Assembly: GCF_017834145.1 (NCBI RefSeq)
Contig: NZ_JAFIDA010000001.1
Span: 2,852,001-2,916,000, forward strand
Length of the DNA stretch: 64,000 bases
Direction: 5' to 3'
Source of the DNA: Leucobacter exalbidus
GTDB taxonomy: Bacteria > Actinomycetota > Actinomycetes > Actinomycetales > Microbacteriaceae
Within the stretch, counting starts at the first letter, position 1. Every line of letters begins with the position of its first letter. A program made the position numbers and the translations under genes. Below are positions 1-64,000 of this stretch, one piece after another. The notes below the pieces were generated by a model. The model was not told the DNA's origin, made no database searches, and was given only the letters and a program-made list of their open reading frames with translations.

Positions 1-180
1 GTTGGCGCACTTGAGAAGCTCGGCGATTCGGCGAACAAGCCGCTCGTGGTGCGTCTCGACGGCAACAACGTTGAGGAGGGACGCCGCATTCTCAACGAAG
101 CAGCGCACCCGCTCGTCACCCAGGCCGCAACGATGGACGAGGGCGCCGACAAGGCTGCCGAACTCGCCAACGCCCGATAG
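1..180 (+). CDS. sucC: Succinyl-CoA synthetase beta subunit, C-terminal end (partial)
   Basis: The first 60 codons form an open frame ending in TAG. The encoded tail contains the segment [19 protein letters not shown], which matches the C-terminal CoA-ligase domain of the ATP-grasp beta subunit of succinyl-CoA synthetase. The gene enters from the left edge, so its start and ATP-grasp domain are not visible. It lies 31 bases before sucD in the same direction, the usual sucC-sucD operon. The enzyme interconverts succinyl-CoA and succinate with substrate-level phosphorylation in the TCA cycle. Identification rests on the short tail plus the sucD neighbour. Confidence 0.93.
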
Positions 181-211
181 CCCGCGCACGCAGATATAAG
201 GAACTCAGAGA

Positions 212-1114
212 ATGTCTATTTTCCTGAACAAGGATTCCAAGGTCATCGTCCAGGGCATCACCGGCGGCGAGGGCACGAAGCACACCGCCCGCATGCTCGC
301 TGCGGGTACGCAGGTCGTCGGCGGTGTCAACGCTCGCAAGGCTGGCACCACCGTCACCCACGTGAACGCTGAGGGCGCCGAGGTTGAACTGCCCGTCTTC
401 GCGACGGTCGCAGAAGCCATGGCTGAGACCGGCGCAGACGTGTCGGTGGCATTCGTGCCGCCCGCCTTCACCAAGGATGCATCGGTTGAGGCGATCGACG
501 CGGGCATCGGCCTGCTCGTGATCATCACCGAGGGTGTGCCGGTGAAGGACTCGGCTGAACTGTGGGCACACGCTCAGGCCACGGGCAACAAGACCCGCAT
601 CATCGGCCCGAACTGCCCCGGCATCATCACCCCCGGTGAGGCACTCGCAGGCATCACGCCCGCGACGATCACCGGCAAGGGACCGATCGGCCTCGTGTCG
701 AAGTCAGGCACCCTGACCTACCAGATGATGTACGAGCTGCGCGATCTTGGCTTCTCGACCGCCATCGGTATCGGCGGCGACCCCGTGATCGGTACGACGC
801 ACATCGATGCGCTCGCCGCATTCGAGGCTGACCCCGAGACGAAGGCGATCGTCATGATCGGTGAAATCGGTGGCGACGCTGAAGAGCGTGCCGCTGAGTA
901 CATCAAGGCTCACGTCACGAAGCCCGTTGTGGGCTACGTGGCTGGCTTCACCGCCCCCGAGGGCAAGACCATGGGCCACGCAGGCGCCATCGTCTCGGGC
1001 TCGGCTGGTACGGCACAGGCCAAGAAGGAAGCCCTCGAGGCCGCCGGCGTCAAGGTGGGCAAGACGCCCACCGAGGCTGCTGAGCTGCTGCGCGCGGCCT
1101 ACGCTGCCCTGTAA
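212..1114 (+). CDS. sucD: Succinyl-CoA synthetase alpha subunit
   Basis: This 300-residue protein is full length for SucD. Near the N-terminus, [18 protein letters not shown] is the CoA-binding Rossmann segment, and [14 protein letters not shown] is the family hinge. The segment [20 protein letters not shown] contains the active-site histidine that is phosphorylated during catalysis. A purine-rich stretch (AAGGAAC) precedes the ATG. It follows sucC by 31 bases and ends at a strong intrinsic terminator, so sucCD is a closed transcription unit. SucCD works with the 2-oxoglutarate dehydrogenase encoded at 32.7-36.4 kb. Confidence 0.98.
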
Positions 1115-1145
1115 GCAGGCGTCGTAGCGACTTCGCTACACCCCA

Positions 1146-1191
1146 AAGCCGAAGCGTGGTTCACGAAAGTGAATCACGCTTCGGCTTTTTT
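1146..1191 (+). terminator. Intrinsic terminator after sucD
   Basis: A 19-bp stem (arms 1146-1164 and 1169-1187, one G-T pair) closes a GAAA tetraloop and runs straight into six Ts. This is a textbook rho-independent terminator and ends the sucCD unit. Confidence 0.95.
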
Positions 1192-1298
1192 GCTGCCTCC
1201 GTGCACCAGGTGAGATGCCCGGCTGAGCGGGGCATGCGGCACGCCCATCGCAGTAACGCCCGGCCGCCCACGCCGCGCGCACGCAGCGAAATAACCGG

Positions 1299-3257
1299 GT
1301 GCGCAGAGTAAGCTTCAGGGCAATGAGAGCGATAGTGACGGCCGTTGTCGCGGCGATTGAAGCGTGCGCGGCGGCCATAGCCAGCCTCGCAGCGGTAGCC
1401 ATTCCTGCGGTGGTGCTGTGGGTGGTGACCTTTGGGATCGCTGCTGAGCAAGCCGAGGTGGTGTCGGCGGTCGCGGGGGTGTGGCTGCTCGCTCACTTCG
1501 TGCCCATGGAGTTGGTGCTGTCGCAACAAACCATGCTGAGCCTGGGGGTGGGCAGTCAAGCGCTCACCTTTACGCTGTCGCTCGCACCGCTTGCGATCAC
1601 GCTGATCAGCGTGACGTTTGCGGTGCGCGCCGGTCTCCGTCTCGGGCGACGCGGCGGCATCGGCGTGGCCGGGCTGATCGGCGGTGCAGTGGGATTCGCT
1701 GCCGTCGCGTTTGCCGCTGTGCACGTGACCGGGGGGTCTGCGCCGCAAGGGATCACGGCGTCGGTGATCACCGCGACGCTGGTCTATACGGTGTCGGCTA
1801 CCGCCGCATTCGTGCTGGCTGCCGCCACGAGCGGTGCGGGGTGGTGGCGCTACTGCGTGCGCGCGGTGCAGCGGGGCATGGCTCACCTGGGGCTCGCGGG
1901 CGTCGCGGCGTTTCCGGCCCGGGCGGCCACTGTCTACCGGCTGACCGCGGGTGCCTGCGCGGCGGTCGTGGGCACCGCGGCGATCGCGGTGACCGTTGCG
2001 CTCGCCACTGGGTTCGCCGATGTGATCGCGCTGGCCCAGGCGCTGCAGCTCGATGTGCTGGGGTCGGTGCTGCTGTTTCTGACGCAGCTCGCGCTGCTGC
2101 CGATCGCGATCGTGTGGTCGCTGTCGTGGCTGAGCGGGGCCGGCTTCGAGCTCAGCGGCATGATCTCGCCGTTCACCGAAACCGTGGGCACCCTGCCGCT
2201 GCTACCCATGTTTGGGGCGCTGCCGGGCAGCGCCGGATCACTCGGCGCCATTGCACCGTTGCTGTTGGTGCTGGCCAATGTGGCCGTGGGGGCGCTGCTG
2301 GCCCGCCGCGCCGAACTGCGCCGCGCCACGTGGCCCGTCGCCCTGGCGCTGCCGGTCATCGCCGCGGTGTGCACGGGTCTGGTCGTGGCGGGGCTGAGCG
2401 CGCTCGCCACCGGATCCCTCGGGCCCGGCCGCCTCGCGCACACGGGCCCCGATGCGTGGCTCGTGGGCGGGCTAGTCGCCGCCGAGGCCGCGGTCGGATT
2501 GCTGATTGGGGTGTCGGTGGCCCGCGCTGATTACTCACGCGTGAAAGACGCGGTGGCGCTGCCCGAACCGATCGCACGCTGGAATGCTGAGCGCACGGCG
2601 GCCGCCGAAGCCGCTGCCCGGGCGGTACGCCCCGAAGACGCCGAGACCGTTGACCTGTCGCGCGTGCGCGCGGCACCAGACGCTACGAATGATCTGGGTG
2701 ACGACCTCGATGCAGACGCAGGCTTCGGCGAAGACCCGCAGCGCCCGGTCGAACCCGTGACGGCGCCGGTGGTGGATCTCTTCGCGCGCGCACGCACCGA
2801 GCGCGCGGTGAACACCTGGGGACGCCCTGACGACGAGGTAGACACCCCGCAGTGGGGCGACGCGGGCGAGACCTGGGGCGCCGACCCCGAGCTCGGTGAC
2901 TACGACGCGTTTGATGACGCGCGGGGGATTGATCCGGATCAAGAACCCGAGGAGCCCGAAGCGCCTGAGCCGCTCGAGGAACCTGAGCCGCGGCCCGCGC
3001 CCGAGATCTTTGATATCGAGGCGGCTGAGGCAGCGGAGGCCGCTGCAGCAGCGGCCCAGCGCGAGTCAGCTGCGTCAGTAGACGGGCTGTCGGCCGAAGA
3101 ATCCGAGGCACTGTTGCGGGCGTTTGCGTGGGATGCGGGCGATGCTGAGCCGCTCACCCGCGATGATCACGCGGGCCGGTCGCAGGGCGATACCGGGCCG
3201 ATCACGCAGCCGCGTGGCCGGTTTAAACTGCCCGGTTGGCGTCGGCCCAAGGAGTAG
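1299..3257 (+). CDS. DUF6350-type polytopic membrane protein
   Basis: A 652-residue protein whose first ~420 residues form many hydrophobic membrane segments rich in Ala, Val and Leu. The last ~230 residues are acidic and low-complexity, with Glu/Pro runs and a poly-Ala stretch, and are probably a disordered cytoplasmic tail. The length, organisation and position between sucD and purN/purH fit the actinobacterial DUF6350 family, for which I know no firm function. The start is uncertain: GTG at 1299 or ATG at 1323, and neither has a clear Shine-Dalgarno sequence. The stop lies about 20 bases before the TPP riboswitch. The family call comes from memory of synteny and topology rather than a diagnostic motif. 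Confidence 0.8.
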   Translation: MRRVSFRAMRAIVTAVVAAIEACAAAIASLAAVAIPAVVLWVVTFGIAAEQAEVVSAVAGVWLLAHFVPMELVLSQQTMLSLGVGSQALTFTLSLAPLAITLISVTFAVRAGLRLGRRGGIGVAGLIGGAVGFAAVAFAAVHVTGGSAPQGITASVITATLVYTVSATAAFVLAAATSGAGWWRYCVRAVQRGMAHLGLAGVAAFPARAATVYRLTAGACAAVVGTAAIAVTVALATGFADVIALAQALQLDVLGSVLLFLTQLALLPIAIVWSLSWLSGAGFELSGMISPFTETVGTLPLLPMFGALPGSAGSLGAIAPLLLVLANVAVGALLARRAELRRATWPVALALPVIAAVCTGLVVAGLSALATGSLGPGRLAHTGPDAWLVGGLVAAEAAVGLLIGVSVARADYSRVKDAVALPEPIARWNAERTAAAEAAARAVRPEDAETVDLSRVRAAPDATNDLGDDLDADAGFGEDPQRPVEPVTAPVVDLFARARTERAVNTWGRPDDEVDTPQWGDAGETWGADPELGDYDAFDDARGIDPDQEPEEPEAPEPLEEPEPRPAPEIFDIEAAEAAEAAAAAAQRESAASVDGLSAEESEALLRAFAWDAGDAEPLTRDDHAGRSQGDTGPITQPRGRFKLPGWRRPKE

Positions 3258-3277
3258 GGCTAGGCTGGGGTCACAAT

Positions 3278-3366
3278 CCACGGGAGTCCTGATGCGCGGG
3301 GCTGAGAGGGAGCACGCTTGCTCCGACCGTTTAACCTGATCTGGTTCATGCCAGCGGAGGAAGGAC
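3278..3366 (+). promoter_or_regulatory. TPP riboswitch (THI element)
   Basis: The leader of the next gene has the conserved thi-box blocks in order: CACGGGAG at about 3279, GGGGCTGAGAGGGAGC at about 3298, ACCTGATCTGG at about 3334, then TTCATGCCAGCGGAGG. These are the HMP-sensing and pyrophosphate-sensing cores of the TPP aptamer. The Shine-Dalgarno sequence GGAGGAAGG (3357-3365) overlaps the 3' end of the aptamer, 7-8 bases before the ATG. Direct occlusion of ribosome binding when TPP is bound is therefore the likely mechanism. No separate terminator hairpin is seen before the ATG. Confidence 0.96.
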
Positions 3367-3372
3367 GACTTC

Positions 3373-4626
3373 ATGCAGCATGCAGTTTTGACCACGCGCC
3401 AGGAGCGCTCAGGCGGAGCCGTGCGAGGCACGCAGGGAGTGCGAGCTGCGCGAGGCTCACAGCAAGCGCGAGCCGTGCGCTTCACAGGTCTTGGTGCCGC
3501 GGCGATCGCGCTCACGATGCTGGCGGGGTGCGCCACGGGCGCAGCCGACAGCGGTGCCGATAGCGGTGCCGCAGGCCAGGCGGGCGCTTCGGGCAGCAAC
3601 ACCGTCACGCTGGCGGTGCACAGCAGCTTTCCCAACGACGCGTTCGCGAAAGCAGCGAGTGCGGCGACCGGGTACGACGTTGAGGTCGTGGCGGCTGGCG
3701 ACGGCGGGGAGCTCACGAACAAGCTGGTGCTCACCCAGGGGGCGCCCATCGCCGACGCCTTCTTTGGCGTCGACACCATGTTCGCCTCGCGGCTCGTGGA
3801 GCGCGACGTAGTGGAGCCCTACGCACCGAAGCAGCTGCCCGCAGGCGCCGCGGAGTTCGCGATTGCCGCTGAATCGGCCGCCGGTGCTGGTACCGGTGCA
3901 GGTGCTGATGCCAGCACCGCCGAAGGTGTTCAGCTCATCGCCGAGACGGGCATGGTGCCCGTCGACTTTGGTGCCACCTGCGTGAACATCGACACGGGCT
4001 GGTTCGCCGAGCACGATATTGCCGCGCCCGAAACCTACGAAGACCTCGTGAAGCCTCAATACCGCGACCAGACGGTGCTGCTCGATCCGACCGCTTCATC
4101 GACCGGCGCCGCCTTCCTTGTGGGCACCGTGGCCGCATTCGGCGAAGACGGCTACGTCGACTACTGGCAGGCCCTGCTCGACAACGGCGCCCGCATCGAA
4201 CAGGGCTGGAGCGACGCCTACTACGGCCAGTTCACCCAGGGCGGCGAGGGCGGCACCAAACCCATCGTGGTCTCATACGCCTCGTCTCCCGCGTTCACCG
4301 TCAACGAGGCGGGCGACGCAGCGAGCACGCAGGCGCTGCTGGGCACCTGCACGAGGCAGGCCGAATACGCGGGCGTACTCGCGAATGCCGCGAACCCCGA
4401 GGGGGCACGCGCGGTCGTCGACTACCTCGTATCGAACGAGTTTCAACGCACTATCCCCGACACGATGTACATGAACCCGGTCGATGGTGCGGTCGAGCTG
4501 CCCGCAGCCTGGGCACAGTTCGCCCCCGAGCCCACCGCGCAGCAGGCCCACGACCTGAGCGCCGCTGAGATTGAACGCGGCCGCGAAGGCTGGTTGCGCA
4601 CCCTCGGCGACGAGATCGGGCTGTAA
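3373..4626 (+). CDS. thiB: Thiamine ABC transporter substrate-binding lipoprotein
   Basis: A 417-residue secreted lipoprotein. A long basic N-region is followed by a hydrophobic stretch and the lipobox LAGC (about residues 50-53), so it should be anchored to the outer face of the membrane. The mature part carries ThiB-like signatures: a GDGGELTNKLVL segment, APIADAFFGVDTMFASRL, and a late DYLVSNEFQRTIPDTMYMNPV segment. It sits directly behind the TPP riboswitch and in front of the ThiP-like permease, which supports thiamine or a thiamine phosphate as ligand. The start at 3373 is fixed by the GGAGGAAGG ribosome site. It is longer than Gram-negative ThiB because of the extended N-terminus. Confidence 0.92.
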   Translation: MQHAVLTTRQERSGGAVRGTQGVRAARGSQQARAVRFTGLGAAAIALTMLAGCATGAADSGADSGAAGQAGASGSNTVTLAVHSSFPNDAFAKAASAATGYDVEVVAAGDGGELTNKLVLTQGAPIADAFFGVDTMFASRLVERDVVEPYAPKQLPAGAAEFAIAAESAAGAGTGAGADASTAEGVQLIAETGMVPVDFGATCVNIDTGWFAEHDIAAPETYEDLVKPQYRDQTVLLDPTASSTGAAFLVGTVAAFGEDGYVDYWQALLDNGARIEQGWSDAYYGQFTQGGEGGTKPIVVSYASSPAFTVNEAGDAASTQALLGTCTRQAEYAGVLANAANPEGARAVVDYLVSNEFQRTIPDTMYMNPVDGAVELPAAWAQFAPEPTAQQAHDLSAAEIERGREGWLRTLGDEIGL

Positions 4627-4629
4627 CCA

Positions 4630-6312
4630 CTGATCACGGGTGCGCGGCGGCGGGGGTCCTCCCCAATACTCTGGTGGACCCTCGCTGCGGCGACCCCGCT
4701 CGCGTTTCTGGCCCTGTTCTTTCTGTGGCCGGTGCTCTCGCTCGTCGCGACCGGGTTTCTGGCTGACGGCCGCATCGACCTCGGAGGATTCGGTGAGGTG
4801 TTTGGCAGCGCCCGCACCTGGCGGGTCATCGGCCAAACCCTCACGCAGGCGGTGTTGGCGACGATCACGTCGCTCGTGCTGGGATTGCCGGCCGCCTATG
4901 TGCTGTACCGGCTGAAGTTTCGCGGCCGCGGCATTGCCCGGGCCCTCATGACGGTGCCGTTCGTGCTGCCCACCGTGGTCGTCGGCGTCGCGTTTACGGC
5001 GCTGATCGGCCCGGGTGGCCCCCTCGCGTGGACGGGCCTTGACCGGTCACTCACGGTCATCGTGGCCGCCATGACCTTCTTCAACGTTCCCGTGGTGGCC
5101 CGCACCGTCGGCACGTTCTGGGCCCGGCTCGACGACAGCACCGAGGCCGCCGCCCGCGTGCTCGGCGCGGGGAAGGCGCGCGCCTGGGTGTCGACCACGC
5201 TGCCGGCGCTCGCCCCCGCGCTTGCCTCGGCCGCCTCGCTCGTGTTTTTGTTTAGCGCGACCTCATTCGCGATCGTGCTCGTGCTGGGCGGGCGCGATTT
5301 CTCGAACATTGAAACCGAGATCTACCGGCTCACCGTGCAGTTTCTCGACCTGCGCGGGGCCGCTGTGCTCTCGCTCGCCCAGTTCGCGATCGTGGGGGCG
5401 GCCCTCGCGGTGTCGGCCTGGCTGCGGCGCTCGGGGGAGCGGGCCGTGAACATTGTGCGCGAAGACGCGCAGGGCAAGCGCCCCACCCCGGGCGACATCC
5501 CCGCCCTCGTGATCTTCGCGGCCACCCTGCTCTTGCTGCACGCCCTCCCCATCGTGACCCTCGTGGTGCGGTCGCTGCAGACTGCCTCGGGGGAGGGCAG
5601 CCTCACCAACTACATCGCGCTCGTCAATCCACCCGCAGACTCACCCCTGCAGGGCACCGTGCTCGACGCCGCATGGCTGTCGATCCGCATCGCGCTCGCC
5701 GCAGCGCTGATCGCCATGGTGCTGGGCACCCTCGTCTCGCTTGTGCTGTCGCGCCGGCCCACCTCACCCGCGCTGAAGCGCGGCATCTCACTGTTTGACG
5801 GGCTCGTGATGCTGCCCCTCGGGGTGTCTGCTGTGACCCTCGGGTTTGGGCTGCTCATTACGATGCATCGCCCGCTGGGCATCGGCTTCGATCTGCGCAC
5901 CTCGGTCGTGCTGATTCCGATCGCGCAGGCGCTGGTGGCCCTGCCGCTCGTGGTACGCACCATGCTGCCGGTGCTGCGCGGCATCGACCCCGAGCTGCGG
6001 TACGCCGCGGCCACCCTCGGCGCGGGCCCCGGCGCCGTGCTGCGCGCCATCGACCTCCCACTCATCGGCCGCAGCGCCGGCCTCGCCCTCGGGTTTGCGT
6101 TCGCCGCCTCGCTCGGTGAATTCGGCGCCACCTCCTTCCTCGTGCGCCCCGGCGCCCAAACCCTGCCCGTCGCCATCGCCGAACTCATCGGACACCAAGC
6201 CCCCGGCAGCTACGGCGCCGGCCTCGCCGCCGCCGTCGTGCTCGCCGCCATCACGGCCGCAGCAATGCTGCTCGCCGAACGGTTTCGCGCCGACCAGACC
6301 GGAGCCTTCTAA
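4630..6312 (+). CDS. thiP: Thiamine ABC transporter permease (two fused permease domains)
   Basis: A two-domain ABC permease with a pair of EAA-type loops, AARVLGAGKARAWVSTTLPA and AAATLGAGPGAVLRAIDLPL, each contacting the ATPase. This duplicated layout is typical of ThiP/SfuB. The start is odd. Coding potential, including the first membrane helix (LAFLALFFLWPVLSLV), begins right after the thiB stop in the same frame. Yet no ATG, GTG or TTG occurs in frame before GTG 4732, which would cut that helix. I chose CTG at 4630 as the most upstream plausible start. Readthrough of the thiB TAA or a sequence error are alternatives. No thiQ-type ATPase gene follows. Confidence 0.88.
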   Translation: MITGARRRGSSPILWWTLAAATPLAFLALFFLWPVLSLVATGFLADGRIDLGGFGEVFGSARTWRVIGQTLTQAVLATITSLVLGLPAAYVLYRLKFRGRGIARALMTVPFVLPTVVVGVAFTALIGPGGPLAWTGLDRSLTVIVAAMTFFNVPVVARTVGTFWARLDDSTEAAARVLGAGKARAWVSTTLPALAPALASAASLVFLFSATSFAIVLVLGGRDFSNIETEIYRLTVQFLDLRGAAVLSLAQFAIVGAALAVSAWLRRSGERAVNIVREDAQGKRPTPGDIPALVIFAATLLLLHALPIVTLVVRSLQTASGEGSLTNYIALVNPPADSPLQGTVLDAAWLSIRIALAAALIAMVLGTLVSLVLSRRPTSPALKRGISLFDGLVMLPLGVSAVTLGFGLLITMHRPLGIGFDLRTSVVLIPIAQALVALPLVVRTMLPVLRGIDPELRYAAATLGAGPGAVLRAIDLPLIGRSAGLALGFAFAASLGEFGATSFLVRPGAQTLPVAIAELIGHQAPGSYGAGLAAAVVLAAITAAAMLLAERFRADQTGAF

Positions 6313-6857
6313 TGACCGACCCCAGCGCGCGGTCCCTCCCCGCCCCCGGCAGCTTCGATGTGCTCATCATCGATGGCAGATCCGGATCAGGAAAAACCGT
6401 GCTCGCAGAGCGCGCCATCGCCCGGGCCCAGCTCGCCGAACAAGACCCGCAGCTGCTGCACGTCGAAGATCTGTACCCGGGATGGGACGGCCTCGACGCC
6501 GGATCGCGGGCGCTCGCGGGCGTGCTCGCGAGGCGCGGTTACCGGCGCTACGACTGGATCGCGGGCGAATTTGGCGAGCAGATCGCGATCGGCCCCGAGC
6601 TGCCGCTCATCATCGAGGGCTGCGGCGCCCTCACCGCAGAAACGCTCGCCGCCGCGCGCACATTTGCCGGGCCCGCCACGCGCGTCACCACGCTGTGGCT
6701 CGAATGCCCGGCTGCCGAGCGTCGCGCCCGCGCCCTCGCGCGCGACGGCGACACCTACGCCCCACACTGGCGACGGTGGGCCGCGCAGGAAGAAACACTC
6801 TACGCCCGCACCCGCCCGTGGCTGCTCGCCGACCGCATCATCGCCAGCGGCAGGTAG
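6312..6857 (+). CDS. Small P-loop NTPase, nucleoside/uridine kinase-like
   Basis: A 181-residue protein with a Walker A motif GRSGSGKT at about residues 23-30, an LHVEDLYPGWDGL segment that resembles the substrate region of uridine-kinase-like proteins, and an Arg-rich lid region (PAAERRARALARDG). It lacks the ABC signature LSGGQ, so it is not the missing transporter ATPase. Its ATG overlaps the thiP TAA by one base (TAATG), indicating translational coupling, and purN starts 9 bases after it. The substrate is unknown. A role tied to thiamine or purine supply is only suggested by position. Confidence 0.75.
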   Translation: MTDPSARSLPAPGSFDVLIIDGRSGSGKTVLAERAIARAQLAEQDPQLLHVEDLYPGWDGLDAGSRALAGVLARRGYRRYDWIAGEFGEQIAIGPELPLIIEGCGALTAETLAAARTFAGPATRVTTLWLECPAAERRARALARDGDTYAPHWRRWAAQEETLYARTRPWLLADRIIASGR

Positions 6858-6866
6858 ACTAGAGCG

Positions 6867-7478
6867 GTGCTGAAACTTGCGGTTCTCATCTCTGGCGGCG
6901 GTAGTAATCTGAAGGCGCTCATCGAAGCGACCGAGCAGCCCGGTTTTCCGGCGCGCATCGTGTGCGTGGGCGCCGACACCGAGGCCCCCGGCCTCGCCCA
7001 CGCCACCGCGGCGGGCATCCCCACCTTCGTGGTGCGCCCCCGCGATTACGGCAGTCGTGACGAGTGGGGTCAGGTCTTTGCCGCCGCCATTCAAGAACAC
7101 GGCGTCGGCACCGGCCCCGAGCCCGGCCTCGTTGTGAGCGCGGGCCTGATGCGCATTCTGCCCGGCGGCTTCGTGCGCGAATTCTCACCCCACCTCATCA
7201 ACACCCACCCGGCCCTGCTGCCGCTCTACCCGGGAGCCCACGCGGTGCGCGACGCGCTGGCCGCGGGCGCCACCGAAACCGGGGTCACCGTGCACATCAT
7301 TGATGAGGGCGTCGACACGGGCCCCGTGCTGCGCCAGGCGCGCGTTGACATCGCCCCGGGGGAGCCCGAAGACGAGCTGCACGAGCGCATTAAGCAGCTC
7401 GAGCGCCCGCTGCTAGTGGAGACCGTGCGCGAGATCGCGACCGGCGCGCTGCAGCTCGAAGGCACCGCGGCCGCCTAA
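6867..7478 (+). CDS. purN: Phosphoribosylglycinamide formyltransferase
   Basis: A 203-residue GAR transformylase, normal length for PurN. It transfers a formyl group from 10-formyl-tetrahydrofolate to GAR in purine synthesis. The N-terminal [15 protein letters not shown] segment is the phosphate-binding loop. The signature [21 protein letters not shown] and the following [19 protein letters not shown] contain the catalytic Asn-His-Asp region. Translation starts at GTG 6867. It belongs with purH 79 bases downstream, the usual actinobacterial pairing. Confidence 0.97.
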
Positions 7479-7557
7479 CCCGCTTGACCGTAGCACCCAG
7501 TTTTCCTTTCGTTTTGCTTCAGATTTGTTCGCAGTACCCGAGAAACCAAGGAGCCAC

Positions 7558-9240
7558 ATGGCAGTCCAGAGCCACGACCCCAGCCTCTACGAACACCGTG
7601 ACCAGGTTGCAGTACGCCGTGCACTGATCTCAGTCAGCGACAAGACCGGCCTCACCGAGCTCGCCACCGCACTCGTCGAGGCGGGTGTTGAGATCGTGTC
7701 GACCGGTTCGACCGCCGCCACGATTCGTGCCGCGGGCCAGCCCGTGACCGATGTGGCCGAGGTCACCGGCTTCGCCGAGGTACTCGACGGTCGCGTGAAG
7801 ACGCTGCACCCCGCCGTGCACTCGGGCCTGCTTGCAGACCTGCGCCTCCCCGCGCACCGCGCAGAGCTCGAGACGCTCGGCATCAAGCCGTTCGAGCTCG
7901 TCGTCGTGAACCTGTACCCGTTCGAAGAGACCGTCGCACAGGGCAAGCCCGCCGCTGACGTCGTCGAGAACATCGACATCGGGGGCCCCTCGATGGTGCG
8001 CGCCACCGCGAAGAACCACGCGAACGCCGCCATCGTTGTCTCGCCCGAGCGCTACGACGACGTCATCGCAGCGGTGCAGGCTGGCGGCACTACGCTGCAG
8101 CAGCGTCGCTCGCTCGCCACCGAGGCCTTCGTGCACACCGCGCAGTACGACGCGGCCGTCGCCAACTGGTTCTTGGATCAGGATGACCAGGGCTGGAGCG
8201 ACGCTCCCGCCGCAGAGGCCGAAGAAGCTGAAGAGCTGTCATTCGACGTACTCTTCGAGGCACCCGCTCCCGGCGCCCCCATCAGTGCACAGACCGTCGG
8301 CTACGAGGTCTTCGGCATGCGCGACGCGGTGCTGCGCTACGGCGAGAACAGCCACCAGCGCGCGGCACTGTTCACCGAGCACGAGGGCACGGGCATTGCC
8401 CAGGCCAAGCAGCTGCACGGCAAGGAAATGTCGTACAACAACTACGTTGACGCCGATGCTGCGCTGCGCGCTGCCTACGATCACGAGCGCGCTGCGGTCG
8501 CGATCATCAAGCACGCGAACCCCTGCGGCATCGCAGTGGCTCCCGAGGGTGCTGCCGATGAGATCGCTGCGGCTCACGAGCTGGCTCACGCCTGCGACCC
8601 CGTATCGGCATTCGGTGGCGTGATCGCCGCGAACCGCGTCGTCACCGCCAAGATGGCCGAGACCGTTGCCGGTATCTTCACCGAGGTGATCGTGGCCCCC
8701 GGCTTCGAGCCCGAAGCTCTCGCGATTCTGACGCAGAAGAAGAACGTGCGTCTGCTGGCCCTGCCGGTTGATTACACGCCGAACCCCATCGAGCTGCGCC
8801 AGATCTCGGGCGGCTTCCTCGTACAGGATTCGGATCGCTCGTTCGCGGCCGCCGCTGACTGGACCCTCGCCACCGGCGAGGCTGCCGACGCAGCGACGCT
8901 CGCTGAGCTCGAGTTCGCTTGGCGCGCCTGCCGCGCAGTGAAGTCGAACGGCATTCTGCTCGCCGCCGACGGTGCTTCGGTGGGCGTGGGCATGGGCCAG
9001 GTCAACCGCGTCGACTCCTGCCGCCTTGCGGTGGATCGTGCGGGCGACCGCGCGAAGGGCGCCGTGGCTGCCTCAGACGCGTTCTTCCCCTTCGCTGACG
9101 GCCTGCAGGTGCTGCTCGACGCGGGTGTGCGCGCGGTTGTGCAGCCCGGTGGTTCGGTGCGCGACGCCGAGGTCATCGAAGCGGCTCAGGCCGCAGGCAT
9201 CACCATGTACTTCACGGGTGAGCGTCACTTCTTCCACTAA
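7558..9240 (+). CDS. purH: Bifunctional AICAR formyltransferase / IMP cyclohydrolase
   Basis: A 560-residue protein performing the last two steps of IMP synthesis. The N-terminal third is the MGS-like cyclohydrolase domain ([46 protein letters not shown]). The rest is the transformylase domain, containing [30 protein letters not shown] and the terminal [15 protein letters not shown] place the start at ATG 7558 because AAGGAG lies just upstream. The frame remains open further 5' but without a ribosome site. A strong terminator follows at 9252. Confidence 0.98.
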
Positions 9241-9251
9241 GCAGTAGCGAC

Positions 9252-9292
9252 AGCGGCCGGCAGCGATCAGTGATCGTTGCCGGCCGCTTTTG
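9252..9292 (+). terminator. Intrinsic terminator after purH
   Basis: An 18-bp stem with one mismatch (arms 9252-9269 and 9271-9288), GC-rich and followed by TTTTG. It lies 11 bases after the purH stop and closes the purine unit. Confidence 0.88.
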
Positions 9293-9372
9293 CGTGCGGT
9301 GGGTTGGTGGTTACCTCGCTCTACACCAAGGCAATTTAATAGTGCAACGAGCAAAGCGCTACGGTGAGAGCT

Positions 9373-9588
9373 ATGGATCCTCTATCAATGATGGTTTTCT
9401 TGTTCATTCCGTTCGTGGTGTGGCTGGTGTGGTGGATCGTCGTCGTGGGGCAGATTCGCGATATTCGTACGAACAACGCCACAGCAAAGACCCTCTGGGT
9501 GCTGATCGTTACCCTGTTCCCCTTCCTCGGCTTGATTCTTTGGCACTGGGTGGGAAAGTCGATCGTGTCTGACGGCTTCATCAAGTAA
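9373..9588 (+). CDS. Small two-helix membrane protein (PLD-nuclease N-terminal-like)
   Basis: A ~71-residue protein starting MDPLSMMVFLFIPFVVWLVW, with a second hydrophobic stretch TLWVLIVTLFPFLGLILWHW separated by a short polar loop. The pattern resembles the PLDc_N family of small membrane proteins, whose role is generally unknown. ATG 9373 or GTG 9364 could be the start, and no clear ribosome site favours either. Its 3' end overlaps the convergent VanZ-like gene by 8 bases. Real-gene status is supported by the two well-formed helices and codon choice. Confidence 0.7.
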   Translation: MDPLSMMVFLFIPFVVWLVWWIVVVGQIRDIRTNNATAKTLWVLIVTLFPFLGLILWHWVGKSIVSDGFIK

Positions 9589-10054
9589 CCGTTACGCCCG
9601 CCGCGGCGTGCTCATTGCCGGTGCTCCCGCGCTTCAACCGGTAGATAAACAGCACGACCAGTACGCCGAGCGCGCCTGCGACAGAGTCGAGGGCGACGTC
9701 GCGTAGCTCGCCCGAGCGGCCGGGCACCAAGAGCTGGTGCAGCTCGTCTGAGCTGGCATACACGAACACCCACGCCACGCTGGCCCAGGCGGCGCCGCGC
9801 AGCGAACGCAGCAGCGGATTGAACACCCCAAGCGTGAGCGCGCCGAGCATGAAATAGACGAACGCGTGCGCACCCTTTCTGATGGCGAATGCTAAGAGCT
9901 CGGTGGGGAGCGGCAGGCCGAGCTGCTGCACAAACTCAGCGAGCGCATCGCTGGGCACCTCTGATGCGTGACCGGGCTGCGCCGAAAACCAAAAGATGCC
10001 CGCCATCCACAACACGAGCACGCACACGCGAACGCCAAACGTCACCGTGCGCAA
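9581..10054 (-). CDS. VanZ-like family membrane protein
   Basis: A 157-residue protein with four predicted membrane helices. It carries the family features FWFSAQPG after helix 1, RKGAHAFVYFMLGAL in the middle and SSDELHQLLVPGRSGELRDVALDSVAGALG, where the DExHQ..PGR..DV..D pattern is the VanZ signature. VanZ itself modestly raises teicoplanin resistance. Most chromosomal relatives have no assigned role, so this should not be read as a resistance gene. It converges on the small membrane protein to its left. Confidence 0.88.
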   Translation of the reverse strand: MRTVTFGVRVCVLVLWMAGIFWFSAQPGHASEVPSDALAEFVQQLGLPLPTELLAFAIRKGAHAFVYFMLGALTLGVFNPLLRSLRGAAWASVAWVFVYASSDELHQLLVPGRSGELRDVALDSVAGALGVLVVLFIYRLKRGSTGNEHAAAGVTVT

Positions 10055-10106
10055 CGGGTGGCGCGCGGTGACGTTTGGCGTAGGGGAGACGTCGTGATTC
10101 AGCGGG

Positions 10107-10505
10107 TTAGCCCTCTGAACGCTTCAGTGTGCCAATCTCGGCACCGTCTTTATCGAGCACCGTCATCTTGTCACCAGAAACGGTGGCGGTGGCTGCTTTG
10201 CCGAGCCAGGTGTCGACGCCTTCGCAGAACATCATGGTGGAGGCGATCTGACCGAACTCCACGCCGCCATCCTTTTCGGTGTAGTCACCCATGAGGCGGT
10301 TGCAGCCGTCGGTGCCCGAAAGCTTGCCGTCGGTGCCGAGCTCGAGAGCGGGCTGGCCCTGTGTCTCGGCGTCGCCCCAGCTGCCGGTGACGTCGCCGCT
10401 TGACGACGAGCAGCCGGTGAGCGTGAGCGCTACGAGTGCCGAAGCGGCGAGCACGGTGCGAAGGGCGAAACGCTTGGACGGGGTCTGTGAGTTACTGAGG
10501 CGCAT
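10107..10505 (-). CDS. META-domain lipoprotein
   Basis: A 132-residue protein with a basic N-terminus, a hydrophobic stretch and the lipobox LTGC at about residues 29-32, followed by a Ser/Gly linker. The rest resembles the META/HslJ fold: ELGTDGKLSGTDGCNRLMGDY is the typical G.dGCN....Y core, and STMMFCEG is the usual late Cys-containing segment. Related proteins are secreted and often linked to stress or drug tolerance, but no precise function can be assigned. It appears monocistronic. Confidence 0.85.
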   Translation of the reverse strand: MRLSNSQTPSKRFALRTVLAASALVALTLTGCSSSSGDVTGSWGDAETQGQPALELGTDGKLSGTDGCNRLMGDYTEKDGGVEFGQIASTMMFCEGVDTWLGKAATATVSGDKMTVLDKDGAEIGTLKRSEG

Positions 10506-10592
10506 ACTGCGAGCCTAACAGCGAGACACCCCGCCGAACAGGGCAAAGCCCAGATCAACGGGGTGAAACACGGGGTGATATCTGTGGTTTAC

Positions 10593-10611
10593 AGCGGGTT
10601 TCTTGCCCGCT
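10593..10611 (-). terminator. Short hairpin after the aldehyde dehydrogenase gene
   Basis: A 6-bp GC-rich stem (AGCGGG / CCCGCT) with a 7-base loop lies 7 bases beyond the stop of the minus-strand aldehyde dehydrogenase gene. It has no T-run, so termination is only possible. Confidence 0.35.
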
Positions 10612-10617
10612 CACCGG

Positions 10618-12138
10618 TTACCCCCAGCGCTGACCCCACTGCTTCGAAACGCCTGCGGGCGAGATCGCCTGGGGCACACCCAGCGGGTTCGCGTCGCGCA
10701 GCGCCTCGGGTAGGAACGCCTGCGGTGCATTCTGGTAGGCGACGGGGCGCTGGAAGCGCTGGATCGCCGCGGTGCCCACCGAAGTGCTCGCATCGTTGGT
10801 GGTGGCGGGCCACGGGCCACCGTGCTGCTGCGCGGGGGTCACCGCGACACCGGTCGACCAACCGTCGAAGAGCACGCGCCCCACCTGCTGGCTGATCGCG
10901 GCGACGAGCGCCTGCAGCTCGGCCACATTGGCGGTGGTGCCGGTGGATTCTTCGGCGCTGAGGTGCAGCGTGCCAGTGAGGTTACCCTCGTAGAACTCGG
11001 GCATGAGGCTCGCCAGGTCGGTGCCCGCGGGGGTTTCGACGATGATCGAGAGTGGCCCAAATGCCTCCTCGAGCAGGGCTTCGCGGCCGGCACGCAAGTT
11101 AGCCAGCGACACCGTCACGACGGTCGGAGTGACCCAGCCGTGGCCGAGCTCGTCGAACCGTACGCCGCCGGCGATCACCGGGGTGACCCCGGTTGCCGCG
11201 AGAATGGCGTCGCGGCGCTCGGCGAAAGATGCCGAAATGCGCGGGTCGAGCAGGCGGTGCTCGGGTAGCTCGGTCGCGGCGGCACTGACGGCGGCCGCGA
11301 GCTTCGTGCCCGCGGGCACGAACACGAACCCGGGCTTGGTGCACAGCTGCCCGGCAGAACCCGAAACGCTCGTGAGAAACCCGCGCGCGATCTCATCGGC
11401 GCGCTCCGCGACGGCCGCCGCAGTAATGAATGCGGGGTTCACGCTGCCCAGCTCACCAAAGAACGGGATGGGGGTGGGCCGCGAAGCTGCGATGTCGGCG
11501 AGCAGACGCCCGATCCGGATCGAGCCCGTGAATGATCCCGCCTTGATGCGCGGGTCGCGCAGTACGGCCACGCCGGCCTCGCGGCCGTGGATCAGCTGGA
11601 AGATGCCGGCGGGGAGGCCCACGCTCTGGATCGCCTCGGCGGCAACGGCCGCGGTCGCGTCAGAGAGCTCGGGGTGCCCCGAGTGTGCCTTTACGATCAG
11701 CGGGCAACCGGCGGCGAGAATCGCGGCCGAGTCGCCGCCCATCACCGAGAACGCGAACGGAAAGTTCGAGGCAGAGAAGTTAATGACCGGCCCAAGCGGC
11801 AGGTGGGTGCGGCGAATATCGGGGCGGGCGCCCAGTGCGAAATCGGCATCGGCCAGGTCGATGCGGGCGTCGACATAGCCGCCCTCAACGATGGTGTCGG
11901 CGAACATGCGCAGCTGCACCGCGGTGCGGGTGACCTCACCGGTGAGGCGGGCTTCGGTCAGCCCAGTTTCGCGCATCGCAATGCTCACGAGGCCGGGTTT
12001 ATTGGCCTCGAGCGCGTTCGCGATCGCAACCAGCGCCTGAGCGCGCAGCTCAGGGGTTGTGGCGGCAAATGCCGGGGCAGCAGCCGTTGCTGTGGCGACG
12101 ATGGTTTCGAGGACGGGGGAAAGCACTTCTTGAGACAT
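10618..12138 (-). CDS. Aldehyde dehydrogenase (NADP+), 2-oxoglutarate-semialdehyde dehydrogenase type
   Basis: A 506-residue ALDH-superfamily enzyme. It has INFSASNFPFAFSVMGGD and the nucleotide-binding GSFTGSIRIGR, then the catalytic-Glu region FFGELGSVNPAF and the catalytic-Cys region SAGQLCTKPGFVFVPAG. The QLCTKPG form and the ELGSVNP loop are typical of the semialdehyde/2,5-dioxovalerate dehydrogenase branch. AAAGGAAA precedes the ATG. It lies downstream of the hydrolase-monooxygenase-alcohol dehydrogenase genes on the same strand, separated by a strong terminator, so it has its own promoter. It may oxidise an aldehyde produced by that pathway, but a sugar-acid pathway role is equally possible. 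Confidence 0.88.
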   Translation of the reverse strand: MSQEVLSPVLETIVATATAAAPAFAATTPELRAQALVAIANALEANKPGLVSIAMRETGLTEARLTGEVTRTAVQLRMFADTIVEGGYVDARIDLADADFALGARPDIRRTHLPLGPVINFSASNFPFAFSVMGGDSAAILAAGCPLIVKAHSGHPELSDATAAVAAEAIQSVGLPAGIFQLIHGREAGVAVLRDPRIKAGSFTGSIRIGRLLADIAASRPTPIPFFGELGSVNPAFITAAAVAERADEIARGFLTSVSGSAGQLCTKPGFVFVPAGTKLAAAVSAAATELPEHRLLDPRISASFAERRDAILAATGVTPVIAGGVRFDELGHGWVTPTVVTVSLANLRAGREALLEEAFGPLSIIVETPAGTDLASLMPEFYEGNLTGTLHLSAEESTGTTANVAELQALVAAISQQVGRVLFDGWSTGVAVTPAQQHGGPWPATTNDASTSVGTAAIQRFQRPVAYQNAPQAFLPEALRDANPLGVPQAISPAGVSKQWGQRWG

Positions 12139-12369
12139 TCGTTTCCTTTGGGATCACTGCGCTCGTGGCGCGACGCCTGATATGCCGCGGGCAGACCTAC
12201 GATGGCAGCCGCCGAACATACCCGTCTATCCTCCCACTTCAGACCGCAACCACCCAGGTGACGCAATGAATAACCGCAGATTCTTTACACAGCAACGGAG
12301 TGTGCCGCAGAAACTTCCTGCGGCACACTCCGATGATTGCCCTCAGCTGCGTGCTGATCGCGGCGAGAA
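12139..12369. other. 231-bp intergenic region between hydrolase and aldehyde dehydrogenase
   Basis: It contains the terminator at 12297-12331 and presumably the promoter of the downstream aldehyde dehydrogenase. No open frame with a ribosome site was seen. Confidence 0.5.
12297..12331 (-). terminator. Hairpin terminator after the hydrolase gene
   Basis: A perfect 14-bp GC-rich stem (arms 12297-12310 and 12318-12331) with a 7-base loop lies 39 bases beyond the hydrolase stop on the minus strand. It has no clear T-run but fits a tail-less actinobacterial terminator. Confidence 0.75.
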
Positions 12370-13359
12370 CTATGCCTCAGCGCAGATGCGAGTAATGAAC
12401 TCGGCCGCACGCGCGAGCTGCACCTCGCCCGCACGAATCTTGCCCGCCGAGGTGAAAATACCGTGCGCATGGGCGGGCAGGTGCGTGAGCTCGACGTGCG
12501 TGCCATTCATCGCGAGCAGCTGCGCGTACTCGAGCCCCTCTTCGGCGAGCGGATCGAGCCCGAGGGTCAAGATCCAGGCCGGCGGCTGGGCTGCGTTCGT
12601 CCCGTTGCCAGCGCGCACCGCGAGCAGCGGCGAGACACGGGGATCGCTCGCGTCTGCGGGGCTCGCCAAAAACTCGGCCGCAAACCAACGCATCGTGTCT
12701 GCGGTGAGCGGGAACCCCTCTTCGACGCGGGCGTACCCGGCAGACTCCGCCGAAACGTCAACCACCGGGTAGAGCAGCACCTGCGCGGCAATGCTCGTGC
12801 CCGTGACGAGCAGCGACGGTTCGAACGCGAGCGCCGTGGCGATTCCGCCGCCCGCGCTGTCACCCGCGGTGACGATCTGGTGCGGGTTCCACGCACGCTC
12901 GCCCGCGTGATCGCGGAGCCACTCAACCGCCCGCCGCGCATCAAGATGGGCGGCGGGGAAGTGGTGCTCGGGGCCGAGACGGTAATCGATGGCCACGACG
13001 GGCAATCCCGTGAGCGACGCGAGCCTGCGGCACACCGCATCGTGGGTGTCGAGCGAACCGATGATCCAGCCACCGCCGTGGGCAAACAGAATCACCGCGT
13101 CGGTATCGGCCGCGCCTCCCGCGGGGCGCGGGTCGTAGACCCGCACCCCAAACTGGTCGTCACCCTGCCCAATCGACACGTCCTCCACCGACGCGATGGG
13201 ATCGCGTGGGAGCCCGTTGGCGGCGCTGGAGCGTTCGTATCCCTCACGGGAGGCGGCCATTGATCCGGCGTCCTGAAATGAGCGCGAACCGGCCGCGCGG
13301 AACGCCGCGATCAGCTCACGCTGATCGGCGGCGACCGCCTCGATGGGGAAGAGTGACAT
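12370..13359 (-). CDS. Alpha/beta hydrolase, hormone-sensitive-lipase-type esterase
   Basis: A 329-residue esterase of the HSL (family IV) group. HGGGWIIGS supplies the oxyanion hole, GDSAGGGIA holds the nucleophilic serine, and a late TLGLDPLAEEG segment plus AHAHGIF supply the acid and histidine. Its ATG begins one base after the stop of the Baeyer-Villiger monooxygenase gene, with the ribosome site GGAGG inside that gene's end, so the two are co-translated. The natural reading is hydrolysis of the ester or lactone formed by the monooxygenase. A terminator closes the operon after this gene. Confidence 0.92.
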   Translation of the reverse strand: MSLFPIEAVAADQRELIAAFRAAGSRSFQDAGSMAASREGYERSSAANGLPRDPIASVEDVSIGQGDDQFGVRVYDPRPAGGAADTDAVILFAHGGGWIIGSLDTHDAVCRRLASLTGLPVVAIDYRLGPEHHFPAAHLDARRAVEWLRDHAGERAWNPHQIVTAGDSAGGGIATALAFEPSLLVTGTSIAAQVLLYPVVDVSAESAGYARVEEGFPLTADTMRWFAAEFLASPADASDPRVSPLLAVRAGNGTNAAQPPAWILTLGLDPLAEEGLEYAQLLAMNGTHVELTHLPAHAHGIFTSAGKIRAGEVQLARAAEFITRICAEA

Positions 13360-13360
13360 G

Positions 13361-14845
13361 TTAGGCCTCCACCAGCACAGCCGACTTCACGGTGTAGTCC
13401 TCGGCGTTGAACTCGCGTGCCCAGTCGCGGTACTCCTCGACGGTGCCCGACCAGTTGTTGATGACCTTGCCCTTGGAGTTCTTGTACCAGCTTGAGCAAT
13501 CGCTCGAGAACGCCGAACCGTTCATTTCGGCCTGCAGTGCCTCGTTGAAGGCATCGAGGCGGTCGCGGCGCACGTCAACCGAGACCTTCTCAATGTCGGC
13601 GGTCTTGGCGAGCACGTCCTTGACGTAGGCCTGCTGGATCTCGAGCATCGTGACGACCGAGTTGTGGTTCAGGTTTGTGTTGGGGCCGTACATCAGGAAC
13701 ATGTTGGGGAAGCCATCGACGGCGAGACCCACGAAGGCCTCGGCATCCTCGGTACCCCAGCGCTCGGCGAGCGAGATGCCGTCGCGGCCGATGATCTCGA
13801 GGTCACCCTGGAAGTTCTGCGAGTGGAAACCGGTCGCGTAGATGATGACGTCGGCCTCGTGCTCAACGCCATCGGCGGTGACGATACCGTTCTCGGTGAA
13901 GTGCGAAATGCCCTCGGTGACGAGCTCGACATTGTCGCGCAAGAAGGTGGGGTAGTAGGCCGAGGTGCGCAGAATGCGCTTGCATCCAAACTCGTAGGTG
14001 GGGGTGAGCTTCTCGCGCAGCTCGGGGTCTTCGATGACCGAGTGGAGGTAAGCGATGGACTCCTTCGCGCCCTCAGCTTGGCCGTCGGTGTTGGAGCGGG
14101 TGCGCTCGAAGCCTGCTTCGCGCAGCTCGTGGATGCCGCGGCGTGATTCCTCGAACGTCTCGGGGTTCTGCTCGAAGGTGTCGAGCTGGGCCTCGGTGAA
14201 CTCGATCTGATCGCGGGGCAGAATGAAGTTTGCTGAGCGCTGGAAGACCTCGAGCTGGGCGGCCTCTTCGGCGACGAAGGGGACGTACTGCACGGCTGAA
14301 GCTGCCGAGCCGATCGAGATGACCTTCTTGCCTGTGAGGTCTACATCGTGGCGCCAGTGTGCCGAGTGGAACTGCTCACCCTTGAAGTTCTCGCGACCCT
14401 TCCAATCGGGGATCTTCGACGAGTTCAGCTGGCCCCAGGCGGGGATGAAGAAGTCGGCGGTGTACTGCTCGCCGCTGCGCAGCGTGATGAGCCAGTGCGC
14501 TTCTGCTTCGTTCCAGCGCGCCGACACGATCTCAGCGTTGTAGTGCATGTGCTTCTCGATGCCGAAGGCGTCGCGCAATTGCTGCTGGTAGCCGAGCATT
14601 TCGTCTTGACCGGCGAACATCTTTGAGACGCGCAGGTGCGGGAAGAAGGTGTAGTTATACACGTGCGCCTGGGTGTCGCACGCGGCGCCAGGGTACGTGT
14701 TGTCGCGCCAGACGCCGCCCACAGCGTCAGCCTTCTCAAACACGGCGAAGCTGTCTTCGCCGGCGCGCACGAGCTGCGCAGCCATGCCGAGGCCGCCGAA
14801 GCCTGAACCGAGAACCGCGACGCGGAAGTGTTGGGGAGTGGTCAT
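13361..14845 (-). CDS. FAD-dependent Baeyer-Villiger monooxygenase
   Basis: A 494-residue flavoprotein with GSGFGGLGMA (FAD-binding Rossmann motif, about residues 13-22). The Baeyer-Villiger fingerprint FxGxxxHxxxW appears as FKGEQFHSAHW, and a second dinucleotide motif ISIGSAASAVQ binds NADPH. Such enzymes insert an oxygen atom next to a ketone to give an ester or lactone. The start at 14845 is supported by AAGGA upstream; the longer frame lacks a ribosome site. It lies between a zinc alcohol dehydrogenase and an esterase on the same strand, which defines an alcohol-ketone-ester route. The substrate cannot be told from sequence. Confidence 0.94.
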   Translation of the reverse strand: MTTPQHFRVAVLGSGFGGLGMAAQLVRAGEDSFAVFEKADAVGGVWRDNTYPGAACDTQAHVYNYTFFPHLRVSKMFAGQDEMLGYQQQLRDAFGIEKHMHYNAEIVSARWNEAEAHWLITLRSGEQYTADFFIPAWGQLNSSKIPDWKGRENFKGEQFHSAHWRHDVDLTGKKVISIGSAASAVQYVPFVAEEAAQLEVFQRSANFILPRDQIEFTEAQLDTFEQNPETFEESRRGIHELREAGFERTRSNTDGQAEGAKESIAYLHSVIEDPELREKLTPTYEFGCKRILRTSAYYPTFLRDNVELVTEGISHFTENGIVTADGVEHEADVIIYATGFHSQNFQGDLEIIGRDGISLAERWGTEDAEAFVGLAVDGFPNMFLMYGPNTNLNHNSVVTMLEIQQAYVKDVLAKTADIEKVSVDVRRDRLDAFNEALQAEMNGSAFSSDCSSWYKNSKGKVINNWSGTVEEYRDWAREFNAEDYTVKSAVLVEA

Positions 14846-14904
14846 GAGAGTGTCCTTAGATGTCGTGCGAATGCGTGGGGAAAATGGGGAAAGCGGGGAA
14901 AAAT

Positions 14905-16044
14905 TTAGGCGTTGGCCTGGGGCATGCGAATGATCTGGCGCAGCACCGTGCCCGAGGCGAGGGCATCCATGCCCTCGTTGATGTCGTCGAGGTCGATGGT
15001 GCCGCTGATCAGCCGCTCGAGCGGCAGCTTGCCTTCGCGCCACAGCTGCTCAAACTTGGGAATGTCACGGCTGGGAACGGCCGAGCCCAGGTACGAGCCG
15101 ATGACGGTCTGTGCGCGGGCGGTGAGCTTGAGCGGTTCGATCTCGCTCATGGCGCCGGGGGCGGGCAGACCCACAGTGACGAGCGTGCCGCCGAAGCCGA
15201 TCATTTGGTAGGCCGTTTCAAACGCGCGGGGGTGGCCGACGGCCTCGATGACGACGTCGGCGGTGATGCCCGCCTCAAGCGCCTGCTGCGGGGTGTACGC
15301 CGCAGTCACGCCCCACTCGCGGGCGAGCTCGAGCTTCGCTTCGTTGGCGTCGACGGCGTATACCTCGCGCGGGTGCACCGCGAGCGCGGTGAGCAGCGCG
15401 GCCATGCCCACGCCGCCCAACCCGACGACGGCGATCGTGTCGTTCGCGGTGAGCTTGGCAGCGTTGAGCACCGCGCCGCCGCCCGTGAGCACCGCGCACC
15501 CGAGCACCGCGGCAATATCTGCGGGAACATCGTCACCGACGGCCACCACCGAGCGGCGATCGACGACGGCGTACTCGGCAAAGCCCGAGCAACCGAGGTG
15601 GTGGTGAACGTCTTCGTCGCCGCGCGTGAGGTGACGACTGCCCTCGAGCAACGTGCCCACTTCGTTGGTGCGGCTGCCCTCTGAGCAGGGGAGCCGGCCG
15701 TCGGTGCCACACTGGGCGCACTCGCCGCAGCGGGGGAGGAAAGTGAGCACGACGCGCTGGCCAAGCTGCAGGTCTTCGACGCCCTCGCCGAGCTGTTCGA
15801 CGATGCCCGCGGCCTCATGGCCGAGGAGCATGGGCACGGGGCGCGGCCGTGAACCGTTGACCACTGAAAGGTCAGAGTGGCAGATGCTTGCGGCTTCGAT
15901 GCGCACGAGCAGCTCGTGGGCGCCGGGCTCGCTGAGGGTGAGCGTATCGACGCTGATCGGGCGGCTCGTGGCATAGGGGGCCGGTGCGCCGAGCTGATTC
16001 AAAACCGCGCCGCGAATGGTGCGGGTTGAGGGGGTGTGGCTCAT
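14905..16044 (-). CDS. Zinc-dependent alcohol dehydrogenase
   Basis: A 379-residue medium-chain dehydrogenase. The catalytic zinc ligands fall in ASICHSDLSVVNG and GHEAAGIV, and the structural zinc loop is RCGECAQCGTDGRLPCSEG. The cofactor motif is VVGLGGVGMAALL. It resembles class III-like/benzyl or secondary alcohol dehydrogenases. The start at 16044 is preceded by GGAGAA. It is the first gene of the minus-strand operon and diverges from the GAF/PucR regulator. Its likely job is oxidising an alcohol to the ketone or aldehyde used by the next enzyme. Confidence 0.93.
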   Translation of the reverse strand: MSHTPSTRTIRGAVLNQLGAPAPYATSRPISVDTLTLSEPGAHELLVRIEAASICHSDLSVVNGSRPRPVPMLLGHEAAGIVEQLGEGVEDLQLGQRVVLTFLPRCGECAQCGTDGRLPCSEGSRTNEVGTLLEGSRHLTRGDEDVHHHLGCSGFAEYAVVDRRSVVAVGDDVPADIAAVLGCAVLTGGGAVLNAAKLTANDTIAVVGLGGVGMAALLTALAVHPREVYAVDANEAKLELAREWGVTAAYTPQQALEAGITADVVIEAVGHPRAFETAYQMIGFGGTLVTVGLPAPGAMSEIEPLKLTARAQTVIGSYLGSAVPSRDIPKFEQLWREGKLPLERLISGTIDLDDINEGMDALASGTVLRQIIRMPQANA

Positions 16045-16127
16045 GAGTTCTCCGTTGAGCTGAGGCGAGCTGGGCGGCCCCGTAGCGAGGCCGTGTACTA
16101 CGAGCATGCCGTCGCGCATGCGTAATC

Positions 16128-16149
16128 AATGTGGAGAGTTCTCTACATT
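16128..16149. promoter_or_regulatory. Candidate operator between the alcohol dehydrogenase and its regulator
   Basis: A 22-base near-palindrome with half-sites AATGTGGAGAG and TTCTCTACATT (9 of 11 positions complementary) sits 27 bases before the regulator ATG and 84 bases before the dehydrogenase ATG. Its place in the divergent promoter region suggests the binding site of the 588-residue regulator. Confidence 0.55.
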
Positions 16150-16175
16150 TGTGAGAAGTAGATAGAGTTTCACAC

Positions 16176-17942
16176 ATGAAGAACCTCGTGGTGCCCACGG
16201 CGAACCATGACGAACTCGTGGCATGGGCTCGCAGGCAACAGCGCCTCACCAGCTCAATCTCTGAGTTCGCGATCGCCATCACCTCGATCAGAGACAACTC
16301 AGAGGCGCTGCAGCAGCTGGTCGCGCGTGCGAGAACCCTGCTCGACGTCGACATGGCCTACATCAGCCTGAACGGCATCGACGGCTCGGGGTTCACCAGC
16401 ATCGTCGAAACCTCAGGGGTGTGGACCGAGGAATACCGCACCCTGCAGATGCCGCTGGGCAGCGGGGTACTCGGGCGAGTGGCACAGGCTGGCGGCCCGG
16501 TACAAACCTCTGACTACTCGGTCGACGACACCCTGATGCACGACGACGGCGTCGACCGCGTGGTCGAAGCCGAGGGCGTGCGTGCCATTCTGGGTGCCCC
16601 GATGCGCTCGGGCGGCGAGATCATTGGCGCACTGCTTGTCGCGAACCGCTTCGTACAACCGTTCACCGCCGAGCAGGTGTACGTCACACAAACCCTTGCG
16701 AACCTGGCCGCGGTCGCCATCGACAACATGAACCGGGTCGCCGACCTGAAACAGATCGCCCAAGAACTGCGTGAGGCCGAGGCCGCAGCCCAACGCGAGC
16801 TCGCCACCGAGCGACGGGTGACCGGCGCCGACGAAGCCCTGATGGATGCAATCGCGGGCGGCGGCGGGCTCGGTGCACTGCGCGACGGCATGACCCGGGC
16901 CATCGGCCGAACCGTGCAACTGGTGGACCTGACCGTGCGATACGACATGCGCGCGGCCGCCGCTGAAATCGGTGATGCCGAGCGGCCGCTATTCGCACTC
17001 TCGGCCCGCACGGGTACCCCGCAAACGCACACCCGCGAAGACGGCAGTAGCCACGCCATCATGGCGGCCACGCGCAACGACGAACTCGTGGGCGCAGTGA
17101 TGGTCGAGGGCGAGCTCTCACCCAGCGACGAGCAGGTGCTGCAGCGCTGCGCCCGGGTGCTGGGAGCATTTCTGAGCGCCCAAGACCGAGAGCGCGGCGA
17201 CCTCGCCAGGCGCCGCCGCGAGCTCATCGATCAGGTGCTCGCCCCGGCCCCCAGCGGGCTCAGCTTCGCGGTCGTGACCCAGCTGACCGAACTCGGCATC
17301 GAAGCGGGCAAACCGTTTCGCATTCTGGTGGTCGACGGCTCAGAATCCACCCTGCGCGACTTCTCCCACCGCCTCGAAGTCGACTTCGGGCCGTCGCTGC
17401 TGCACGCCAAGCTGGGGGAGCAGATCGTCGGGGTTGTACCCGAGGCGGCATTCACCCGCATTCAACACGAGCTCGAAGAGCGGGGCGCTCGCCGCTGGGG
17501 CGCAATGCTTGTGGGGCACTCACCCAAACTGCACATGTTTGAGGTGGTGCCCGACGAATTTGCGCTCGTGGAACGGGTGCTCGAAGCTGCGCGGCGATCG
17601 AACTTCTCGCAGACACTCGTGTCGCTGAAAACGTACGGCGCCATCGGGGCGTTCCTGTCAAAGGTGACGCTCGAACCGACGCGGCTCGGGGTGACCGAGG
17701 TGATCGGTGCTGTGCTTGATTACGACCGCGATCACGGCACCGCCCTCGCAGAGACCGCGGCCGCTTTTTTGCACGCGGGGCACTCGGTTGCGCAGGCCGC
17801 CCTCGACCTGCGCGTGCACGAGAACACGGTGCGACAGCGGCTCGACCGCGTCGGCACACTGCTCGGCGACGGCTGGGCCTACGGCCAGCGCGGCCTCGAC
17901 TGCCACATTATGCTCGCGGCCCATCGGTTGATCGGCCGGTGA
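16176..17942 (+). CDS. GAF-domain PucR/CdaR-type transcriptional regulator
   Basis: A 588-residue regulator. Residues ~40-185 form a GAF sensor domain (LLDVDMAYISLNG, ILGAPMRSGGEIIGALLVANR) and the middle resembles the CdaR GGDEF-like domain. The C-terminus carries the PucR helix-turn-helix, ALDLRVHENTVRQRLDRVG (about residues 538-556). It is transcribed away from the alcohol dehydrogenase operon and is its probable ligand-responsive activator. The ATG at 16176 has only a weak purine-rich site upstream. Regulators of this build commonly control catabolism of alcohols, ketones or purines. Confidence 0.9.
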   Translation: MKNLVVPTANHDELVAWARRQQRLTSSISEFAIAITSIRDNSEALQQLVARARTLLDVDMAYISLNGIDGSGFTSIVETSGVWTEEYRTLQMPLGSGVLGRVAQAGGPVQTSDYSVDDTLMHDDGVDRVVEAEGVRAILGAPMRSGGEIIGALLVANRFVQPFTAEQVYVTQTLANLAAVAIDNMNRVADLKQIAQELREAEAAAQRELATERRVTGADEALMDAIAGGGGLGALRDGMTRAIGRTVQLVDLTVRYDMRAAAAEIGDAERPLFALSARTGTPQTHTREDGSSHAIMAATRNDELVGAVMVEGELSPSDEQVLQRCARVLGAFLSAQDRERGDLARRRRELIDQVLAPAPSGLSFAVVTQLTELGIEAGKPFRILVVDGSESTLRDFSHRLEVDFGPSLLHAKLGEQIVGVVPEAAFTRIQHELEERGARRWGAMLVGHSPKLHMFEVVPDEFALVERVLEAARRSNFSQTLVSLKTYGAIGAFLSKVTLEPTRLGVTEVIGAVLDYDRDHGTALAETAAAFLHAGHSVAQAALDLRVHENTVRQRLDRVGTLLGDGWAYGQRGLDCHIMLAAHRLIGR

Positions 17943-17960
17943 GCTGACGGCTCACCGGCC
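17934..17960. terminator. Convergent hairpin between regulator and ABC exporter
   Basis: A perfect 11-bp stem, GGCCGGTGAGC (17934-17944) with GCTCACCGGCC (17950-17960) around TGACG, overlaps the regulator's TGA stop. It lies between convergent genes and may act on both strands, though no T-run follows. Confidence 0.65.
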
Positions 17961-17978
17961 CGGCGCGCAAGAAGCTCG

Positions 17979-19805
17979 TTAGCCGATCACGTCAAAGCGC
18001 TTGAGGCGCTTGCGGTCGGCCTTCGACGCCGAATTCTGCAGTGACAGCAGCTCGGCGTAAATGCCGCCCGAGGTCGCAAGCTCAGCGGGCGAACCCACCT
18101 CATCGATGCGACCACCCTTGAGCGTGATGATCCGATCGACCTCGGCGATCGTCGACAGCCGGTGCGCGATGATGAAGCTCGTGCGATCGTGCATCAGATC
18201 GTCAAGCCCCTGCTGCACGAGCCGCTCAGACTTCGTGTCGAGCGCGCTCGTGGCCTCGTCGAGCACCAAGATGGGGGCGTCCTTCAGCATGGCGCGGGCC
18301 ACTGCGATGCGCTGCTTCTGGCCACCCGAGAGCTTCATGCCGCGCTCACCGATCAGGGTGTCATACCCGTCAGGAAGCTTGGCGACAAACTCTGCGACCG
18401 CGGCGCGACCCGCGACATCCTCAATCTGTGCGCGCGTTGCGTCGGGGCGACCGTACGCAATGTTCTCGGCGATCGTGCCCGAGAACAGTGACGGGTCTTG
18501 AAACACGACGCCAATGCCGCGGCGCAGCGAAGCCAAATCGGCCCCGGCGCCCGCCACCTCAATGTTGCCATTGTGGGTGCCGTAGAACCCGAGCAGCAGG
18601 CTGATGAGCGTCGACTTGCCGCCGCCAGACTCACCCACGAACGCAATGCGTTCGCCGCGGTGCGCATGGAACGTGATGTCCTCGAGCACCTTGGAATCAT
18701 CGTCGTACCCAAAACTCACGCCCTTGAATGACACTGCGGGGCGCGGCCCGGCGGTGGGGGCTTGGGCTGGGGCGTGATCCGGATCAATGGGGAACGACCC
18801 CGACCCGCTCGCGGTCGCGGGGTCGAGATCCATCACCTCGAAGTACGAGCGCGAACCCGCCGCGGCGCGCTGGCCCATGTCGACCACCCAGCTCAGGTTC
18901 TGCACGGGCTGGCGGGCCATGGCCATCAGCTGGATCAGCATCACCATCTCGCCGGGGGTGAAGAAACCGGTCACGGTGCGCACAAAAATGATGATGTAGA
19001 GCGCGAAGAAAATGACATTCAGCACCGCGCGGCGCAGGCCATCCATCGTATGCCAGTGGCGCGATTGCGCGCTCGTCAGGCCGATCGTCTCATTGAAGTG
19101 GCCGTCGAACTTGTTCAGTTCGCTCTCTTCGCGGGCGAAGGATTTCACGACCCGCATCTGACCGATGACCTCGGCAAACCGGCCCGACGCCTCATCAACA
19201 TGCACGTTCTTTGCATCTTCGATGCGCTGCCACTTGCGGCTCGTGAGCGCCGTGAGCCACAGGTACAGCGGGTACGCGATCGCAAGCAACACGGCGAGCG
19301 GCCAGTAATGCCAGGCACTGATCGTGAGCACCGCAATCGTGGTCATAATCATCGTCACGAACATGTTCGAGAACGACTTCATGAAGTTCGTGACCTCGGT
19401 GATCGAGCGGTTCAGGCGGGCCACAATGGTGCCGCTGAGCTCGCTATCGAAGTAACGCTGGGGCAGCGCGAGCAGCTGCTCGAAGTACCGGGTCGACAGG
19501 ATCGTGCGCATGCGCGCGCTCATCACATCGCCCCAGTACCCACCCACGTTGCTCACAAAGGTCTCAACGAGGCTCGCCGCCAACAGCGCCAGCGCGAGCA
19601 ACACGACCGTGCGAATGGCGCCCTCGGGCACTCCGGAGCCGTCGTTCACCGAGGCGACCGCGTCAACAACCACGTCGGTGGCGGCGCCGGTAATGAAGGG
19701 CACCGCGATGCCCGCGGCCGTGATGATCGCGGCGGCGACCATGATGCCGACGTAATAGGGGGTGAGCGAACGCGTGAATCGCAGAATACGCAGGAGCGTT
19801 GACAA
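17979..19805 (-). CDS. ABC exporter, fused permease-ATPase half-transporter
   Basis: A 608-residue type IV ABC exporter subunit. Six membrane helices fill residues ~1-310, with the coupling region PQRYFDSELSGTIVARLNRS. The ATPase domain follows, with Walker A GESGGGKST, signature LSGGQKQRIAVARAM, Walker B PILVLDEATSALD and the H-loop IIAHRLSTI. It should act as a homodimer exporting a hydrophobic or amphipathic compound. The substrate (drug, lipid or siderophore) cannot be read from sequence. No partner gene is adjacent, and it converges on the PucR-type regulator without evident functional link. Confidence 0.95.
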   Translation of the reverse strand: MSTLLRILRFTRSLTPYYVGIMVAAAIITAAGIAVPFITGAATDVVVDAVASVNDGSGVPEGAIRTVVLLALALLAASLVETFVSNVGGYWGDVMSARMRTILSTRYFEQLLALPQRYFDSELSGTIVARLNRSITEVTNFMKSFSNMFVTMIMTTIAVLTISAWHYWPLAVLLAIAYPLYLWLTALTSRKWQRIEDAKNVHVDEASGRFAEVIGQMRVVKSFAREESELNKFDGHFNETIGLTSAQSRHWHTMDGLRRAVLNVIFFALYIIIFVRTVTGFFTPGEMVMLIQLMAMARQPVQNLSWVVDMGQRAAAGSRSYFEVMDLDPATASGSGSFPIDPDHAPAQAPTAGPRPAVSFKGVSFGYDDDSKVLEDITFHAHRGERIAFVGESGGGKSTLISLLLGFYGTHNGNIEVAGAGADLASLRRGIGVVFQDPSLFSGTIAENIAYGRPDATRAQIEDVAGRAAVAEFVAKLPDGYDTLIGERGMKLSGGQKQRIAVARAMLKDAPILVLDEATSALDTKSERLVQQGLDDLMHDRTSFIIAHRLSTIAEVDRIITLKGGRIDEVGSPAELATSGGIYAELLSLQNSASKADRKRLKRFDVIG

Positions 19806-19882
19806 GTCGGGGGCTACCTCTGTGAAGTGGGTGGGCGGTGGAGCCTGGGCAGTGGGTGGGTGCGTGGCACCTGTACCAACTA

Positions 19883-19924
19883 CAACGCCTGGGTGGCCGG
19901 ATCATTCCGGACGCCCAGGCGTTG
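19883..19924 (-). terminator. Hairpin after the agmatine deiminase gene
   Basis: Outer arms CAACGCCTGGG (19883-19893) and CCCAGGCGTTG (19914-19924) are perfectly complementary, with a smaller GGCCGGA..TCCGG stem inside. It lies 32 bases past the stop of the minus-strand agmatine deiminase gene. No T-run is present. Confidence 0.65.
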
Positions 19925-19956
19925 AGTGAGTGCGTTACACCGCAGCTACCTAGAGT

Positions 19957-20982
19957 CTACGCGACCTTCGGCTGCTGCTGGGTGATGCAGTGAATACCAC
20001 CACCGCGCGCGAACAGCGGGCGCGCATCGATGCCGATGACCTCGCGGCCGGGGTACACGTCGCGCAGCACGCCCAGGGCCTTGTCGTCTGCCGGATCACC
20101 GTAAGAACAGGCAAGCACCGCGCCGTTAATGACGACGTGGTTGATGTAGCTGTAGTCAACGAAACCCTCGTCGTCGCGCAGCGTCTCAGGGGCCGGGAGA
20201 TCGATGATGTCGAATCCTGCCGAGTTGAGACTGCGGTACTCTTCGGCGACCTCACGGTTCGTCTTCGCGATCTCGTGATCGGGGTGAGACTGCGAATCTT
20301 GACGGTGCATCAGCAGCACGTCGGGCGTCGCGAAGGCAGCGAGAATATCGGAGTGGCCGCGCGTGCCAAAGGTGTCGTGGTCGCGGGTGAGGCCGCGGGG
20401 GAGCCAGAGGGCGCTCGTCGTGCCGATCGTGCGGGCGAGCTCCTTCTCAACGTTCGCCTTGGTGCGGCCGGGGTTGCGACCAGGATCGAGCTGCACCGTC
20501 TCGGTGAGTACGACGCGACCGGTGCCATCGACCTGGATGCCGCCGCCCTCGTTCACCATCTTTGAATCAATGAGTTCGGCGCCGGCGGCCTCGGCCACGA
20601 TCTTGCCGATGTGCTCGTCCTTATCCCAGCTGGCCCAATCCTGGGCGCCCCAACCGTTGAACACAAAGTTCACGGCGCCGAGTTTGCCGTTCTCGTCAAG
20701 CACGAAGCTCGGGCCGATGTCGCGCATCCAAGCGTCGTTCAGGGGTGCGACGAGGCGATCAATCTGCTTCGACAGAAACTGCGAGGCGATGGCTTCGTCA
20801 CCCGGGTTGACGACCACTGTGACGTGCTCGTGCTCGCTCGCGGCGTTGGCGACGGCGGCCCAGGTGGTGCGGGCTTCGAGGACCTCGGCTTCGGTGTCAC
20901 CCAGGGTGTAGCCGCTGGTGGGCCAGGCGAGCCACAGGCGTTCTTGCTCGTGACCCTCGATGGGCATGCGCCACGTCGTCAT
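19957..20982 (-). CDS. aguA: Agmatine deiminase family protein
   Basis: A 341-residue guanidine-modifying enzyme. The diagnostic segments are NDAWMRDIGPSFV, NEGGGIQVDGTG, TRGHSDILAAF and the C-terminal GGGIHCITQQQP, which contains the catalytic cysteine. Agmatine deiminase converts agmatine to N-carbamoylputrescine plus ammonia. The start at 20982 is set by GAGGAG upstream. It lies beside, but on the opposite strand from, the gamma-glutamylation cluster starting at 21.6 kb, which raises a possible link to polyamine breakdown. No N-carbamoylputrescine amidase is nearby. Confidence 0.92.
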   Translation of the reverse strand: MTTWRMPIEGHEQERLWLAWPTSGYTLGDTEAEVLEARTTWAAVANAASEHEHVTVVVNPGDEAIASQFLSKQIDRLVAPLNDAWMRDIGPSFVLDENGKLGAVNFVFNGWGAQDWASWDKDEHIGKIVAEAAGAELIDSKMVNEGGGIQVDGTGRVVLTETVQLDPGRNPGRTKANVEKELARTIGTTSALWLPRGLTRDHDTFGTRGHSDILAAFATPDVLLMHRQDSQSHPDHEIAKTNREVAEEYRSLNSAGFDIIDLPAPETLRDDEGFVDYSYINHVVINGAVLACSYGDPADDKALGVLRDVYPGREVIGIDARPLFARGGGIHCITQQQPKVA

Positions 20983-21229
20983 GTTGCTCCTCGAAATCAT
21001 TGCCTGGCGGGGTGAGAGATGCAGGCGGTACAAGTTGAAATTATTTTCAGTCTACATTGTGTGGGCGAAATTGGCAGGGGGTTTCTGGGGAATTTTTGGG
21101 AGGTGGGTGTCTGCTCGCGAAGCTGAAGCGAGCGTGCTTCGTGGAACTGCTTCGATGGGGCGGGTTTTGACGAGTGTCCCCCAGATTCTCCGCAAAATTG
21201 CAGGACAATCGTCAACTTGCGCCCCCTTG

Positions 21230-21385
21230 ATGATGTGCAAACTGCTGATCAGTGATCTGTTCATCGGCCTGGTCAGGGCGACCGCCACTGCGACCGCCAA
21301 GGCCCTCGCCGAAGCACTCACCCGGGCAGCCCAGGCTCTTAACGAAGCACACCGCAACACCACGATCGAACCACGCGATATTTAA
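21230..21385 (+). CDS. Possible small ORF or gene remnant
   Basis: A 51-codon frame begins with tandem ATGs at 21230 and 21233 and ends at TAA 21385. Third positions are strongly G/C (a run of GCG ACC GCC AAG GCC CTC GCC codons), as in real genes here, and the product would be a short Ala-rich helix. There is no clear Shine-Dalgarno sequence and I recognise no family. It could be a small protein, or the decayed 3' end of a lost gene in a region that looks reworked. Confidence 0.3.
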   Translation: MMCKLLISDLFIGLVRATATATAKALAEALTRAAQALNEAHRNTTIEPRDI

Positions 21386-21516
21386 GCCGCACGTCAGCGC
21401 CGCCGAGGACCGAGGGACAAGTCGCTGTCATGGTGTGGCCCGAAACGTGTTTGGGGTGCGAACCCAGGAGAACGGGGTTTCGGAGTGGGGCGATGTCGAA
21501 GTCGATAGAAATTTAA

Positions 21517-21608
21517 CATTCATGAATGCATGAAATAAATGTTTCAAGTAGATTACAAAAACAAAAACTCTTTAAGTTACTTGCCTAATTAAACATCTAG
21601 ATCTAGAT
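21517..21608 (+). promoter_or_regulatory. AT-rich promoter/operator region of the permease gene
   Basis: This stretch contains a perfect 12-bp palindrome CATTCATGAATG (21517-21528), an inverted pair of TACTTG elements (CAAGTA at 21545-21550, TACTTG at 21578-21583) and a perfect 14-bp palindrome ATCTAGATCTAGAT (21595-21608). The element TACTTGCCTAATTAAACAT (21578-21596) recurs with 16 of 19 identities before the P450 gene. These are probably regulator-binding sites, with the GntR protein at 31.9 kb the leading candidate. Confidence 0.55.
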
Positions 21609-21675
21609 TGTAAGCATCCATCTTCATTGATTGATGGAATCCGCTAGCGGACGTACAAGGGAGTACCAAGCGACC

Positions 21676-23175
21676 ATGACACACCAAGATACTGTCGTCG
21701 AGCACGACGAAGACGCGGCACACCTCGCGTCTCTCGGCTATACGTACGACACCACGTTTAAACGTGAGATGAGCTTTTGGGGCAACGTCTCACTCGGGTT
21801 TACCTACCTTTCACCCATCGCCGGCGTCTACTCGATGTTCGCGATCTCCCTCGCCGAGGCCGGTCCGCCCATGGCTTGGGCCCTCATCATCGCGCTTGTT
21901 GGGCAGTTCTTGGTGGCGTTGGTCTTTGGCGAAGTAGTCTCCAACTATCCCGTGACCGGCGGAGTGTACCCGTGGTCACGCCGTCTTTGGGGGCGCAAGT
22001 GGGCGTGGATGAATGGCTGGATCTACGTTGTAGCGCTTGTCGGCACCATTGCTGCTGTCGCGTACGGGGCCGCCCCGTTTATCGCTTCAGTGTTCGGCGG
22101 CACGCTCGACGCCGGGGCTACCGTTCTCATCGCGCTCGGTACCCTGGTGATCGCCACGCTGCTGAACTTCTCTGGCACTAAGGTACTGAGCCTCGCGGCT
22201 ACCGTCGGTCTCATCGCTGAGATGATCGGCGCCGTCGTGATCGGCGGCTACCTGCTGATCTTCAACCGCCACCACGACTTCTCCGTGCTGTTCGACAACC
22301 AGGGCATCGGTAACGACGCCCCCGGTGGCTACCTGGGCGCGTTCGCAGCTGCCGCTCTCATCGGCATGTTTGCTTACTACGGGTTTGAAGCCAACGGCGA
22401 CGTCGCTGAAGAGATCAAGAACCCCAGTGCTCGGGTACCGAAGGCCATGCGCCTGACGATGTACATCGGCGGTTTTGCTGCCAACCTGCTGGCCTTCTCC
22501 CTGGTGCTTGCCGTTCCCGATTTCCAAGCCGTTGCCAGCGGTGAAGTGGTCGACCCGATCGGCGATATTCTTCACAATGCGTTCGGCCCGATCTTCCCCG
22601 TAGTGATGTTTGTTATCGTCATCGCCTTCCTCTCTTGCATCACGAGTCTTCAAGCAGCCGCAAGCCGCTTGATCTACTCAATGGGCCGTGACGGCTTCCT
22701 CCCCGGATCGAAGTTTCTCGCCGAGTTCAACGAAAAGCGCCACGTTCCCAACAACGCTCTCCTCATTGCTGCCTTTTTCCCGGCTGCAGTAGTGGTGCTA
22801 TCTCTGCTCCTTGAAGATGCGCTTACTGCCATGGTTGGGTTTGGCACGGTCGGAATTTACATGGGCTTCCAGATGGTGGTACTTGCCGCTCTTCGCGCAC
22901 GCATTCTTGGCTGGAAGCCAGCAGGTAAGTTCAAACTGGGCGCCTGGGCCTACCCGGTCAACATCATGGCTCTGATCTGGGGCCTTGCGGCTATCGGGAA
23001 TATTCTTTGGCCGCGCCCCACTGGTGGTGGCTGGGCCGAGGACTATCTGCTGATCATGACCACCGTCGGTGTGATCGGCGTGGGCTGGATCTACATGCTC
23101 GTCTCCAAGGCCTACACGCGAGGCGACGCTCCGTCGGCTGATGCCAGCGGTCCGATTAAGACCGTCGTTCGCTAA
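21676..23175 (+). CDS. APC-superfamily amino acid/amine permease
   Basis: A 499-residue membrane protein with about 12 hydrophobic segments. MSFWGNVSLGFTYLSPIAGVYSMF is the characteristic first helix of amino-acid/choline transporters, and the GANGDVAEEIKNPSARVPKAM-like loop (with FEANGDVAEEIKNP) is the family's conserved loop. The start at 21676 has AAGGGAG 15 bases upstream in a leader that is shared with the P450 gene. It opens the gamma-glutamylation cluster and probably imports the amine or amino acid substrate. Codon choice is somewhat less GC3-biased than in the housekeeping genes, suggesting acquisition. Confidence 0.9.
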   Translation: MTHQDTVVEHDEDAAHLASLGYTYDTTFKREMSFWGNVSLGFTYLSPIAGVYSMFAISLAEAGPPMAWALIIALVGQFLVALVFGEVVSNYPVTGGVYPWSRRLWGRKWAWMNGWIYVVALVGTIAAVAYGAAPFIASVFGGTLDAGATVLIALGTLVIATLLNFSGTKVLSLAATVGLIAEMIGAVVIGGYLLIFNRHHDFSVLFDNQGIGNDAPGGYLGAFAAAALIGMFAYYGFEANGDVAEEIKNPSARVPKAMRLTMYIGGFAANLLAFSLVLAVPDFQAVASGEVVDPIGDILHNAFGPIFPVVMFVIVIAFLSCITSLQAAASRLIYSMGRDGFLPGSKFLAEFNEKRHVPNNALLIAAFFPAAVVVLSLLLEDALTAMVGFGTVGIYMGFQMVVLAALRARILGWKPAGKFKLGAWAYPVNIMALIWGLAAIGNILWPRPTGGGWAEDYLLIMTTVGVIGVGWIYMLVSKAYTRGDAPSADASGPIKTVVR

Positions 23176-23188
23176 AGAAGATCTATAC

Positions 23189-23236
23189 GGCGCAGCTTCG
23201 CCCCCGTCTCAACCGAGATGGGGGCGAAGCTGCGCC
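23189..23236 (+). terminator. Large hairpin between permease and first amidotransferase-like gene
   Basis: A 22-bp stem with a single G-T pair (arms 23189-23210 and 23215-23236) and an AACC loop begins 13 bases after the permease stop. No T-run follows. It may terminate, or differentially stabilise, the permease transcript relative to the next gene. Confidence 0.75.
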
Positions 23237-23297
23237 CCACCTCTTGAAAAACCACGCCTGCGCACAAGCCAGGCCTTCCGCTTGAAAGGACGTACCG

Positions 23298-24080
23298 ATG
23301 ACTGACCTGGTGGTCGATGCTGCACCATTTCTCTCTCACGCCGACGAAAACCCGAACGGGCCACTCATCCCGATGGTGGTTTCGTTGACCTTCCCCGGGA
23401 TGAACCAGTCTGCGCACGATCTTCAAGACGAGTTCACCCGCATCGCCTTTGACGCGGTTCGCGCAGCAGGCGGGCGCCCTCGGCTGGTCGATGCAGCTGG
23501 CCCGGCGCTACAGCCTGCGGCTGGCGTGTTCGAAGACGCCGCGGCAATCGTCATTTTGGGTGGCGGAGATGTCGACGGCGCCTGCTACGGCTACGACGGC
23601 CCAGCTCCCGCCAACGAGTACGGTGTGGACCGTCGTGCCGACGACTATTGCATCAACCTGATCCAAGATGCGGTCTCACGTGACTTGCCCACACTCGCGA
23701 TTTGTCGCGGCTCGCAGCTGCTCAATGTCGCTTTCGGGGGCACGCTGATTCCTGACATCGCCGAGTGGCCGATGCATCGCGGCACCGGATCGCCCTTGTT
23801 TGTCGACGAAGACGTAATCCTCGAGGAAGATTCAAAGATCGCTCGCATCATGGGGCGTACAGCAGTCACGGTGCGCAACGGGCATCATCAGGCGGTCGCC
23901 GATGTCGCGCCTGCCTTGCGGGCCACCGCGCACGCTCACGACGGTATTGTCGAAGGCACCGAACATCGGGATGCCAGCTGGGTAGTAGGAATCCAGTGGC
24001 ACCCCGAAGAGCCCGAAGCAAACCTTGCAGACCGCGCCAGTATCTTCTCCGCGCTTGTTGAACAGGCCTCCAAGGCCTAA
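23298..24080 (+). CDS. Gamma-glutamyl-gamma-aminobutyrate hydrolase-like (PuuD family) protein
   Basis: A 260-residue class I glutamine amidotransferase-fold hydrolase of the PuuD/peptidase C26 type. LAICRGSQLLNVAFGGT carries the nucleophile Cys136, and VVGIQWHPEEPEA supplies the catalytic His and Glu. ILGGGDVDGACYG resembles the GGxDVxPxxYG loop of PuuD-type enzymes. In E. coli this family removes glutamate from gamma-glutamyl-GABA. GAAAGGA lies upstream of the ATG. It follows the permease by about 120 bases and is one of two PuuD-like hydrolases in the cluster, suggesting different gamma-glutamyl intermediates. Confidence 0.9.
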   Translation: MTDLVVDAAPFLSHADENPNGPLIPMVVSLTFPGMNQSAHDLQDEFTRIAFDAVRAAGGRPRLVDAAGPALQPAAGVFEDAAAIVILGGGDVDGACYGYDGPAPANEYGVDRRADDYCINLIQDAVSRDLPTLAICRGSQLLNVAFGGTLIPDIAEWPMHRGTGSPLFVDEDVILEEDSKIARIMGRTAVTVRNGHHQAVADVAPALRATAHAHDGIVEGTEHRDASWVVGIQWHPEEPEANLADRASIFSALVEQASKA

Positions 24081-24111
24081 CTCAGTCGAAGTTGCGGTGA
24101 TAAGCCGCACA

Positions 24112-24155
24112 AACACTTCAGCTCCCGGTTACCAGTAACAGGGAGCTGAAGTGTT
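24112..24155. terminator. Bidirectional hairpin between hydrolase and flavodoxin genes
   Basis: A perfect 15-bp stem, AACACTTCAGCTCCC (24112-24126) with GGGAGCTGAAGTGTT (24141-24155), has a small GTTAC/GTAAC stem in the loop. It sits between convergent genes and probably serves both. Confidence 0.82.
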
Positions 24156-24167
24156 GAAGCGGTGTAG

Positions 24168-24626
24168 TTATACAGCGGCCGAAGCTGCCTCGAGTACTCC
24201 GTCGATCCATTCGATTGCGACATCGCTGCCCAGGTCCCATGATGAAGCGTCGTGGCGACCATAGTCACCCACGCGTACGCCGCCCTGAGCCGTGAAACGG
24301 CGGTCAATGTGCTCGCTGCCCTGGCTGTAGGTCTCCTCGTAGAACGTGTCGCCGAGCCCAAACATGGCGTACTGCAGGCCAGTGAGATCAGGCAGTGCAG
24401 CGTCGAATGCCTCAACAAACGGGATGGCGGTGTTCGGGAGGTCACCCTCGCCGTGAGTGGAGCAGACCACAATGGTGAATCGCTCGGCGGTGAGCGATGC
24501 GGGGTCAAAATTCTGCAGGTCGTGCACTTCCACGTCATCGTGGCCAGCACGTAGCTTCTCGCCGAGATCTTCTGCGATGAGCTCGGAGTTGCCGGATTCG
24601 GTGCCGTAGAGAACAGTGAACTTCAT
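24168..24626 (-). CDS. Flavodoxin
   Basis: A 152-residue flavodoxin-fold protein. The FMN phosphate loop is YGTESGNSELIAEDL (residues ~6-20), followed by STHGEGDLPNTA and YAMFGLGDTFYEETY, which contact the isoalloxazine ring. It is an electron carrier rather than an enzyme. The start at 24626 is set by AAAGGA upstream. It is encoded 23 bases after a ferredoxin/adrenodoxin-reductase-type gene and near a P450, so the likely chain is NADPH to reductase to flavodoxin to P450. This recalls the flavodoxin-fed cineole P450cin system. No ferredoxin gene is present. Confidence 0.9.
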   Translation of the reverse strand: MKFTVLYGTESGNSELIAEDLGEKLRAGHDDVEVHDLQNFDPASLTAERFTIVVCSTHGEGDLPNTAIPFVEAFDAALPDLTGLQYAMFGLGDTFYEETYSQGSEHIDRRFTAQGGVRVGDYGRHDASSWDLGSDVAIEWIDGVLEAASAAV

Positions 24627-24649
24627 GGCTGAGGTCCTTTCGTGTGGGG

Positions 24650-25957
24650 TCATGCTCGTGTGGTGGTGGCCGTACCGCGAGCGATCGCGGCCATATGATG
24701 ATGATCTGAAAGTTTGCGTCGCACGCGCCCGGCGGGAGCATTCTCACGCTCATGGGCATCGAGAACGAGCCAATCGGTGTAGTCGACAGCTTGGGCCTGA
24801 ACCGAAGTGGATAGGCCAGAGAAACCGTGCTTGGTAGTCGAAGGCACGATGGAACCGGCACTCAAATCTGTGGCAAGTTCTTCGGCGACGGACTTGGCGC
24901 AGGCACGATTCTCGGGAATTGCTCCGTGCGGGCCTCGCTTGGCCCACCCCGTGCGGTACAGACCAGGTTCGACGCGGCCGGATTCGCTGCTGGACGCAAT
25001 CGCGTGCAGTAGCGGCGCGGGGTGATCCGCGGCGTCAAAACCGATTGCAGTGATGACGGAAGTGGCTGGCACCGTGACTGAGCCGTGGGCTGAAGATAGC
25101 TCAATTCCCGTAACCTGTGCGGCGTTATCCGCGGCACTGATGATGCGCTGCGGAGTCGCACCGAAGCGCAAGGTTACGCGGGGGCCCGGCTGCGTGCCCC
25201 GCGCGTCAGATACGAGATCTGTCAACGCGGCGACGCGAGCGGCCGCCGTGCGGTCGAGCTCGAGGTTCGTGTCGGGGGCGATTGCGTCGGCGGAAATGTA
25301 GGTCGCCCGTGCGAGCGCCGCCAGCTCCTTCCACATTTGCGGATCGCCTTTTGATCCTGCGGCATCTGATCGACTGACGAGCGTAATGTGCTCGGGTGGG
25401 GCCGTGAGATACGGTTGCAGCGCGGAGTCTGCAACGTCGCTGGCCTCGTAATCGTCTGCGCCCTTGACGAGGAAACGCAGTAGATCCAGCGCCACGTTAC
25501 CGGCGCCCACGATAACGATATCGGTGCCCAGTGCGGGGAGGGTTGCCTGCTCATCGGGGTGCGCGTTGAGCGTGCGGGTAATGGTGCCGGCGCCGATGAC
25601 TCCGGGAAGATTTGCGCCGGGGATCCCTAAAGTGCGGTCGGCGCTAAGGCCTGTTGCGATGACCACCGCGTCAAAGTTGGCGCGCAGATCTTCGAGGGTG
25701 AGATCGCGCCCCACCTCGATATTGCCTGCAAATCGGACTGCTTCTGACTGAAACAACCGCTCGAACTGGCGCGTAATGGCCTTCGTGTGCTGGTGGTCGG
25801 CAGCGACACCGTAGCGAATCAACCCGAAAGGTGACACTAGCCGGTCGAACAGCGTCACGGTGCTTTCAGGAACCGACCGCAACAACGACTGCGCAAAATA
25901 GCAGCCAGCCGGGCCGCTCCCAACAATGGCGACATGGGGGGTCGGGGTAGTTGACAT
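24650..25957 (-). CDS. Adrenodoxin/ferredoxin-NADP+ reductase-type flavoprotein
   Basis: A 435-residue FAD/NADPH reductase of the adrenodoxin reductase/FprA group. Key segments are VAIVGSGPAGCYFAQSLL (FAD site), SPFGLIRYGVAADHQHTK (the group's hallmark), IVIVGAGNVALDLLRFL (NADPH site) and the late RTGWAKRGPHGAIPENRACA. Such enzymes feed electrons to ferredoxin or flavodoxin. AAAGGAG precedes the ATG. It is transcribed divergently from the P450 gene across a 231-bp AT-rich region and is followed by the flavodoxin gene, forming the redox half of the P450 system. Confidence 0.93.
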   Translation of the reverse strand: MSTTPTPHVAIVGSGPAGCYFAQSLLRSVPESTVTLFDRLVSPFGLIRYGVAADHQHTKAITRQFERLFQSEAVRFAGNIEVGRDLTLEDLRANFDAVVIATGLSADRTLGIPGANLPGVIGAGTITRTLNAHPDEQATLPALGTDIVIVGAGNVALDLLRFLVKGADDYEASDVADSALQPYLTAPPEHITLVSRSDAAGSKGDPQMWKELAALARATYISADAIAPDTNLELDRTAAARVAALTDLVSDARGTQPGPRVTLRFGATPQRIISAADNAAQVTGIELSSAHGSVTVPATSVITAIGFDAADHPAPLLHAIASSSESGRVEPGLYRTGWAKRGPHGAIPENRACAKSVAEELATDLSAGSIVPSTTKHGFSGLSTSVQAQAVDYTDWLVLDAHERENAPAGRVRRKLSDHHHMAAIARGTATTTRA

Positions 25958-26042
25958 CTCTCACAGCTCCTTTGCGTGAAATCCGGGTGCACCGTCGCGC
26001 CACGGTTTGATGAGATTAGCTCCAGTGTAACCGTAAAGATTC

Positions 26043-26118
26043 TACTTGTGAATGATTTATTCTTGTTTGTCCTCAATGAATCTGCAAGTTTGTTTTGGGT
26101 ACTTGCGAAATAAAACAT
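26043..26118. promoter_or_regulatory. Shared AT-rich promoter/operator region between reductase and P450 genes
   Basis: Two TACTTG elements lie at 26043-26048 and 26100-26105. The second belongs to TACTTGCGAAATAAAACAT (26100-26118), matching 16 of 19 bases of the element at 21578 before the permease. In both promoters the motif is followed 75-77 bases later by ACAAGGGAGTAC, the leader carrying the Shine-Dalgarno sequence. This points to co-regulation of the permease, the P450 and perhaps the divergent reductase-flavodoxin pair. Confidence 0.6.
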
Positions 26119-26188
26119 TCACGGATAGTTTATTTGCTAACGGGCCGCTCGATGGATGAGCGGATACGAGTTCGACAAGGGAGTACGA

Positions 26189-27409
26189 ATGACCGCACAG
26201 ACGACGCAAGACGCAGCGCCGTACCTCGATATCGCGTCGCCTGAGTTCGCGATGAACTCAGAAGCGGTGCGCGAGGCTCGCGAGCGCAGCTGGTACGCAA
26301 AGACCAATTACGGTTATGGCGTGCTGCGCTACAAGGAAGTCACTGAGCTGCTGAAGCACCCCAGTCTGAACCAGGGCAGCGCAAAGTGGCCCGACCACCA
26401 TGGTGTGCACTCAGGCGTGTTTCACGAATGGTGGGCCAAGAACCTGCTCGTGCTCGAGGGGGAAGAACATCACCGCATTCGTCGACTACTGAACCCGGCT
26501 TTCTCACCGACGGTCGCCCGCCGCTTGGTGCCAGAGTTTGAAACTGTTGCTCAGGAACTCATCGACCAGATGAAGCAGAAGCTTGACGCGGGAGAGCAGA
26601 TCGAATTCGTTGCAGACTTTGCTGAGCCTTTCGCCACTCGCGCGCTGTGCGCCATGATGGGGTTGCCTCACGAGCACTGGGAGTTCATTGCCTCTCGCGC
26701 GAACACGGTAGGTCTGGCGCTGAGCGTTTCGGTTAAGGACGATATCGAGCAGGTGGATGAGGCCGTACAGGAACTGTATGACTTCGTCGCGAAGCTCATC
26801 ACCGAGCGTCGCGAGACCCCGGGCGACGATGTTATTTCGCGCCTCGTGCAGTTCTCAGAATCAGGCGACAAACTCAGCGATGCCGAGCTGCGCAACGCTA
26901 TTGTGCTGATGCTGTTCGGCGGTATGGATACGACACGTAACCAGCTCGGGCTCATCCTGCAAACCTTCATGCGCAACCCTGATCAGTGGGAGCTGCTGGC
27001 TTCTGACACGGCAAAGTACACGAAGCCGGCGCTTGAAGAGGGGCTGCGCGTCAACCCCACCACGCGCTGGGTTACCCGCGAAGCCAACGAAGACTTCGAG
27101 TTCAACGGACTCGCTATCGAGAAGGGAACCACGGTGCACCTCTTCACGATGTCGAGCGGCACCGACCCGGCGGCCTTCCCCGACCCCGACATCAACATTG
27201 ATGCCGACAGCCGGCTGCAGCACCACACCTTTGGTGGCGGCGTGCACCACTGCCTCGGCCACTACATCGCTCGTGCAGACATGAGCGTGGCAATCCCGAT
27301 GCTTGCCGAGAACTTCACCAACATCACCTGCCCCGGCGGCGATGAATGGCTGCCTGACTCGGGTAACCACGGCCCGATCCGGTTGCCGCTCACTCTTACC
27401 GTGCGCTAG
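26189..27409 (+). CDS. Cytochrome P450 monooxygenase
   Basis: A 406-residue soluble bacterial P450. It has the C-helix LLVLEGEEHHRIRRLLNPAF, the I-helix oxygen-activation motif FGGMDTTRNQ with the acid-alcohol pair, the ExxR motif in EEGLRVNPTTRW, and the haem loop FGGGVHHCLG with thiolate Cys355. The start at 26189 follows AAGGGAG. Between the reductase/flavodoxin pair and a glutamine-synthetase-like ligase, it probably oxidises a gamma-glutamylated amine or the free amine. Mycobacterial P450s for morpholine and piperidine lie near glutamine-synthetase-like genes, a useful precedent. I cannot assign the CYP family. Confidence 0.95.
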   Translation: MTAQTTQDAAPYLDIASPEFAMNSEAVREARERSWYAKTNYGYGVLRYKEVTELLKHPSLNQGSAKWPDHHGVHSGVFHEWWAKNLLVLEGEEHHRIRRLLNPAFSPTVARRLVPEFETVAQELIDQMKQKLDAGEQIEFVADFAEPFATRALCAMMGLPHEHWEFIASRANTVGLALSVSVKDDIEQVDEAVQELYDFVAKLITERRETPGDDVISRLVQFSESGDKLSDAELRNAIVLMLFGGMDTTRNQLGLILQTFMRNPDQWELLASDTAKYTKPALEEGLRVNPTTRWVTREANEDFEFNGLAIEKGTTVHLFTMSSGTDPAAFPDPDINIDADSRLQHHTFGGGVHHCLGHYIARADMSVAIPMLAENFTNITCPGGDEWLPDSGNHGPIRLPLTLTVR

Positions 27410-27415
27410 CGCCTA

Positions 27416-27451
27416 GGGATCTTGGTCCGCAAAGCCGCAGGCCAAGATCCC
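27416..27451 (+). other. Intercistronic hairpin between P450 and ligase genes
   Basis: Perfect arms GGGATCTTGG (27416-27425) and CCAAGATCCC (27442-27451) flank a 16-base loop, 7 bases after the P450 stop. With no T-run it may attenuate rather than fully terminate, or stabilise the P450 message. Confidence 0.6.
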
Positions 27452-27494
27452 ACTTCGAATTACAGCAGTACCTTCCAACGATGAAAGGAACACC

Positions 27495-28982
27495 ATGCCG
27501 AACCTCATTGCAGACAGCCTGCCCAATCTTGAGATTCCTGATTATCTGACCGAGCAGTCGGACTACGCCACCGGCGGCCGTTTTGGCGCTGCATTGCGCG
27601 AGATTCTTGCCGATACCACCGCATTTGCCCGCCACCAGGAAGCCAACCTCCAGCCCGAGGTTGTTGAAGCGATGGGCAAGAAGATCCGTGATAACGGCGT
27701 AAAGTACATTTACTTCATGCTGCCGACCCTGGGCGCTCGCACCGTGGCTAAGGTGGTGCCTGCAGAGCACTACGAACGCATGCTGCGCAAGGGCATTGCC
27801 TTTCACCGCACCGCTCTCACCGACCTGCAGACGAGCCGCGAGGGCGAGCTCATCGGCGGCGGCGTAGACGCCCACGAATTCTGGGGTCTGCCCGACCCCG
27901 AGACCTTCCAGGTGCTGCCGTGGGACACCGAAGTCGGCCGTGTATTCTGCACCGCGTACGACCCGCCTCACCTGGGCAAAGATGGCGGCCGCATGATTCC
28001 GCTTGATACTCGTGCACTGTTCAAGGCAGCCCATAAGGGCTTCACTGAGCGCACCGGGCTCGAGCTCCGTTCGGGCCTTGAGCCCGAGATGACCTGGACC
28101 GGCCCCGGCATCGAAGCAATCTCGAAGGAAGATCAGAGCCCCGCATACCAGGTCGAGAACCTTGAGAAGATGCGCCCGGTGTACAAGAAGCTGTACGCCT
28201 ACGCACAGGCCCTCGACTTCGACATGATCCAGGGCGACTACGAAGACGCCGGCCAGATCGAGTTGAACTGGGAGTACGACCGCGCCGATCTCACGGCCGA
28301 GCGTATGACTACCTACCGTCAGATTTGTAAGCAGGTTGCACGCGAGCTGGGGCTGCAGGCCAGCTTCATGCCCAAGCCGTACAACGGCAAGATGGGCAAC
28401 GGCTGCCACCACAACCTGAGCCTGTGGCGCGTGAGTGACGGCGTCAACGTGGTCGAGGACGGCCGCGTCGAACTGCACGCGACCGACACCGCACGCCACG
28501 CTATCGCCGGCATGCTGCTGCACACCCCGGGCTCAATGGTGGTGATGGCCTCGACCGTCAACTCCTACAAGCGCTTCTGGGATGCCGGCCAGTTCGCGCC
28601 CTCAGGTGCTGACTGGGGCCTCGATACTCGAGGCGTTGCCATCCGGATCTCAGCCAACGGGCGCATGGAATACCGTCTGCCCGACGCGAGCGTCAACCCG
28701 TACCTGTCGCACCTGTTCTTGCTCGCTGCCATCGAGCACGGGCTCGAAGCACAGCTCGATCCGGGCGATCCGGGACAGCCGAGCGCTCTGCTCGATAACG
28801 TCGTTGTGCCCAACACCCTGGGCACCGCGATCGAAGCTTTTGAGCAAGATGAATACCTCATGGGGGCGATCCCCGAAGAGCTGAGCCGCATCTATGTGCA
28901 GCTGAAGCGCGACGAATGGGCACGCTACTGCGGCCAAATCACGCAGTGGGAGTTTGATCAGTACTGGGAGGCAATTCCGTGA
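27495..28982 (+). CDS. Glutamine-synthetase-like gamma-glutamyl-amine ligase
   Basis: A 495-residue GS-superfamily ligase. IQGDYEDAGQIELNWEYD is the metal-binding strand and FMPKPYNGKMGNGCHHNLSL the glutamate-binding loop. YRLPDASVNPYLSHLFLLAA matches the conserved C-terminal segment of non-canonical GS proteins. The N-terminal DNGVKYIYFMLPTLGAR is the beta-grasp part. GS-like enzymes such as PuuA, IpuC and gamma-glutamylanilide synthase use ATP to join glutamate to amines other than ammonia. The absence of nitrogen-assimilation neighbours and the presence of PuuD-like hydrolases favour that role. It overlaps the next gene by 4 bases. Confidence 0.9.
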   Translation: MPNLIADSLPNLEIPDYLTEQSDYATGGRFGAALREILADTTAFARHQEANLQPEVVEAMGKKIRDNGVKYIYFMLPTLGARTVAKVVPAEHYERMLRKGIAFHRTALTDLQTSREGELIGGGVDAHEFWGLPDPETFQVLPWDTEVGRVFCTAYDPPHLGKDGGRMIPLDTRALFKAAHKGFTERTGLELRSGLEPEMTWTGPGIEAISKEDQSPAYQVENLEKMRPVYKKLYAYAQALDFDMIQGDYEDAGQIELNWEYDRADLTAERMTTYRQICKQVARELGLQASFMPKPYNGKMGNGCHHNLSLWRVSDGVNVVEDGRVELHATDTARHAIAGMLLHTPGSMVVMASTVNSYKRFWDAGQFAPSGADWGLDTRGVAIRISANGRMEYRLPDASVNPYLSHLFLLAAIEHGLEAQLDPGDPGQPSALLDNVVVPNTLGTAIEAFEQDEYLMGAIPEELSRIYVQLKRDEWARYCGQITQWEFDQYWEAIP

Positions 28983-29698
28983 GCACCGAAACAACCGTTC
29001 AGACCATTCGCCTGGCGTGCATCGATTCAGAGGCGCTGCCGCTGTTTGCGAAGAGCGTCGATGGGAAGACCCGTGAAGGGTACGAACCCGAAGCTGCAGC
29101 GCTCGTCTTCGGGCGCCTCGGCGCCATCATCGAGTGGGTCATGGTTCCTTGGGAAGACATGATCCCCACCGTGCGCAGCGGTGATGCCGACGCCGTGTGG
29201 TGCGGCCAAGGCATGACCGAGGAGCGCGCGTCGCTCGTCGACTTCACGACGCCCTACGCGGTGTTCAACGAGTCATTGATCGTGCGCGCCGCTGATCCGG
29301 CGCGTTCAGTTGAGCAGCTCGCCGGGTACCGCATCGGTGCGATCACGAACTCGACGAATATGAAGCTGGCCGAGACGTTCCCCGACGTTGAGCTCGTGAG
29401 CTTCGGCGCAAGCGATGACGTGTTTGGCGACATGATTGAAGCCACACGGTCGGGCGCGATCGACGGATTCGTAGACGACGATGTCGTCATGATTCCGCTC
29501 GCCGATGAAGACCCCGACTTCGCGTTGGCGTTCAACGTGATGACGGGAAATCGCTGGGGGATCGGTGTCGCTCCTGGCAATGATGAACTGCGTGCAGCCA
29601 TCAACGGTGCACTGCAGGAGGTCATTGCAGACGGCTCGCTCGAGGCCGTATGGACCAAGTGGATGCCGCTGCTGCCGTTTCCGCTGCAGGCCGCATAA
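28979..29698 (+). CDS. Leaderless solute-binding-protein family 3 domain protein
   Basis: A 239-residue protein made almost entirely of one periplasmic-binding-protein (SBP_bac_3) fold: LACIDSEALPLFAKSVDGKT..GYEPEAAALVF, GDADAVWCGQGMTEERASLVDFTTPYA and YRIGAITNSTNMKLAETFP. It has no signal peptide or lipobox, and its GTG start is locked by a 4-base overlap with the ligase gene, so it should stay in the cytoplasm. No ABC permease or ATPase is nearby. It could be an intracellular sensor or carrier, or an enzyme on this fold such as a dehydratase. Its exact job is unknown. Confidence 0.83.
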   Translation: MSTETTVQTIRLACIDSEALPLFAKSVDGKTREGYEPEAAALVFGRLGAIIEWVMVPWEDMIPTVRSGDADAVWCGQGMTEERASLVDFTTPYAVFNESLIVRAADPARSVEQLAGYRIGAITNSTNMKLAETFPDVELVSFGASDDVFGDMIEATRSGAIDGFVDDDVVMIPLADEDPDFALAFNVMTGNRWGIGVAPGNDELRAAINGALQEVIADGSLEAVWTKWMPLLPFPLQAA

Positions 29699-30417
29699 TG
29701 CACGAATCAGGATTGGCCCCGCGCATCGGGGTCACGGGAATGCTGTCGAACCAGATCCACGGTTTGCGGTTCGAGGGGAGCGCAGTCGCGGCTGCCGTGC
29801 TGCGCTCCGTCGTGCAGGCGGGCGGTGAGCCCCTCACGCTATTTGCTGAGGGGGCATCGCCCGCCGAGGCCCGGCTTCGAGGGCTCGACGGGCTCCTCGT
29901 ACCGGGCGGGTACGACATTGATCCGGCACGCTATGGGCAGGAAGCTGACCCGAGCACCTGCCCGGCAGACTTCGCCGTACAAGATCAGTTTGAGGCCGAC
30001 ATGATCGCCGCCGCGATCAAGCTCGGCATTCCGGTACTCGCGATCTGCCGCGGGTTTCAGCTTCTGAACGTGGAGCACGGCGGCACGATGGTGCAGGATC
30101 TCGCCGCAGATAGTGTGCACCGCAACTCGGTGCACGAGGTTCTGCTTGAGCCCGAATCGGCGTTGGCCGAAGCGGTCGGTACGACAACCCTGCCAGTGTC
30201 TTCATACCACCACCAGGCCGTTGACCAGATTGGGGAGGGCTTACGGGTTGTGGGCCGCGCCCCCGACGGCATCGTCGAGGCGCTCGAACACGACACTGCA
30301 GAGCTCATCGCGGTGCAGTGGCATCCCGAAGACACTGCAGCAACAGAGCCGCAGCAGCATGCGATTTTCACCTGGTTTATTGAGCGGGCGCGCGTCTTTG
30401 GCGGAGCAACGGTATGA
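29698..30417 (+). CDS. Second PuuD-like gamma-glutamyl hydrolase
   Basis: A 239-residue class I amidotransferase-fold hydrolase. GLLVPGGYDIDPARYGQE is the PuuD-type GGxDxxPxxYG loop, VLAICRGFQLLNVEHGG holds Cys117, SSYHHQAV the conserved substrate-side loop, and IAVQWHPEDTA the His-Glu pair. Its ATG overlaps the previous TAA (TAATG) and its end overlaps the next ATG by 4 bases, so it is translationally coupled on both sides. It probably frees glutamate and the oxidised amine product after the P450 step, while the paralogue at 23.3 kb may act elsewhere in the route. Confidence 0.9.
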   Translation: MHESGLAPRIGVTGMLSNQIHGLRFEGSAVAAAVLRSVVQAGGEPLTLFAEGASPAEARLRGLDGLLVPGGYDIDPARYGQEADPSTCPADFAVQDQFEADMIAAAIKLGIPVLAICRGFQLLNVEHGGTMVQDLAADSVHRNSVHEVLLEPESALAEAVGTTTLPVSSYHHQAVDQIGEGLRVVGRAPDGIVEALEHDTAELIAVQWHPEDTAATEPQQHAIFTWFIERARVFGGATV

Positions 30418-31172
30418 GTGGCGCGCGTGTGCTGGTGGTCGAACACCAGGGCAACGCCGGGGTTGGGTTGGCGGGTCAACGGCTCGCCAACCTCGGCCTC
30501 GAGCTGCACACAGTCGGCCCGGCAACGGGGCGGCCAGTGCCCGAGTCTCTCGACGGATTCGACGCGCTCGTGGTGCTCGGTGGCTCGATGGGCCCGACCG
30601 AGGATGAAGCCGCACCCTGGCTGCCGGCCACCCGCTCGCTCCTGCAACAGAGCGTTGAGCAGGAGCTACCGACCCTGGGCATTTGTTTAGGTGCACAGTT
30701 GCTGGCCACCGCGACGGGCGGCCGCGTGCGCGAGATGCCCGCGGGACCCGAAGTCGGACTGAACGATGTAGCCTTTCACCGAGACATCTCTGCAGATCCA
30801 GTCTTTGGGGATCTCGCGGGTGCAACGGTGGCCGCTGTGCAGTGGCACTGGCTCGAGGCAGAAACGCTACCGGCCGATACGCAGCTTCTCGCTTCAAGCC
30901 CGGCCTGCGCCAACCAAGCATTTCGGGTGGGTACACGGGCCTGGGGCGTGCAGTTTCACCCAGAAGCGCTCACTCAAACAGCGCGAGGCTGGGCTGATGA
31001 GGATCATCAGAATCTCACGAAGCTAGGGCTCGACGACGACGCACTGGTCGGCGCGATTCAAGATGCGTCACCCGAACTCACCCGCATTTGGGGCGCAGTA
31101 GCCGACCGCTTCGCTGCGGTGGTTACTGAGTCTGTAGCTCGAGAAACCGAAGGTCCCGGATCCGGATCCTAG
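30414..31172 (+). CDS. Type 1 glutamine amidotransferase (GMP-synthase-like) protein
   Basis: A 252-residue class I GATase of the stand-alone GMP-synthase-like type. It shows VVLGGSMGPTEDEAAPWL, LGICLGAQLLATATGG with Cys91, and WGVQFHPEALT for the His-Glu pair. Homologues include hydrolases of gamma-glutamyl amides in amine-degradation clusters, the role I infer here. It is the last gene of the ligase operon, overlapping the preceding stop by 4 bases. Its TAG overlaps the convergent Cache-like gene's stop by 4 bases. Three amidotransferase-fold proteins in one cluster is unusual. Confidence 0.88.
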   Translation: MSGARVLVVEHQGNAGVGLAGQRLANLGLELHTVGPATGRPVPESLDGFDALVVLGGSMGPTEDEAAPWLPATRSLLQQSVEQELPTLGICLGAQLLATATGGRVREMPAGPEVGLNDVAFHRDISADPVFGDLAGATVAAVQWHWLEAETLPADTQLLASSPACANQAFRVGTRAWGVQFHPEALTQTARGWADEDHQNLTKLGLDDDALVGAIQDASPELTRIWGAVADRFAAVVTESVARETEGPGSGS

Positions 31173-31894
31173 AGCGACGCTTCGCCGGGAAGCGCGTACA
31201 ACAGCTGCAGGCCCATGGCCTGGGGGCTGAGCGCTTCCCTGGCGTAGCCGGGGAGCGAATCCGGCACATAATCGCCGGGCAGGAATTGGGCACTCGTGCC
31301 AAACAACACGTTTCCGTGGTGGCTGAGGAGCACAAGCTCTTGTTCGCGCTGCTGGAGCAACGGGAGTAACGCCCTCTCGAGGTCTTCTAGCTGAATATCA
31401 TTGCCGACCGCGCCTAAGCGGTTGCCATTAACCACCGCCGGTACGGTGAGCGTCAACACGTACGACTCCACACCGAGGTAGTCGATGTATGGGCCCACGA
31501 GTGCAGATTCGCCCTGTTCGAACGAGCGCACAAACCATTCGTGTTGCTCGTAATCGTAGTACCGGTCAGCGCCAGGAACGACGCCGAATGAGTACCGAGC
31601 GAAGCGGGCGTCGTCTTCGCGCACCCACCACTCCAGGTGACCGTTCTCCGTGCCCAGCGCTGAATGCGCAAAGATCAGGCCGCAACCATCGATGTGTTCA
31701 TTGTTCAGCAGGAACTGGGCCGCAACTGTCTTGAGGCGTCGCCTTGCTGACTCGCTGAGGTCAAGGATCCCGTTGTCATCAAGGTGCATCTTGGCAAGCA
31801 TTTCAACGGCGAGCGCGTCGATGGCGAGCAAACGCTCGGCGAACCAGGTCTCGAGCCGCTCACGAACGGCCGGCAACGTGATGAGATCGGTCAT
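31169..31894 (-). CDS. Soluble Cache (PDC)-like sensor domain protein
   Basis: A 241-residue protein without signal peptide or membrane helix. The middle and C-terminal parts look like a PDC/Cache ligand-binding domain: YYDYEQHEWFVRSFEQGESALVGPYID is the typical Y...WF......W..PY.D pattern, and VLTLTVPAVVNGNRLGAVGNDI the following strand. Cache domains are usually extracellular sensors, so a free cytosolic one is unusual. Its ATG overlaps the GntR stop by 4 bases, meaning that the two are co-translated. This suggests a ligand-sensing partner of that regulator, which is an inference from context. Confidence 0.78.
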   Translation of the reverse strand: MTDLITLPAVRERLETWFAERLLAIDALAVEMLAKMHLDDNGILDLSESARRRLKTVAAQFLLNNEHIDGCGLIFAHSALGTENGHLEWWVREDDARFARYSFGVVPGADRYYDYEQHEWFVRSFEQGESALVGPYIDYLGVESYVLTLTVPAVVNGNRLGAVGNDIQLEDLERALLPLLQQREQELVLLSHHGNVLFGTSAQFLPGDYVPDSLPGYAREALSPQAMGLQLLYALPGEASL

Positions 31895-32673
31895 GCGGTC
31901 AGCTCCTGTTCCGACTCGTTCGCGGCGAGGGAATGAGCTCGATTCAACGCGAGTTTGCCCGCGATAATGAGGCGCATATTGTCGTGTACGTGTTTGACTG
32001 CGAGCCGCTGAGCTTCTTCAGCCTGACGCTGCTCAATCACGAGCGCGAGGGCCACATGCTCAGAAAACGCGTTCTGTACTGAGGCCCGACAAATATCTTC
32101 ACACCACAAAAACGGTGCGAGTTCTGACTGCAAACGTCGTTCGGACGCGAGCAGGCGGGGGGACTGGCTTAGCACGGCCACCTCGAAGTGAAACCGGCTG
32201 TCTGCCATTGCACGGTCCCGCACACTGCGGGCCTCACGTGCCTGAAACGCAAACTCCGCGAGGCGGGTGCGCATTTGTGGGGGAGTGCGTTCAGCAGCAA
32301 GCCGTGCAGCCATGCCAGACACGGCGGCTTGCTCATCAAAAAAGTCCCGGAGTGCGACGAGGCTGGTATTGCGGAGGGATTCCGTCAGCATGTCGGACGT
32401 GGGAAATGGGGCCTCAACGATGAACGTGCCACCGTTGCGACCCCGTCGGGTTTCAACCACTCCTTGCGCGCGCAGCGTTGCAAGGGCCTTGCGTAGCGTG
32501 GCCACCGCAACACCGAACTGGCTCGCCAGTTCGGCTTCGGTGGGCAGCCGTTCACCCACAGTCAACATGCCAAGCGAGATCGCCGAAACGATGCGCCGGG
32601 CGATTCCGCTGACCTGAGGGCCAGCGGAATCGACCTCGCTAGGAACGTGGCTGCCTAACGGCTGCTGCTGCAC
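31891..32673 (-). CDS. GntR-family transcriptional regulator (FadR/FCD type)
   Basis: A 260-residue regulator. The winged helix at residues ~22-90 includes RLPTEAELASQFGVAVATLR and ALATLRAQGVVETRRGRNGG. The helical remainder, with its RLAEFAFQAREARSVRDRAM and LALVIEQRQAEEAQRLAVKH segments, fits an FCD-like effector domain. It is co-transcribed with the Cache-like gene and sits at the right end of the amine cluster, so it probably controls the cluster. The TACTTG-containing promoter regions at 21.5 and 26.1 kb are candidate targets. It begins 16 bases after the kgd stop on the same strand. Confidence 0.9.
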   Translation of the reverse strand: MQQQPLGSHVPSEVDSAGPQVSGIARRIVSAISLGMLTVGERLPTEAELASQFGVAVATLRKALATLRAQGVVETRRGRNGGTFIVEAPFPTSDMLTESLRNTSLVALRDFFDEQAAVSGMAARLAAERTPPQMRTRLAEFAFQAREARSVRDRAMADSRFHFEVAVLSQSPRLLASERRLQSELAPFLWCEDICRASVQNAFSEHVALALVIEQRQAEEAQRLAVKHVHDNMRLIIAGKLALNRAHSLAANESEQELTA

Positions 32674-32689
32674 TACGCTTCGTCTCGAA

Positions 32690-35600
32690 CTACTCGTCGA
32701 ACTTCAGTGCCCGCGCGATGAGCGCTTCCTGCTCAACCGCGTGCACCTTTGCCGAACCCGTTGAAGGCGCAGCCGATGCCGTACGCGAGACCACTGAGAT
32801 GCGGTCGTTCGCAAGGTGCTTCGACAGTTCGAGCGAGATGAAGGGCCAAGCGCCCTGGTTCTCAGGCTCGTCCTGCACCCACACCAGGCTGGCGCCCGGG
32901 TACTGAGCCAGCACGCGACCCAGCTGCGGGGCGGGAACCGGGTAGTACTGCTCGATGCGCACGATAGCGATGCGAGGATCGGGGTTCTTGTCGAGTACCG
33001 CACGCAGGTCGTAGTAGACCTTGCCCGAAACGAGGAGTACTCGCTGCACTGCCGACGCATCCGTGATCTTGACATCGTCGATCACCGGCTCGAACGCGCC
33101 ATTCGTGAAGTCCTCCACCGGCGACGATGCTCCGCGCAAACGCAGCATAGACTTCGGGGTGAACACGACGAGCGGCTTGCGCGGCCGTGCATACGCCTGG
33201 CGTCGCAGCAGGTGGAAGTAGCTCGCCGGAGTCGAGGGTTGCGCCACCGTCATGTTGCCTTCAGCACACAGCTGCAGGTAACGCTCGATGCGCGCCGACG
33301 AGTGGTCAGGGCCCTGGCCCTCGTAGCCATGCGGCAGCAACATCACGACCGATGACTGCTGGCCCCACTTCTGCTCAGCCGCTGCGATGTACTCGTCGAT
33401 AACGGCCTGCGCCGTGTTTGCAAAGTCGCCGAACTGTGCCTCCCACAGCACGAGTGCGTCCTCGCGCTGCAGCGAGTAACCGTACTCGTAAGCGAGCGCC
33501 GCGTACTCCGACAGCAATGAGTCGTAGATCCAGAATCGTGACTGCTCCTCCGAGAGGTTGAGCAGCGGGATCCACTCCTGGCCATTGGCACGGTCGTGGA
33601 ACACAGCGTGACGCTGCGCGAACGTGCCTCGCCGTGCATCCTGACCCGCGAAGCGCACCGCGGTGCCCTCCATGAGCAGTGAACCGAGCGCCAGCAGCTC
33701 GCCGAAGCCCCAGTCGATACCGCCCTCGCGGCTCATCAATACACGCTTGTCGAGCAGCTGCTGCAGCTTGCGGTGCACCGTGAAGCCCTCGGGCTTGTTG
33801 CCGTGTGCATCGCCGATGCGCTCAACAACGCTGCGATCCACAGCGGTCTCGAGCGGCGCGGGGGCTGCCTCGGTGCCGCTGTTAGCAGCTGCGATTCCTG
33901 AGGTGTCGATGATCGGAATGGAGCCGGTCTGCGCTGCGTGGGTCTCCTGGAACGCCCGCTCGAGGCGATCCTGGAAGTCCTGCTTCGACTTCTCGTACTC
34001 TTCTTCGGTGAGGTCACCGCGACCCACGAGTGCGCTCGTGTAGAGGCGCCTCGTTGACCGCTTTGCCTCAATGAGGTCGGTCATGAGGGGCTGCGTCATC
34101 GAGGGGTCATCGCCCTCGTTGTGGCCGCGTCGGCGGTAGCAAATCAGGTCAACGATAACGTCAACGTGGAACCGCTGGCGGAACTCGTAGGCGAGCTTTG
34201 CCACGCGCACGACCGACTCGGGGTCGTCACCGTTCACGTGGAAGATCGGCGCCTGAACAACCTTGCCCACGTCAGACGAGTAAATCGCCGAGCGTGAGTC
34301 AGATGGCAGCGTGGTGAAGCCGACCTGGTTGTTGATGATGATATGGATCGTGCCGCCAGTGCGGTAACCGCGCAGCTGCGACATCTGCATCGTCTCGTAC
34401 ACGATGCCCTGGCCGGCCATAGCGGCATCGCCGTGGATGAGAATCGGCAGCGTCGTGAACGAGCCAATCGGCTTCAAGTCCTGCTTCGCGCGCACAATGC
34501 CCTCGAGCACGCCGTTGACGGTCTCGAGGTGCGAGGGGTTCGCGGCCAGGTGGATCGGTACCTGAGTGCCGTTGGGTGCGGTGAATACCCCTGAGGTTCC
34601 GAGGTGGTACTTCACGTCGCCCGAGCCCTTGTTGGCGGTCTGCGTGCCCTCGAACTCACGGAAGATCTGGCCGTAGGTCTTACCAGCGATGTTCGAGAGG
34701 ACGTTCAGGCGGCCACGGTGGGCCATGCCCATATCGACGCTGTCGACGCCATCTTCTGCGGCATCGATGAGCATGGCATCGAGCAGCGCGATGACTGACT
34801 CGCCACCCTCGAGGCTAAAGCGCTTCTGGCCGACATACTTCGTCTGCAGGAACGTCTCGAATGCCTCGGCCTCGTTGAGCTTGCTCAGAATGCGCATCTG
34901 CTCATCGCGGTCGGGCTTGGCGTACGGCACCTCGAGCTGGGTGCGCAACCACAGGCGCTGCGCCGGATCTTGGATGTGCATGTACTCGATGCCGATCTTG
35001 CGGCAGTACGAGTCACGAAGCACGCCGAGGATGTCGCGCAGCAGCATGGTGCGCTTGCCGCCGATGCCACCGGTCACGAACTCGCGGTCAAGATCCCAGA
35101 ACGTTAGGCCGTGCGACTCGATCTCAAGGTCGGGGTGCGTGCGCTGCACGTACTCGAGCGGATCGGTGTCGGCCATGAGGTGACCGCGCACGCGGAACGA
35201 GTTGATGAGCTCCTGCACGCGCGCCGACTTATCGACGGCGCCCGAGATATCCACGTGGATATCTGAAGCCCACTGCACGGGCTTGTAGGGGATACGCAGA
35301 GCCGCGAAGATCTCTTCGTAGAAGTTGTGCCCGCCGATGAGGCGCTGGTGCACGAGCTTCAAGAACTCGCCTGATCCGGCGCCCTGAATGACGCGGTGGT
35401 CATAGGTGCTTGTGAGCGTGATCGTCTTTGAGATACCGAGATCGGTGAGGATCTCGGGTGAAGCGCCCTGGAATTCGGCGGGGTACTCAAGCGCGCCTGC
35501 GCCGATGATGCAACCCTGGCCCTGCATCAAACGAGGCACAGAGTGCACCGTGCCAATGCCGCCGGGGTTCGTGAGCGAAACCGTTGCTCCTGAGAAATCT

Positions 35601-36403
35601 GCGGCCGCGAGCTTGTTGCCGCGTGCCCGCTTCACGAGATCTTCGTAGGCGGCGAGGAACTCGTTGAAATCGAGTGTGTCTGACTTGCGAATCGCGGGCA
35701 CGAGCAGCGCACGCGTGCCGTCAGGCTTGGGCATATCGATCGCGATACCCAGACCCACGTGTGCGGGGGCCACTACCGAGGGCTTGCCGTCAACCTCGGT
35801 GTAGGCAACGTTCTGGCTGGGGAAGTCCTTGAGCGACTGGATGAGAGCCCAGCCGATGAGGTGAGTGAACGACACCTTGCCGCCGCGGCTGCGGCGCAGG
35901 TGGTTATTGATGACAATGCGGTTGTCGATCATCAGCTTCGCGGGGATGGTGCGCACGCTCGTGGCGGTCGGAACCTGGATGCTCTGATCCATATTCTTGG
36001 CCAGGGTGCGTGCCATGCCCTTGAGCGGGGTGACAACGTCTTGCGTCTCGGTCTCGGGTGCCGCTGCAGTGCGACTCGCGTCTTTCGCGCGCGGCGCGTC
36101 AGCAGGGATCGGGGCCACTCGAGGAGCGGCATTTGTCGTGCGTGCCGGCTGCGCGGGGGTAGTGATGGGTGCAGTTGCAGGTGACGACGATGTAACCGGC
36201 CCCGTTCCCGACGGGGGTGCTTGGCCACCGCTCTGAGCCATCGCAAGGGATGCGCCATATCTCTCAAGTACCGGCCACCATGACTGGTCAACCGAGTTCT
36301 TGTCGACCTGGAATAGCTTCCACATGTCGTCAACCAACCACGCATTTGCGCCGAAATCTCCTGCGGGACCAGCTTCTGCGTTGGTCTCCGTGCGCTCCGC
36401 CAA
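32690..36403 (-). CDS. kgd: Multifunctional 2-oxoglutarate dehydrogenase/decarboxylase (E1-E2 fusion)
   Basis: A 1237-residue actinobacterial OdhA/Kgd protein. After a short E1 helper segment (WLVDDMWKLFQVDKNSVDQS) and a Pro/Ala/Thr linker comes an E2-like succinyltransferase domain ending with TSTYDHRVIQGAGSGEFL, where the DHR histidine is catalytic. It has no lipoyl domain. The thiamine-dependent E1 follows, with MGMAHRGRLNVLSNIAGK, IHGDAAMAGQGIVYETMQ and IINNQVGFTT. It converts 2-oxoglutarate to succinyl-CoA together with E3 and a lipoylated partner. Translation appears to start at TTG 36403 behind GAGAGGA. In corynebacteria this enzyme is inhibited by the FHA protein OdhI; no odhI is in the window. 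Confidence 0.98.
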   Translation of the reverse strand: MAERTETNAEAGPAGDFGANAWLVDDMWKLFQVDKNSVDQSWWPVLERYGASLAMAQSGGQAPPSGTGPVTSSSPATAPITTPAQPARTTNAAPRVAPIPADAPRAKDASRTAAAPETETQDVVTPLKGMARTLAKNMDQSIQVPTATSVRTIPAKLMIDNRIVINNHLRRSRGGKVSFTHLIGWALIQSLKDFPSQNVAYTEVDGKPSVVAPAHVGLGIAIDMPKPDGTRALLVPAIRKSDTLDFNEFLAAYEDLVKRARGNKLAAADFSGATVSLTNPGGIGTVHSVPRLMQGQGCIIGAGALEYPAEFQGASPEILTDLGISKTITLTSTYDHRVIQGAGSGEFLKLVHQRLIGGHNFYEEIFAALRIPYKPVQWASDIHVDISGAVDKSARVQELINSFRVRGHLMADTDPLEYVQRTHPDLEIESHGLTFWDLDREFVTGGIGGKRTMLLRDILGVLRDSYCRKIGIEYMHIQDPAQRLWLRTQLEVPYAKPDRDEQMRILSKLNEAEAFETFLQTKYVGQKRFSLEGGESVIALLDAMLIDAAEDGVDSVDMGMAHRGRLNVLSNIAGKTYGQIFREFEGTQTANKGSGDVKYHLGTSGVFTAPNGTQVPIHLAANPSHLETVNGVLEGIVRAKQDLKPIGSFTTLPILIHGDAAMAGQGIVYETMQMSQLRGYRTGGTIHIIINNQVGFTTLPSDSRSAIYSSDVGKVVQAPIFHVNGDDPESVVRVAKLAYEFRQRFHVDVIVDLICYRRRGHNEGDDPSMTQPLMTDLIEAKRSTRRLYTSALVGRGDLTEEEYEKSKQDFQDRLERAFQETHAAQTGSIPIIDTSGIAAANSGTEAAPAPLETAVDRSVVERIGDAHGNKPEGFTVHRKLQQLLDKRVLMSREGGIDWGFGELLALGSLLMEGTAVRFAGQDARRGTFAQRHAVFHDRANGQEWIPLLNLSEEQSRFWIYDSLLSEYAALAYEYGYSLQREDALVLWEAQFGDFANTAQAVIDEYIAAAEQKWGQQSSVVMLLPHGYEGQGPDHSSARIERYLQLCAEGNMTVAQPSTPASYFHLLRRQAYARPRKPLVVFTPKSMLRLRGASSPVEDFTNGAFEPVIDDVKITDASAVQRVLLVSGKVYYDLRAVLDKNPDPRIAIVRIEQYYPVPAPQLGRVLAQYPGASLVWVQDEPENQGAWPFISLELSKHLANDRISVVSRTASAAPSTGSAKVHAVEQEALIARALKFDE

Positions 36404-36644
36404 AGCGACGTCCTCTCATTTTGTGAATCTCAACAGCAAAATGTAACCCCGGGTCTCGGCGTCACAGCCGTACATATCAAGCCTACGCCTTTTTAGCTTC
36501 GCGTGAAGCGAAACGCACGGCTGTTTTTCCAGTCTGAACTGATAGTCTGATGAGCGCTATGGACTCAGACCCACGAAGACCCTCAGACCCTCCGAGTACC
36601 TGCCGCGCATTGACGCGGCTCATCATGATTAAGGGAGTGGTCGC
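36404..36644. other. Divergent promoter region of kgd and the CorC-type genes
   Basis: A 241-bp spacer between kgd (minus) and the CNNM/CorC pair (plus). It must hold both promoters. A small GCTTCGCGTGAAGC inverted repeat lies at about 36496-36509, but I could not recognise a convincing operator or RNA element. Confidence 0.4.
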
Positions 36645-38012
36645 GTGAGCGACTGGGTACTCCTTGTAATAGGTATTGTGCTTACGGCAGGAACCGGCAT
36701 CTTTGTTGCCGCAGAGTTCTCGCTGGTTGCGCTCGATCGACAAGATCTTGAGCGCCGAAGAGCAGGCGGTGAGCGTGGCCTTGACGGAGTGATCCGGGGC
36801 CTGTCTCGTACCTCCACCCATCTGTCGAGCGCGCAGCTTGGCATTACCCTCACGACGTTGCTCGCGGGCTATACTCTCGAACCAGCACTCAGCGCCTATC
36901 TCGATGCGCCGCTGGGTGCCCTGGGCGTTCCGGCCGAATTGCGACGCACGATTAGTGCGCCGATTGCGGTAGTGATTGCCACGGTATTCTCGATGATCGC
37001 GGGCGAACTCGTGCCCAAGAATTTTGCGTTGGCGAAGCCGCTCACCACTGCGCGCTTCGTGATGCCGGCACAGGCAGCCTTCACCTCGACCTTTAAACCC
37101 GCGGTGAATCTGCTCAATGGCAGCGCCAACGGAATTTTGCGCGGCATCGGCATCGAGCCCAAAGAAGAGATCTCGGGTGCTCGGTCGGCCGAAGAGCTTT
37201 CCTCCCTCGTGCGCCACTCGGCGAGCGCGGGTCTACTCGAGGCTGATACCGCCACACTGTTGGGGCGCACCCTGCGATTTGCCGAGCTGACCGCGGGCGA
37301 TGTAATGACTCCGCGACTCAAGGTCGAGAGCCTGCACCGGCTCGAGACTGCACAAGACGTGCTCGAACTGTCTGGCCGCTCGGGCTTCTCACGTTTCCCC
37401 GTCATCGACGAAGACCGTGACGACGTCGTCGGCGTGGTGCACGTCAAACAAGCGGTGAGCGTGCCGCGTGCCAAACGCGTTGACGTACCGGTTGCCGCTC
37501 TCGCCGAAGAAGCGGTGCGCGTACCCGAGACGATCAGGCTCGATCAATTGCTTGAAGACCTGCGAGGCAACGGATTCCAGTTGGCAATTGTGGTCGATGA
37601 ATACGGTGGCACCGCGGGCATCGTGACCCTCGAAGATCTGGTTGAAGAGATCGTGGGCGAGGTGTCAGATGAGCACGATCGCGCGGCCGCGGGTGTCGTC
37701 GGCACGGCCGAGCAGATGACTTTTCCGGCCGATCTGCGCCCCGATGAGCTCGCCGAACAGACCGGCATCGAAGTACCCGAAGACGACGAATATGACACGA
37801 TCGCGGGATATGTGCTGAGCAAGTTGGGGCGCATGCCCCTCGCCGGCGACGAGGTGGCCTTGCCTGACGGTGGCATGCTGCGTGTTGAACGGCTGGAGGG
37901 TCGGCGTATCTCGAGGCTTCGTTTCACCAGCGAGCCGCTGCCCCTCGGGATCGTGGCCGAAGAACCTGAAGCGGGCTCCTCACACAAGCAGCGCAGAACG
38001 GAGGCATCATGA
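36645..38012 (+). CDS. CNNM/CorC-HlyC family membrane protein (DUF21-CBS-CorC)
   Basis: A 455-residue protein. Residues ~1-180 form the DUF21/CNNM membrane domain ([54 protein letters not shown]). Next comes a pair of CBS domains ([38 protein letters not shown]). Residues ~365-445 are the C-terminal CorC_HlyC domain ([20 protein letters not shown]). Relatives move or sense magnesium or cobalt, and the label haemolysin is historical. It starts at GTG 36645 with AAGGGAG upstream and overlaps the next gene by 4 bases. Confidence 0.94.
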
Positions 38013-39055
38013 GTGACTGGGCAGGAATTTTTTGGCTCGTCGTGTTGCTGATCGCGAACGCGTTCTTTGTGGGCGCCGAATTCGCGGTTATTTCTGCGCG
38101 CCGATCACAGATTGAGCCGAAGGCTGAAGCAGGATCGAAGCGTGCCAAGACCGCGTTGTACGCGATGGAGCACGCCACGCTCATGCTGGCCACGAGTCAG
38201 CTGGGCATCACGGTGTGTTCGCTGATGATCTTGAACGTGTCTGAGCCCGCAATTCACCATCTGCTCGAGGGGCCGCTGTCATGGACGGGCCTCTCTGCCG
38301 AGGCCGTGTCGATTGCCGGGTTCGTGATTACCCTGCTGCTGGTGTCATACCTGCACGTGGTGTTTGGCGAGATGGTGCCCAAGAACGCGGCATTCTCAAT
38401 GCCGGATCAGGCCGTGCTACTGCTCGCGCCGCCCCTGGTGGCGGTATCGCGTGTGCTGCGTCACATTATTGCGGCGCTCAACGCGACTGCGAACGGGGTG
38501 CTGCGGCTGTTTGGCGTTGAACCGAAGTCGGAGACGAACAGTACGTTCACCCTTGAAGAAGTCGCGAGTATCGTGAGCCACTCGACCCGCGAGGGCGTAC
38601 TCGAGGACCGCAGCGGTGCTCTGACGGCAGCTTTCGAGTTCACCACAAAGCACGCCAGTGATCTGCTCGTGCCGTTGCGCGATCTTGTTGTGTTGCCGGC
38701 CGGGGCGACGCCCGCAGACGTTGAAGCCAGTGTCGCCCGTCACGGGTTCTCACGATACCTGCTCGCCGACGACGCGGGGGAGCTACGCGGATACGTGCAC
38801 ATTAAGGACCTCGTGCGGTTGAGCGAGGATCGCATTTGTGAACCGATCCCCGATAAGCGCGTGCGCGAGATGATCGCGATGCACTCAGACACTGAGCTTG
38901 AAGATGTATTGGCGCGCATGCAGGCGCGGGGGATTCACCTTGCCCGCATTCACGATTCAGAGGGTCAAGAGCTCGGTGTAGTCTTCTTGGAAGACGTGAT
39001 CGAAGAGCTCGTGGGCGAAGTGCACGATGCCACTAAGCGCAACCGCTTCGAATAA
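38009..39055 (+). CDS. Second CNNM/CorC family membrane protein lacking the C-terminal domain
   Basis: A 348-residue paralogue of its upstream neighbour. It keeps the DUF21 domain ([54 protein letters not shown]) and a CBS pair ending [17 protein letters not shown], then stops where the CorC_HlyC domain would begin. This short form next to a full form is common in actinobacteria and suggests a hetero-oligomer. The start overlaps the upstream stop (ATGA), so translation is coupled. A strong hairpin follows. Confidence 0.93.
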
Positions 39056-39070
39056 AAACCGCTTCATCTT

Positions 39071-39113
39071 AAGACGGGTAGGGGTGCTGCTGCGCAGCAC
39101 GACTACCCGTCTT
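39071..39113. terminator. Bidirectional terminator between CorC-type and lipoprotein genes
   Basis: Outer arms AAGACGGGTAG (39071-39081) and CTACCCGTCTT (39103-39113) are perfectly complementary and enclose GTGCTG/CAGCAC arms, giving a hairpin of about 43 bases. It overlaps the stop codon of the convergent lipoprotein gene. Confidence 0.88.
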
Positions 39114-39741
39114 GGCGTACAGGGGTGTCGAGCGTCATCGCCTCGAACACGAGGCGTGCGGTGACCGAGGCGCTGTCGCCACCGATTTCCAACAGGCCCG
39201 CCGGGGAATTAACGATCACGTTGAGTTCGGCGCCGGCATCATCGAGTGACACCACTGAAATCTGCACCTCGGTGTCGGGGCGCTCCACCCCGCCATAGGT
39301 CAGCGTGCCCACCGCCGTAACGGTGCTGTCGTCATCAATGATTGGCCTCAGTACCGTGGGTTGAGTGAGCTTAAACGACGCCGCAGCCTGTTCGCCCCGT
39401 GCCTCACCAAAGTCGGTCGTGAGCCAGGCATCGGTGATGACCCCGTCACCCACGATGAAGTAGCCAGACGGCGAGATGTTGTCGGGGATCGTGATTCCAA
39501 GCGGGGCAACCTCCGAGGTCACTTCAATGCCTGAGATTTCATAGATCTGGTCCATCGACGGTGCCAACACATCTGAATCCTGAGATGCACTCAACTTAGT
39601 GGCGTGTGCCACGAGATCGGTTGTCTGTGAACAACCAGCGAGTCCGCACGAGAGCGCGACACCCGTCAGCAGCATCATGTGGGCAGTTGTGCTCACACCG
39701 TGCCGTTGTTTGAGGCTCACCACAGGTCCCTTCGCCGCCAA
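39103..39741 (-). CDS. Putative lipoprotein of unknown function
   Basis: A 212-residue protein with a hydrophobic segment MMLLTGVALSCGLAGC whose last four residues form a lipobox, so it is probably secreted and lipid-anchored. The mature part is mostly beta-strand-like, with repeated T/V/I stretches (SPSGYFIVGDGVITDAWLTT, TAVGTLTYGGVERPDTEVQI), and shows no motif I recognise. The start is uncertain, with in-frame candidates at 39741 and at several codons before the signal peptide. It is followed upstream, on the same strand, by another lipoprotein gene about 100 bases away. Confidence 0.72.
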   Translation of the reverse strand: MAAKGPVVSLKQRHGVSTTAHMMLLTGVALSCGLAGCSQTTDLVAHATKLSASQDSDVLAPSMDQIYEISGIEVTSEVAPLGITIPDNISPSGYFIVGDGVITDAWLTTDFGEARGEQAAASFKLTQPTVLRPIIDDDSTVTAVGTLTYGGVERPDTEVQISVVSLDDAGAELNVIVNSPAGLLEIGGDSASVTARLVFEAMTLDTPVRQDG

Positions 39742-39840
39742 CTTGGTTACAAATTCAGAGCCTAGACTGACAAATTGAGAGGGATCCGAAAGGCAGGTGT
39801 GAAGGCCTTCAGGGTCGGCCAGGGTCAGCGGAGACCGCGG

Positions 39841-40902
39841 TTACTTCTTGTCGTTCTTCGGCGAGTACTTTGAGATCAGCGCATCGAGGGCCGGCTTGTT
39901 CGCGTCGACAAACGCCTGCTCAAGCTCGAACTGCTCGGTCATGATCTTGGCGTCGTACTTCAGATCCTTCTTGCACGCGAAGTCGGCGGTCGCGATGGTG
40001 ATTTCGCGCTGCTTGAACTCGTCGCGAGCCTCCTTCGAGGGCTCCTGGTATTCACCATCTTCAGATGTGCTGTTGTACAACTCATTTTGTTCTTCGTAGA
40101 GCGCATTCGTGACGGCATTGGGTGACGGGTACTCGGTGAACCCGGCTTCGGCCATGCACTCCTGCCACTCGCTGTTGAGTTTCGCGACCACTTCGTTGTC
40201 TGAGTTCTCGTCGTACAGCACCGACCACACATCCTGCATGGAGGCGAAGAGTTCAGCGAACTCGGGGTCTTCGTACGCGTCTTGTGACGAGCCCGATTCA
40301 CCCTGGGCCTCATGCTGGGCTGCGCCGTAGCAGCCAGCGGTCTCCCAGTTGTATGCGTAGCTTCCGTCACCCTCCTCCATTGCCAGCATCTCTTCATCGT
40401 TGGGGCCGGGGCCGTGAAGCGCGTTGTAGTACGCGGTGAGCTGCTTCTCGCTCAGCGACGAGGTGTATTCCTCGTTGGGGTCGTTGTACTCCTCAGCCTG
40501 CTGGTTGGACTCCTCCATGCCGGGGTAATCGATGATGCCGTAGCCGTAATTTTCAGCGAACTCCTGCGAGCCCCAATCAGGCCCGGTGTCTTCGCCATCT
40601 TCTGAGGGCGAGTAGAAGTTGCCGGACTGCACATTGGGGAGATACTCGAAGCCCTCTTCGGTCATACACTCGGCGACGAGCTCTTCGATGTTGCCCTGTT
40701 CGGCCTCGAACTTTTCTTGTGTGTATTCTTCTTCGTCATACATCGCCGAGAGATACTTCGAGAGCGGCCCGAGATCCTCTGGCGAGGGGGCGGCATCACT
40801 CGTACTGCAGCCGGTGAGGAGCATCGCGGCGGCGGTGAGGACCGCTGGAATGCCGAAGCGTGCGGCGCGGTGGCGGCGGGGAGCAGATGACAGGCTGAAC
40901 AT
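39841..40902 (-). CDS. Acidic putative lipoprotein of unknown function
   Basis: A 353-residue protein with signal peptide and lipobox LLTGC near residue 30. The mature chain is very acidic, rich in Glu, Asp, Tyr and Asn (for example YDEEEYTQEKFEAEQGNIEE), and contains a few Cys residues in EECMTEEGFEY-like segments (AECMTEEGFEY, QECMAEAGFTEY). The repeat of the xECMxExGF motif, at two places, suggests an internal duplication. I do not recognise the family. The start at 40902 is preceded by GAGG. Its neighbour metX is 114 bases away on the same strand. Confidence 0.75.
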   Translation of the reverse strand: MFSLSSAPRRHRAARFGIPAVLTAAAMLLTGCSTSDAAPSPEDLGPLSKYLSAMYDEEEYTQEKFEAEQGNIEELVAECMTEEGFEYLPNVQSGNFYSPSEDGEDTGPDWGSQEFAENYGYGIIDYPGMEESNQQAEEYNDPNEEYTSSLSEKQLTAYYNALHGPGPNDEEMLAMEEGDGSYAYNWETAGCYGAAQHEAQGESGSSQDAYEDPEFAELFASMQDVWSVLYDENSDNEVVAKLNSEWQECMAEAGFTEYPSPNAVTNALYEEQNELYNSTSEDGEYQEPSKEARDEFKQREITIATADFACKKDLKYDAKIMTEQFELEQAFVDANKPALDALISKYSPKNDKK

Positions 40903-41016
40903 CGAAACCTCGTTCGGTGAGTGCGCGTGTGAGTCGACGCTGACGGAACTGTGTATGGGAATTGCACTCACCACCCTATGGGGTGGGGAACGCACCGGGC
41001 GAGGAACGCGGCCGGT

Positions 41017-42222
41017 TTAGGTGTTGAGCAGGCGTGTCAGCTCGGCTCCGACGCGCTCAAACTCAATCAGAAAAGCGTCGTGCCCAAACGGGGAATCAAT
41101 TCGGGTAGCTTGGCCGCCGTCGAGGCTGCCGGGCGTGTGCCTGGCAATTTCATCTTGCCCCTCGAGCGTGAAAAGCCGGTCACTGGGGATCCCTAAAATG
41201 AGGACCGGCAAGTCAATCGTTGACAGTGCCGCGCGCACCCCGCCGCGGCCGCGGCCCACATCGTGCGAGTTCATCGCCTGTACCAGGGTCAGGTAGCTGT
41301 TGGCGTCGAAGCGGCGGGTGAACTTGTTGCCGTGGAAGTCGAGGTAGGACTCAACGGCGAAGCGGCCGCCGCCCCCGAGGGGGCTGACCGCTGACTGCCA
41401 GGCGCGGCCAAACCGCTCATCGAGCTCGGTGTTGCTGCGGTAGTTGAGCAGGGCCAGTCTGCGCGCTGTGGCGAGGCCGTGGTGCGGGCCGACACCGTCG
41501 GGCGCCTCGTAGTAATCGCCGCCGTGATAGGCGGGGTCAGAGCGAATGGCCTCGAGCTGCACGAGGTTCAACCCGATCTGGTCGGCCGTGGTGACGGGGG
41601 GAGCCGCGATGACGGCGAGCCGGCCCGTACGGCCCGGCTGCATCAGTGCCCACTCTAGGGCGTGCATGCCACCCATCGATCCACCAATGACCGAGTGGAA
41701 ATGGTCGATACCGATCGCGTCGGCAAACCGGGCCGCGGCGGCAACCTGATCGCGAATGGTGAGATACGGGAACCGGCCGCCCCACTCGCGGTTGTCGGGA
41801 TCGAGCGATCCGGGGCCGGTTGAGCCTTGGCAGCCGCCCAGCACATTGGGGGCAATGATGCAGTATTTTTCGGTGTCGAGGGGACGGCCTGGGCCGACGA
41901 TCTCGGCCCACCAGCCATCGGTGGGGTGGCCGGGGCCCGCGGGCCCCACGAGGTGGCTGTCGCCGGTGAGGGCGTGGAAGACGAGGATGGCATTATCGCG
42001 GGCCTCGTTGAGCTCGCCGAAAGTTTCGTAGGCGATGCGAATGTTAGGGAGTTCGGCGCCGGCCTCGGTGGTGAGCGAGCCGATCGCTGCGAACTTGCGC
42101 TGGCCTACCGGGTCACCGTCTCGCCAGCCTCCCGAGATCGGTGGTCGTCCCATGAGCGCGCGCAGTTGCGCGTCGGTGATGAAGTCGGTGGGAAACGAAT
42201 CCTCGGGGGTCTGCCAGTCCAT
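41017..42222 (-). CDS. metX: Homoserine O-acetyltransferase
   Basis: A 401-residue alpha/beta-hydrolase-fold acyltransferase that makes O-acetylhomoserine from homoserine and acetyl-CoA. Diagnostic parts are RIAYETFGELNEARDNAILV, the TGDSHLVGPAGPGH loop, SVIGGSMGGMHALEWAL with the nucleophilic serine, and SPFGHDAFLIE with the catalytic histidine. Length is normal. It lies downstream of metY on the same strand, but a strong hairpin (42287-42332) separates them, so it is likely transcribed partly on its own. It supplies MetY's substrate. Confidence 0.96.
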   Translation of the reverse strand: MDWQTPEDSFPTDFITDAQLRALMGRPPISGGWRDGDPVGQRKFAAIGSLTTEAGAELPNIRIAYETFGELNEARDNAILVFHALTGDSHLVGPAGPGHPTDGWWAEIVGPGRPLDTEKYCIIAPNVLGGCQGSTGPGSLDPDNREWGGRFPYLTIRDQVAAAARFADAIGIDHFHSVIGGSMGGMHALEWALMQPGRTGRLAVIAAPPVTTADQIGLNLVQLEAIRSDPAYHGGDYYEAPDGVGPHHGLATARRLALLNYRSNTELDERFGRAWQSAVSPLGGGGRFAVESYLDFHGNKFTRRFDANSYLTLVQAMNSHDVGRGRGGVRAALSTIDLPVLILGIPSDRLFTLEGQDEIARHTPGSLDGGQATRIDSPFGHDAFLIEFERVGAELTRLLNT

Positions 42223-42286
42223 GATCTTCCGTTCTGCCTGGTGCGCACCCCGAAAAGGGTGCCCTGCAAGTGTCGCATTGCAACGA

Positions 42287-42332
42287 GTCGCCCCAACCCG
42301 GTTCGCACGAGGGCAAACCGGGTTGGGGCGAC
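42287..42332 (-). terminator. Hairpin between metY and metX
   Basis: A perfect 17-bp GC-rich stem (arms 42287-42303 and 42316-42332) with a 12-base loop lies 22 bases after the metY stop. It has no T-run, and probably terminates or attenuates readthrough into metX. Confidence 0.78.
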
Positions 42333-42354
42333 GGCGGCGGGTAATTCGCCGGGG

Positions 42355-43683
42355 TTAGGCGTTGGCAGCGGCCTCAGCCACAACCTTGCGCGCTGCAGCA
42401 AAACCCTTCTCGAGGTCTGCCTTGATATCGTCGATGTGCTCGAGGCCCACCGAGAGGCGCACGAGGCCCGGGGTGACGCCCGCGGTGAGCTGCTGCTCGG
42501 GGGTGAGCTGCGAGTGCGTCGTCGAAGCGGGGTGAATGATGAGGCTGCGCACGTCACCGATGTTGGCGACGTGGCTGAACAGCTCAACGTTCTCGACCAC
42601 TGCGCGGCCGGCGTCGACTCCGCCCTTCAGCTCGAACGACAGCACCGCGCCCACACCCTTGGGTGCGTACTTGTTGGCGGCCGCATACCAGGGGCTCGAC
42701 GGCAGACCCGAGTAGTAGACCGTGGCAACGTCTTCGTGGTTATCGAGCCACTCAGCAACCTCCTGAGCGTTCTGCACGTGGCGCTCAATGCGCAGCGACA
42801 GTGTTTCGATGCCCTGCAGCAGCAGCCACGCGCTGAGCGGGGCGATAGACGAACCGAGGTCGCGCAGCAGCTGCACGCGCGCCTTGATGATGTAGGCGAT
42901 ACCGTCGCCCACCGCGCCGGTGTAGCTCACACCGTTGTATGAGGGGTCGGGCTCGGTGAGACCGGGGAACTTTGCGACGTTCTTGGACCACTCGAACTTG
43001 CCGCCGTCGACGATGACGCCGCCGAGGGTGGTGCCGTGGCCGCCGAGGAACTTGGTGGCTGAGTGCAGCACGATATCGGCGCCGTGCTCGAGGGGGCGCA
43101 GCAGGTAGGGGCTCGCGACCGTGTTATCGATGATCAGCGGCACGCCGTTTTCGTGGGCGACGTCTGCGACGGTCTGAATGTCGAGCACGTTCGAGCGCGG
43201 GTTCGCGATGCTCTCTGCGAAGAAGAGCTTCGTGTTGGGGCGCACGGCGCGCTGCCATGCGGCCGCGTCATCCTGATCCTCAACGAACGTGACCTCAACG
43301 CCCAGCTTGGCAAGCGTGTACTTGAAGAGGTTGTAGGTGCCGCCGTAAATCGACGACGAAGACACGATGTGGTCGCCCGCAACCGCGATGTTGAGCACGG
43401 CGAACGTTGATGCGGCCTGGCCACTCGCGAGCAACAGTGCTCCGGTGCCACCCTCGAGCGCGGCGATGCGCTGCTCAGCAACTTCCTGCGTGGGGTTGGT
43501 GATGCGGGTGTAAATCGGGCCGAGCTCAGCGAGCGCGAAGCGGTTGGCCGCCTGAGCCGCGTCATCGAACACAAACGCGGTGGTCTGGTGGATCGGCAGC
43601 GCACGCGACCCGGTCGTCGGGTCGGGCTCTTGGCCAGCGTGAATCTGCTTGGTCTCGAAACCCCAGGTGGGCTGATCGGTCAT
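42355..43683 (-). CDS. metY: O-acetylhomoserine aminocarboxypropyltransferase (sulfhydrylase)
   Basis: A 442-residue PLP enzyme of the Cys/Met metabolism family. It forms homocysteine directly from O-acetylhomoserine and sulfide. The N-terminal [20 protein letters not shown] and [13 protein letters not shown] are typical of MetY, and [20 protein letters not shown] holds the PLP-binding lysine. The start is 43683, where CAAGGAG precedes the ATG. The frame stays open far upstream but has no ribosome site and overlaps the divergent SDR gene. With metX this gives the direct sulfhydrylation route to methionine. Confidence 0.96.
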
Positions 43684-43978
43684 GGTGACTCCTTGAAAAG
43701 TTGGGGTGAAGCGGTGAGGGCGGCGTGAGCCAAAAAGTAAGGGCGGCGCGAATTGCCGTGGGTGATGCTGTGTATGAGCGTACGAAACACTCGCTGCCAA
43801 GGCAATTACGCGCGACACGTTGCGTAACTTTGGTCGCGGTGTCAAAACAGCCCCCGAAACGCCCGCGATAGGCTGAAACGATACGCCGAGCAGCTGCGCC
43901 TGGGAACGCGAACATGTACTTTGTGGAACATGGAGCTCGCAGCATGTTGGCTCGCCAAACTCTAGCGAAGGAAGAGCG
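43684..43978. other. Divergent promoter region of metY and the SDR gene
   Basis: A 295-bp spacer. It holds the inverted repeat TTACGC (43806-43811) with GCGTAA (43822-43827), which could be an operator for metY. I looked on the minus strand for SAM-riboswitch cores and found none that I could recognise. Confidence 0.4.
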
Positions 43979-44749
43979 ATGAAGAAACGCGTAGTGGTGA
44001 CCGGGGCAAGCTCAGGAATTGGGGCCGCAAGCGTGCGCCGCTTTGCCGCGCTGGGGTGGGAGACCGTCGCCGTCGCGCGCCGCAAGGATCGCCTCGACGT
44101 CCTTGCACAAGAAACCGGCGCGTACCCGATCGTGTGCGACGTCACCGATGAGGCCCAGCTTGCCGCCCTCGCCGCCGAGGTCGCTGCGACCGGCGGCGCC
44201 ACCGCGCTGCTGGGCAACGCCGGCGGTGCGATCGGCACCGAATCGGTCGAGCACTCATCAACCGATGACTGGCGCCGCATGTTCGAGGTCAACGTACTGG
44301 GGCTGCGCGCCACCATCGCTGCGCTGCTGCCCGTGCTGCGTGATGGCGCCCGCGAAACCGGGTGGGCCTCGATCATGACGCTCACCTCCACCGCCGGCCA
44401 CGACGTCTACCCGGGCGGCGGCGGGTACAACGCCGCCAAATTCGCGGCCCACGCCCTCACCGGGGTGCTACGGCTCGAACTCGCTGGCGAACCCATTCGG
44501 GTGATGGAAATCGCCCCCGGCCTCGTGCACACCGAAGAGTTCACGCTCAACCGGTTGCGCGGCGACGCCCAGGGCGTTGATAAAACGTACGCCGACGTCA
44601 TTCCGCTGCGGGCCGAAGACGTCGCAAACGTCATCGTGAACGCGTTCGAACAGCCACCTCACGTCAATCAAGACCTCATCGTGCTGCGCCCCGTTGCCCA
44701 GTCGAGTGTGTTCCATACGCACCGCGGCGACCTGACGCCGCGCGCCTGA
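43979..44749 (+). CDS. Short-chain dehydrogenase/reductase
   Basis: A 256-residue classical SDR. The cofactor motif is [16 protein letters not shown], followed by GNAGGAIG (the NNAG equivalent), a serine-containing [17 protein letters not shown] and the catalytic YNAAK. The overall sequence resembles the YdfG-type serine/3-hydroxy-acid dehydrogenases that use NADP. GGAAGAG precedes the ATG. It ends 2 bases before ung, so the two genes are probably co-transcribed, though no functional link is evident. The substrate is unknown. Confidence 0.92.
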
Positions 44750-44751
44750 TC

Positions 44752-45522
44752 GTGACGCGTCGGTCAGAAATACCCGAGTTGCCTGAGCTGTCTGAGTCGC
44801 CTGAGCTGCCCGCCCCGCTCGCAGCGCTCGCCGCAGCGGGGCGCGTCGCTCCCGACTGGGCCGCCGCGCTCGCCCCCGTCGCCGCCGAGATCGCCGAGAT
44901 CGCGCGGTTTTGTGACGCCGAACGCGCGGCCGGGTATGAGGTGTTGCCTACTGAGGATCGCATCTTTCGGGCGTTCGAGCGACCTCTGTCGGCCGCTCGC
45001 GTGCTTGTGCTCGGGCAAGACCCGTACCCGACGCCGGGGCACGCCATGGGGCTCGCGTTCTCGGCGGAGCCCGAGGTGCAGCCCCTGCCACGTAGCCTCG
45101 CCAACCTGTTTCGCGAACTGCACGATGACCTGGGCATCGCCCCCGCGATCCACGGTGATCTGAGTGCTTGGAGCGGCCAGGGAGTGCTGCTGTTAAACCG
45201 GGTGCTGACGGTGCGCGCTGGCGACGCCGGATCCCACCGCAACAAGGGGTGGGAGCGTGTCACCGACCGCGCCATCGATGCGCTGGTGGCGCGCGGCGGG
45301 CCGCTCGTCGCGGTGCTGTGGGGCAACGATGCGCGGGCGCTCGCTCCACGGCTCGAAGGCATGCCCATCATCGAGAGCGCGCACCCATCGCCGCTGTCTG
45401 CGCGCCGCGGATTCTTCGGCTCCAAGCCATTTAGTCGGGTAAACGAAGAGCTCGCCCACTTAGGCGCGGCCCCCATCGATTGGACCGTCGGCCCCTCGCA
45501 GGCCGAAAATCAGCTCTGGTGA
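44752..45522 (+). CDS. ung: Uracil-DNA glycosylase (family 1)
   Basis: A 256-residue UNG that removes uracil from DNA at the start of base-excision repair. The catalytic motif is [17 protein letters not shown] (Asp at about residue 90), followed by [13 protein letters not shown] and the DNA-intercalating [13 protein letters not shown] loop. It has an acidic, Pro/Leu-rich N-terminal extension of about 30 residues containing repeated [12 protein letters not shown]-like units. It starts at GTG 44752, 2 bases after the SDR gene. Its stop codon lies inside the first unit of a 7-bp tandem repeat. Confidence 0.97.
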
Positions 45523-45571
45523 CTGGTGACTGGTGACTGGTGACTGGTGACTGGTGACTGGTGACTGGTGA
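45516..45571. repeat. Eight perfect copies of the 7-bp repeat CTGGTGA
   Basis: Eight head-to-tail CTGGTGA units with a decayed ninth (CTGATG) follow. The first unit supplies the last Trp codon and the TGA stop of ung. Every unit carries TGA, so gain or loss of units cannot extend the protein. It is a simple-sequence repeat likely to vary in copy number by slippage. Confidence 0.97.
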
Positions 45572-45642
45572 CTGATGTAGGCGGGTGCGCGGGCTTGCGG
45601 GCGTGCTCTGTTGATCCGGATCATGCGAACCCGCGCCAGATA

Positions 45643-45684
45643 CACCAAACCGCGCAGCCATCAAGGTGACTGCGCGGTTTGGTG
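45643..45684 (-). terminator. Terminator after the MarR-SDR operon
   Basis: A perfect 15-bp stem, CACCAAACCGCGCAG (45643-45657) with CTGCGCGGTTTGGTG (45670-45684), has a 12-base loop. It lies 17 bases past the minus-strand SDR stop and downstream of the ung repeat, so it may serve both strands. Confidence 0.85.
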
Positions 45685-45701
45685 CAGCGGGGGAGCCGGG
45701 C

Positions 45702-46541
45702 TTACTTGGCCAGGCTGGCCGAGATTTCGGTGAACTTTGCGCGAATGTTGTCGTTGTTCCACGACCAGATATCGTCGCCGCGCAGCACGGTGTCGGCACC
45801 GCCATCGCAGTAGATGGTCTGGCCGCAGCAGTGGCTGTTCTCCACCGAGGTAAGCCAGATGAGCAGGTTGGCGATGCTCTCGGCAGGCTGGTGTGAGTTC
45901 AACGGCATCGGCACGTAGGCGTCGGTCATAGCCTTGCCCTCAGCGGTCGCGAGCAGTTCCTTGGTCATCGGGGTGACTACGGTGCCGGGGGCAACCGCGT
46001 TCACGGGGATGCCAGCGCCAGCCCACTTAGCGGTGGGGGCCTCGCGGCGTACCCAGCGTGAGATAGCGAGCTTCGACGACGGGTAGATCACGTTGGCGGC
46101 GCGGGGATCCTCGGCAGCCTGAGCCGCGATTTCCATTGCGGCTGCTTCGTTGCCCTCGAGCATGGCGTCAACGAGCGGTGCGATGACCGGCTGCATTGAG
46201 GCCATCGACGAGATCAGGGCGACGCGGGGTGCCGCTGACTTGGCGAGAGCGGGCTGCATGGCCTCGATGAACTCGGTCATGCCGAAGTAGTTCACGGCCA
46301 CCGTGATGGCGCGGGGGATGGAGAGGCCTGCGCACGCGATGACCGCGTCGACGGTGCCGCCAGCGAGGCGGGTGGCCTCTTCGGCTGCCTGCACGCGGCC
46401 AGCGGTCGAGGACAGGTCGCCCGAAACGTCGGTGCCCTTGAGGTCAACGCCGATGACGGTGTGGCCAGCATCCTTGAGGATCTGGGCAGTGGCCTTGCCG
46501 ATGCCCGAAGCTGCGCCGGTGACTACATAAGTGCGTGCCAT
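45702..46541 (-). CDS. Short-chain dehydrogenase, hydroxysteroid dehydrogenase-like
   Basis: A 279-residue SDR with TGAASGIGKATAQILKDAG at the N-terminus, ACAGLS, the serine region ALISSMASMQPV and the catalytic YPSSKLAISRWVRRE. The VNAVAPGTVVTPM and CCGQTIYCDGGADTVLRG segments, and the layout with a DxxGTDVxGDLS-like loop, resemble the 3-alpha-hydroxysteroid dehydrogenase/carbonyl reductase branch. It lies 15 bases after a MarR-type regulator on the same strand, which probably represses it together with itself. The true substrate is unknown. Confidence 0.9.
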   Translation of the reverse strand: MARTYVVTGAASGIGKATAQILKDAGHTVIGVDLKGTDVSGDLSSTAGRVQAAEEATRLAGGTVDAVIACAGLSIPRAITVAVNYFGMTEFIEAMQPALAKSAAPRVALISSMASMQPVIAPLVDAMLEGNEAAAMEIAAQAAEDPRAANVIYPSSKLAISRWVRREAPTAKWAGAGIPVNAVAPGTVVTPMTKELLATAEGKAMTDAYVPMPLNSHQPAESIANLLIWLTSVENSHCCGQTIYCDGGADTVLRGDDIWSWNNDNIRAKFTEISASLAK

Positions 46542-46556
46542 GAGAGATGGTCCTTT

Positions 46557-47051
46557 CTAAAGCGGGAAATTCGTGTCAAGCGGGGTGGCCTCAACGATGA
46601 ACGCATCGGTGAGGCGGGTCAGGAGACCTGAGAGCTGTATGAACTCGTCGTCGCTTAAGCCGTTGGGGGCCTGCGAGAACATCGAGATCCCAGCATCGAA
46701 CAACTGTTGAAACGTCGCCCGCCCTGCCGTAGAGAGTGAGACAAAGATCGACCGTTTATCGGCCGGGTCAGCCTCGCGCTGCAGCAGCCCCGCGTCAGAC
46801 ATGCGCGTGATGAGCTTAGAAGTCGACGGGCGGCTGAGATGCAGTTCGTCGGCAATCACGCTGGGGGTGGCGGGGGAACGGCGCACGCCCATGACGTAGA
46901 GCATGCGCACCGCGGTGGGGTCGAGCGACACCTGGCACTCGGCGGTGATGTGGCGCTGCAAGTCGAGTGACGACCAGCGTGACATCAGGCGGGTGAGGGC
47001 GAGGAGCGTCGCAGCCTGGGGGCTGTGCGTTTCAACCGGTTCGGACTCCAT
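46557..47051 (-). CDS. MarR-family transcriptional regulator
   Basis: A ~164-residue winged-helix regulator. SVIADELHLSRPSTSKLITR is the recognition region, followed by the wing DAGLLQREADPADKRSIFVSLS, with the DxRxxxxxLT-type signature as DKRSIFVSLS. The N- and C-terminal helices would form the dimer interface. I place the start at ATG 47051; an upstream TTG at 47069 is possible. It precedes the SDR gene by 15 bases. A perfect palindrome 23 bases before the ATG is its likely own operator. Confidence 0.9.
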   Translation of the reverse strand: MESEPVETHSPQAATLLALTRLMSRWSSLDLQRHITAECQVSLDPTAVRMLYVMGVRRSPATPSVIADELHLSRPSTSKLITRMSDAGLLQREADPADKRSIFVSLSTAGRATFQQLFDAGISMFSQAPNGLSDDEFIQLSGLLTRLTDAFIVEATPLDTNFPL

Positions 47052-47073
47052 GTATTCAGCGTATCTCAACTAA

Positions 47074-47086
47074 TTGCCTCAGGCAA
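47074..47086. promoter_or_regulatory. Candidate MarR operator
   Basis: TTGCCTCAGGCAA is a perfect palindrome around a central C, lying 23 bases upstream of the MarR start in an otherwise AT-leaning stretch. Its size and place fit an autoregulatory MarR site. Confidence 0.6.
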
Positions 47087-47112
47087 CTATATGTGTTGAG
47101 TGGGTGCACAAA

Positions 47113-47148
47113 CAGCTGTGCCCCCGCATGAAAGCGAGGGCACAGCTG
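47113..47148 (-). terminator. Terminator after the hut-linked permease
   Basis: A 15-bp stem with one mismatch (arms 47113-47127 and 47134-47148) and a 6-base loop lies 14 bases beyond the stop of the minus-strand permease gene. A short TTTG follows on that strand. Confidence 0.78.
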
Positions 47149-47161
47149 AGAAAAAATGCGA

Positions 47162-48613
47162 CTAGTTCACGGGGTTTGATCCGGCGCGTCGTCGCTGCGA
47201 GAGCCAGTACCAGGCTGCGAGCAGCAGCACCCAGCCCGCGCCCACATAGATCGCGGGTCGCGTGTCGGGCACGATCGCGATGAGCGCGAGCACCGCGATC
47301 ACAAACGCGATAGTGACGTATGAGGCCGCGGGCCACCACGGCACCGGGAACGCGCTGGGTTCGAGGCCGCCGCGCGCTACCTCGCGCTTCATGCGCACGT
47401 GGGCAATCAAAATGACGAGCCACACCAACACCGTCGCGAACGTCGCGAGGGCGGCGATGAGGAAGAAGACCTGATCGGGGAAGAGTGCGTTGATCACCAC
47501 GCCCACGAGCAGCGCCGCCACCATCGCCACGACGGGCATATAGGGCACGCCGCCCCGGCTGGTGCGGGTGAACGACTTGGGCGCCTGGCCCTTTTCTGCG
47601 AGGCCGTGCAGCATGCGCCCGGCCCCAAAAATGTCGGCATTGATGGCCGAGAGCGCGGCCGTGATGATGACGAAGTTGAGCACGTGGGCGGCGGCGGGGA
47701 TGCCGAGCGAATCAAACACCGCTACGAACGGGCTGGTGTTGCCGTCGAGCGAATTCCACGGCTGCAGGCACATGATGACGCCGAGCGTCAGTACGTAGAA
47801 CAACAGAATGCGCACGGGCACCGAATTGATGGCCTGGGGAATCACGCGGCCCGGGTCTTTGGCCTCGCCCGCAGTGATGCCGATGACCTCGATGCCGCCG
47901 AACGCAAACATCACGATCGTGAATGAGGCGACGAAACCCCACAGCCCATTGGGCATGAAGCCGCCGTGCCCCAGCAAATTCGAGAGCCCCGCGGCACCTT
48001 CGCTTTGCGTACCGAAGCCGAAGATGATCACGGCGATGCCGCCCACGATCATCAGCACGATCGCGGTGATTTTGATCAGCGAGAACCAGAACTCGAGCTC
48101 GCCAAACACCTTCACGCTAATGAGGTTGAGGGCCGCGATGAACAGCACCGCTGCGAGCACCCAGATCCAGCGGGCCACATCGGGGAACCAGAATCCCATG
48201 TAGATGCCAAACGCGGTGACATCGGCGAGGGCGACCACGAACATTTCGAAGGTGTACGTCCACCCCACCAAGAACCCGGCGAACGGGCTGATGTAGCGCG
48301 AGGCGTAGGCCGAGAACGACCCCGAAACCGGGTTGCGCACCGCGAGTTCACCGAGCGCACGCATCACCATAAAGACGGCCGCGCCGCCAATGATGTACGC
48401 GAGAAGCACCGAGGGGCCCGCGGTCTTGATCGCGCCAGCTGACCCCATGAAGAGGCCCGTGCCGATCGCTGATCCGAGCGCCATGAACCGAATATGGCGG
48501 GCGGTGAGGCCTCGACGCAGCGAGCCTGCGGGCGCGGGATCACCACTCTTTCGCGCCGGATCGGGTACCTCGGAAGTGTGGGCCTTAGCGGGCTGGCCGT
48601 CCGTCGTATTCAT
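47162..48613 (-). CDS. APC-family amino acid permease, probably for histidine
   Basis: A 483-residue AAT-type permease with about 12 membrane helices. [25 protein letters not shown] is the hallmark N-terminal segment of the ProY/HisP/AroP group, and [26 protein letters not shown] its conserved loop. The start at 48613 is set by GAGAGGGATC upstream. It lies 78 bases after hutG on the same strand and is followed by a terminator. Its place in the hut locus suggests histidine uptake, although proline or another amino acid cannot be excluded. Confidence 0.9.
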
Positions 48614-48691
48614 TGCGTGATCCCTCTCGGCGGGGTCTCCCGCACCGAAATACTGTAACCCGGGAGCCCGCGATTGGTGCAATCGTGCGGT

Positions 48692-49663
48692 TTAGTGCCC
48701 GAGCCGTTTGGCGAGCCCCGCCGCGGCCTCGAGCACGCACAATGCGGCGAGGCGCACGGTGCGCTGATCTTCGGTGTCTGCCGTGGCGTCGACCTCGGCG
48801 ATATCGATGCCGCGCACGCGGGGGTCGGTGGCGAGCAGTCGCGCCGCGAGCCTGAGCTCGTAGGCCTGCAGCCCGCCGGGAATCGAGGCCGGGCAGCCGG
48901 GCGCCACCGACCGGTCGCACACGTCGACGTCGAGATCAACGTGCAGGGGGCCGTCGCCTGATCCGGCGATGTGCAGCGCTTCGTCGATGACATCGTGCAT
49001 CGAACGGCTGTGCAGCTCGTCGCGGTGAATCACCGTGATGCCGTAGTCGCGTGCGCGCTTGCGGTATTCGGCCGAGTTTGCGAAGTCGGCGATGCCGATC
49101 TGCACGATGCGGCGCGGGTTGAGCCCCGCCTCAATGAGGCGGCGCACGGGGGAGCCGTTCGACCGGCCGTCACGCAGATCATGGTGCGCGTCGAGCGTGA
49201 TGAGTCCCGCAGTTTCAATATTGTCGCCGAAGACGCCCAGGGCCGCCGGCACCGTGAGCGAGTTGTCGCCGCCAACGGCCACGACGAGCTGCGCCCGGGC
49301 CGACAGGCTTGCCACGAGTGCCTGGGCTGCGGCTTCGCCGGTCTCAGAATCGGGATCGACGGCGTCACCCGCATCAACAATCGTGAGTGCCTCATCGAGC
49401 ACGATTTCTTGTTTGCCACGGCGGCGGCCAGGGGCTCCCGGCGTCACCACGTGGCTCGAGTAGCGTCTGAGAGCCTCGCGCACCGCGGCGGGGGTTTCGT
49501 GCGCGTTGCTCGGAGACAGCGAATTGCGTGAGGTGGGGATCCCCAAAATGGCGAGGTCGATGGGGCTCTCGCCATCGGGCACGGCGCCCCAGCCGCCGGT
49601 GCGCGGCCACGCCGGATCGTTCGACAGTGCGGGGGTGCCGGGGGTGATCTCGTCATAGCTCAT
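48692..49663 (-). CDS. hutG: Formimidoylglutamase (arginase family)
   Basis: A 323-residue binuclear manganese hydrolase. The metal-binding motifs are VVAVGGDNSLTVPAAL (with GGDN in place of the more common GGDH), TLDAHHDLRDG and LHVDLDVDVCDRSVAPGCPA. In the hut context it should cleave N-formimidoyl-L-glutamate to glutamate and formamide, the last step of the four-enzyme pathway. It diverges from hutH across a 123-bp region that holds a probable operator. By sequence alone an agmatinase-like role would be possible; the neighbours decide the call. Confidence 0.9.
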   Translation of the reverse strand: MSYDEITPGTPALSNDPAWPRTGGWGAVPDGESPIDLAILGIPTSRNSLSPSNAHETPAAVREALRRYSSHVVTPGAPGRRRGKQEIVLDEALTIVDAGDAVDPDSETGEAAAQALVASLSARAQLVVAVGGDNSLTVPAALGVFGDNIETAGLITLDAHHDLRDGRSNGSPVRRLIEAGLNPRRIVQIGIADFANSAEYRKRARDYGITVIHRDELHSRSMHDVIDEALHIAGSGDGPLHVDLDVDVCDRSVAPGCPASIPGGLQAYELRLAARLLATDPRVRGIDIAEVDATADTEDQRTVRLAALCVLEAAAGLAKRLGH

Positions 49664-49716
49664 GTCTTGACGCTAACAACTCCTGACCAAATAGCGAACC
49701 GAGACTTTCCCCAATC

Positions 49717-49732
49717 GTCTGTAATCCCAGAC
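49717..49732. promoter_or_regulatory. Candidate hut operator between hutG and hutH
   Basis: GTCTGTAATCCCAGAC reads on the other strand as GTCTGGGATTACAGAC. It matches the repeat before hutU (GTCTGGGATGCCAGAC) at 14 of 16 positions. It lies in the divergent hutG/hutH promoter region, 54 bases before hutH. Confidence 0.7.
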
Positions 49733-49786
49733 ACTGGGGTGCGCGGAAGGCACCCGCACAGGCCCCGCGTGCGGTGAAATCAGAGT

Positions 49787-51379
49787 ATGAACGCTCACCA
49801 CGCCACCCAAGCTGCCTCCGTCACCCTGGGAGCTGGCCCCCTCACCATCGCCGAGGTTGTGGCGGTCGCCCGGCACAACGCCCCCATCGAGATCGCCCCC
49901 GACGGGCTCGCACGCGTGAGCGCCAGCCGAGACATCATCGATGCCCTCGCCAGCGACACCCAACCCCACTACGGCATCTCCACCGGATTCGGTGCGCTCG
50001 CCAAGGTGCAGATCCCGGTCGAGAAGCGCCAGCAATTGCAGCGCAGCCTCATCAGATCGCACGCCGCCGGCACCGGCGCCGAGGTCGAACGCGAGGTCGT
50101 GCGCGCCCTCATGCTGCTGCGCCTCGCCACCCTCGCCACCGGTCGCACCGGTGTGCGCCCCGCCGTCGTGACCACCTACGCCGCCATCGTGAACGCCGGC
50201 ATCACGCCAGTGGTGCACGAATACGGTTCACTCGGATGCTCAGGCGACCTCAGCCCGCTCGCCCACTGCGCGCTCACGCTCATGGGAGAGGGACACGTGC
50301 GCGTCAGCCTCGATCTCTCCATCCCCCCGATCCCCGCAGCCGACGCGCTCGCCGCCGCGGGCATTGAGCCGCTCGTGCTCGCCGAGAAAGAGGGCCTCGC
50401 ACTGATCAATGGCACAGATGGCATGCTCGGCATGCTGTGCCTCGCGCTCACCGACCTTGCCGAACTGTTTGCGATCGCCGACGTGGCCGCTGCTGCCTCG
50501 GTTGAAGGACTGATGGGCACCGACGCCGTGTTTGCCGCCGATCTGCAGGCGCTGCGCCCGCACCCAGGCCAGGCAGCATCGGCCGCAAACATGCGTGCGG
50601 TGCTGGGGGAGTCGCAGTTGATTCAGCGCCCGCGCGAGGGGGAATTCACGCGCGTGCAAGACGCTTACTCGCTGCGCTGCGCACCCCAGGTGCACGGCGC
50701 TGCCCGCGATACGGCCGCACACGCTGCCACAGTCGCCGGGTATGAGCTCGCCTCTGCCATCGATAACCCGGTGGTGTTGCCCGACGGCCGCGTTGAATCC
50801 AACGGCAACTTTCACGGTGCCCCCGTCGCGTACGCCCTCGACTTTTTGGCGATTGCGGTGGCCGACCTCGCGAGCATCTCTGAGCGCCGCACCGACCGGT
50901 TCCTCGATGTGTCGCGCAACCACGGCCTGCCCCCGTTCCTCGCGGCAGACGCGGGCCTCGACTCGGGCCTGATGATCGCCCAGTACACGGCGGCCGGCAT
51001 CGTGTCTGAACTGAAGCGGCTCGCGGCCCCGGCCTCGGTCGATTCGATTCCGTCTTCGGCGATGCAAGAGGATCACGTATCAATGGGCTGGGCCGCGGGG
51101 CGCAAGCTGCGACGCTCGGTCGACGGCCTGTCACGGGTGCTCGCGATCGAGCTGCTCGCGTCGACCCGCGCGCTCGATTTCCGTGTGCTCGACCCACAGT
51201 CGGCCGCCCAGCAGCCCTCGCCGGCGACCCGGGCGGTGCACGAGCTGTTTCGCACGCGCATTTCGGCACCCGACACCGACACATTCCTGTCGCCCACGAT
51301 TACGTCGGCGTACGAGTTCGTAGTGAGCGGCGAGGTGCGTGAGCGGGTCGAGGGTGCACTCGGTGCGCAGCTCGCGTAG
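49787..51379 (+). CDS. hutH: Histidine ammonia-lyase
   Basis: A 530-residue aromatic amino acid lyase that deaminates histidine to urocanate. The MIO electrophile forms from Cys151-Ser152-Gly153 in YGSLGCSGDLSPLAHCAL; the Cys-Ser-Gly form is one I recall from actinobacterial HutH. Other conserved parts are HYGISTGFGALAKV (catalytic Tyr), QDAYSLRCAPQVHGAARD, SAIDNPVVLPDGRVESNGNFHG and PSSAMQEDHVSMG. It diverges from hutG and is followed in the same direction by the IclR-type regulator. Confidence 0.97.
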   Translation: MNAHHATQAASVTLGAGPLTIAEVVAVARHNAPIEIAPDGLARVSASRDIIDALASDTQPHYGISTGFGALAKVQIPVEKRQQLQRSLIRSHAAGTGAEVEREVVRALMLLRLATLATGRTGVRPAVVTTYAAIVNAGITPVVHEYGSLGCSGDLSPLAHCALTLMGEGHVRVSLDLSIPPIPAADALAAAGIEPLVLAEKEGLALINGTDGMLGMLCLALTDLAELFAIADVAAAASVEGLMGTDAVFAADLQALRPHPGQAASAANMRAVLGESQLIQRPREGEFTRVQDAYSLRCAPQVHGAARDTAAHAATVAGYELASAIDNPVVLPDGRVESNGNFHGAPVAYALDFLAIAVADLASISERRTDRFLDVSRNHGLPPFLAADAGLDSGLMIAQYTAAGIVSELKRLAAPASVDSIPSSAMQEDHVSMGWAAGRKLRRSVDGLSRVLAIELLASTRALDFRVLDPQSAAQQPSPATRAVHELFRTRISAPDTDTFLSPTITSAYEFVVSGEVRERVEGALGAQLA

Positions 51380-51457
51380 CCGGAAACTATCGGGAGCCGC
51401 AGTGCCCGCCCAGGCCTGGATCCCCGCTGCGGGGACCTCAACGGGTAGGGTGCAGTC

Positions 51458-52237
51458 ATGACCGACCCCAAGGTGCCCGCGGCCGACCACACGCTGCGCA
51501 TTCTCAGCCTGTTGGCGGGCTCGCGGGGCCCGATGGCGGCGAGCATGATTGCGACAAAGCTCGAGCTGCCGCGCTCGACGGTTTACCATCTGCTCGCCAC
51601 CCTGCAAGAGCACGGCTTCGTGATGCACCTCCCCGAGGAGAAACGCTACGGGCTCGGCATCGCCGCGGTCGAACTGTCGAGCGCGTACGAGCGGCAAGAA
51701 CCGCTCGGCCGGCTCGGCCGCCCGCTCGTGGCCCAGCTCGTTGACCGGCTGGGGGAGAGCTGTCACCTCGCGGTGCCCCACGGCAGAGATGTGCTGTACG
51801 TGATCGAGGAGCGGGCGCAGGGCTCGCGCCCACTCGTCACCGATGTGGATGTGCGGCTGCCGATGCAGCTCACCGCGAGCGGCCGCGCCATCCTTGCGGC
51901 GCTGCCCAAGGCGCAGGTGCGGGCTTTGTTCCCCGATCTCGAATCGTTTGTGCACCGCCACGATGACCCCGACGGCATCGACCGCTACTCGAAGCTGCGC
52001 GGGGTGCTCGACGCTACCCGCACGCGCGGATTCGCGCTCGAGCGCGGCTCGGTCACCGCAGGGCTGTCCTCGATCGGTGTGCCGGTGCTCGACCACCGGG
52101 GCTGGCCGGTCGCCGCGATCGCGGTGACCTTCGCCGAGGAACGGGTGGATCCAGAGCGCTTCGCACCCATCGCCCGCGACGTGCGCAGCACTGCCGAGGC
52201 GCTATCGTCGCGGATCTACGGCAAGTCACGGGTGTAG
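51458..52237 (+). CDS. IclR-family transcriptional regulator, probable hut regulator
   Basis: A 259-residue IclR protein. Residues ~8-60 are the winged helix (LRILSLLAGSRGPMAASMIA, LELPRSTVYHLLATLQEHGF), and the rest is the GAF-like effector domain, including RLPMQLTASGRAILAALP, AVTAGLSSIGVPV-like GLSSIGVPVLDHRGWPVAAI and a final RSTAEALSSRIYG. It follows hutH by 78 bases and is the only regulator in the hut locus. The matching inverted repeats at 49717 and 56566 are its likely binding sites. The ligand is presumably urocanate or another pathway intermediate. Confidence 0.92.
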   Translation: MTDPKVPAADHTLRILSLLAGSRGPMAASMIATKLELPRSTVYHLLATLQEHGFVMHLPEEKRYGLGIAAVELSSAYERQEPLGRLGRPLVAQLVDRLGESCHLAVPHGRDVLYVIEERAQGSRPLVTDVDVRLPMQLTASGRAILAALPKAQVRALFPDLESFVHRHDDPDGIDRYSKLRGVLDATRTRGFALERGSVTAGLSSIGVPVLDHRGWPVAAIAVTFAEERVDPERFAPIARDVRSTAEALSSRIYGKSRV

Positions 52238-52282
52238 CCAGCCTGGTTTGGCTCGACAGCGCGAGCTCCATCGCACTTTTCA

Positions 52283-52341
52283 TTTGGTGGCCCCGTGTCG
52301 GGGTACTCGCACCGACGGTACCCCGACACGGGGCCACCAAA
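52283..52341. terminator. Exceptionally long perfect hairpin between iclR-type and DUF559 genes
   Basis: Arms 52283-52306 and 52318-52341 are perfectly complementary over 24 bp and enclose an 11-base loop. It lies 46 bases after the regulator stop and 32 bases before the convergent gene's stop, so a bidirectional terminator is the simplest reading. No T-run flanks it, and its length exceeds normal terminators. Confidence 0.8.
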
Positions 52342-52372
52342 CGAGCACGCGTGTTGCGAGTGCGGGTGCACA

Positions 52373-53347
52373 TCAGTGGCACTCAGCGAAGTAGCGCTCG
52401 AGTTCGGGTGAGAGGGTGCGCGGGGTGCGCCCGAGAAACGTGCACATGAGCTGCCTCGTGACCGCGACTTGGGCGGGGTGAAAGTTCTCGCGGTGCAGCC
52501 GAAGCACCGCATACCCAGCAGCACGCGCCCGCTCAAGACGCCGCTCATCCTTGAGATACTGCTGCCGATCGGTGCGGTGCTGCTCCCCGTCATATTCCAT
52601 GATGCGCCTGCGGGCACGATCAACCAAGTCGAAGCGCCCGATCCAGTGCCCGGCAGTGTCGAAGACGTGGGACTGCATTTCGAGGTCATCGATCCCCATG
52701 CGGGCGAGCTCAAAGTGTTGAATCGATTCCATGCGAGATTCTGCCCCGACCCTGGCGACCCGCAGCGCTGCCCGTAGCCGACCGATACCGGGGGAGCGGC
52801 GCGCAGTCAGGGCAGCCTCGAGATCTTCGTGAGTGATGAGGGGGCTCTTGCAGCTGTGGTGACCGCGCGGCAGCACCAGAAAGTCGATCGCAATGACAAG
52901 TTCTTGAAAGTTGAGCAGCGGTGCGCTCTGCGTGAGGGCGGTGGCAACAGGGACACACGAAAGCTCGCCTCTGAGCCGTGCAACGCTGAAGGGAGCCAGC
53001 GACCTGTGCCCCAGTACGTTCTTGCCTCGCGCCCGGTTGTGTGCGGGCTGCACCGTCACATGCAGCGCGGCAGTAGTACGTAACGGGCACCCGTAGAGCA
53101 ATAACGCCGTGGTGTGGCTGAACGCCTCACCCTCACGCAGCAGCGGCAAGTAGCTCTCCGCGCGGTAGCGCATGATCTCTTCCACGAATTGGGTCTGAGG
53201 CGGGGGAGCGTGCGAGTACACGCCGCGGTGAGGGTGCGCGAACCTGTGGTGCCGCAGCATGTCTGCCGACACCTCAAAACGAGGCGCGTCGGCAGCAATG
53301 AACGCGAGTGGGAGGTGCGGGGTCAACGTACGTGGAGTGAAAGGCAT
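52373..53347 (-). CDS. DUF559-type (Vsr-like endonuclease fold) protein
   Basis: A ~324-residue protein. The C-terminal ~100 residues match the DUF559/Vsr-like pattern: GRFDLVDRARRRIMEYDGEQH has the conserved Asp and the ExDGxxH core, followed by YLKDERRLERARAAGYAVLRL. The N-terminal part carries an FAHPHRGVY-type segment and SHTTALLLYGCPL, as in AbiEi-like antitoxin-related proteins. Such proteins are common single genes in actinobacteria and have no settled role. The start is uncertain (53347, 53380 or 53431). It sits inside the hut locus without an evident pathway role and may be an insertion. Confidence 0.75.
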   Translation of the reverse strand: MPFTPRTLTPHLPLAFIAADAPRFEVSADMLRHHRFAHPHRGVYSHAPPPQTQFVEEIMRYRAESYLPLLREGEAFSHTTALLLYGCPLRTTAALHVTVQPAHNRARGKNVLGHRSLAPFSVARLRGELSCVPVATALTQSAPLLNFQELVIAIDFLVLPRGHHSCKSPLITHEDLEAALTARRSPGIGRLRAALRVARVGAESRMESIQHFELARMGIDDLEMQSHVFDTAGHWIGRFDLVDRARRRIMEYDGEQHRTDRQQYLKDERRLERARAAGYAVLRLHRENFHPAQVAVTRQLMCTFLGRTPRTLSPELERYFAECH

Positions 53348-53498
53348 GCCAGCAGTGTGACCTGCGTCAGCACCCAACATTGCGTTGTCCACAGATCTGG
53401 ATGATTCTTCATGATTGTGACTCAAAATCACTGCCTGTGGAACACTCGCGAATTCTTGTTAGAGCGCGAGAGCGGGGGTTCTAGTTCTAGCTCTAGGC

Positions 53499-54719
53499 CT
53501 AGACGACGCGAATACCCGCTCGCCAGACTGCCCGAGTGAGGGGCATGCCGGGGCGGTACGCGAGGTGCGTGACCGAGGGGGCCGCGAGCAACTGCAAGTC
53601 GGCGCGGGCCCCCGGGCAAATCACGCCGACCGCGGGCTGGGCGATGCCCCGCGGATCCAGCCACCCCTCCTCATGCATGCCGAGCGCCCACGCCCCACCG
53701 AGGGTCGCTGCACGCACCGCCTCGTGAATGGTGAGGCCCATCTGGAGCACCGCGGTGGCCACACAGAAAGCCATCGAGCTTGTGTATGAGGTGCCCGGGT
53801 TGCAGTTTGACGCGATCGCGATGCGCGCCCCCGCGTCGAGAAGATTGCGCGCTGGCGCGAGCGGCATGCGCGTTGAGAGGTCACACGCGGGCAGCACCGT
53901 GGCAACGGTGCCGGGGAGTGATGTGGGTCCAGTCCAAGAAGCCGCCAGCGCCTCAATATCTTGCTCAGTTAAGAACCCGACGTGGTCGACGCTCAGCGCA
54001 CCGTACTCCACGGCGAGCTGCACGCCCGGCCCGTGCCCCAGCTGGTTGCCGTGCACGCGGGTCGCCAGGCCCGCGGCACTGGCGGCCTCGAGTACGCGCC
54101 GCGTAGCCGCCTCATCGAAGGCTCCCGTTTCGCAGAACACGTCGACCGCCGAGACATGGGGTGCGACGGCGGTAAGCATCGGGCCCGTCACGAGATCGAG
54201 GTAGTCGGCCGGGTTCGCTTCGGCGGGCACGAGATGCGCGCCGAGAAATGTCACCGCGTCGGCGTGACGGCCCGCAATGCGGGCCAAGCGCACTTCGTCT
54301 GCAACGGTGAGCCCGTAGCCGGTCTTTGTTTCAATCGTGGTCGTGCCGCCCGCCCGGGCCTCAGCGATGAGGCGTCGCAGGTTTTGCTCCAACGTCTCAT
54401 CGCTGGCAGCCCGAGTCGCGTTGACCGTGACATTAATGCCGCCCGCCGCATACGATTCGCCGGCCATGCGCGCCTCAAACTCTGCGGTGCGATCACCCGC
54501 AAACACCATGTGGGTGTGCGAATCGACCCAGCCGGGCAAGAGTGCCTGCCCGGCCGCATCGAATCGGGTGTCAGCCGCAGGAGCCTGCGCTGCCGGCCCG
54601 ACCCAGGCAATACGGTTGCCCTCCACGAGTACGGCAGCATCACGCAGGCGCCCCGCCGTGGCGAGCTCATCATCATTCGTGGTGAGTTCGCCGATGTTGT
54701 CAATCAGCAGGGTCGTCAT
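53499..54719 (-). CDS. hutI: Imidazolonepropionase
   Basis: A 406-residue amidohydrolase that opens imidazolone-propionate to N-formimidoyl-glutamate. WVDSHTHMVFAGDRTAEFEAR gives the first metal ligands. The middle has IETKTGYGLTVADEVRLAR and VDVFCETGAFD, then RVHGNQLGHGPGVQLAVEYGALSVDH with two more histidines, and IASNCNPGTSYTSSMAF near the C-terminus. It follows hutU by 39 bases on the same strand and is the last enzyme gene of that operon. Confidence 0.97.
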   Translation of the reverse strand: MTTLLIDNIGELTTNDDELATAGRLRDAAVLVEGNRIAWVGPAAQAPAADTRFDAAGQALLPGWVDSHTHMVFAGDRTAEFEARMAGESYAAGGINVTVNATRAASDETLEQNLRRLIAEARAGGTTTIETKTGYGLTVADEVRLARIAGRHADAVTFLGAHLVPAEANPADYLDLVTGPMLTAVAPHVSAVDVFCETGAFDEAATRRVLEAASAAGLATRVHGNQLGHGPGVQLAVEYGALSVDHVGFLTEQDIEALAASWTGPTSLPGTVATVLPACDLSTRMPLAPARNLLDAGARIAIASNCNPGTSYTSSMAFCVATAVLQMGLTIHEAVRAATLGGAWALGMHEEGWLDPRGIAQPAVGVICPGARADLQLLAAPSVTHLAYRPGMPLTRAVWRAGIRVV

Positions 54720-54758
54720 GGTGCTCGTTTCAGTTACGCAGGCGCTGTTAGCGGAGGG

Positions 54759-56471
54759 CTAGTCGTGGCGAATGGTAGGCGTCATCGGCACCCGCACCTC
54801 ACGCTCAGCGGCCACATCGACGGCGCGCTGGTAGCCCGCATCGACGTGACGAATCACACCCATGCCCGGGTCGTTGGTGAGTAACCGCTCTAGCTTCTGT
54901 GCAGCGAGCTCGGTACCGTCAGCTACCGACACCTGGCCCGAGTGCAGCGACCGGCCAATGCCGACGCCGCCACCGTGATGCAGCGACACCCAAGTCGCGC
55001 CCGAAGAAGCTGCCGTAAGCGCGTTTAATAGCGGCCAATCGGCGATGGCGTCAGAGCCGTCGGCCATGGCCTCGGTCTCACGGTAGGGAGACGCGACTGA
55101 CCCCGAGTCGAGGTGATCGCGCCCGATCACGATCGGGGCTGAGAGCTTCCCCTCGGCCACTAGTTCATTGAACTTCAGTGCTGCGCGCTGGCGCTCGCCG
55201 TAGCCGAGCCAGCAGATGCGGGCGGGGAGGCCCTCGAACTCGACGCGGTCTTGTGCCGCGCGAATCCAGCGGTGCAAGTGTTCGTTTTCGGGGAAGAGTT
55301 CGAGGATGGCCTCGTCGGTGACGCGAATGTCTTCGGGGTCACCCGACAGCGCCGCCCACCGGAAGGGCCCGAGACCCTCGCAAAACAGGGGCCGAATGTA
55401 GGCGGGCACGAAACCGGGAAACTCGAAGGCACGATCGTAGCCGCCGGTGCGGGCCTCATCACGAATCGAGTTGCCGTAGTCAAATACCTCGGCGCCAGCG
55501 TCTTGGAACTCGACCATGGCGCGCACGTGTGCGGCCATCGCGGCTTGCGCGTCGCGGGTGAACCCCTCGGCATCTGCCGCGGCCCGGTCTGCCCATTCCG
55601 CTACGGAATAGCCGATGGGCAGGTAAGAGAGCGGATCGTGCGCGCTGGTCTGGTCGGTCACAATATCAACGGTGATCTCACCGGCCTGGTGGCGGCGCAG
55701 GATCTCTGGGAACAGCTCAGCCGCATTGCCAACGAGCCCCACCGACCAACCACGCCGCTCGGCCTTCGCCTGCGAAACCTTGGCGAGCGCTTCATCGATG
55801 TCGGTGACGACCTCATCAAGGTAGCGCTTGCCGAGACGGCGGCGCAGTCGACTCTCGTCAACATCGACGATGAGGCAGGTGCCACCGTTGAGCGTGACGG
55901 CGAGCGGTTGCGCGCCGCCCATACCGCCGCAGCCGCCGGTGAGGGTGAGGGTGCCCGCGAGGGTGCCATCGCGCTCGGCCGAGGCAGCGGGATCAGCCGC
56001 GAACTTGCGGCCGATGGCGGCGAACGTTTCGAAGGTGCCCTGCAGGATGCCCTGTGTGCCGATGTAGATCCATGATCCGGCGGTCATCTGACCGTACATC
56101 GTGAGGCCCTCGGCCTCGAGCTTGCGAAATTCGGGCCAGGTTGACCAATCGCCCACGAGATTCGAATTGGCGATGAGCACGCGGGGCGCCCACACATTCG
56201 TGCGAAAGACTCCGACGGGTTTGCCCGACTGTACTAGCAGGGTCTCATCGTCTTCAAGATCGCGCAGCGTGGCAACGATGGCGTCGAAGGCCTCCCAGCT
56301 GCGGGCCGCGCGACCGGTGCCGCCGTAGACCACGAGGTCATCGGGGCGCTCGGCAACCTCGGGATCGAGGTTATTCATCAGCATGCGCAGCGGAGCTTCG
56401 GTTTGCCAGCTCTTGGCCGAGATTTCGAGGCCGCGAGGGGCTTTGACGGGGCGTGCGCCGGGGAGTGCCAT
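54759..56471 (-). CDS. hutU: Urocanate hydratase
   Basis: A 570-residue urocanase, the normal length. It converts urocanate to imidazolone-propionate with tightly bound NAD+. Conserved parts include [79 protein letters not shown] and the catalytic-Cys segment [18 protein letters not shown]. The start at 56471 is preceded by AAAGG, while the frame extending further 5' has no ribosome site. It heads the hutUI operon, 95 bases downstream of a candidate operator. Confidence 0.98.
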
Positions 56472-56565
56472 GGGAGAGCCTTTCAAACAGAGCGGCGACG
56501 GTGCCGCGTGTGTTTCCATCACACCGCGTCACCGCCGCCGCAACAATGCACCCCGCACCGTAGTT

Positions 56566-56581
56566 GTCTGGGATGCCAGAC
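56566..56581. promoter_or_regulatory. Candidate hut operator upstream of hutU
   Basis: GTCTGGGATGCCAGAC is a 16-base inverted repeat (GTCTGG/CCAGAC around GATG) lying 95 bases upstream of the hutU start. It matches the site at 49717 in the opposite orientation at 14 of 16 bases. Confidence 0.7.
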
Positions 56582-56604
56582 TTCACGGTGTTTGTGCCCC
56601 GGAT

Positions 56605-58131
56605 CTAGTCTTCGGGCACCACATCGATCAGTTCGGTGCCATACGCTCCGGGTTCGGTGCCGTGGCCGATCTGCGCATAGATCGCAGGCTTGCGGCGGCG
56701 CAGCGCCAGACCCCACACGATGCCAATGATCAGGGCGGCCACGATCAAGCCGGGCAACACGAAGGTCGTGGCATCAGCGACTTCTTGGTCAAGCATGAGC
56801 TGGAAATTACCCAGGATCATGAAGAACATCACGAGCAGCAAGATGCCCGAAACGAACGGTGCGATGACCGTGGTCCACACGCTCAGATTGTGGGGGTGCT
56901 TGCGGAAGTAGCCGACAACTGCGAACGCGGTCAGCCCCATCAACAGCACGAGGCCAGCGGCGCCCGTGTTGGTGAGCCAGGTAAACATGGTGAGCACGGG
57001 GTACAGGAACGAGAGCTCGCCAAACATTGATTCGGCGGCGCCAAAGGCATCACCCGCGAGCGCAAAACCAGCCACCACGATGGCCGCAATGACGGTTTGG
57101 GCCACTGATCCGGCCCAGGGTGCACCCGATGCGCTCGTGCGGCTGAAGCCACTCGGCATCACGCCCTCGCGGCCCAAGGCGTACAGGTAACGAGCGACCG
57201 CGTTGTGGAAGGCCTGCAGTGCCGCGAACAAGCTGGTGATGAACAGCAGCGTCATAATGTCGGCCACCACAACGCTCGTGTGTTCGGTCATGAAGATGAA
57301 CATTAGATCGGGGCCGGCCTCTTGCGATGCCTGCACGATCTGCGACGGGCCAATGCCCACCGAGAATGCCCACGCGCTCAATGCGTAGAACACACCAATG
57401 ACGGCGACGGCGAGATAGGTGGCGCGGGGCACGGTGCGCTTGGGATCTTTCGCTTCCTCACCGTAGATCGCGCCGCTCTCAAAGCCCATGAACGCGGCCA
57501 CGCCAAACACCAGGATCAAGCCGAGCTCTGGCCCAAACAGGGTGGCCGGGTTCACCGCGGCCATCGAAACACCCTCTGGCGCTACCGAGAGCGAGACGAT
57601 GTCGAAAATAATGACGGCGACAAACTCGAGCGCCACGAGCGTGCCGAGCACCTTTGCCGACAGATCAACTCGGTTGACGCCCAGCACACCGACAGCGACG
57701 ATGCACAGGAACACCCACATCCACCACGGCGAAACAAACCCAAGCTTGGCCTCGAGGAACATGGAAAGCTGAAAACCAAACAGGCCATAGATGCCCACCT
57801 GCATGGTGTTGTAGGCCACGAGTGCGACGAGCGATCCGCCCACACCGATGGGCCGACCCAGGCCCTGCGCAACGTAGGCGTAGAATGCGCCGGCGTTGGT
57901 GATGTGGCGGCTCATGGCGGTGTAGCCCACCGCAAACAGTGCGAGGATCAGGGCAATGAGCAAGAAGCCCAGCGGTACCCCTAAAGATCCGGTGACTGCG
58001 AACGAGGTGGTCACGCCGCCCGCGACGACCGTGAGCGGGGCAGAAGCGGCGATGATCATGAGCGCGATAGAGGGCACTCCGAGTGTGCGCCTGCTAAGAC
58101 CGGGGTCGTGAGTAGATGTTGAATCGCTCAA
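56605..58131 (-). CDS. APC-superfamily amino acid permease
   Basis: A 508-residue membrane protein with about 12-13 helices. LGVPSIALMIIAASAPLTVVAGG is the N-terminal hallmark, FAVGYTAMSRHITNAGAFYAYV the helix 2-3 region, and ESGAIYGEEAKDPKRTVPRATY the conserved loop. It is clearly related to the permease at 62402-63880. It lies upstream of hutU on the same strand, 133 bases away, so it may supply histidine or urocanate. A separate substrate is equally possible because the candidate operator lies after it. Confidence 0.9.
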   Translation of the reverse strand: MSDSTSTHDPGLSRRTLGVPSIALMIIAASAPLTVVAGGVTTSFAVTGSLGVPLGFLLIALILALFAVGYTAMSRHITNAGAFYAYVAQGLGRPIGVGGSLVALVAYNTMQVGIYGLFGFQLSMFLEAKLGFVSPWWMWVFLCIVAVGVLGVNRVDLSAKVLGTLVALEFVAVIIFDIVSLSVAPEGVSMAAVNPATLFGPELGLILVFGVAAFMGFESGAIYGEEAKDPKRTVPRATYLAVAVIGVFYALSAWAFSVGIGPSQIVQASQEAGPDLMFIFMTEHTSVVVADIMTLLFITSLFAALQAFHNAVARYLYALGREGVMPSGFSRTSASGAPWAGSVAQTVIAAIVVAGFALAGDAFGAAESMFGELSFLYPVLTMFTWLTNTGAAGLVLLMGLTAFAVVGYFRKHPHNLSVWTTVIAPFVSGILLLVMFFMILGNFQLMLDQEVADATTFVLPGLIVAALIIGIVWGLALRRRKPAIYAQIGHGTEPGAYGTELIDVVPED

Positions 58132-58373
58132 TGGAGGAAACCTTTCACTTGGCGTCGTTGCCGAGGGTGCGCCCGGAGTCGCCGGGCCCGGTGGCTACCG
58201 GGAGCGCACCATACAGTTCGAGGCTACGTCTCGCACCGAAAATGCGGTTGGCGTTGCGTGCACAGCGCCTGTTTTTGGGCGCAGGGATCCGCGTGAACCG
58301 GCCTTGTGTCGTGCCGCCTGAGTGAATTAACATGAACTCGTCAGCAGTTCAGCCAACTCCGGGGTAGACTACT
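58132..58373. other. Divergent promoter region of permease and DEAD-box helicase genes
   Basis: A 242-bp spacer. Besides the permease ribosome site (GAAAGG on the minus strand near 58136-58146), it contains a GCGCC..GGCGC hairpin with a T-rich loop at 58265-58282, which could lie in the helicase 5' leader. No hut-type operator was seen. Confidence 0.4.
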
Positions 58374-60470
58374 ATGATGACCTCTTCCGAGAACGCCACA
58401 CCAGGCGAATCCGCCGTCCCTACTGAAACCGAGGGCGAGCGCATTACATTCGCCGATCTCGGTCTCTCGCCTGAAGTACTTCAGGCAGTTACCGACGTGG
58501 GCTACGAAACCCCGTCGGCTATCCAGGCCGCTACCATCCCCGTGCTGCTTGAAGGCCGTGACGTCGTCGGTCTCGCACAGACCGGCACCGGCAAAACCGC
58601 AGCGTTCGCGCTGCCCGTACTCTCACGCATGACCCCCGGCGCAGGCGTGCCGCAGGCTCTCGTTCTGGCCCCGACCCGTGAGCTCGCGCTCCAGGTGTGC
58701 GAGGCGTTCGAAAGCTACGCAACGCACCTGCCCAAGGTCAACCTGCTTCCCGTTTACGGTGGACAGGCTTACGGCCAGCAGCTCTCAGCTCTGCGCCGCG
58801 GCGTAGACATCGTGGTCGGTACCCCCGGCCGCATCATGGACCACCTGAAGCGTGGCTCACTCGACCTCACGCAGATCAAGTACCTCGTACTTGATGAGGC
58901 CGATGAGATGCTGAAGATGGGCTTCGCTGAAGACGTTGAGACGATCCTGGCTGACACGCCTAAGGACAAGCAGGTTGCCCTGTTCTCTGCCACGATGCCG
59001 GCTCAGATTCGCCGCATCTCACAGCAGTACTTGAAGGACCCGCAGGAAATTAAGATCGCCGGCAAGACGCAGACGAGCTCGACGATTACGCAGCGCTACA
59101 TCGTCGTCTCGTTCACGCAGAAGCTTGATGCGCTGACCCGCGTCCTCGAGGTCGAAGACTTCGACGGCATCATCGTGTTCACGCGTACCCGTGGCGACTC
59201 CGAGCAGGTAGCTGAGAAGCTGCGCGCCCGTGGTTACTCGGCCGCCGCGATCAACGGTGACATCCAGCAGGCACAGCGTGAGCGCACCGTGCAGGCCCTC
59301 AAGGATGGCAAGCTTGACATCCTCGTTGCCACCGACGTTGCGGCCCGTGGCCTTGACGTTGAGCGCATCAGCCACGTCATCAACTACGATCTTCCGATCG
59401 ACGTTGAGTCATACGTGCACCGCATCGGCCGTACCGGCCGCGCAGGCCGCAAGGGCGACGCGATCAGCTTCGTTACGCCGCGCGAGCGCCGTATGCTCAA
59501 GCAGATCGAGAAGACCACGAAGCAGGCTCTCACGCAGATGCCGCTGCCTGGCATCGAAGAGGTCAACGCAACGCGTCTGTCACGCTTCGACGATGAGATC
59601 ACCGCGGCCCTCGGTCGCACCGGTCGCATCGATCGCTTCCGCGAGGTCATTCAGCACTACGTGAAGAACCACGACGTGCCTGAGATTGACGTTGCTGCAG
59701 CACTGGCTGTTGTGGCACAGGGCGCGACGCCCCTGCTGCTCTCGGCTGATGACGATCGTAAATTCGATCGCGATCGCAAGCAGGCTGCAAGCTTCCTTGA
59801 CGATAGCAACGATCGCCCGGTACGCGAGCGCACCGAGCGTGCCCCGCGCCGCGACGATCTCAAGATGTACCGCATCGAGGTGGGCCGTCGCGAGCGCGTA
59901 CAGCCCGGCCAGATCATTGGCGCAATTGCGAACGAGGGTGGCCTCACCCGCGACGACTTCGGCCGCATCCAGGTGCGCGACGACTTCTCGCTCGTCGAGC
60001 TGCCCGCAACCCTCTCTGAGGCTTCGATCGCAGCACTCGCAAGCACTCAGATCAGCGGCAAGCTGATCGAGCTGAAGGAAGACCGCGGCGGCTCAGCCTC
60101 ACGTGGCGGCGACCGGGGCGGGCGCAGCTATGGCGGCGACCGTAACGGTGGCGGACGCAGCTACGGCGGCGACCGTGGCGGCGATCGCGGCGGTTCACGC
60201 GGTGGTTACCAGGGTGGCGGCGACCGCGGTGGTTACCAGGGTGGCGGCGATCGTGGTGGCCGTGGTGGCTACAGCAACGATCGTGGCGACCGTGGCGGTT
60301 ACCAGGGTGGTGGCGATCGTGGTGGCCGTGGTGGCTACAACAACGACCGTGGCGGCAGCACCGGCAACAGCTGGGAAGATCGCGGCTCACGTGGCGGCGA
60401 CCGCAACCAGGGTGGCGGGCGCGACTTCGGCAGCAACAGCGCCGACGGCAAGCGCAAGCCCCGCTGGTAA
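58374..60470 (+). CDS. DEAD-box ATP-dependent RNA helicase with Gly/Arg-rich tail
   Basis: A 698-residue helicase. Motifs in order: Q motif ([16 protein letters not shown]), I ([14 protein letters not shown]), Ia (PTRELALQV), II (VLDEADEML), III (SATMP), IV (IIVFTRT), V ([10 protein letters not shown]) and VI ([13 protein letters not shown]). Residues ~495-565 form a DbpA-type RNA-binding domain ([20 protein letters not shown]-like). From about residue 570 the tail is repetitive [13 protein letters not shown] sequence. The layout matches DeaD/CsdA proteins, which remodel structured RNA during ribosome assembly and cold stress. Tandem ATGs at 58374 and 58377 are both possible starts. Confidence 0.96.
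60095..60420 (+). repeat. Low-complexity Gly/Arg/Asp repeats in the helicase tail
   Basis: About 325 bases encode irregular repeats of the type [12 protein letters not shown] and GGRSYGGDR. Near-identical DNA units recur at about 60200, 60230 and 60298. Copy-number change in whole codons is likely among strains. Such tails bind RNA non-specifically and can promote condensate formation. Confidence 0.75.
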
Positions 60471-60495
60471 TACCCACCTGTAATATCCACCTCAG

Positions 60496-62229
60496 GTGAC
60501 AATGCGTTGGTGCGCCCTCGGCAGAAATGCCGACGGGCGCATCACTGCGTTTACGCTCGATGCGAGCGGCAATTCCGGCGACCCCATTTCGATGGAGCGC
60601 AGCGAACTCGCCGATTTTGTGCGCGGGATCGAAGAGGAACATGCCCCACGCTGGGTGTGGAGCGACACCACTCGTTGGGTGCCGCAGCTGCTGGCGAACG
60701 GTGTGCGCATCACCCGGTGCCACGATCTCAGGCTGAGCCACGCCATTTTGCTACGCTCAGAACTGGTGCCGAATCGCGGCGAGCTCGCCGCGGCGGCCGC
60801 ATGGGACGTGGGTCCTGAGGAGCCGGATCCGGAGCCGAAAGCCACCGCGCTGTTTGAGCTCGAATCGACCCGGGCCACCGCGGTGCCCGGCGATATCGAG
60901 GAGACTCTCGCCGAGTTTGCGCGGCAGCGGGCCGCGTTAGCCGCATCGCCGCGGCAGCTGAGTCTGCTCATCGCCGCGGAGTCGGCGGGGGCAGTGATGG
61001 CCGCCGAGATGCGTGCCGCCGGGCTGCCATGGGACACCGTCGAACACGACCGCATTTTGCGGGAGGCGCTGGGCCCCCGCCCGCCCGCGGGTGCGCGCAC
61101 CGCGATCATGGCCGGTCTCGCCGACGAGATTGGGATGGCACTTGGGCAGCCCGGCGTGAGCGTCGATTCGCCGCCGAAGCTGCTGCGGGCGCTGCGTGAC
61201 GCAGGCCTCGAGGTGCAGTCGACCTCGCAGTGGGAGCTCGCCGACATTGCGCACCCGGTGATTGCGCCGCTGCTGCACTACAAGAAACTTGCGCGGCTGC
61301 TCACCGCGAACGGCTGGAACTGGATCGATGAGTGGGTGCGCGATGGGCGCTACCACCCGGTGTATGTTCCGGGCGGGGTGGTGACCGGGCGTTGGGCCTC
61401 GAGTGGCGGCGGTGCGCTGCAACTGCCGCGCATGCTGCGGCCCGTGCTGCGCGCTGACCCCGGCTGGACGCTGGTGTCGGCAGATGTTGCCCAGCTTGAG
61501 CCGCGCGTGCTCGCGGCGATGTCGGGCGACCGCGCAATGGCTGCCGCTGGCGCAGGCACCGACCTGTACGCCGGGCTTGTCTCGAGCGGCGTCGTGGCGA
61601 CGCGGCAAGAAGCCAAGATCGCGGTGCTCGGCGCCATGTATGGATCGACCACCGGCGATAGTGGCCGGCTTGTGCCGAGGCTGCGCCGCAGCTTTCCCGC
61701 TGCCATGAGGCTCGTCGATCAGGCGGCCGCGGCGGGGGAGCGGGGCGGTGTCGTATCGACCTGGCTGGGTAGGTCATCGCCGGCCCCCAGCGATGAATGG
61801 TTAGAACAGCAGGCCCTGGCCAGCCAGCCCGGTGCGACCCCGCGCGACGAGCGCGAGGCGCGCCGGGTCGCCCGCGACTTTGGCAGGTTTACCCGCAACT
61901 TTGTGGTGCAGGGCACCGCGGCCGAGTGGGCGCTGTCGTGGCTCGCCAATCTGCGGCTGCGGCTTGACGAACTGCCCGCAGCATGGGCCGGGCAAGACCC
62001 GCGGGCGGCACCCATCGCGCAGGCCTCGGGCCCAGCATTTGAACGGCGCCCACACCTCGCCTTCTTTTTGCACGACGAAGTGATCGTGCACACCCCCATC
62101 GAACTCGCCGACCAAGTGGCGGCCGCGGTGACGGCTGCGGCCGCCAGCGCTGGCACGTTGCTCTTTGGCGACGGGCCAGTGGACTTTCCCCTCGACGTGC
62201 GTATTTCGGAGCGCGCCGAGAAGGGGTAA
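60496..62229 (+). CDS. Bifunctional 3'-5' exonuclease/DNA polymerase-like protein (family A)
   Basis: A 577-residue protein related to the polymerase domain of DNA polymerase I. Motif A is VSADVAQLEPRVLAAMSGD, which holds the first catalytic Asp. Motif C is FFLHDEVIVHTP, with HDE. Between them is a finger region, TGDSGRLVPRLRRSFPAAM, that departs from the PolA O-helix. The N-terminal ~200 residues would be a degenerate 3'-5' exonuclease domain. Stand-alone proteins of this type are widespread in actinobacteria, with uncertain roles in repair. Start at GTG 60496 or ATG 60502. Confidence 0.88.
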   Translation: MTMRWCALGRNADGRITAFTLDASGNSGDPISMERSELADFVRGIEEEHAPRWVWSDTTRWVPQLLANGVRITRCHDLRLSHAILLRSELVPNRGELAAAAAWDVGPEEPDPEPKATALFELESTRATAVPGDIEETLAEFARQRAALAASPRQLSLLIAAESAGAVMAAEMRAAGLPWDTVEHDRILREALGPRPPAGARTAIMAGLADEIGMALGQPGVSVDSPPKLLRALRDAGLEVQSTSQWELADIAHPVIAPLLHYKKLARLLTANGWNWIDEWVRDGRYHPVYVPGGVVTGRWASSGGGALQLPRMLRPVLRADPGWTLVSADVAQLEPRVLAAMSGDRAMAAAGAGTDLYAGLVSSGVVATRQEAKIAVLGAMYGSTTGDSGRLVPRLRRSFPAAMRLVDQAAAAGERGGVVSTWLGRSSPAPSDEWLEQQALASQPGATPRDEREARRVARDFGRFTRNFVVQGTAAEWALSWLANLRLRLDELPAAWAGQDPRAAPIAQASGPAFERRPHLAFFLHDEVIVHTPIELADQVAAAVTAAAASAGTLLFGDGPVDFPLDVRISERAEKG

Positions 62230-62401
62230 GAACCAGGCTAAGCTGGGAGCTTGCAGACGATGAGGCTGTAGGACGCTGAGCGTAACCACCCCCATCGCTG
62301 TCCGAGCATTCACATTTTTGATGTCTCCCCGGCCCACAAAGTATTCGTGCGGACGGCATCTGGCTGCGCTTTCAGACGTGATCAGTTCTTCAGGAGACTC
62401 A

Positions 62402-63880
62402 GTGAAACCCACGCTCAACCGTCGTCTCGGCGTATTCGGCATCGTATTTATGGTGGTGGCCGCGGCCGCACCGATCACGGTCGTCGCCGCCAACTTCCCG
62501 CTCATCTTGAGCATCTCGGGCTCGATTGGCCTGCCCAGCATGGTGCTCGCCGCGACCCTGATTTTGCTGTTGTTTGCGGTCGGCTACACCTGGATGTCGC
62601 CGCGGGTGCCCGATGCCGGCGCGTTCTACTCGTATGTGCGTCAAGGCCTCGGCCACCGTGCGGGCCTCGGCACCGCATCAATCGCACTGCTGAGCTACGT
62701 GCTGCTCACCGTGTCAATGACTTGCTACCTCGGCGTGCAGACGGGCAACCTGATCAACCTGTGGCTCGGCGTCACCCCGCCGTGGTGGCTGATCTCGGGC
62801 ATCATGCTGGTCATCGTGGGCGTGCTGGGCTATCGCGACATCGAACTCTCGGCCAAGGTGCTCGGCTTCGTGCTCGTGCTCGAGGTGATTGCGGTGCTCG
62901 CGATTGACCTGGGCGTGCTCGCCTCGGGCGCCGAACTGTCAACGGCCGCACTGAACCCTGCCGAAGCGCTCGTCGGAGCCCCCGGGCTCGGGCTGCTGTT
63001 CGCGTTCTTGGGCTTCTTCGGATTCGAAGCAACCGCGGTGTTCCGCAATGAGGCGAAGGACCCCGAGCGCACCGTGCCCCGCGCGACCTACATCGCCGTG
63101 ATCACGATCGGTGCACTGTACTTCGTGTCGTCGTGGCTCGTCGTATCGGGGCTGGGCGAAGACCAGGCCGTCGCCGCATCGAACGAAGCACCCGACAGCG
63201 TCATCATGGACCTCGCCGGTTCTGTGATCGCCCCCATCTTTGCCGACCTCGTGCAGGTGCTCGTCGTGACGAGCATGTTCGCGTGCATGCTGTCGTTCCA
63301 CAACATCGTCACCCGCTACCTGTTCACGCTGGGCCAGCGCGGCGTATTGCCCGCGGCGCTCGCAGACGTGCACGCGAAGCACCGCGCGCCCTCGCGTGCA
63401 TCGCTCTGGGTGAGCATCATCACCTCGGCCGTGGTCGTGGTGTCGGCGCTCGCGCAGCTCGACCCCGTGGTGCAGATCTACACCTGGTACTCGGGCGCCG
63501 GGGCGGTGGGCGTGATCTGGATGATGGCGCTCACCAGCGTCGCCGTGATCGCGTTTGGCCGCTCACAGAAGGGCGCACTCGCCCCCTCTGGCTGGGTGGT
63601 TGGATCGGCGGTACTCGGTGGCCTGGGGCTGCTCGGCGTGCTTGCGATCTCAGTGTGGAACCTGCCCGTGCTCGTGGGCGGCACCACCGAAGCATTGATC
63701 TGGGGTGGCATCTTGATTATCGCGTTCGTGGGCGGCATGTTCTTGCCTGCCAAGCCGCAGGCCTTCGATGCGGCCGCTGAGCTGGCGAATGCTGATGCTG
63801 ATGCTGATGCTGATGCTGATGCTGATGCTGATGCTGATGCTGGTGCCGCCGAAGCTGAGCCCGCAGCGTCGGCCCGCTAG
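62402..63880 (+). CDS. APC-superfamily amino acid permease with Ala-Asp repeat tail
   Basis: A 492-residue transporter paralogous to the permease at 56605-58131: GVFGIVFMVVAAAAPITVVA, FAVGYTWMSPRVPDAGAFYSYV and FEATAVFRNEAKDPERTVPRATY. About 12 helices are followed by a cytoplasmic tail with eight Ala-Asp dipeptides encoded by a perfect hexanucleotide repeat. The start is GTG 62402, preceded by AGGAGA. The substrate is unknown; amino acids or amines are likely. Confidence 0.9.
   Translation: MKPTLNRRLGVFGIVFMVVAAAAPITVVAANFPLILSISGSIGLPSMVLAATLILLLFAVGYTWMSPRVPDAGAFYSYVRQGLGHRAGLGTASIALLSYVLLTVSMTCYLGVQTGNLINLWLGVTPPWWLISGIMLVIVGVLGYRDIELSAKVLGFVLVLEVIAVLAIDLGVLASGAELSTAALNPAEALVGAPGLGLLFAFLGFFGFEATAVFRNEAKDPERTVPRATYIAVITIGALYFVSSWLVVSGLGEDQAVAASNEAPDSVIMDLAGSVIAPIFADLVQVLVVTSMFACMLSFHNIVTRYLFTLGQRGVLPAALADVHAKHRAPSRASLWVSIITSAVVVVSALAQLDPVVQIYTWYSGAGAVGVIWMMALTSVAVIAFGRSQKGALAPSGWVVGSAVLGGLGLLGVLAISVWNLPVLVGGTTEALIWGGILIIAFVGGMFLPAKPQAFDAAAELANADADADADADADADADAGAAEAEPAASAR
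63791..63838 (+). repeat. Eight copies of GCTGAT in the permease tail
   Basis: Eight perfect head-to-tail GCTGAT units encode (Ala-Asp)8 just before the C-terminus. The 6-base unit keeps the reading frame, so slippage would change the tail length only. Identical codons in every unit point to recent expansion. Confidence 0.97.
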
Positions 63881-63904
63881 GTCTGAGCCCGGTAGGCTTC
63901 ACTC

Positions 63905-64000
63905 ATGGCAATAGGCGCAACGATCCACACCTTTGAAGTACAACTGGCTGACGTGGATCGCGGGGTATACGAGAACTTTTCACTTCGTGTCGCTCGGCAC
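63905..64000 (+). CDS. YaeQ-family protein, N-terminal part (partial)
   Basis: The frame from ATG 63905 runs off the right edge and encodes 32 residues, starting MAIGATIHTFEVQLADVDRG and continuing VYENFSLRVARH. This N-terminus, with the F-x-V-Q-L-A-D-V-D-R-G-V-Y pattern, is characteristic of YaeQ proteins. They have a PD-(D/E)XK nuclease-like fold and an unclear cellular role. The catalytic region is outside the window. Confidence 0.85.
   Translation, partial: MAIGATIHTFEVQLADVDRGVYENFSLRVARH

Follow-up and report, generated by a model that had tools for sequence, protein, structure and literature searches.

PipA is a cytochrome P450 reportedly linked to the use of piperidine and pyrrolidine by Mycobacterium smegmatis, and PipR is a repressor. 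The FadR-type GntR regulator MSMEG_6700 of the same organism is tied to piperidine and pyrrolidine metabolism, and no operator for it appears in the accessible portion of the report (PMC2018728). The BioI and PipA-like P450s of Gulosibacter molinativorax share ~53% and 52% identity with PipA and MorA, as given in the available excerpt of PMC9477822. The Ipu pathway for isopropylamine, found in Pseudomonas KIE171 and Arthrobacter aurescens TC1, comprises a permease, a gamma-glutamylamide synthetase, a P450 with its electron donors, and an amidotransferase-type hydrolase; the accessible part of this source describes neither a regulator nor an operator (PMC6776027). Atu1419 is a tetrameric FCD GntR repressor of the hydroxycinnamate regulon in Agrobacterium fabrum, with two palindromes in a single promoter region, one of them between -10 and -35; electron microscopy revealed looping of the DNA (PMC7797058, sections available). 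Most sites of the FadR subfamily of GntR regulators follow TKGT-N2/3-ACMA, with NanR and BioR as exceptions (PMC4494728, in the portion accessible).

We analyzed a 64-kb stretch of Leucobacter DNA (64,000 nucleotides, hereafter the window), which contains the following P450 gene cluster.

21676–23175, plus strand: APC-type amino-acid/amine permease (PF13520, 7e-49)
23298–24080, plus strand: PuuD-like class I gamma-glutamyl hydrolase, C26 (PF07722, 4e-41)
24168–24653, minus strand: flavodoxin (PF00258, 3e-25; start 24626 used in comparisons)
24650–25957, minus strand: FAD/NAD(P) reductase (PF07992, 4.5e-15)
26189–27409, plus strand: cytochrome P450 (PF00067)
27495–28982, plus strand: glutamine-synthetase-like enzyme (PF00120, 3e-66)
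28979–29698, plus strand: family-3 solute-binding-type protein with no evident signal peptide (PF00497, 4e-25; start set by eye)
29698–30417, plus strand: second PuuD-like gamma-glutamyl hydrolase (PF07722, 5e-51; longer frame 29650–30417)
30414–31172, plus strand: class I glutamine-amidotransferase-like protein (PF00117, 1.5e-18)
31169–31894, minus strand: Cache (PDC sensor) domain protein, the regulator's partner gene (MCP-like_PDC_1, 9e-8, over its cut-off; dCache_1 under its cut-off)
31891–32673, minus strand: GntR-family regulator with an FCD domain (PF00392, 1.9e-15, and PF07729, 4.6e-11, both over their cut-offs)

In gene content, the cluster looks like a gamma-glutamylated amine pathway that includes a P450. 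A permease, a glutamine-synthetase-like enzyme, a P450 with redox partners, and a gamma-glutamyl hydrolase are clustered here, a combination of components also seen in the Ipu pathway. The P450 shares 68–71% identity with enzymes of this family from Gulosibacter sediminis and G. macacae and may be of the PipA/MorA kind through the likeness of other Gulosibacter P450s, a comparison that runs via species other than G. molinativorax. Its probable electron donor, judged by gene position, is the reductase. The glutamine-synthetase-like enzyme matches the type III and gamma-glutamylputrescine synthetase models under their cut-offs and is probably a gamma-glutamylamide synthetase. The cluster shares with PipR/PipA the presence of a GntR gene and a P450, and differs from that system in its flavodoxin–reductase pair, its gamma-glutamylamide-synthetase-like enzyme and hydrolases, and its two or three promoters.

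An initial annotation of this DNA had proposed that a 19-bp element in two promoters marks a regulon. The 19-mers at 21578 and 26100, correctly placed there, are identical at 16 of 19 positions, and the 12-mer ACAAGGGAGTAC indeed starts at 21655 and 26175, 77 and 75 bases past the element starts. Both regions are the AT-rich islands they were said to be (GC 0.32 and 0.39 against 0.644 for the window). Such AT-richness might by itself create a chance likeness, a reading whose probability is practically nil: when the two islands were shuffled as 500 pairs with dinucleotides preserved, ungapped 19-mer matches went no higher than 15, a value seen in 12 pairs, and 16 was not attained, and the element is kept in 29 genomes, a conservation that already refutes chance. 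A degenerate pattern covering both 19-mers with up to three mismatches has two matches genome-wide, both here (reversed control, one). The shared sequence is not a product of chance, and the two promoters carry a common conserved switch. Conservation in orthologous promoters, whose absence had been named beforehand as grounds for rejecting the proposal, was examined and is present.

The drawing of the element needs revision. It merges the -35 box (CTTGC) with one half of a longer dyad, overlooks a fuller upstream dyad and a probable third, divergent promoter, and takes spacer bases for TACTTG. The second TACTTG copies do exist, as CAAGTA at 21545 and TACTTG at 26043, but neither is conserved in relatives; the first lies in an unconserved stretch, the second (26043–26048) in the middle of a dyad, and both are incidental. 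We also rejected TACTTG as the core motif because the TA before CTTGC is unconserved in relatives. The two regions are dissected as follows.

21512–21537, unstranded: permease distal 26-bp dyad, TTTAACATTCA-TGAA-TGCATGAAATA (0 of 100 shuffles as good)
21581–21609, plus strand: permease core promoter (-35 TTGCCT at 21581–21586, 17-bp spacer, -10 TAGATT at 21604–21609)
21589–21614, unstranded: putative permease proximal operator (the spacer holds the left half, TTAAACATCTA; the right half, on the -10, is weak)
26024–26052, minus strand: probable divergent reductase–flavodoxin promoter (-10 TACACT at 26024–26029, 17 bp, -35 TTCACA at 26047–26052)
26034–26059, unstranded: P450 distal 26-bp dyad, TAAAGATTCTA-CTTG-TGAATGATTTA (TACTTG at 26043 forms the center)
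26103–26131, plus strand: P450 core promoter (-35 TTGCGA at 26103–26108, 17-bp spacer, -10 TAGTTT at 26126–26131)
26111–26136, unstranded: putative P450 proximal operator (the spacer holds the left half, TAAAACATTCA; the right half, on the -10, is weak)

The anatomy of these sites and its conservation are evident from the alignments. TTG and TAnnnT occur in 29/29 P450 promoters, and TTG and TAnnTT in 23/23 permease promoters, the latter with 17 bp between the boxes (18 in four). Both sets omit L061, whose P450 is 46% identical, and the permease set lacks the upstream regions of L036, L039, L040, L041, L049, and L056; in the six genomes lacking permease rows, the core-promoter profile (R1) gives a second match, which the permease leader adjoins in five (none was seen for G043). 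The spacer half-site fits TAAAWCATYYA with at most one mismatch in 27 of 29 P450 promoters (21 exact) and 22 of 23 permease promoters (8 exact), the permease half (CATCTA) being unlike the P450 half. Right halves of the proximal sites are weak, as judged by eye. From its sequence, we read TAAAACATTCA in the 17-bp spacer as one half of a ~26-bp dyad, TAAAWCATTCA-N4-TGAATGWTTTA. A scan of 37 further loci found the full dyad on the permease core promoter in five, from Paeniglutamicibacter and Arthrobacter (L092, L094, L095, L096, and L098). CTTGC and TAnnnT are canonical boxes 17 bp apart, as expected if the 19-bp likeness were merely a conserved strong sigma70 promoter without an operator. That explanation is very improbable given that the spacer positions are conserved as strongly as the boxes (in the P450 set, 1.1–2.0 bits per column over the half-site, comparable to the -35 and -10), that distal dyads stand at near-constant positions, and that other organisms carry the half-site in complete palindromic form.

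The distal dyads lie ~76 bp upstream of the spacer half-sites and are fuller than these; the columns separating the distal site from the core mostly carry 0.0–0.4 bits in the P450 set. We scored dyads with a half-site matrix built from seven of eight loci, all eight outside Leucobacter; these loci were picked after inspection, so that the matrix is independent as to sequence although not as to selection. By this matrix, a Leucobacter distal dyad matched by no more than 5 of 100 shuffles is present in 25/28 P450 and 17/23 permease upstream regions; the remaining 6/23 permease rows show no dyad beating that threshold. Measured from CTTGC, the top-scoring dyad begins at -67 or -68 in 22/28 and 17/23 regions, respectively. 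The 4-base center scores best in just 9/28 P450 and 9/23 permease rows, with a center of 5 best in 13 P450 rows and a center of 8 best in 8 permease rows. A distal-site profile matches 28 of the 29 cluster genomes and nothing strongly elsewhere (L036, whose contig is too short, is absent from the distal-site counts). The P450 distal dyad also overlies the -35 of the reductase–flavodoxin promoter; AGTGTA or ATTGTA (plus strand) lies at a constant distance from the dyad in most of 28 orthologues, and a promoter function is probable for this segment. Spacing between distal and proximal sites is near-constant, and a shift of roughly ten bases, seen in a few relatives, amounts to two changes on the tree, an analysis with twelve distances entered by hand and the second-best site taken for L058.

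The proposal that the two promoters form a regulon is borne out across the genus. R1 gives two strong matches in each of 29 of the 54 genus genomes, all of them cluster-bearing, and no strong match in the 25 genomes without the cluster; the promoters are conserved, restricted to the cluster, and form a closed set. Neither the core nor the distal profile finds a third promoter above chance in the 54 genomes with stricter filters, and the leftover matches have E values of 0.91 (G053:C5), 0.66 (G042:C7), and 0.73 (G032). Given that no further promoter rises above chance, an agmatine-deiminase-like gene was left out of the regulon. Outside the core set, R1 is unmatched in 46 of 56 loci, including those of Gulosibacter and Brevibacterium with 68–71% identical P450s. 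Permease promoters of Streptomyces and Actinomadura look related by eye and are beyond the reach of R1; we claim no kinship for them.

The GntR protein is the best candidate to bind the dyads, as a repressor. Its gene, which had been called adjacent, lies within the cluster yet beside neither promoter, and usually comes after a 2-oxoglutarate dehydrogenase gene. This placement, together with a motif that differs from the usual GntR consensus and a PucR-type regulator encoded at 16176–17942, would suit dyads that serve another regulator encoded elsewhere, with GntR having a different target or being merely linked. We regard this as unlikely. GntR (E <= 1e-40) occurs in exactly the 29 of 54 genomes that have the P450 and in 0/25 of the others, even where the two are more than 1 Mb apart (G051 and G012). 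The co-occurrence holds in 8/8 independent contrasts (p = 0.0078; the tree omits G012 and G041). In G013 and G042, GntR stays beside the cluster while the dehydrogenase gene is elsewhere, and no second DNA-binding domain was found among the cluster genes scanned. In most genomes, GntR and the cluster may have been gained or lost as a single block. The DNA-binding part of GntR is largely conserved. Among loci of other organisms, 43 of 56 have a GntR homologue near the P450 and 41 have the Cache gene; of the 13 without a nearby GntR, five are full-length (L111, L119, L125, L128, and L130), and L091 has a dyad with no GntR on its 13-kb contig. The dyad is without the GT-N2/3-AC core (of the TKGT-N2/3-ACMA palindrome) of most FadR-type GntR sites, which bears on the site and not on the family membership of the protein.

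We favor, as the probable reading, a conserved promoter–operator module of a small, closed amine regulon in which GntR represses three promoters and an amine induces them. The regulon would serve amine uptake and oxidation, probably through gamma-glutamylated intermediates. The permease and P450 promoters each have a sigma70-type core (-35 TTGCnn, 17 bp, -10 TAnnnT) with the putative half-operator TAAAWCATYYA within the spacer and the fuller ~26-bp dyad about 76 bp upstream. FCD-type GntR dimers would bind the dyads and block polymerase at the permease, P450, and reductase–flavodoxin promoters until an amine or amine derivative releases them. The near-constant site spacing, with its ten-base shift in a few relatives, is suggestive of cooperation between two bound dimers, perhaps via a short loop. 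Activation through these dyads, by GntR or another protein, is decidedly unlikely: the center of the distal dyad would fall at about -91 relative to the presumed start of transcription, where activators bind as well, but the proximal site between and over the -35 and -10 and the distal dyad over the divergent -35 both favor occlusion.

The operator model leaves one conserved feature unexplained, the ribosome-site leader. The leaders and accompanying 5'-UTR segments are as follows.

21617–21638, plus strand: possible permease 5'-UTR hairpin (from comparison of longest stems with shuffles)
21653–21666, plus strand: permease ribosome-site leader, GTACAAGGGAGTAC, conserved
25959–25980, minus strand: reductase ribosome-site leader, GCRAAGGAGC, also conserved (comparison omits the mis-anchored L056)
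26145–26163, plus strand: possible P450 5'-UTR hairpin, CCGCTC-N7-GAGCGG (6 of 100 shuffles as long)
26171–26191, plus strand: P450 ribosome-site leader, TTCGACAAGGGAGTACGAATG, conserved (26/29 rows aligned, omitting L049, L059, and L060)

The 12-base leader ACAAGGGAGTAC has two matches in the 3.18-Mb genome, both here, as does ACRARGGAGTAC (reversed control, one), which is found in none of the 56 loci outside the core set. GTACRARGGAGTAC is present in all 23 permease orthologues read and is the permease leader in 28 of the 29 cluster genomes. A genus-wide role for it in front of other genes was rejected: only three matches beyond the permease (G011, G021, and G024) occur in 54 genomes, about the chance level by our own estimate of 0.1 per genome. 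Longest stems average 7.0 bp over 23 permease orthologues against 5.5 for shuffles (highest of 100 means, 6.35) and 5.7 bp over 29 P450 orthologues against 4.9 (highest, 5.4); in the present genome alone, the permease hairpin is not significant (32 of 100 shuffles). Single-sequence folds suggested a conserved hairpin with the ribosome site as its loop, which we set aside as pair counts are not clearly above shuffles (for the reductase leader, 68.2% paired against 65.5%, 55/500 as high; covariation score 152/500). An Rfam scan of 20900–33000 gave six weak matches, all under gathering scores, and none of the 54 genomes gave a CsrA match at E <= 0.001 (3 of 14 control genomes did). A second layer, in which an RNA-binding factor or small RNA reads the unusually conserved leaders of the permease, P450, and reductase (core C-RARGGA-G) and the permease and P450 hairpins and so co-sets translation, is unlikely; CsrA would have been the obvious reader.

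This work puts forward a candidate operator for the GntR–Cache regulator of an amine P450 cluster in Leucobacter, which extends to some Arthrobacter, Paeniglutamicibacter, and uncultured Microbacteriaceae loci. Additional genera likewise have the GntR–Cache genes along with the P450, and there the present models do not find the operator, and we found no operator described for such regulators in the open-licence PMC literature. Atu1419 resembles the system proposed here in being an FCD-type GntR with paired sites, one between -10 and -35, and differs in its 10-bp palindrome, ATGTATACAT, and in sites 190 bp apart, as far as the available sections describe them (PMC7797058). The near-constant two-site geometry could serve to probe short-range cooperation in FCD regulators. 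Canonical FadR-subfamily sites, in the accessible portion of PMC4494728, share with the dyad an AT-rich palindrome suited to a GntR-type dimer; the dyad here is longer and lacks the GT-N2/3-AC core of those sites. If GntR binds it, the dyad would join the sites that depart from the usual GntR consensus.

The 19-bp element described in the initial annotation is found at 21578, before the permease, and again at 26100, before the P450. Each copy is followed by the same 12-mer leader carrying the ribosome site, with start-to-start spacings of 77 and 75 bases, respectively, and the AT-richness reported for both promoter islands is borne out. When the two islands were shuffled in 500 pairs with dinucleotides preserved, no 19-base match rose above 15 identities, against 16 for the native pair. 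In pattern searches of the whole 3.18 Mb genome, these two places were the only ones to match the leader or, with as many as 3 mismatches allowed, the degenerate element. The surrounding genes are arranged as follows:

Permease-hydrolase pair: downstream of the first promoter
P450 operon (P450, glutamine-synthetase-like enzyme, solute-binding-type protein, PuuD-like hydrolase, amidotransferase): downstream of the second promoter
Reductase-flavodoxin pair: divergent from the P450
GntR-family regulator with an FCD domain (31891-32673, minus strand) and Cache-domain gene (31169-31894): after the P450 operon, opposite strand

This order is mostly kept among relatives. The exceptions are two loci with the permease pair several kb off (L040, L041), three with the GntR-Cache pair located elsewhere (L043, L046, L055), and two that lack the amidotransferase (L058, L060). 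The family-3 solute-binding-type protein (28979-29698) has no evident signal peptide and is retained within the P450 operon of relatives, and could act in the cytoplasm as a sensor or an enzyme. An agmatine-deiminase-like gene (19957-20982), for which the promoter profiles give no match, neighbors the cluster in this genome as well as in many relatives, and a PucR-type regulator (GAF and HTH_30; 16176-17942) lies a few kb ahead.

Conservation of the element was assessed across 54 Leucobacter genomes, 40 of which contain a P450 match at E ≤ 0.001. Orthologues with 73-87% identity occur in 28 further genomes, giving 29 of 54 with this one. In the aligned promoter sets (n = 29 for the P450, n = 23 for the permease), CTTGC, 17 bp, and TAnnnT form a core common to both sets, with an 18-bp spacer in four permease promoters. 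Within the spacer, TAAAWCATYYA recurs with at most one mismatch in 27/29 P450 and 22/23 permease promoters. In the P450 set, information content per column is 1.1 to 2.0 bits within this half-site and, for most columns from the distal site to the core, 0.0 to 0.4 bits. A core-promoter profile (R1), which was built from these same promoters and thus matches them by construction, gave two strong matches in each of the 29 cluster genomes; the 25 remaining genomes had none. Under stricter filters, four weak matches were left (three inverted distal halves and one at E 0.91). The second match sits on a different contig in G029, G041, G043, and G046 and is adjoined by the permease leader in three of them (G029, G041, and G046). 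Given that R1 reveals no additional promoter among the 54 genomes, the regulon looks closed. Beyond the core set of cluster loci, 46 of 56 loci had no R1 match, and Leucobacter OH1287 matched at the permease only, with the leader not present.

One half of the core element reappears in inverted orientation upstream of the P450. We inspected eight non-Leucobacter loci with divergent permease and P450 genes (Microbacteriaceae, unclassified Micrococcales or Actinomycetota), chosen after viewing the sequences; seven carry a 26-bp TAAA-N18-TTTA palindrome between the two genes. With a half-site matrix derived from these seven, a dyad upstream of the -35 box that at most 5 of 100 shuffles equaled was recovered in 25/28 P450 and 17/23 permease upstreams of Leucobacter, the best dyad starting 67 or 68 bases before CTTGC in 22/28 and 17/23, respectively. 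The six permease upstreams without a dyad at this threshold include two GC-rich ones (L042, L044). A 4-base center scored highest in just 9/28 P450 and 9/23 permease rows; a 5-base center did so in 13 of the P450 rows and an 8-base center in eight of the permease rows, and this variability counts against a uniform dyad site. In 23 of 28 P450 promoters, the strong distal half precedes the proximal one by 61-63 bases, and in the other five by 71-74, with none between, a gap of about one helical turn. Such a one-turn shift is suggestive, as it requires only two changes on the tree and one row relies on a second-best site. Among 37 other loci scanned, five have the dyad directly over the core promoter of the permease: four from Paeniglutamicibacter (L092, L094, L095, L096) and one from Arthrobacter (L098, right half weaker). 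These full dyads indicate that the spacer half-site is part of such a dyad. Dyads also score in L087, L091, L118, and L139, leaving 28 of the 37 loci without one.

Read on the minus strand, the distal dyad of the P450 overlies TTCACA, 17 bases from TACACT (26024-26052). Both boxes are kept in most relatives and probably form a third, divergent promoter, so the dyad probably controls the reductase-flavodoxin pair too. The leaders of the permease (21653-21666), P450 (26171-26191), and reductase (25959-25980) share a C-RARGGA-G core. They are better conserved than those of most remaining cluster genes, scoring 19.3, 26.8, and 14.5 bits over 16 flanking columns; start-codon bases within those columns inflate the latter two values. 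Operon-internal genes reach 4.2-7.3 bits; the exception, at 16.1, is the solute-binding gene, where the upstream region overlaps a coding sequence. Stem-loops directly after the presumed transcription starts (21617-21638, 26145-26163) recur in relatives with differing sequences; between presumed start and leader, stems averaged 7.0 versus 5.5 in shuffles (permease) and 5.7 versus 4.9 (P450). On the reductase leader, pair counts did not clearly favor a hairpin at the ribosome site, and a search of the 54 genomes found CsrA in none of them.

The GntR protein is a strong candidate for binding the dyads, judging from its co-occurrence with the cluster. Its orthologue (60-80% identical, E ≤ 1e-40) is present in exactly the same 29 genomes and in none of the 25 cluster-free ones. 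A tree of 52 genomes requires 10 gains or losses of the cluster, at least eight of them on well-supported branches, and GntR changed the same way in 8/8 independent contrasts (sign test, p 0.0078). More than 1 Mb separates GntR from the cluster in G051 and G012; in G013 and G042, GntR adjoins the cluster and the 2-oxoglutarate dehydrogenase gene is elsewhere. In most cluster-bearing Leucobacter, GntR-Cache immediately follows that dehydrogenase gene (here the stretch 31891-36403 spans both), even with the P450 cluster elsewhere. Of the 56 loci outside the core set, 43 have a GntR homologue close to the P450, including loci of Gulosibacter, Brevibacterium, Arthrobacter, Nesterenkonia, Streptomyces, Actinomadura, and mycobacteria. 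The other 13 lack it; eight of these lie on short contigs or are cut, and five are full length (L111, L119, L125, L128, L130). The Cache-domain protein, paired with GntR in 41 of these 43 loci, matches no DNA-binding or enzyme domain. On Gordonia KTR9 plasmid pGKT2 (L173, 7482-14493), FCD, cache, and P450 genes are consecutive; next come genes for an FAD-dependent oxidoreductase and for another, longer P450, the xplB-xplA explosive-degradation pair. The DNA-binding part of GntR, including the DNA-reading helix, is largely conserved. Counting against GntR as the binder, the dyad lacks the GT-N2/3-AC core described as typical of most FadR-type sites (PMC4494728).

The P450 is 68-71% identical to P450s of Gulosibacter sediminis and G. 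macacae, and P450s of another species, G. molinativorax, are reported to be 53% and 52% identical to PipA and MorA (PMC9477822). Any link of our P450 to PipA is thus indirect, running through different Gulosibacter species. In gene content, the cluster matches the isopropylamine (Ipu) route as described in PMC6776027, where a permease, a gamma-glutamylamide synthetase, a P450 with redox partners, and a hydrolase find counterparts here in the permease, the synthetase-like enzyme, the P450 with its redox partners, and the hydrolase.
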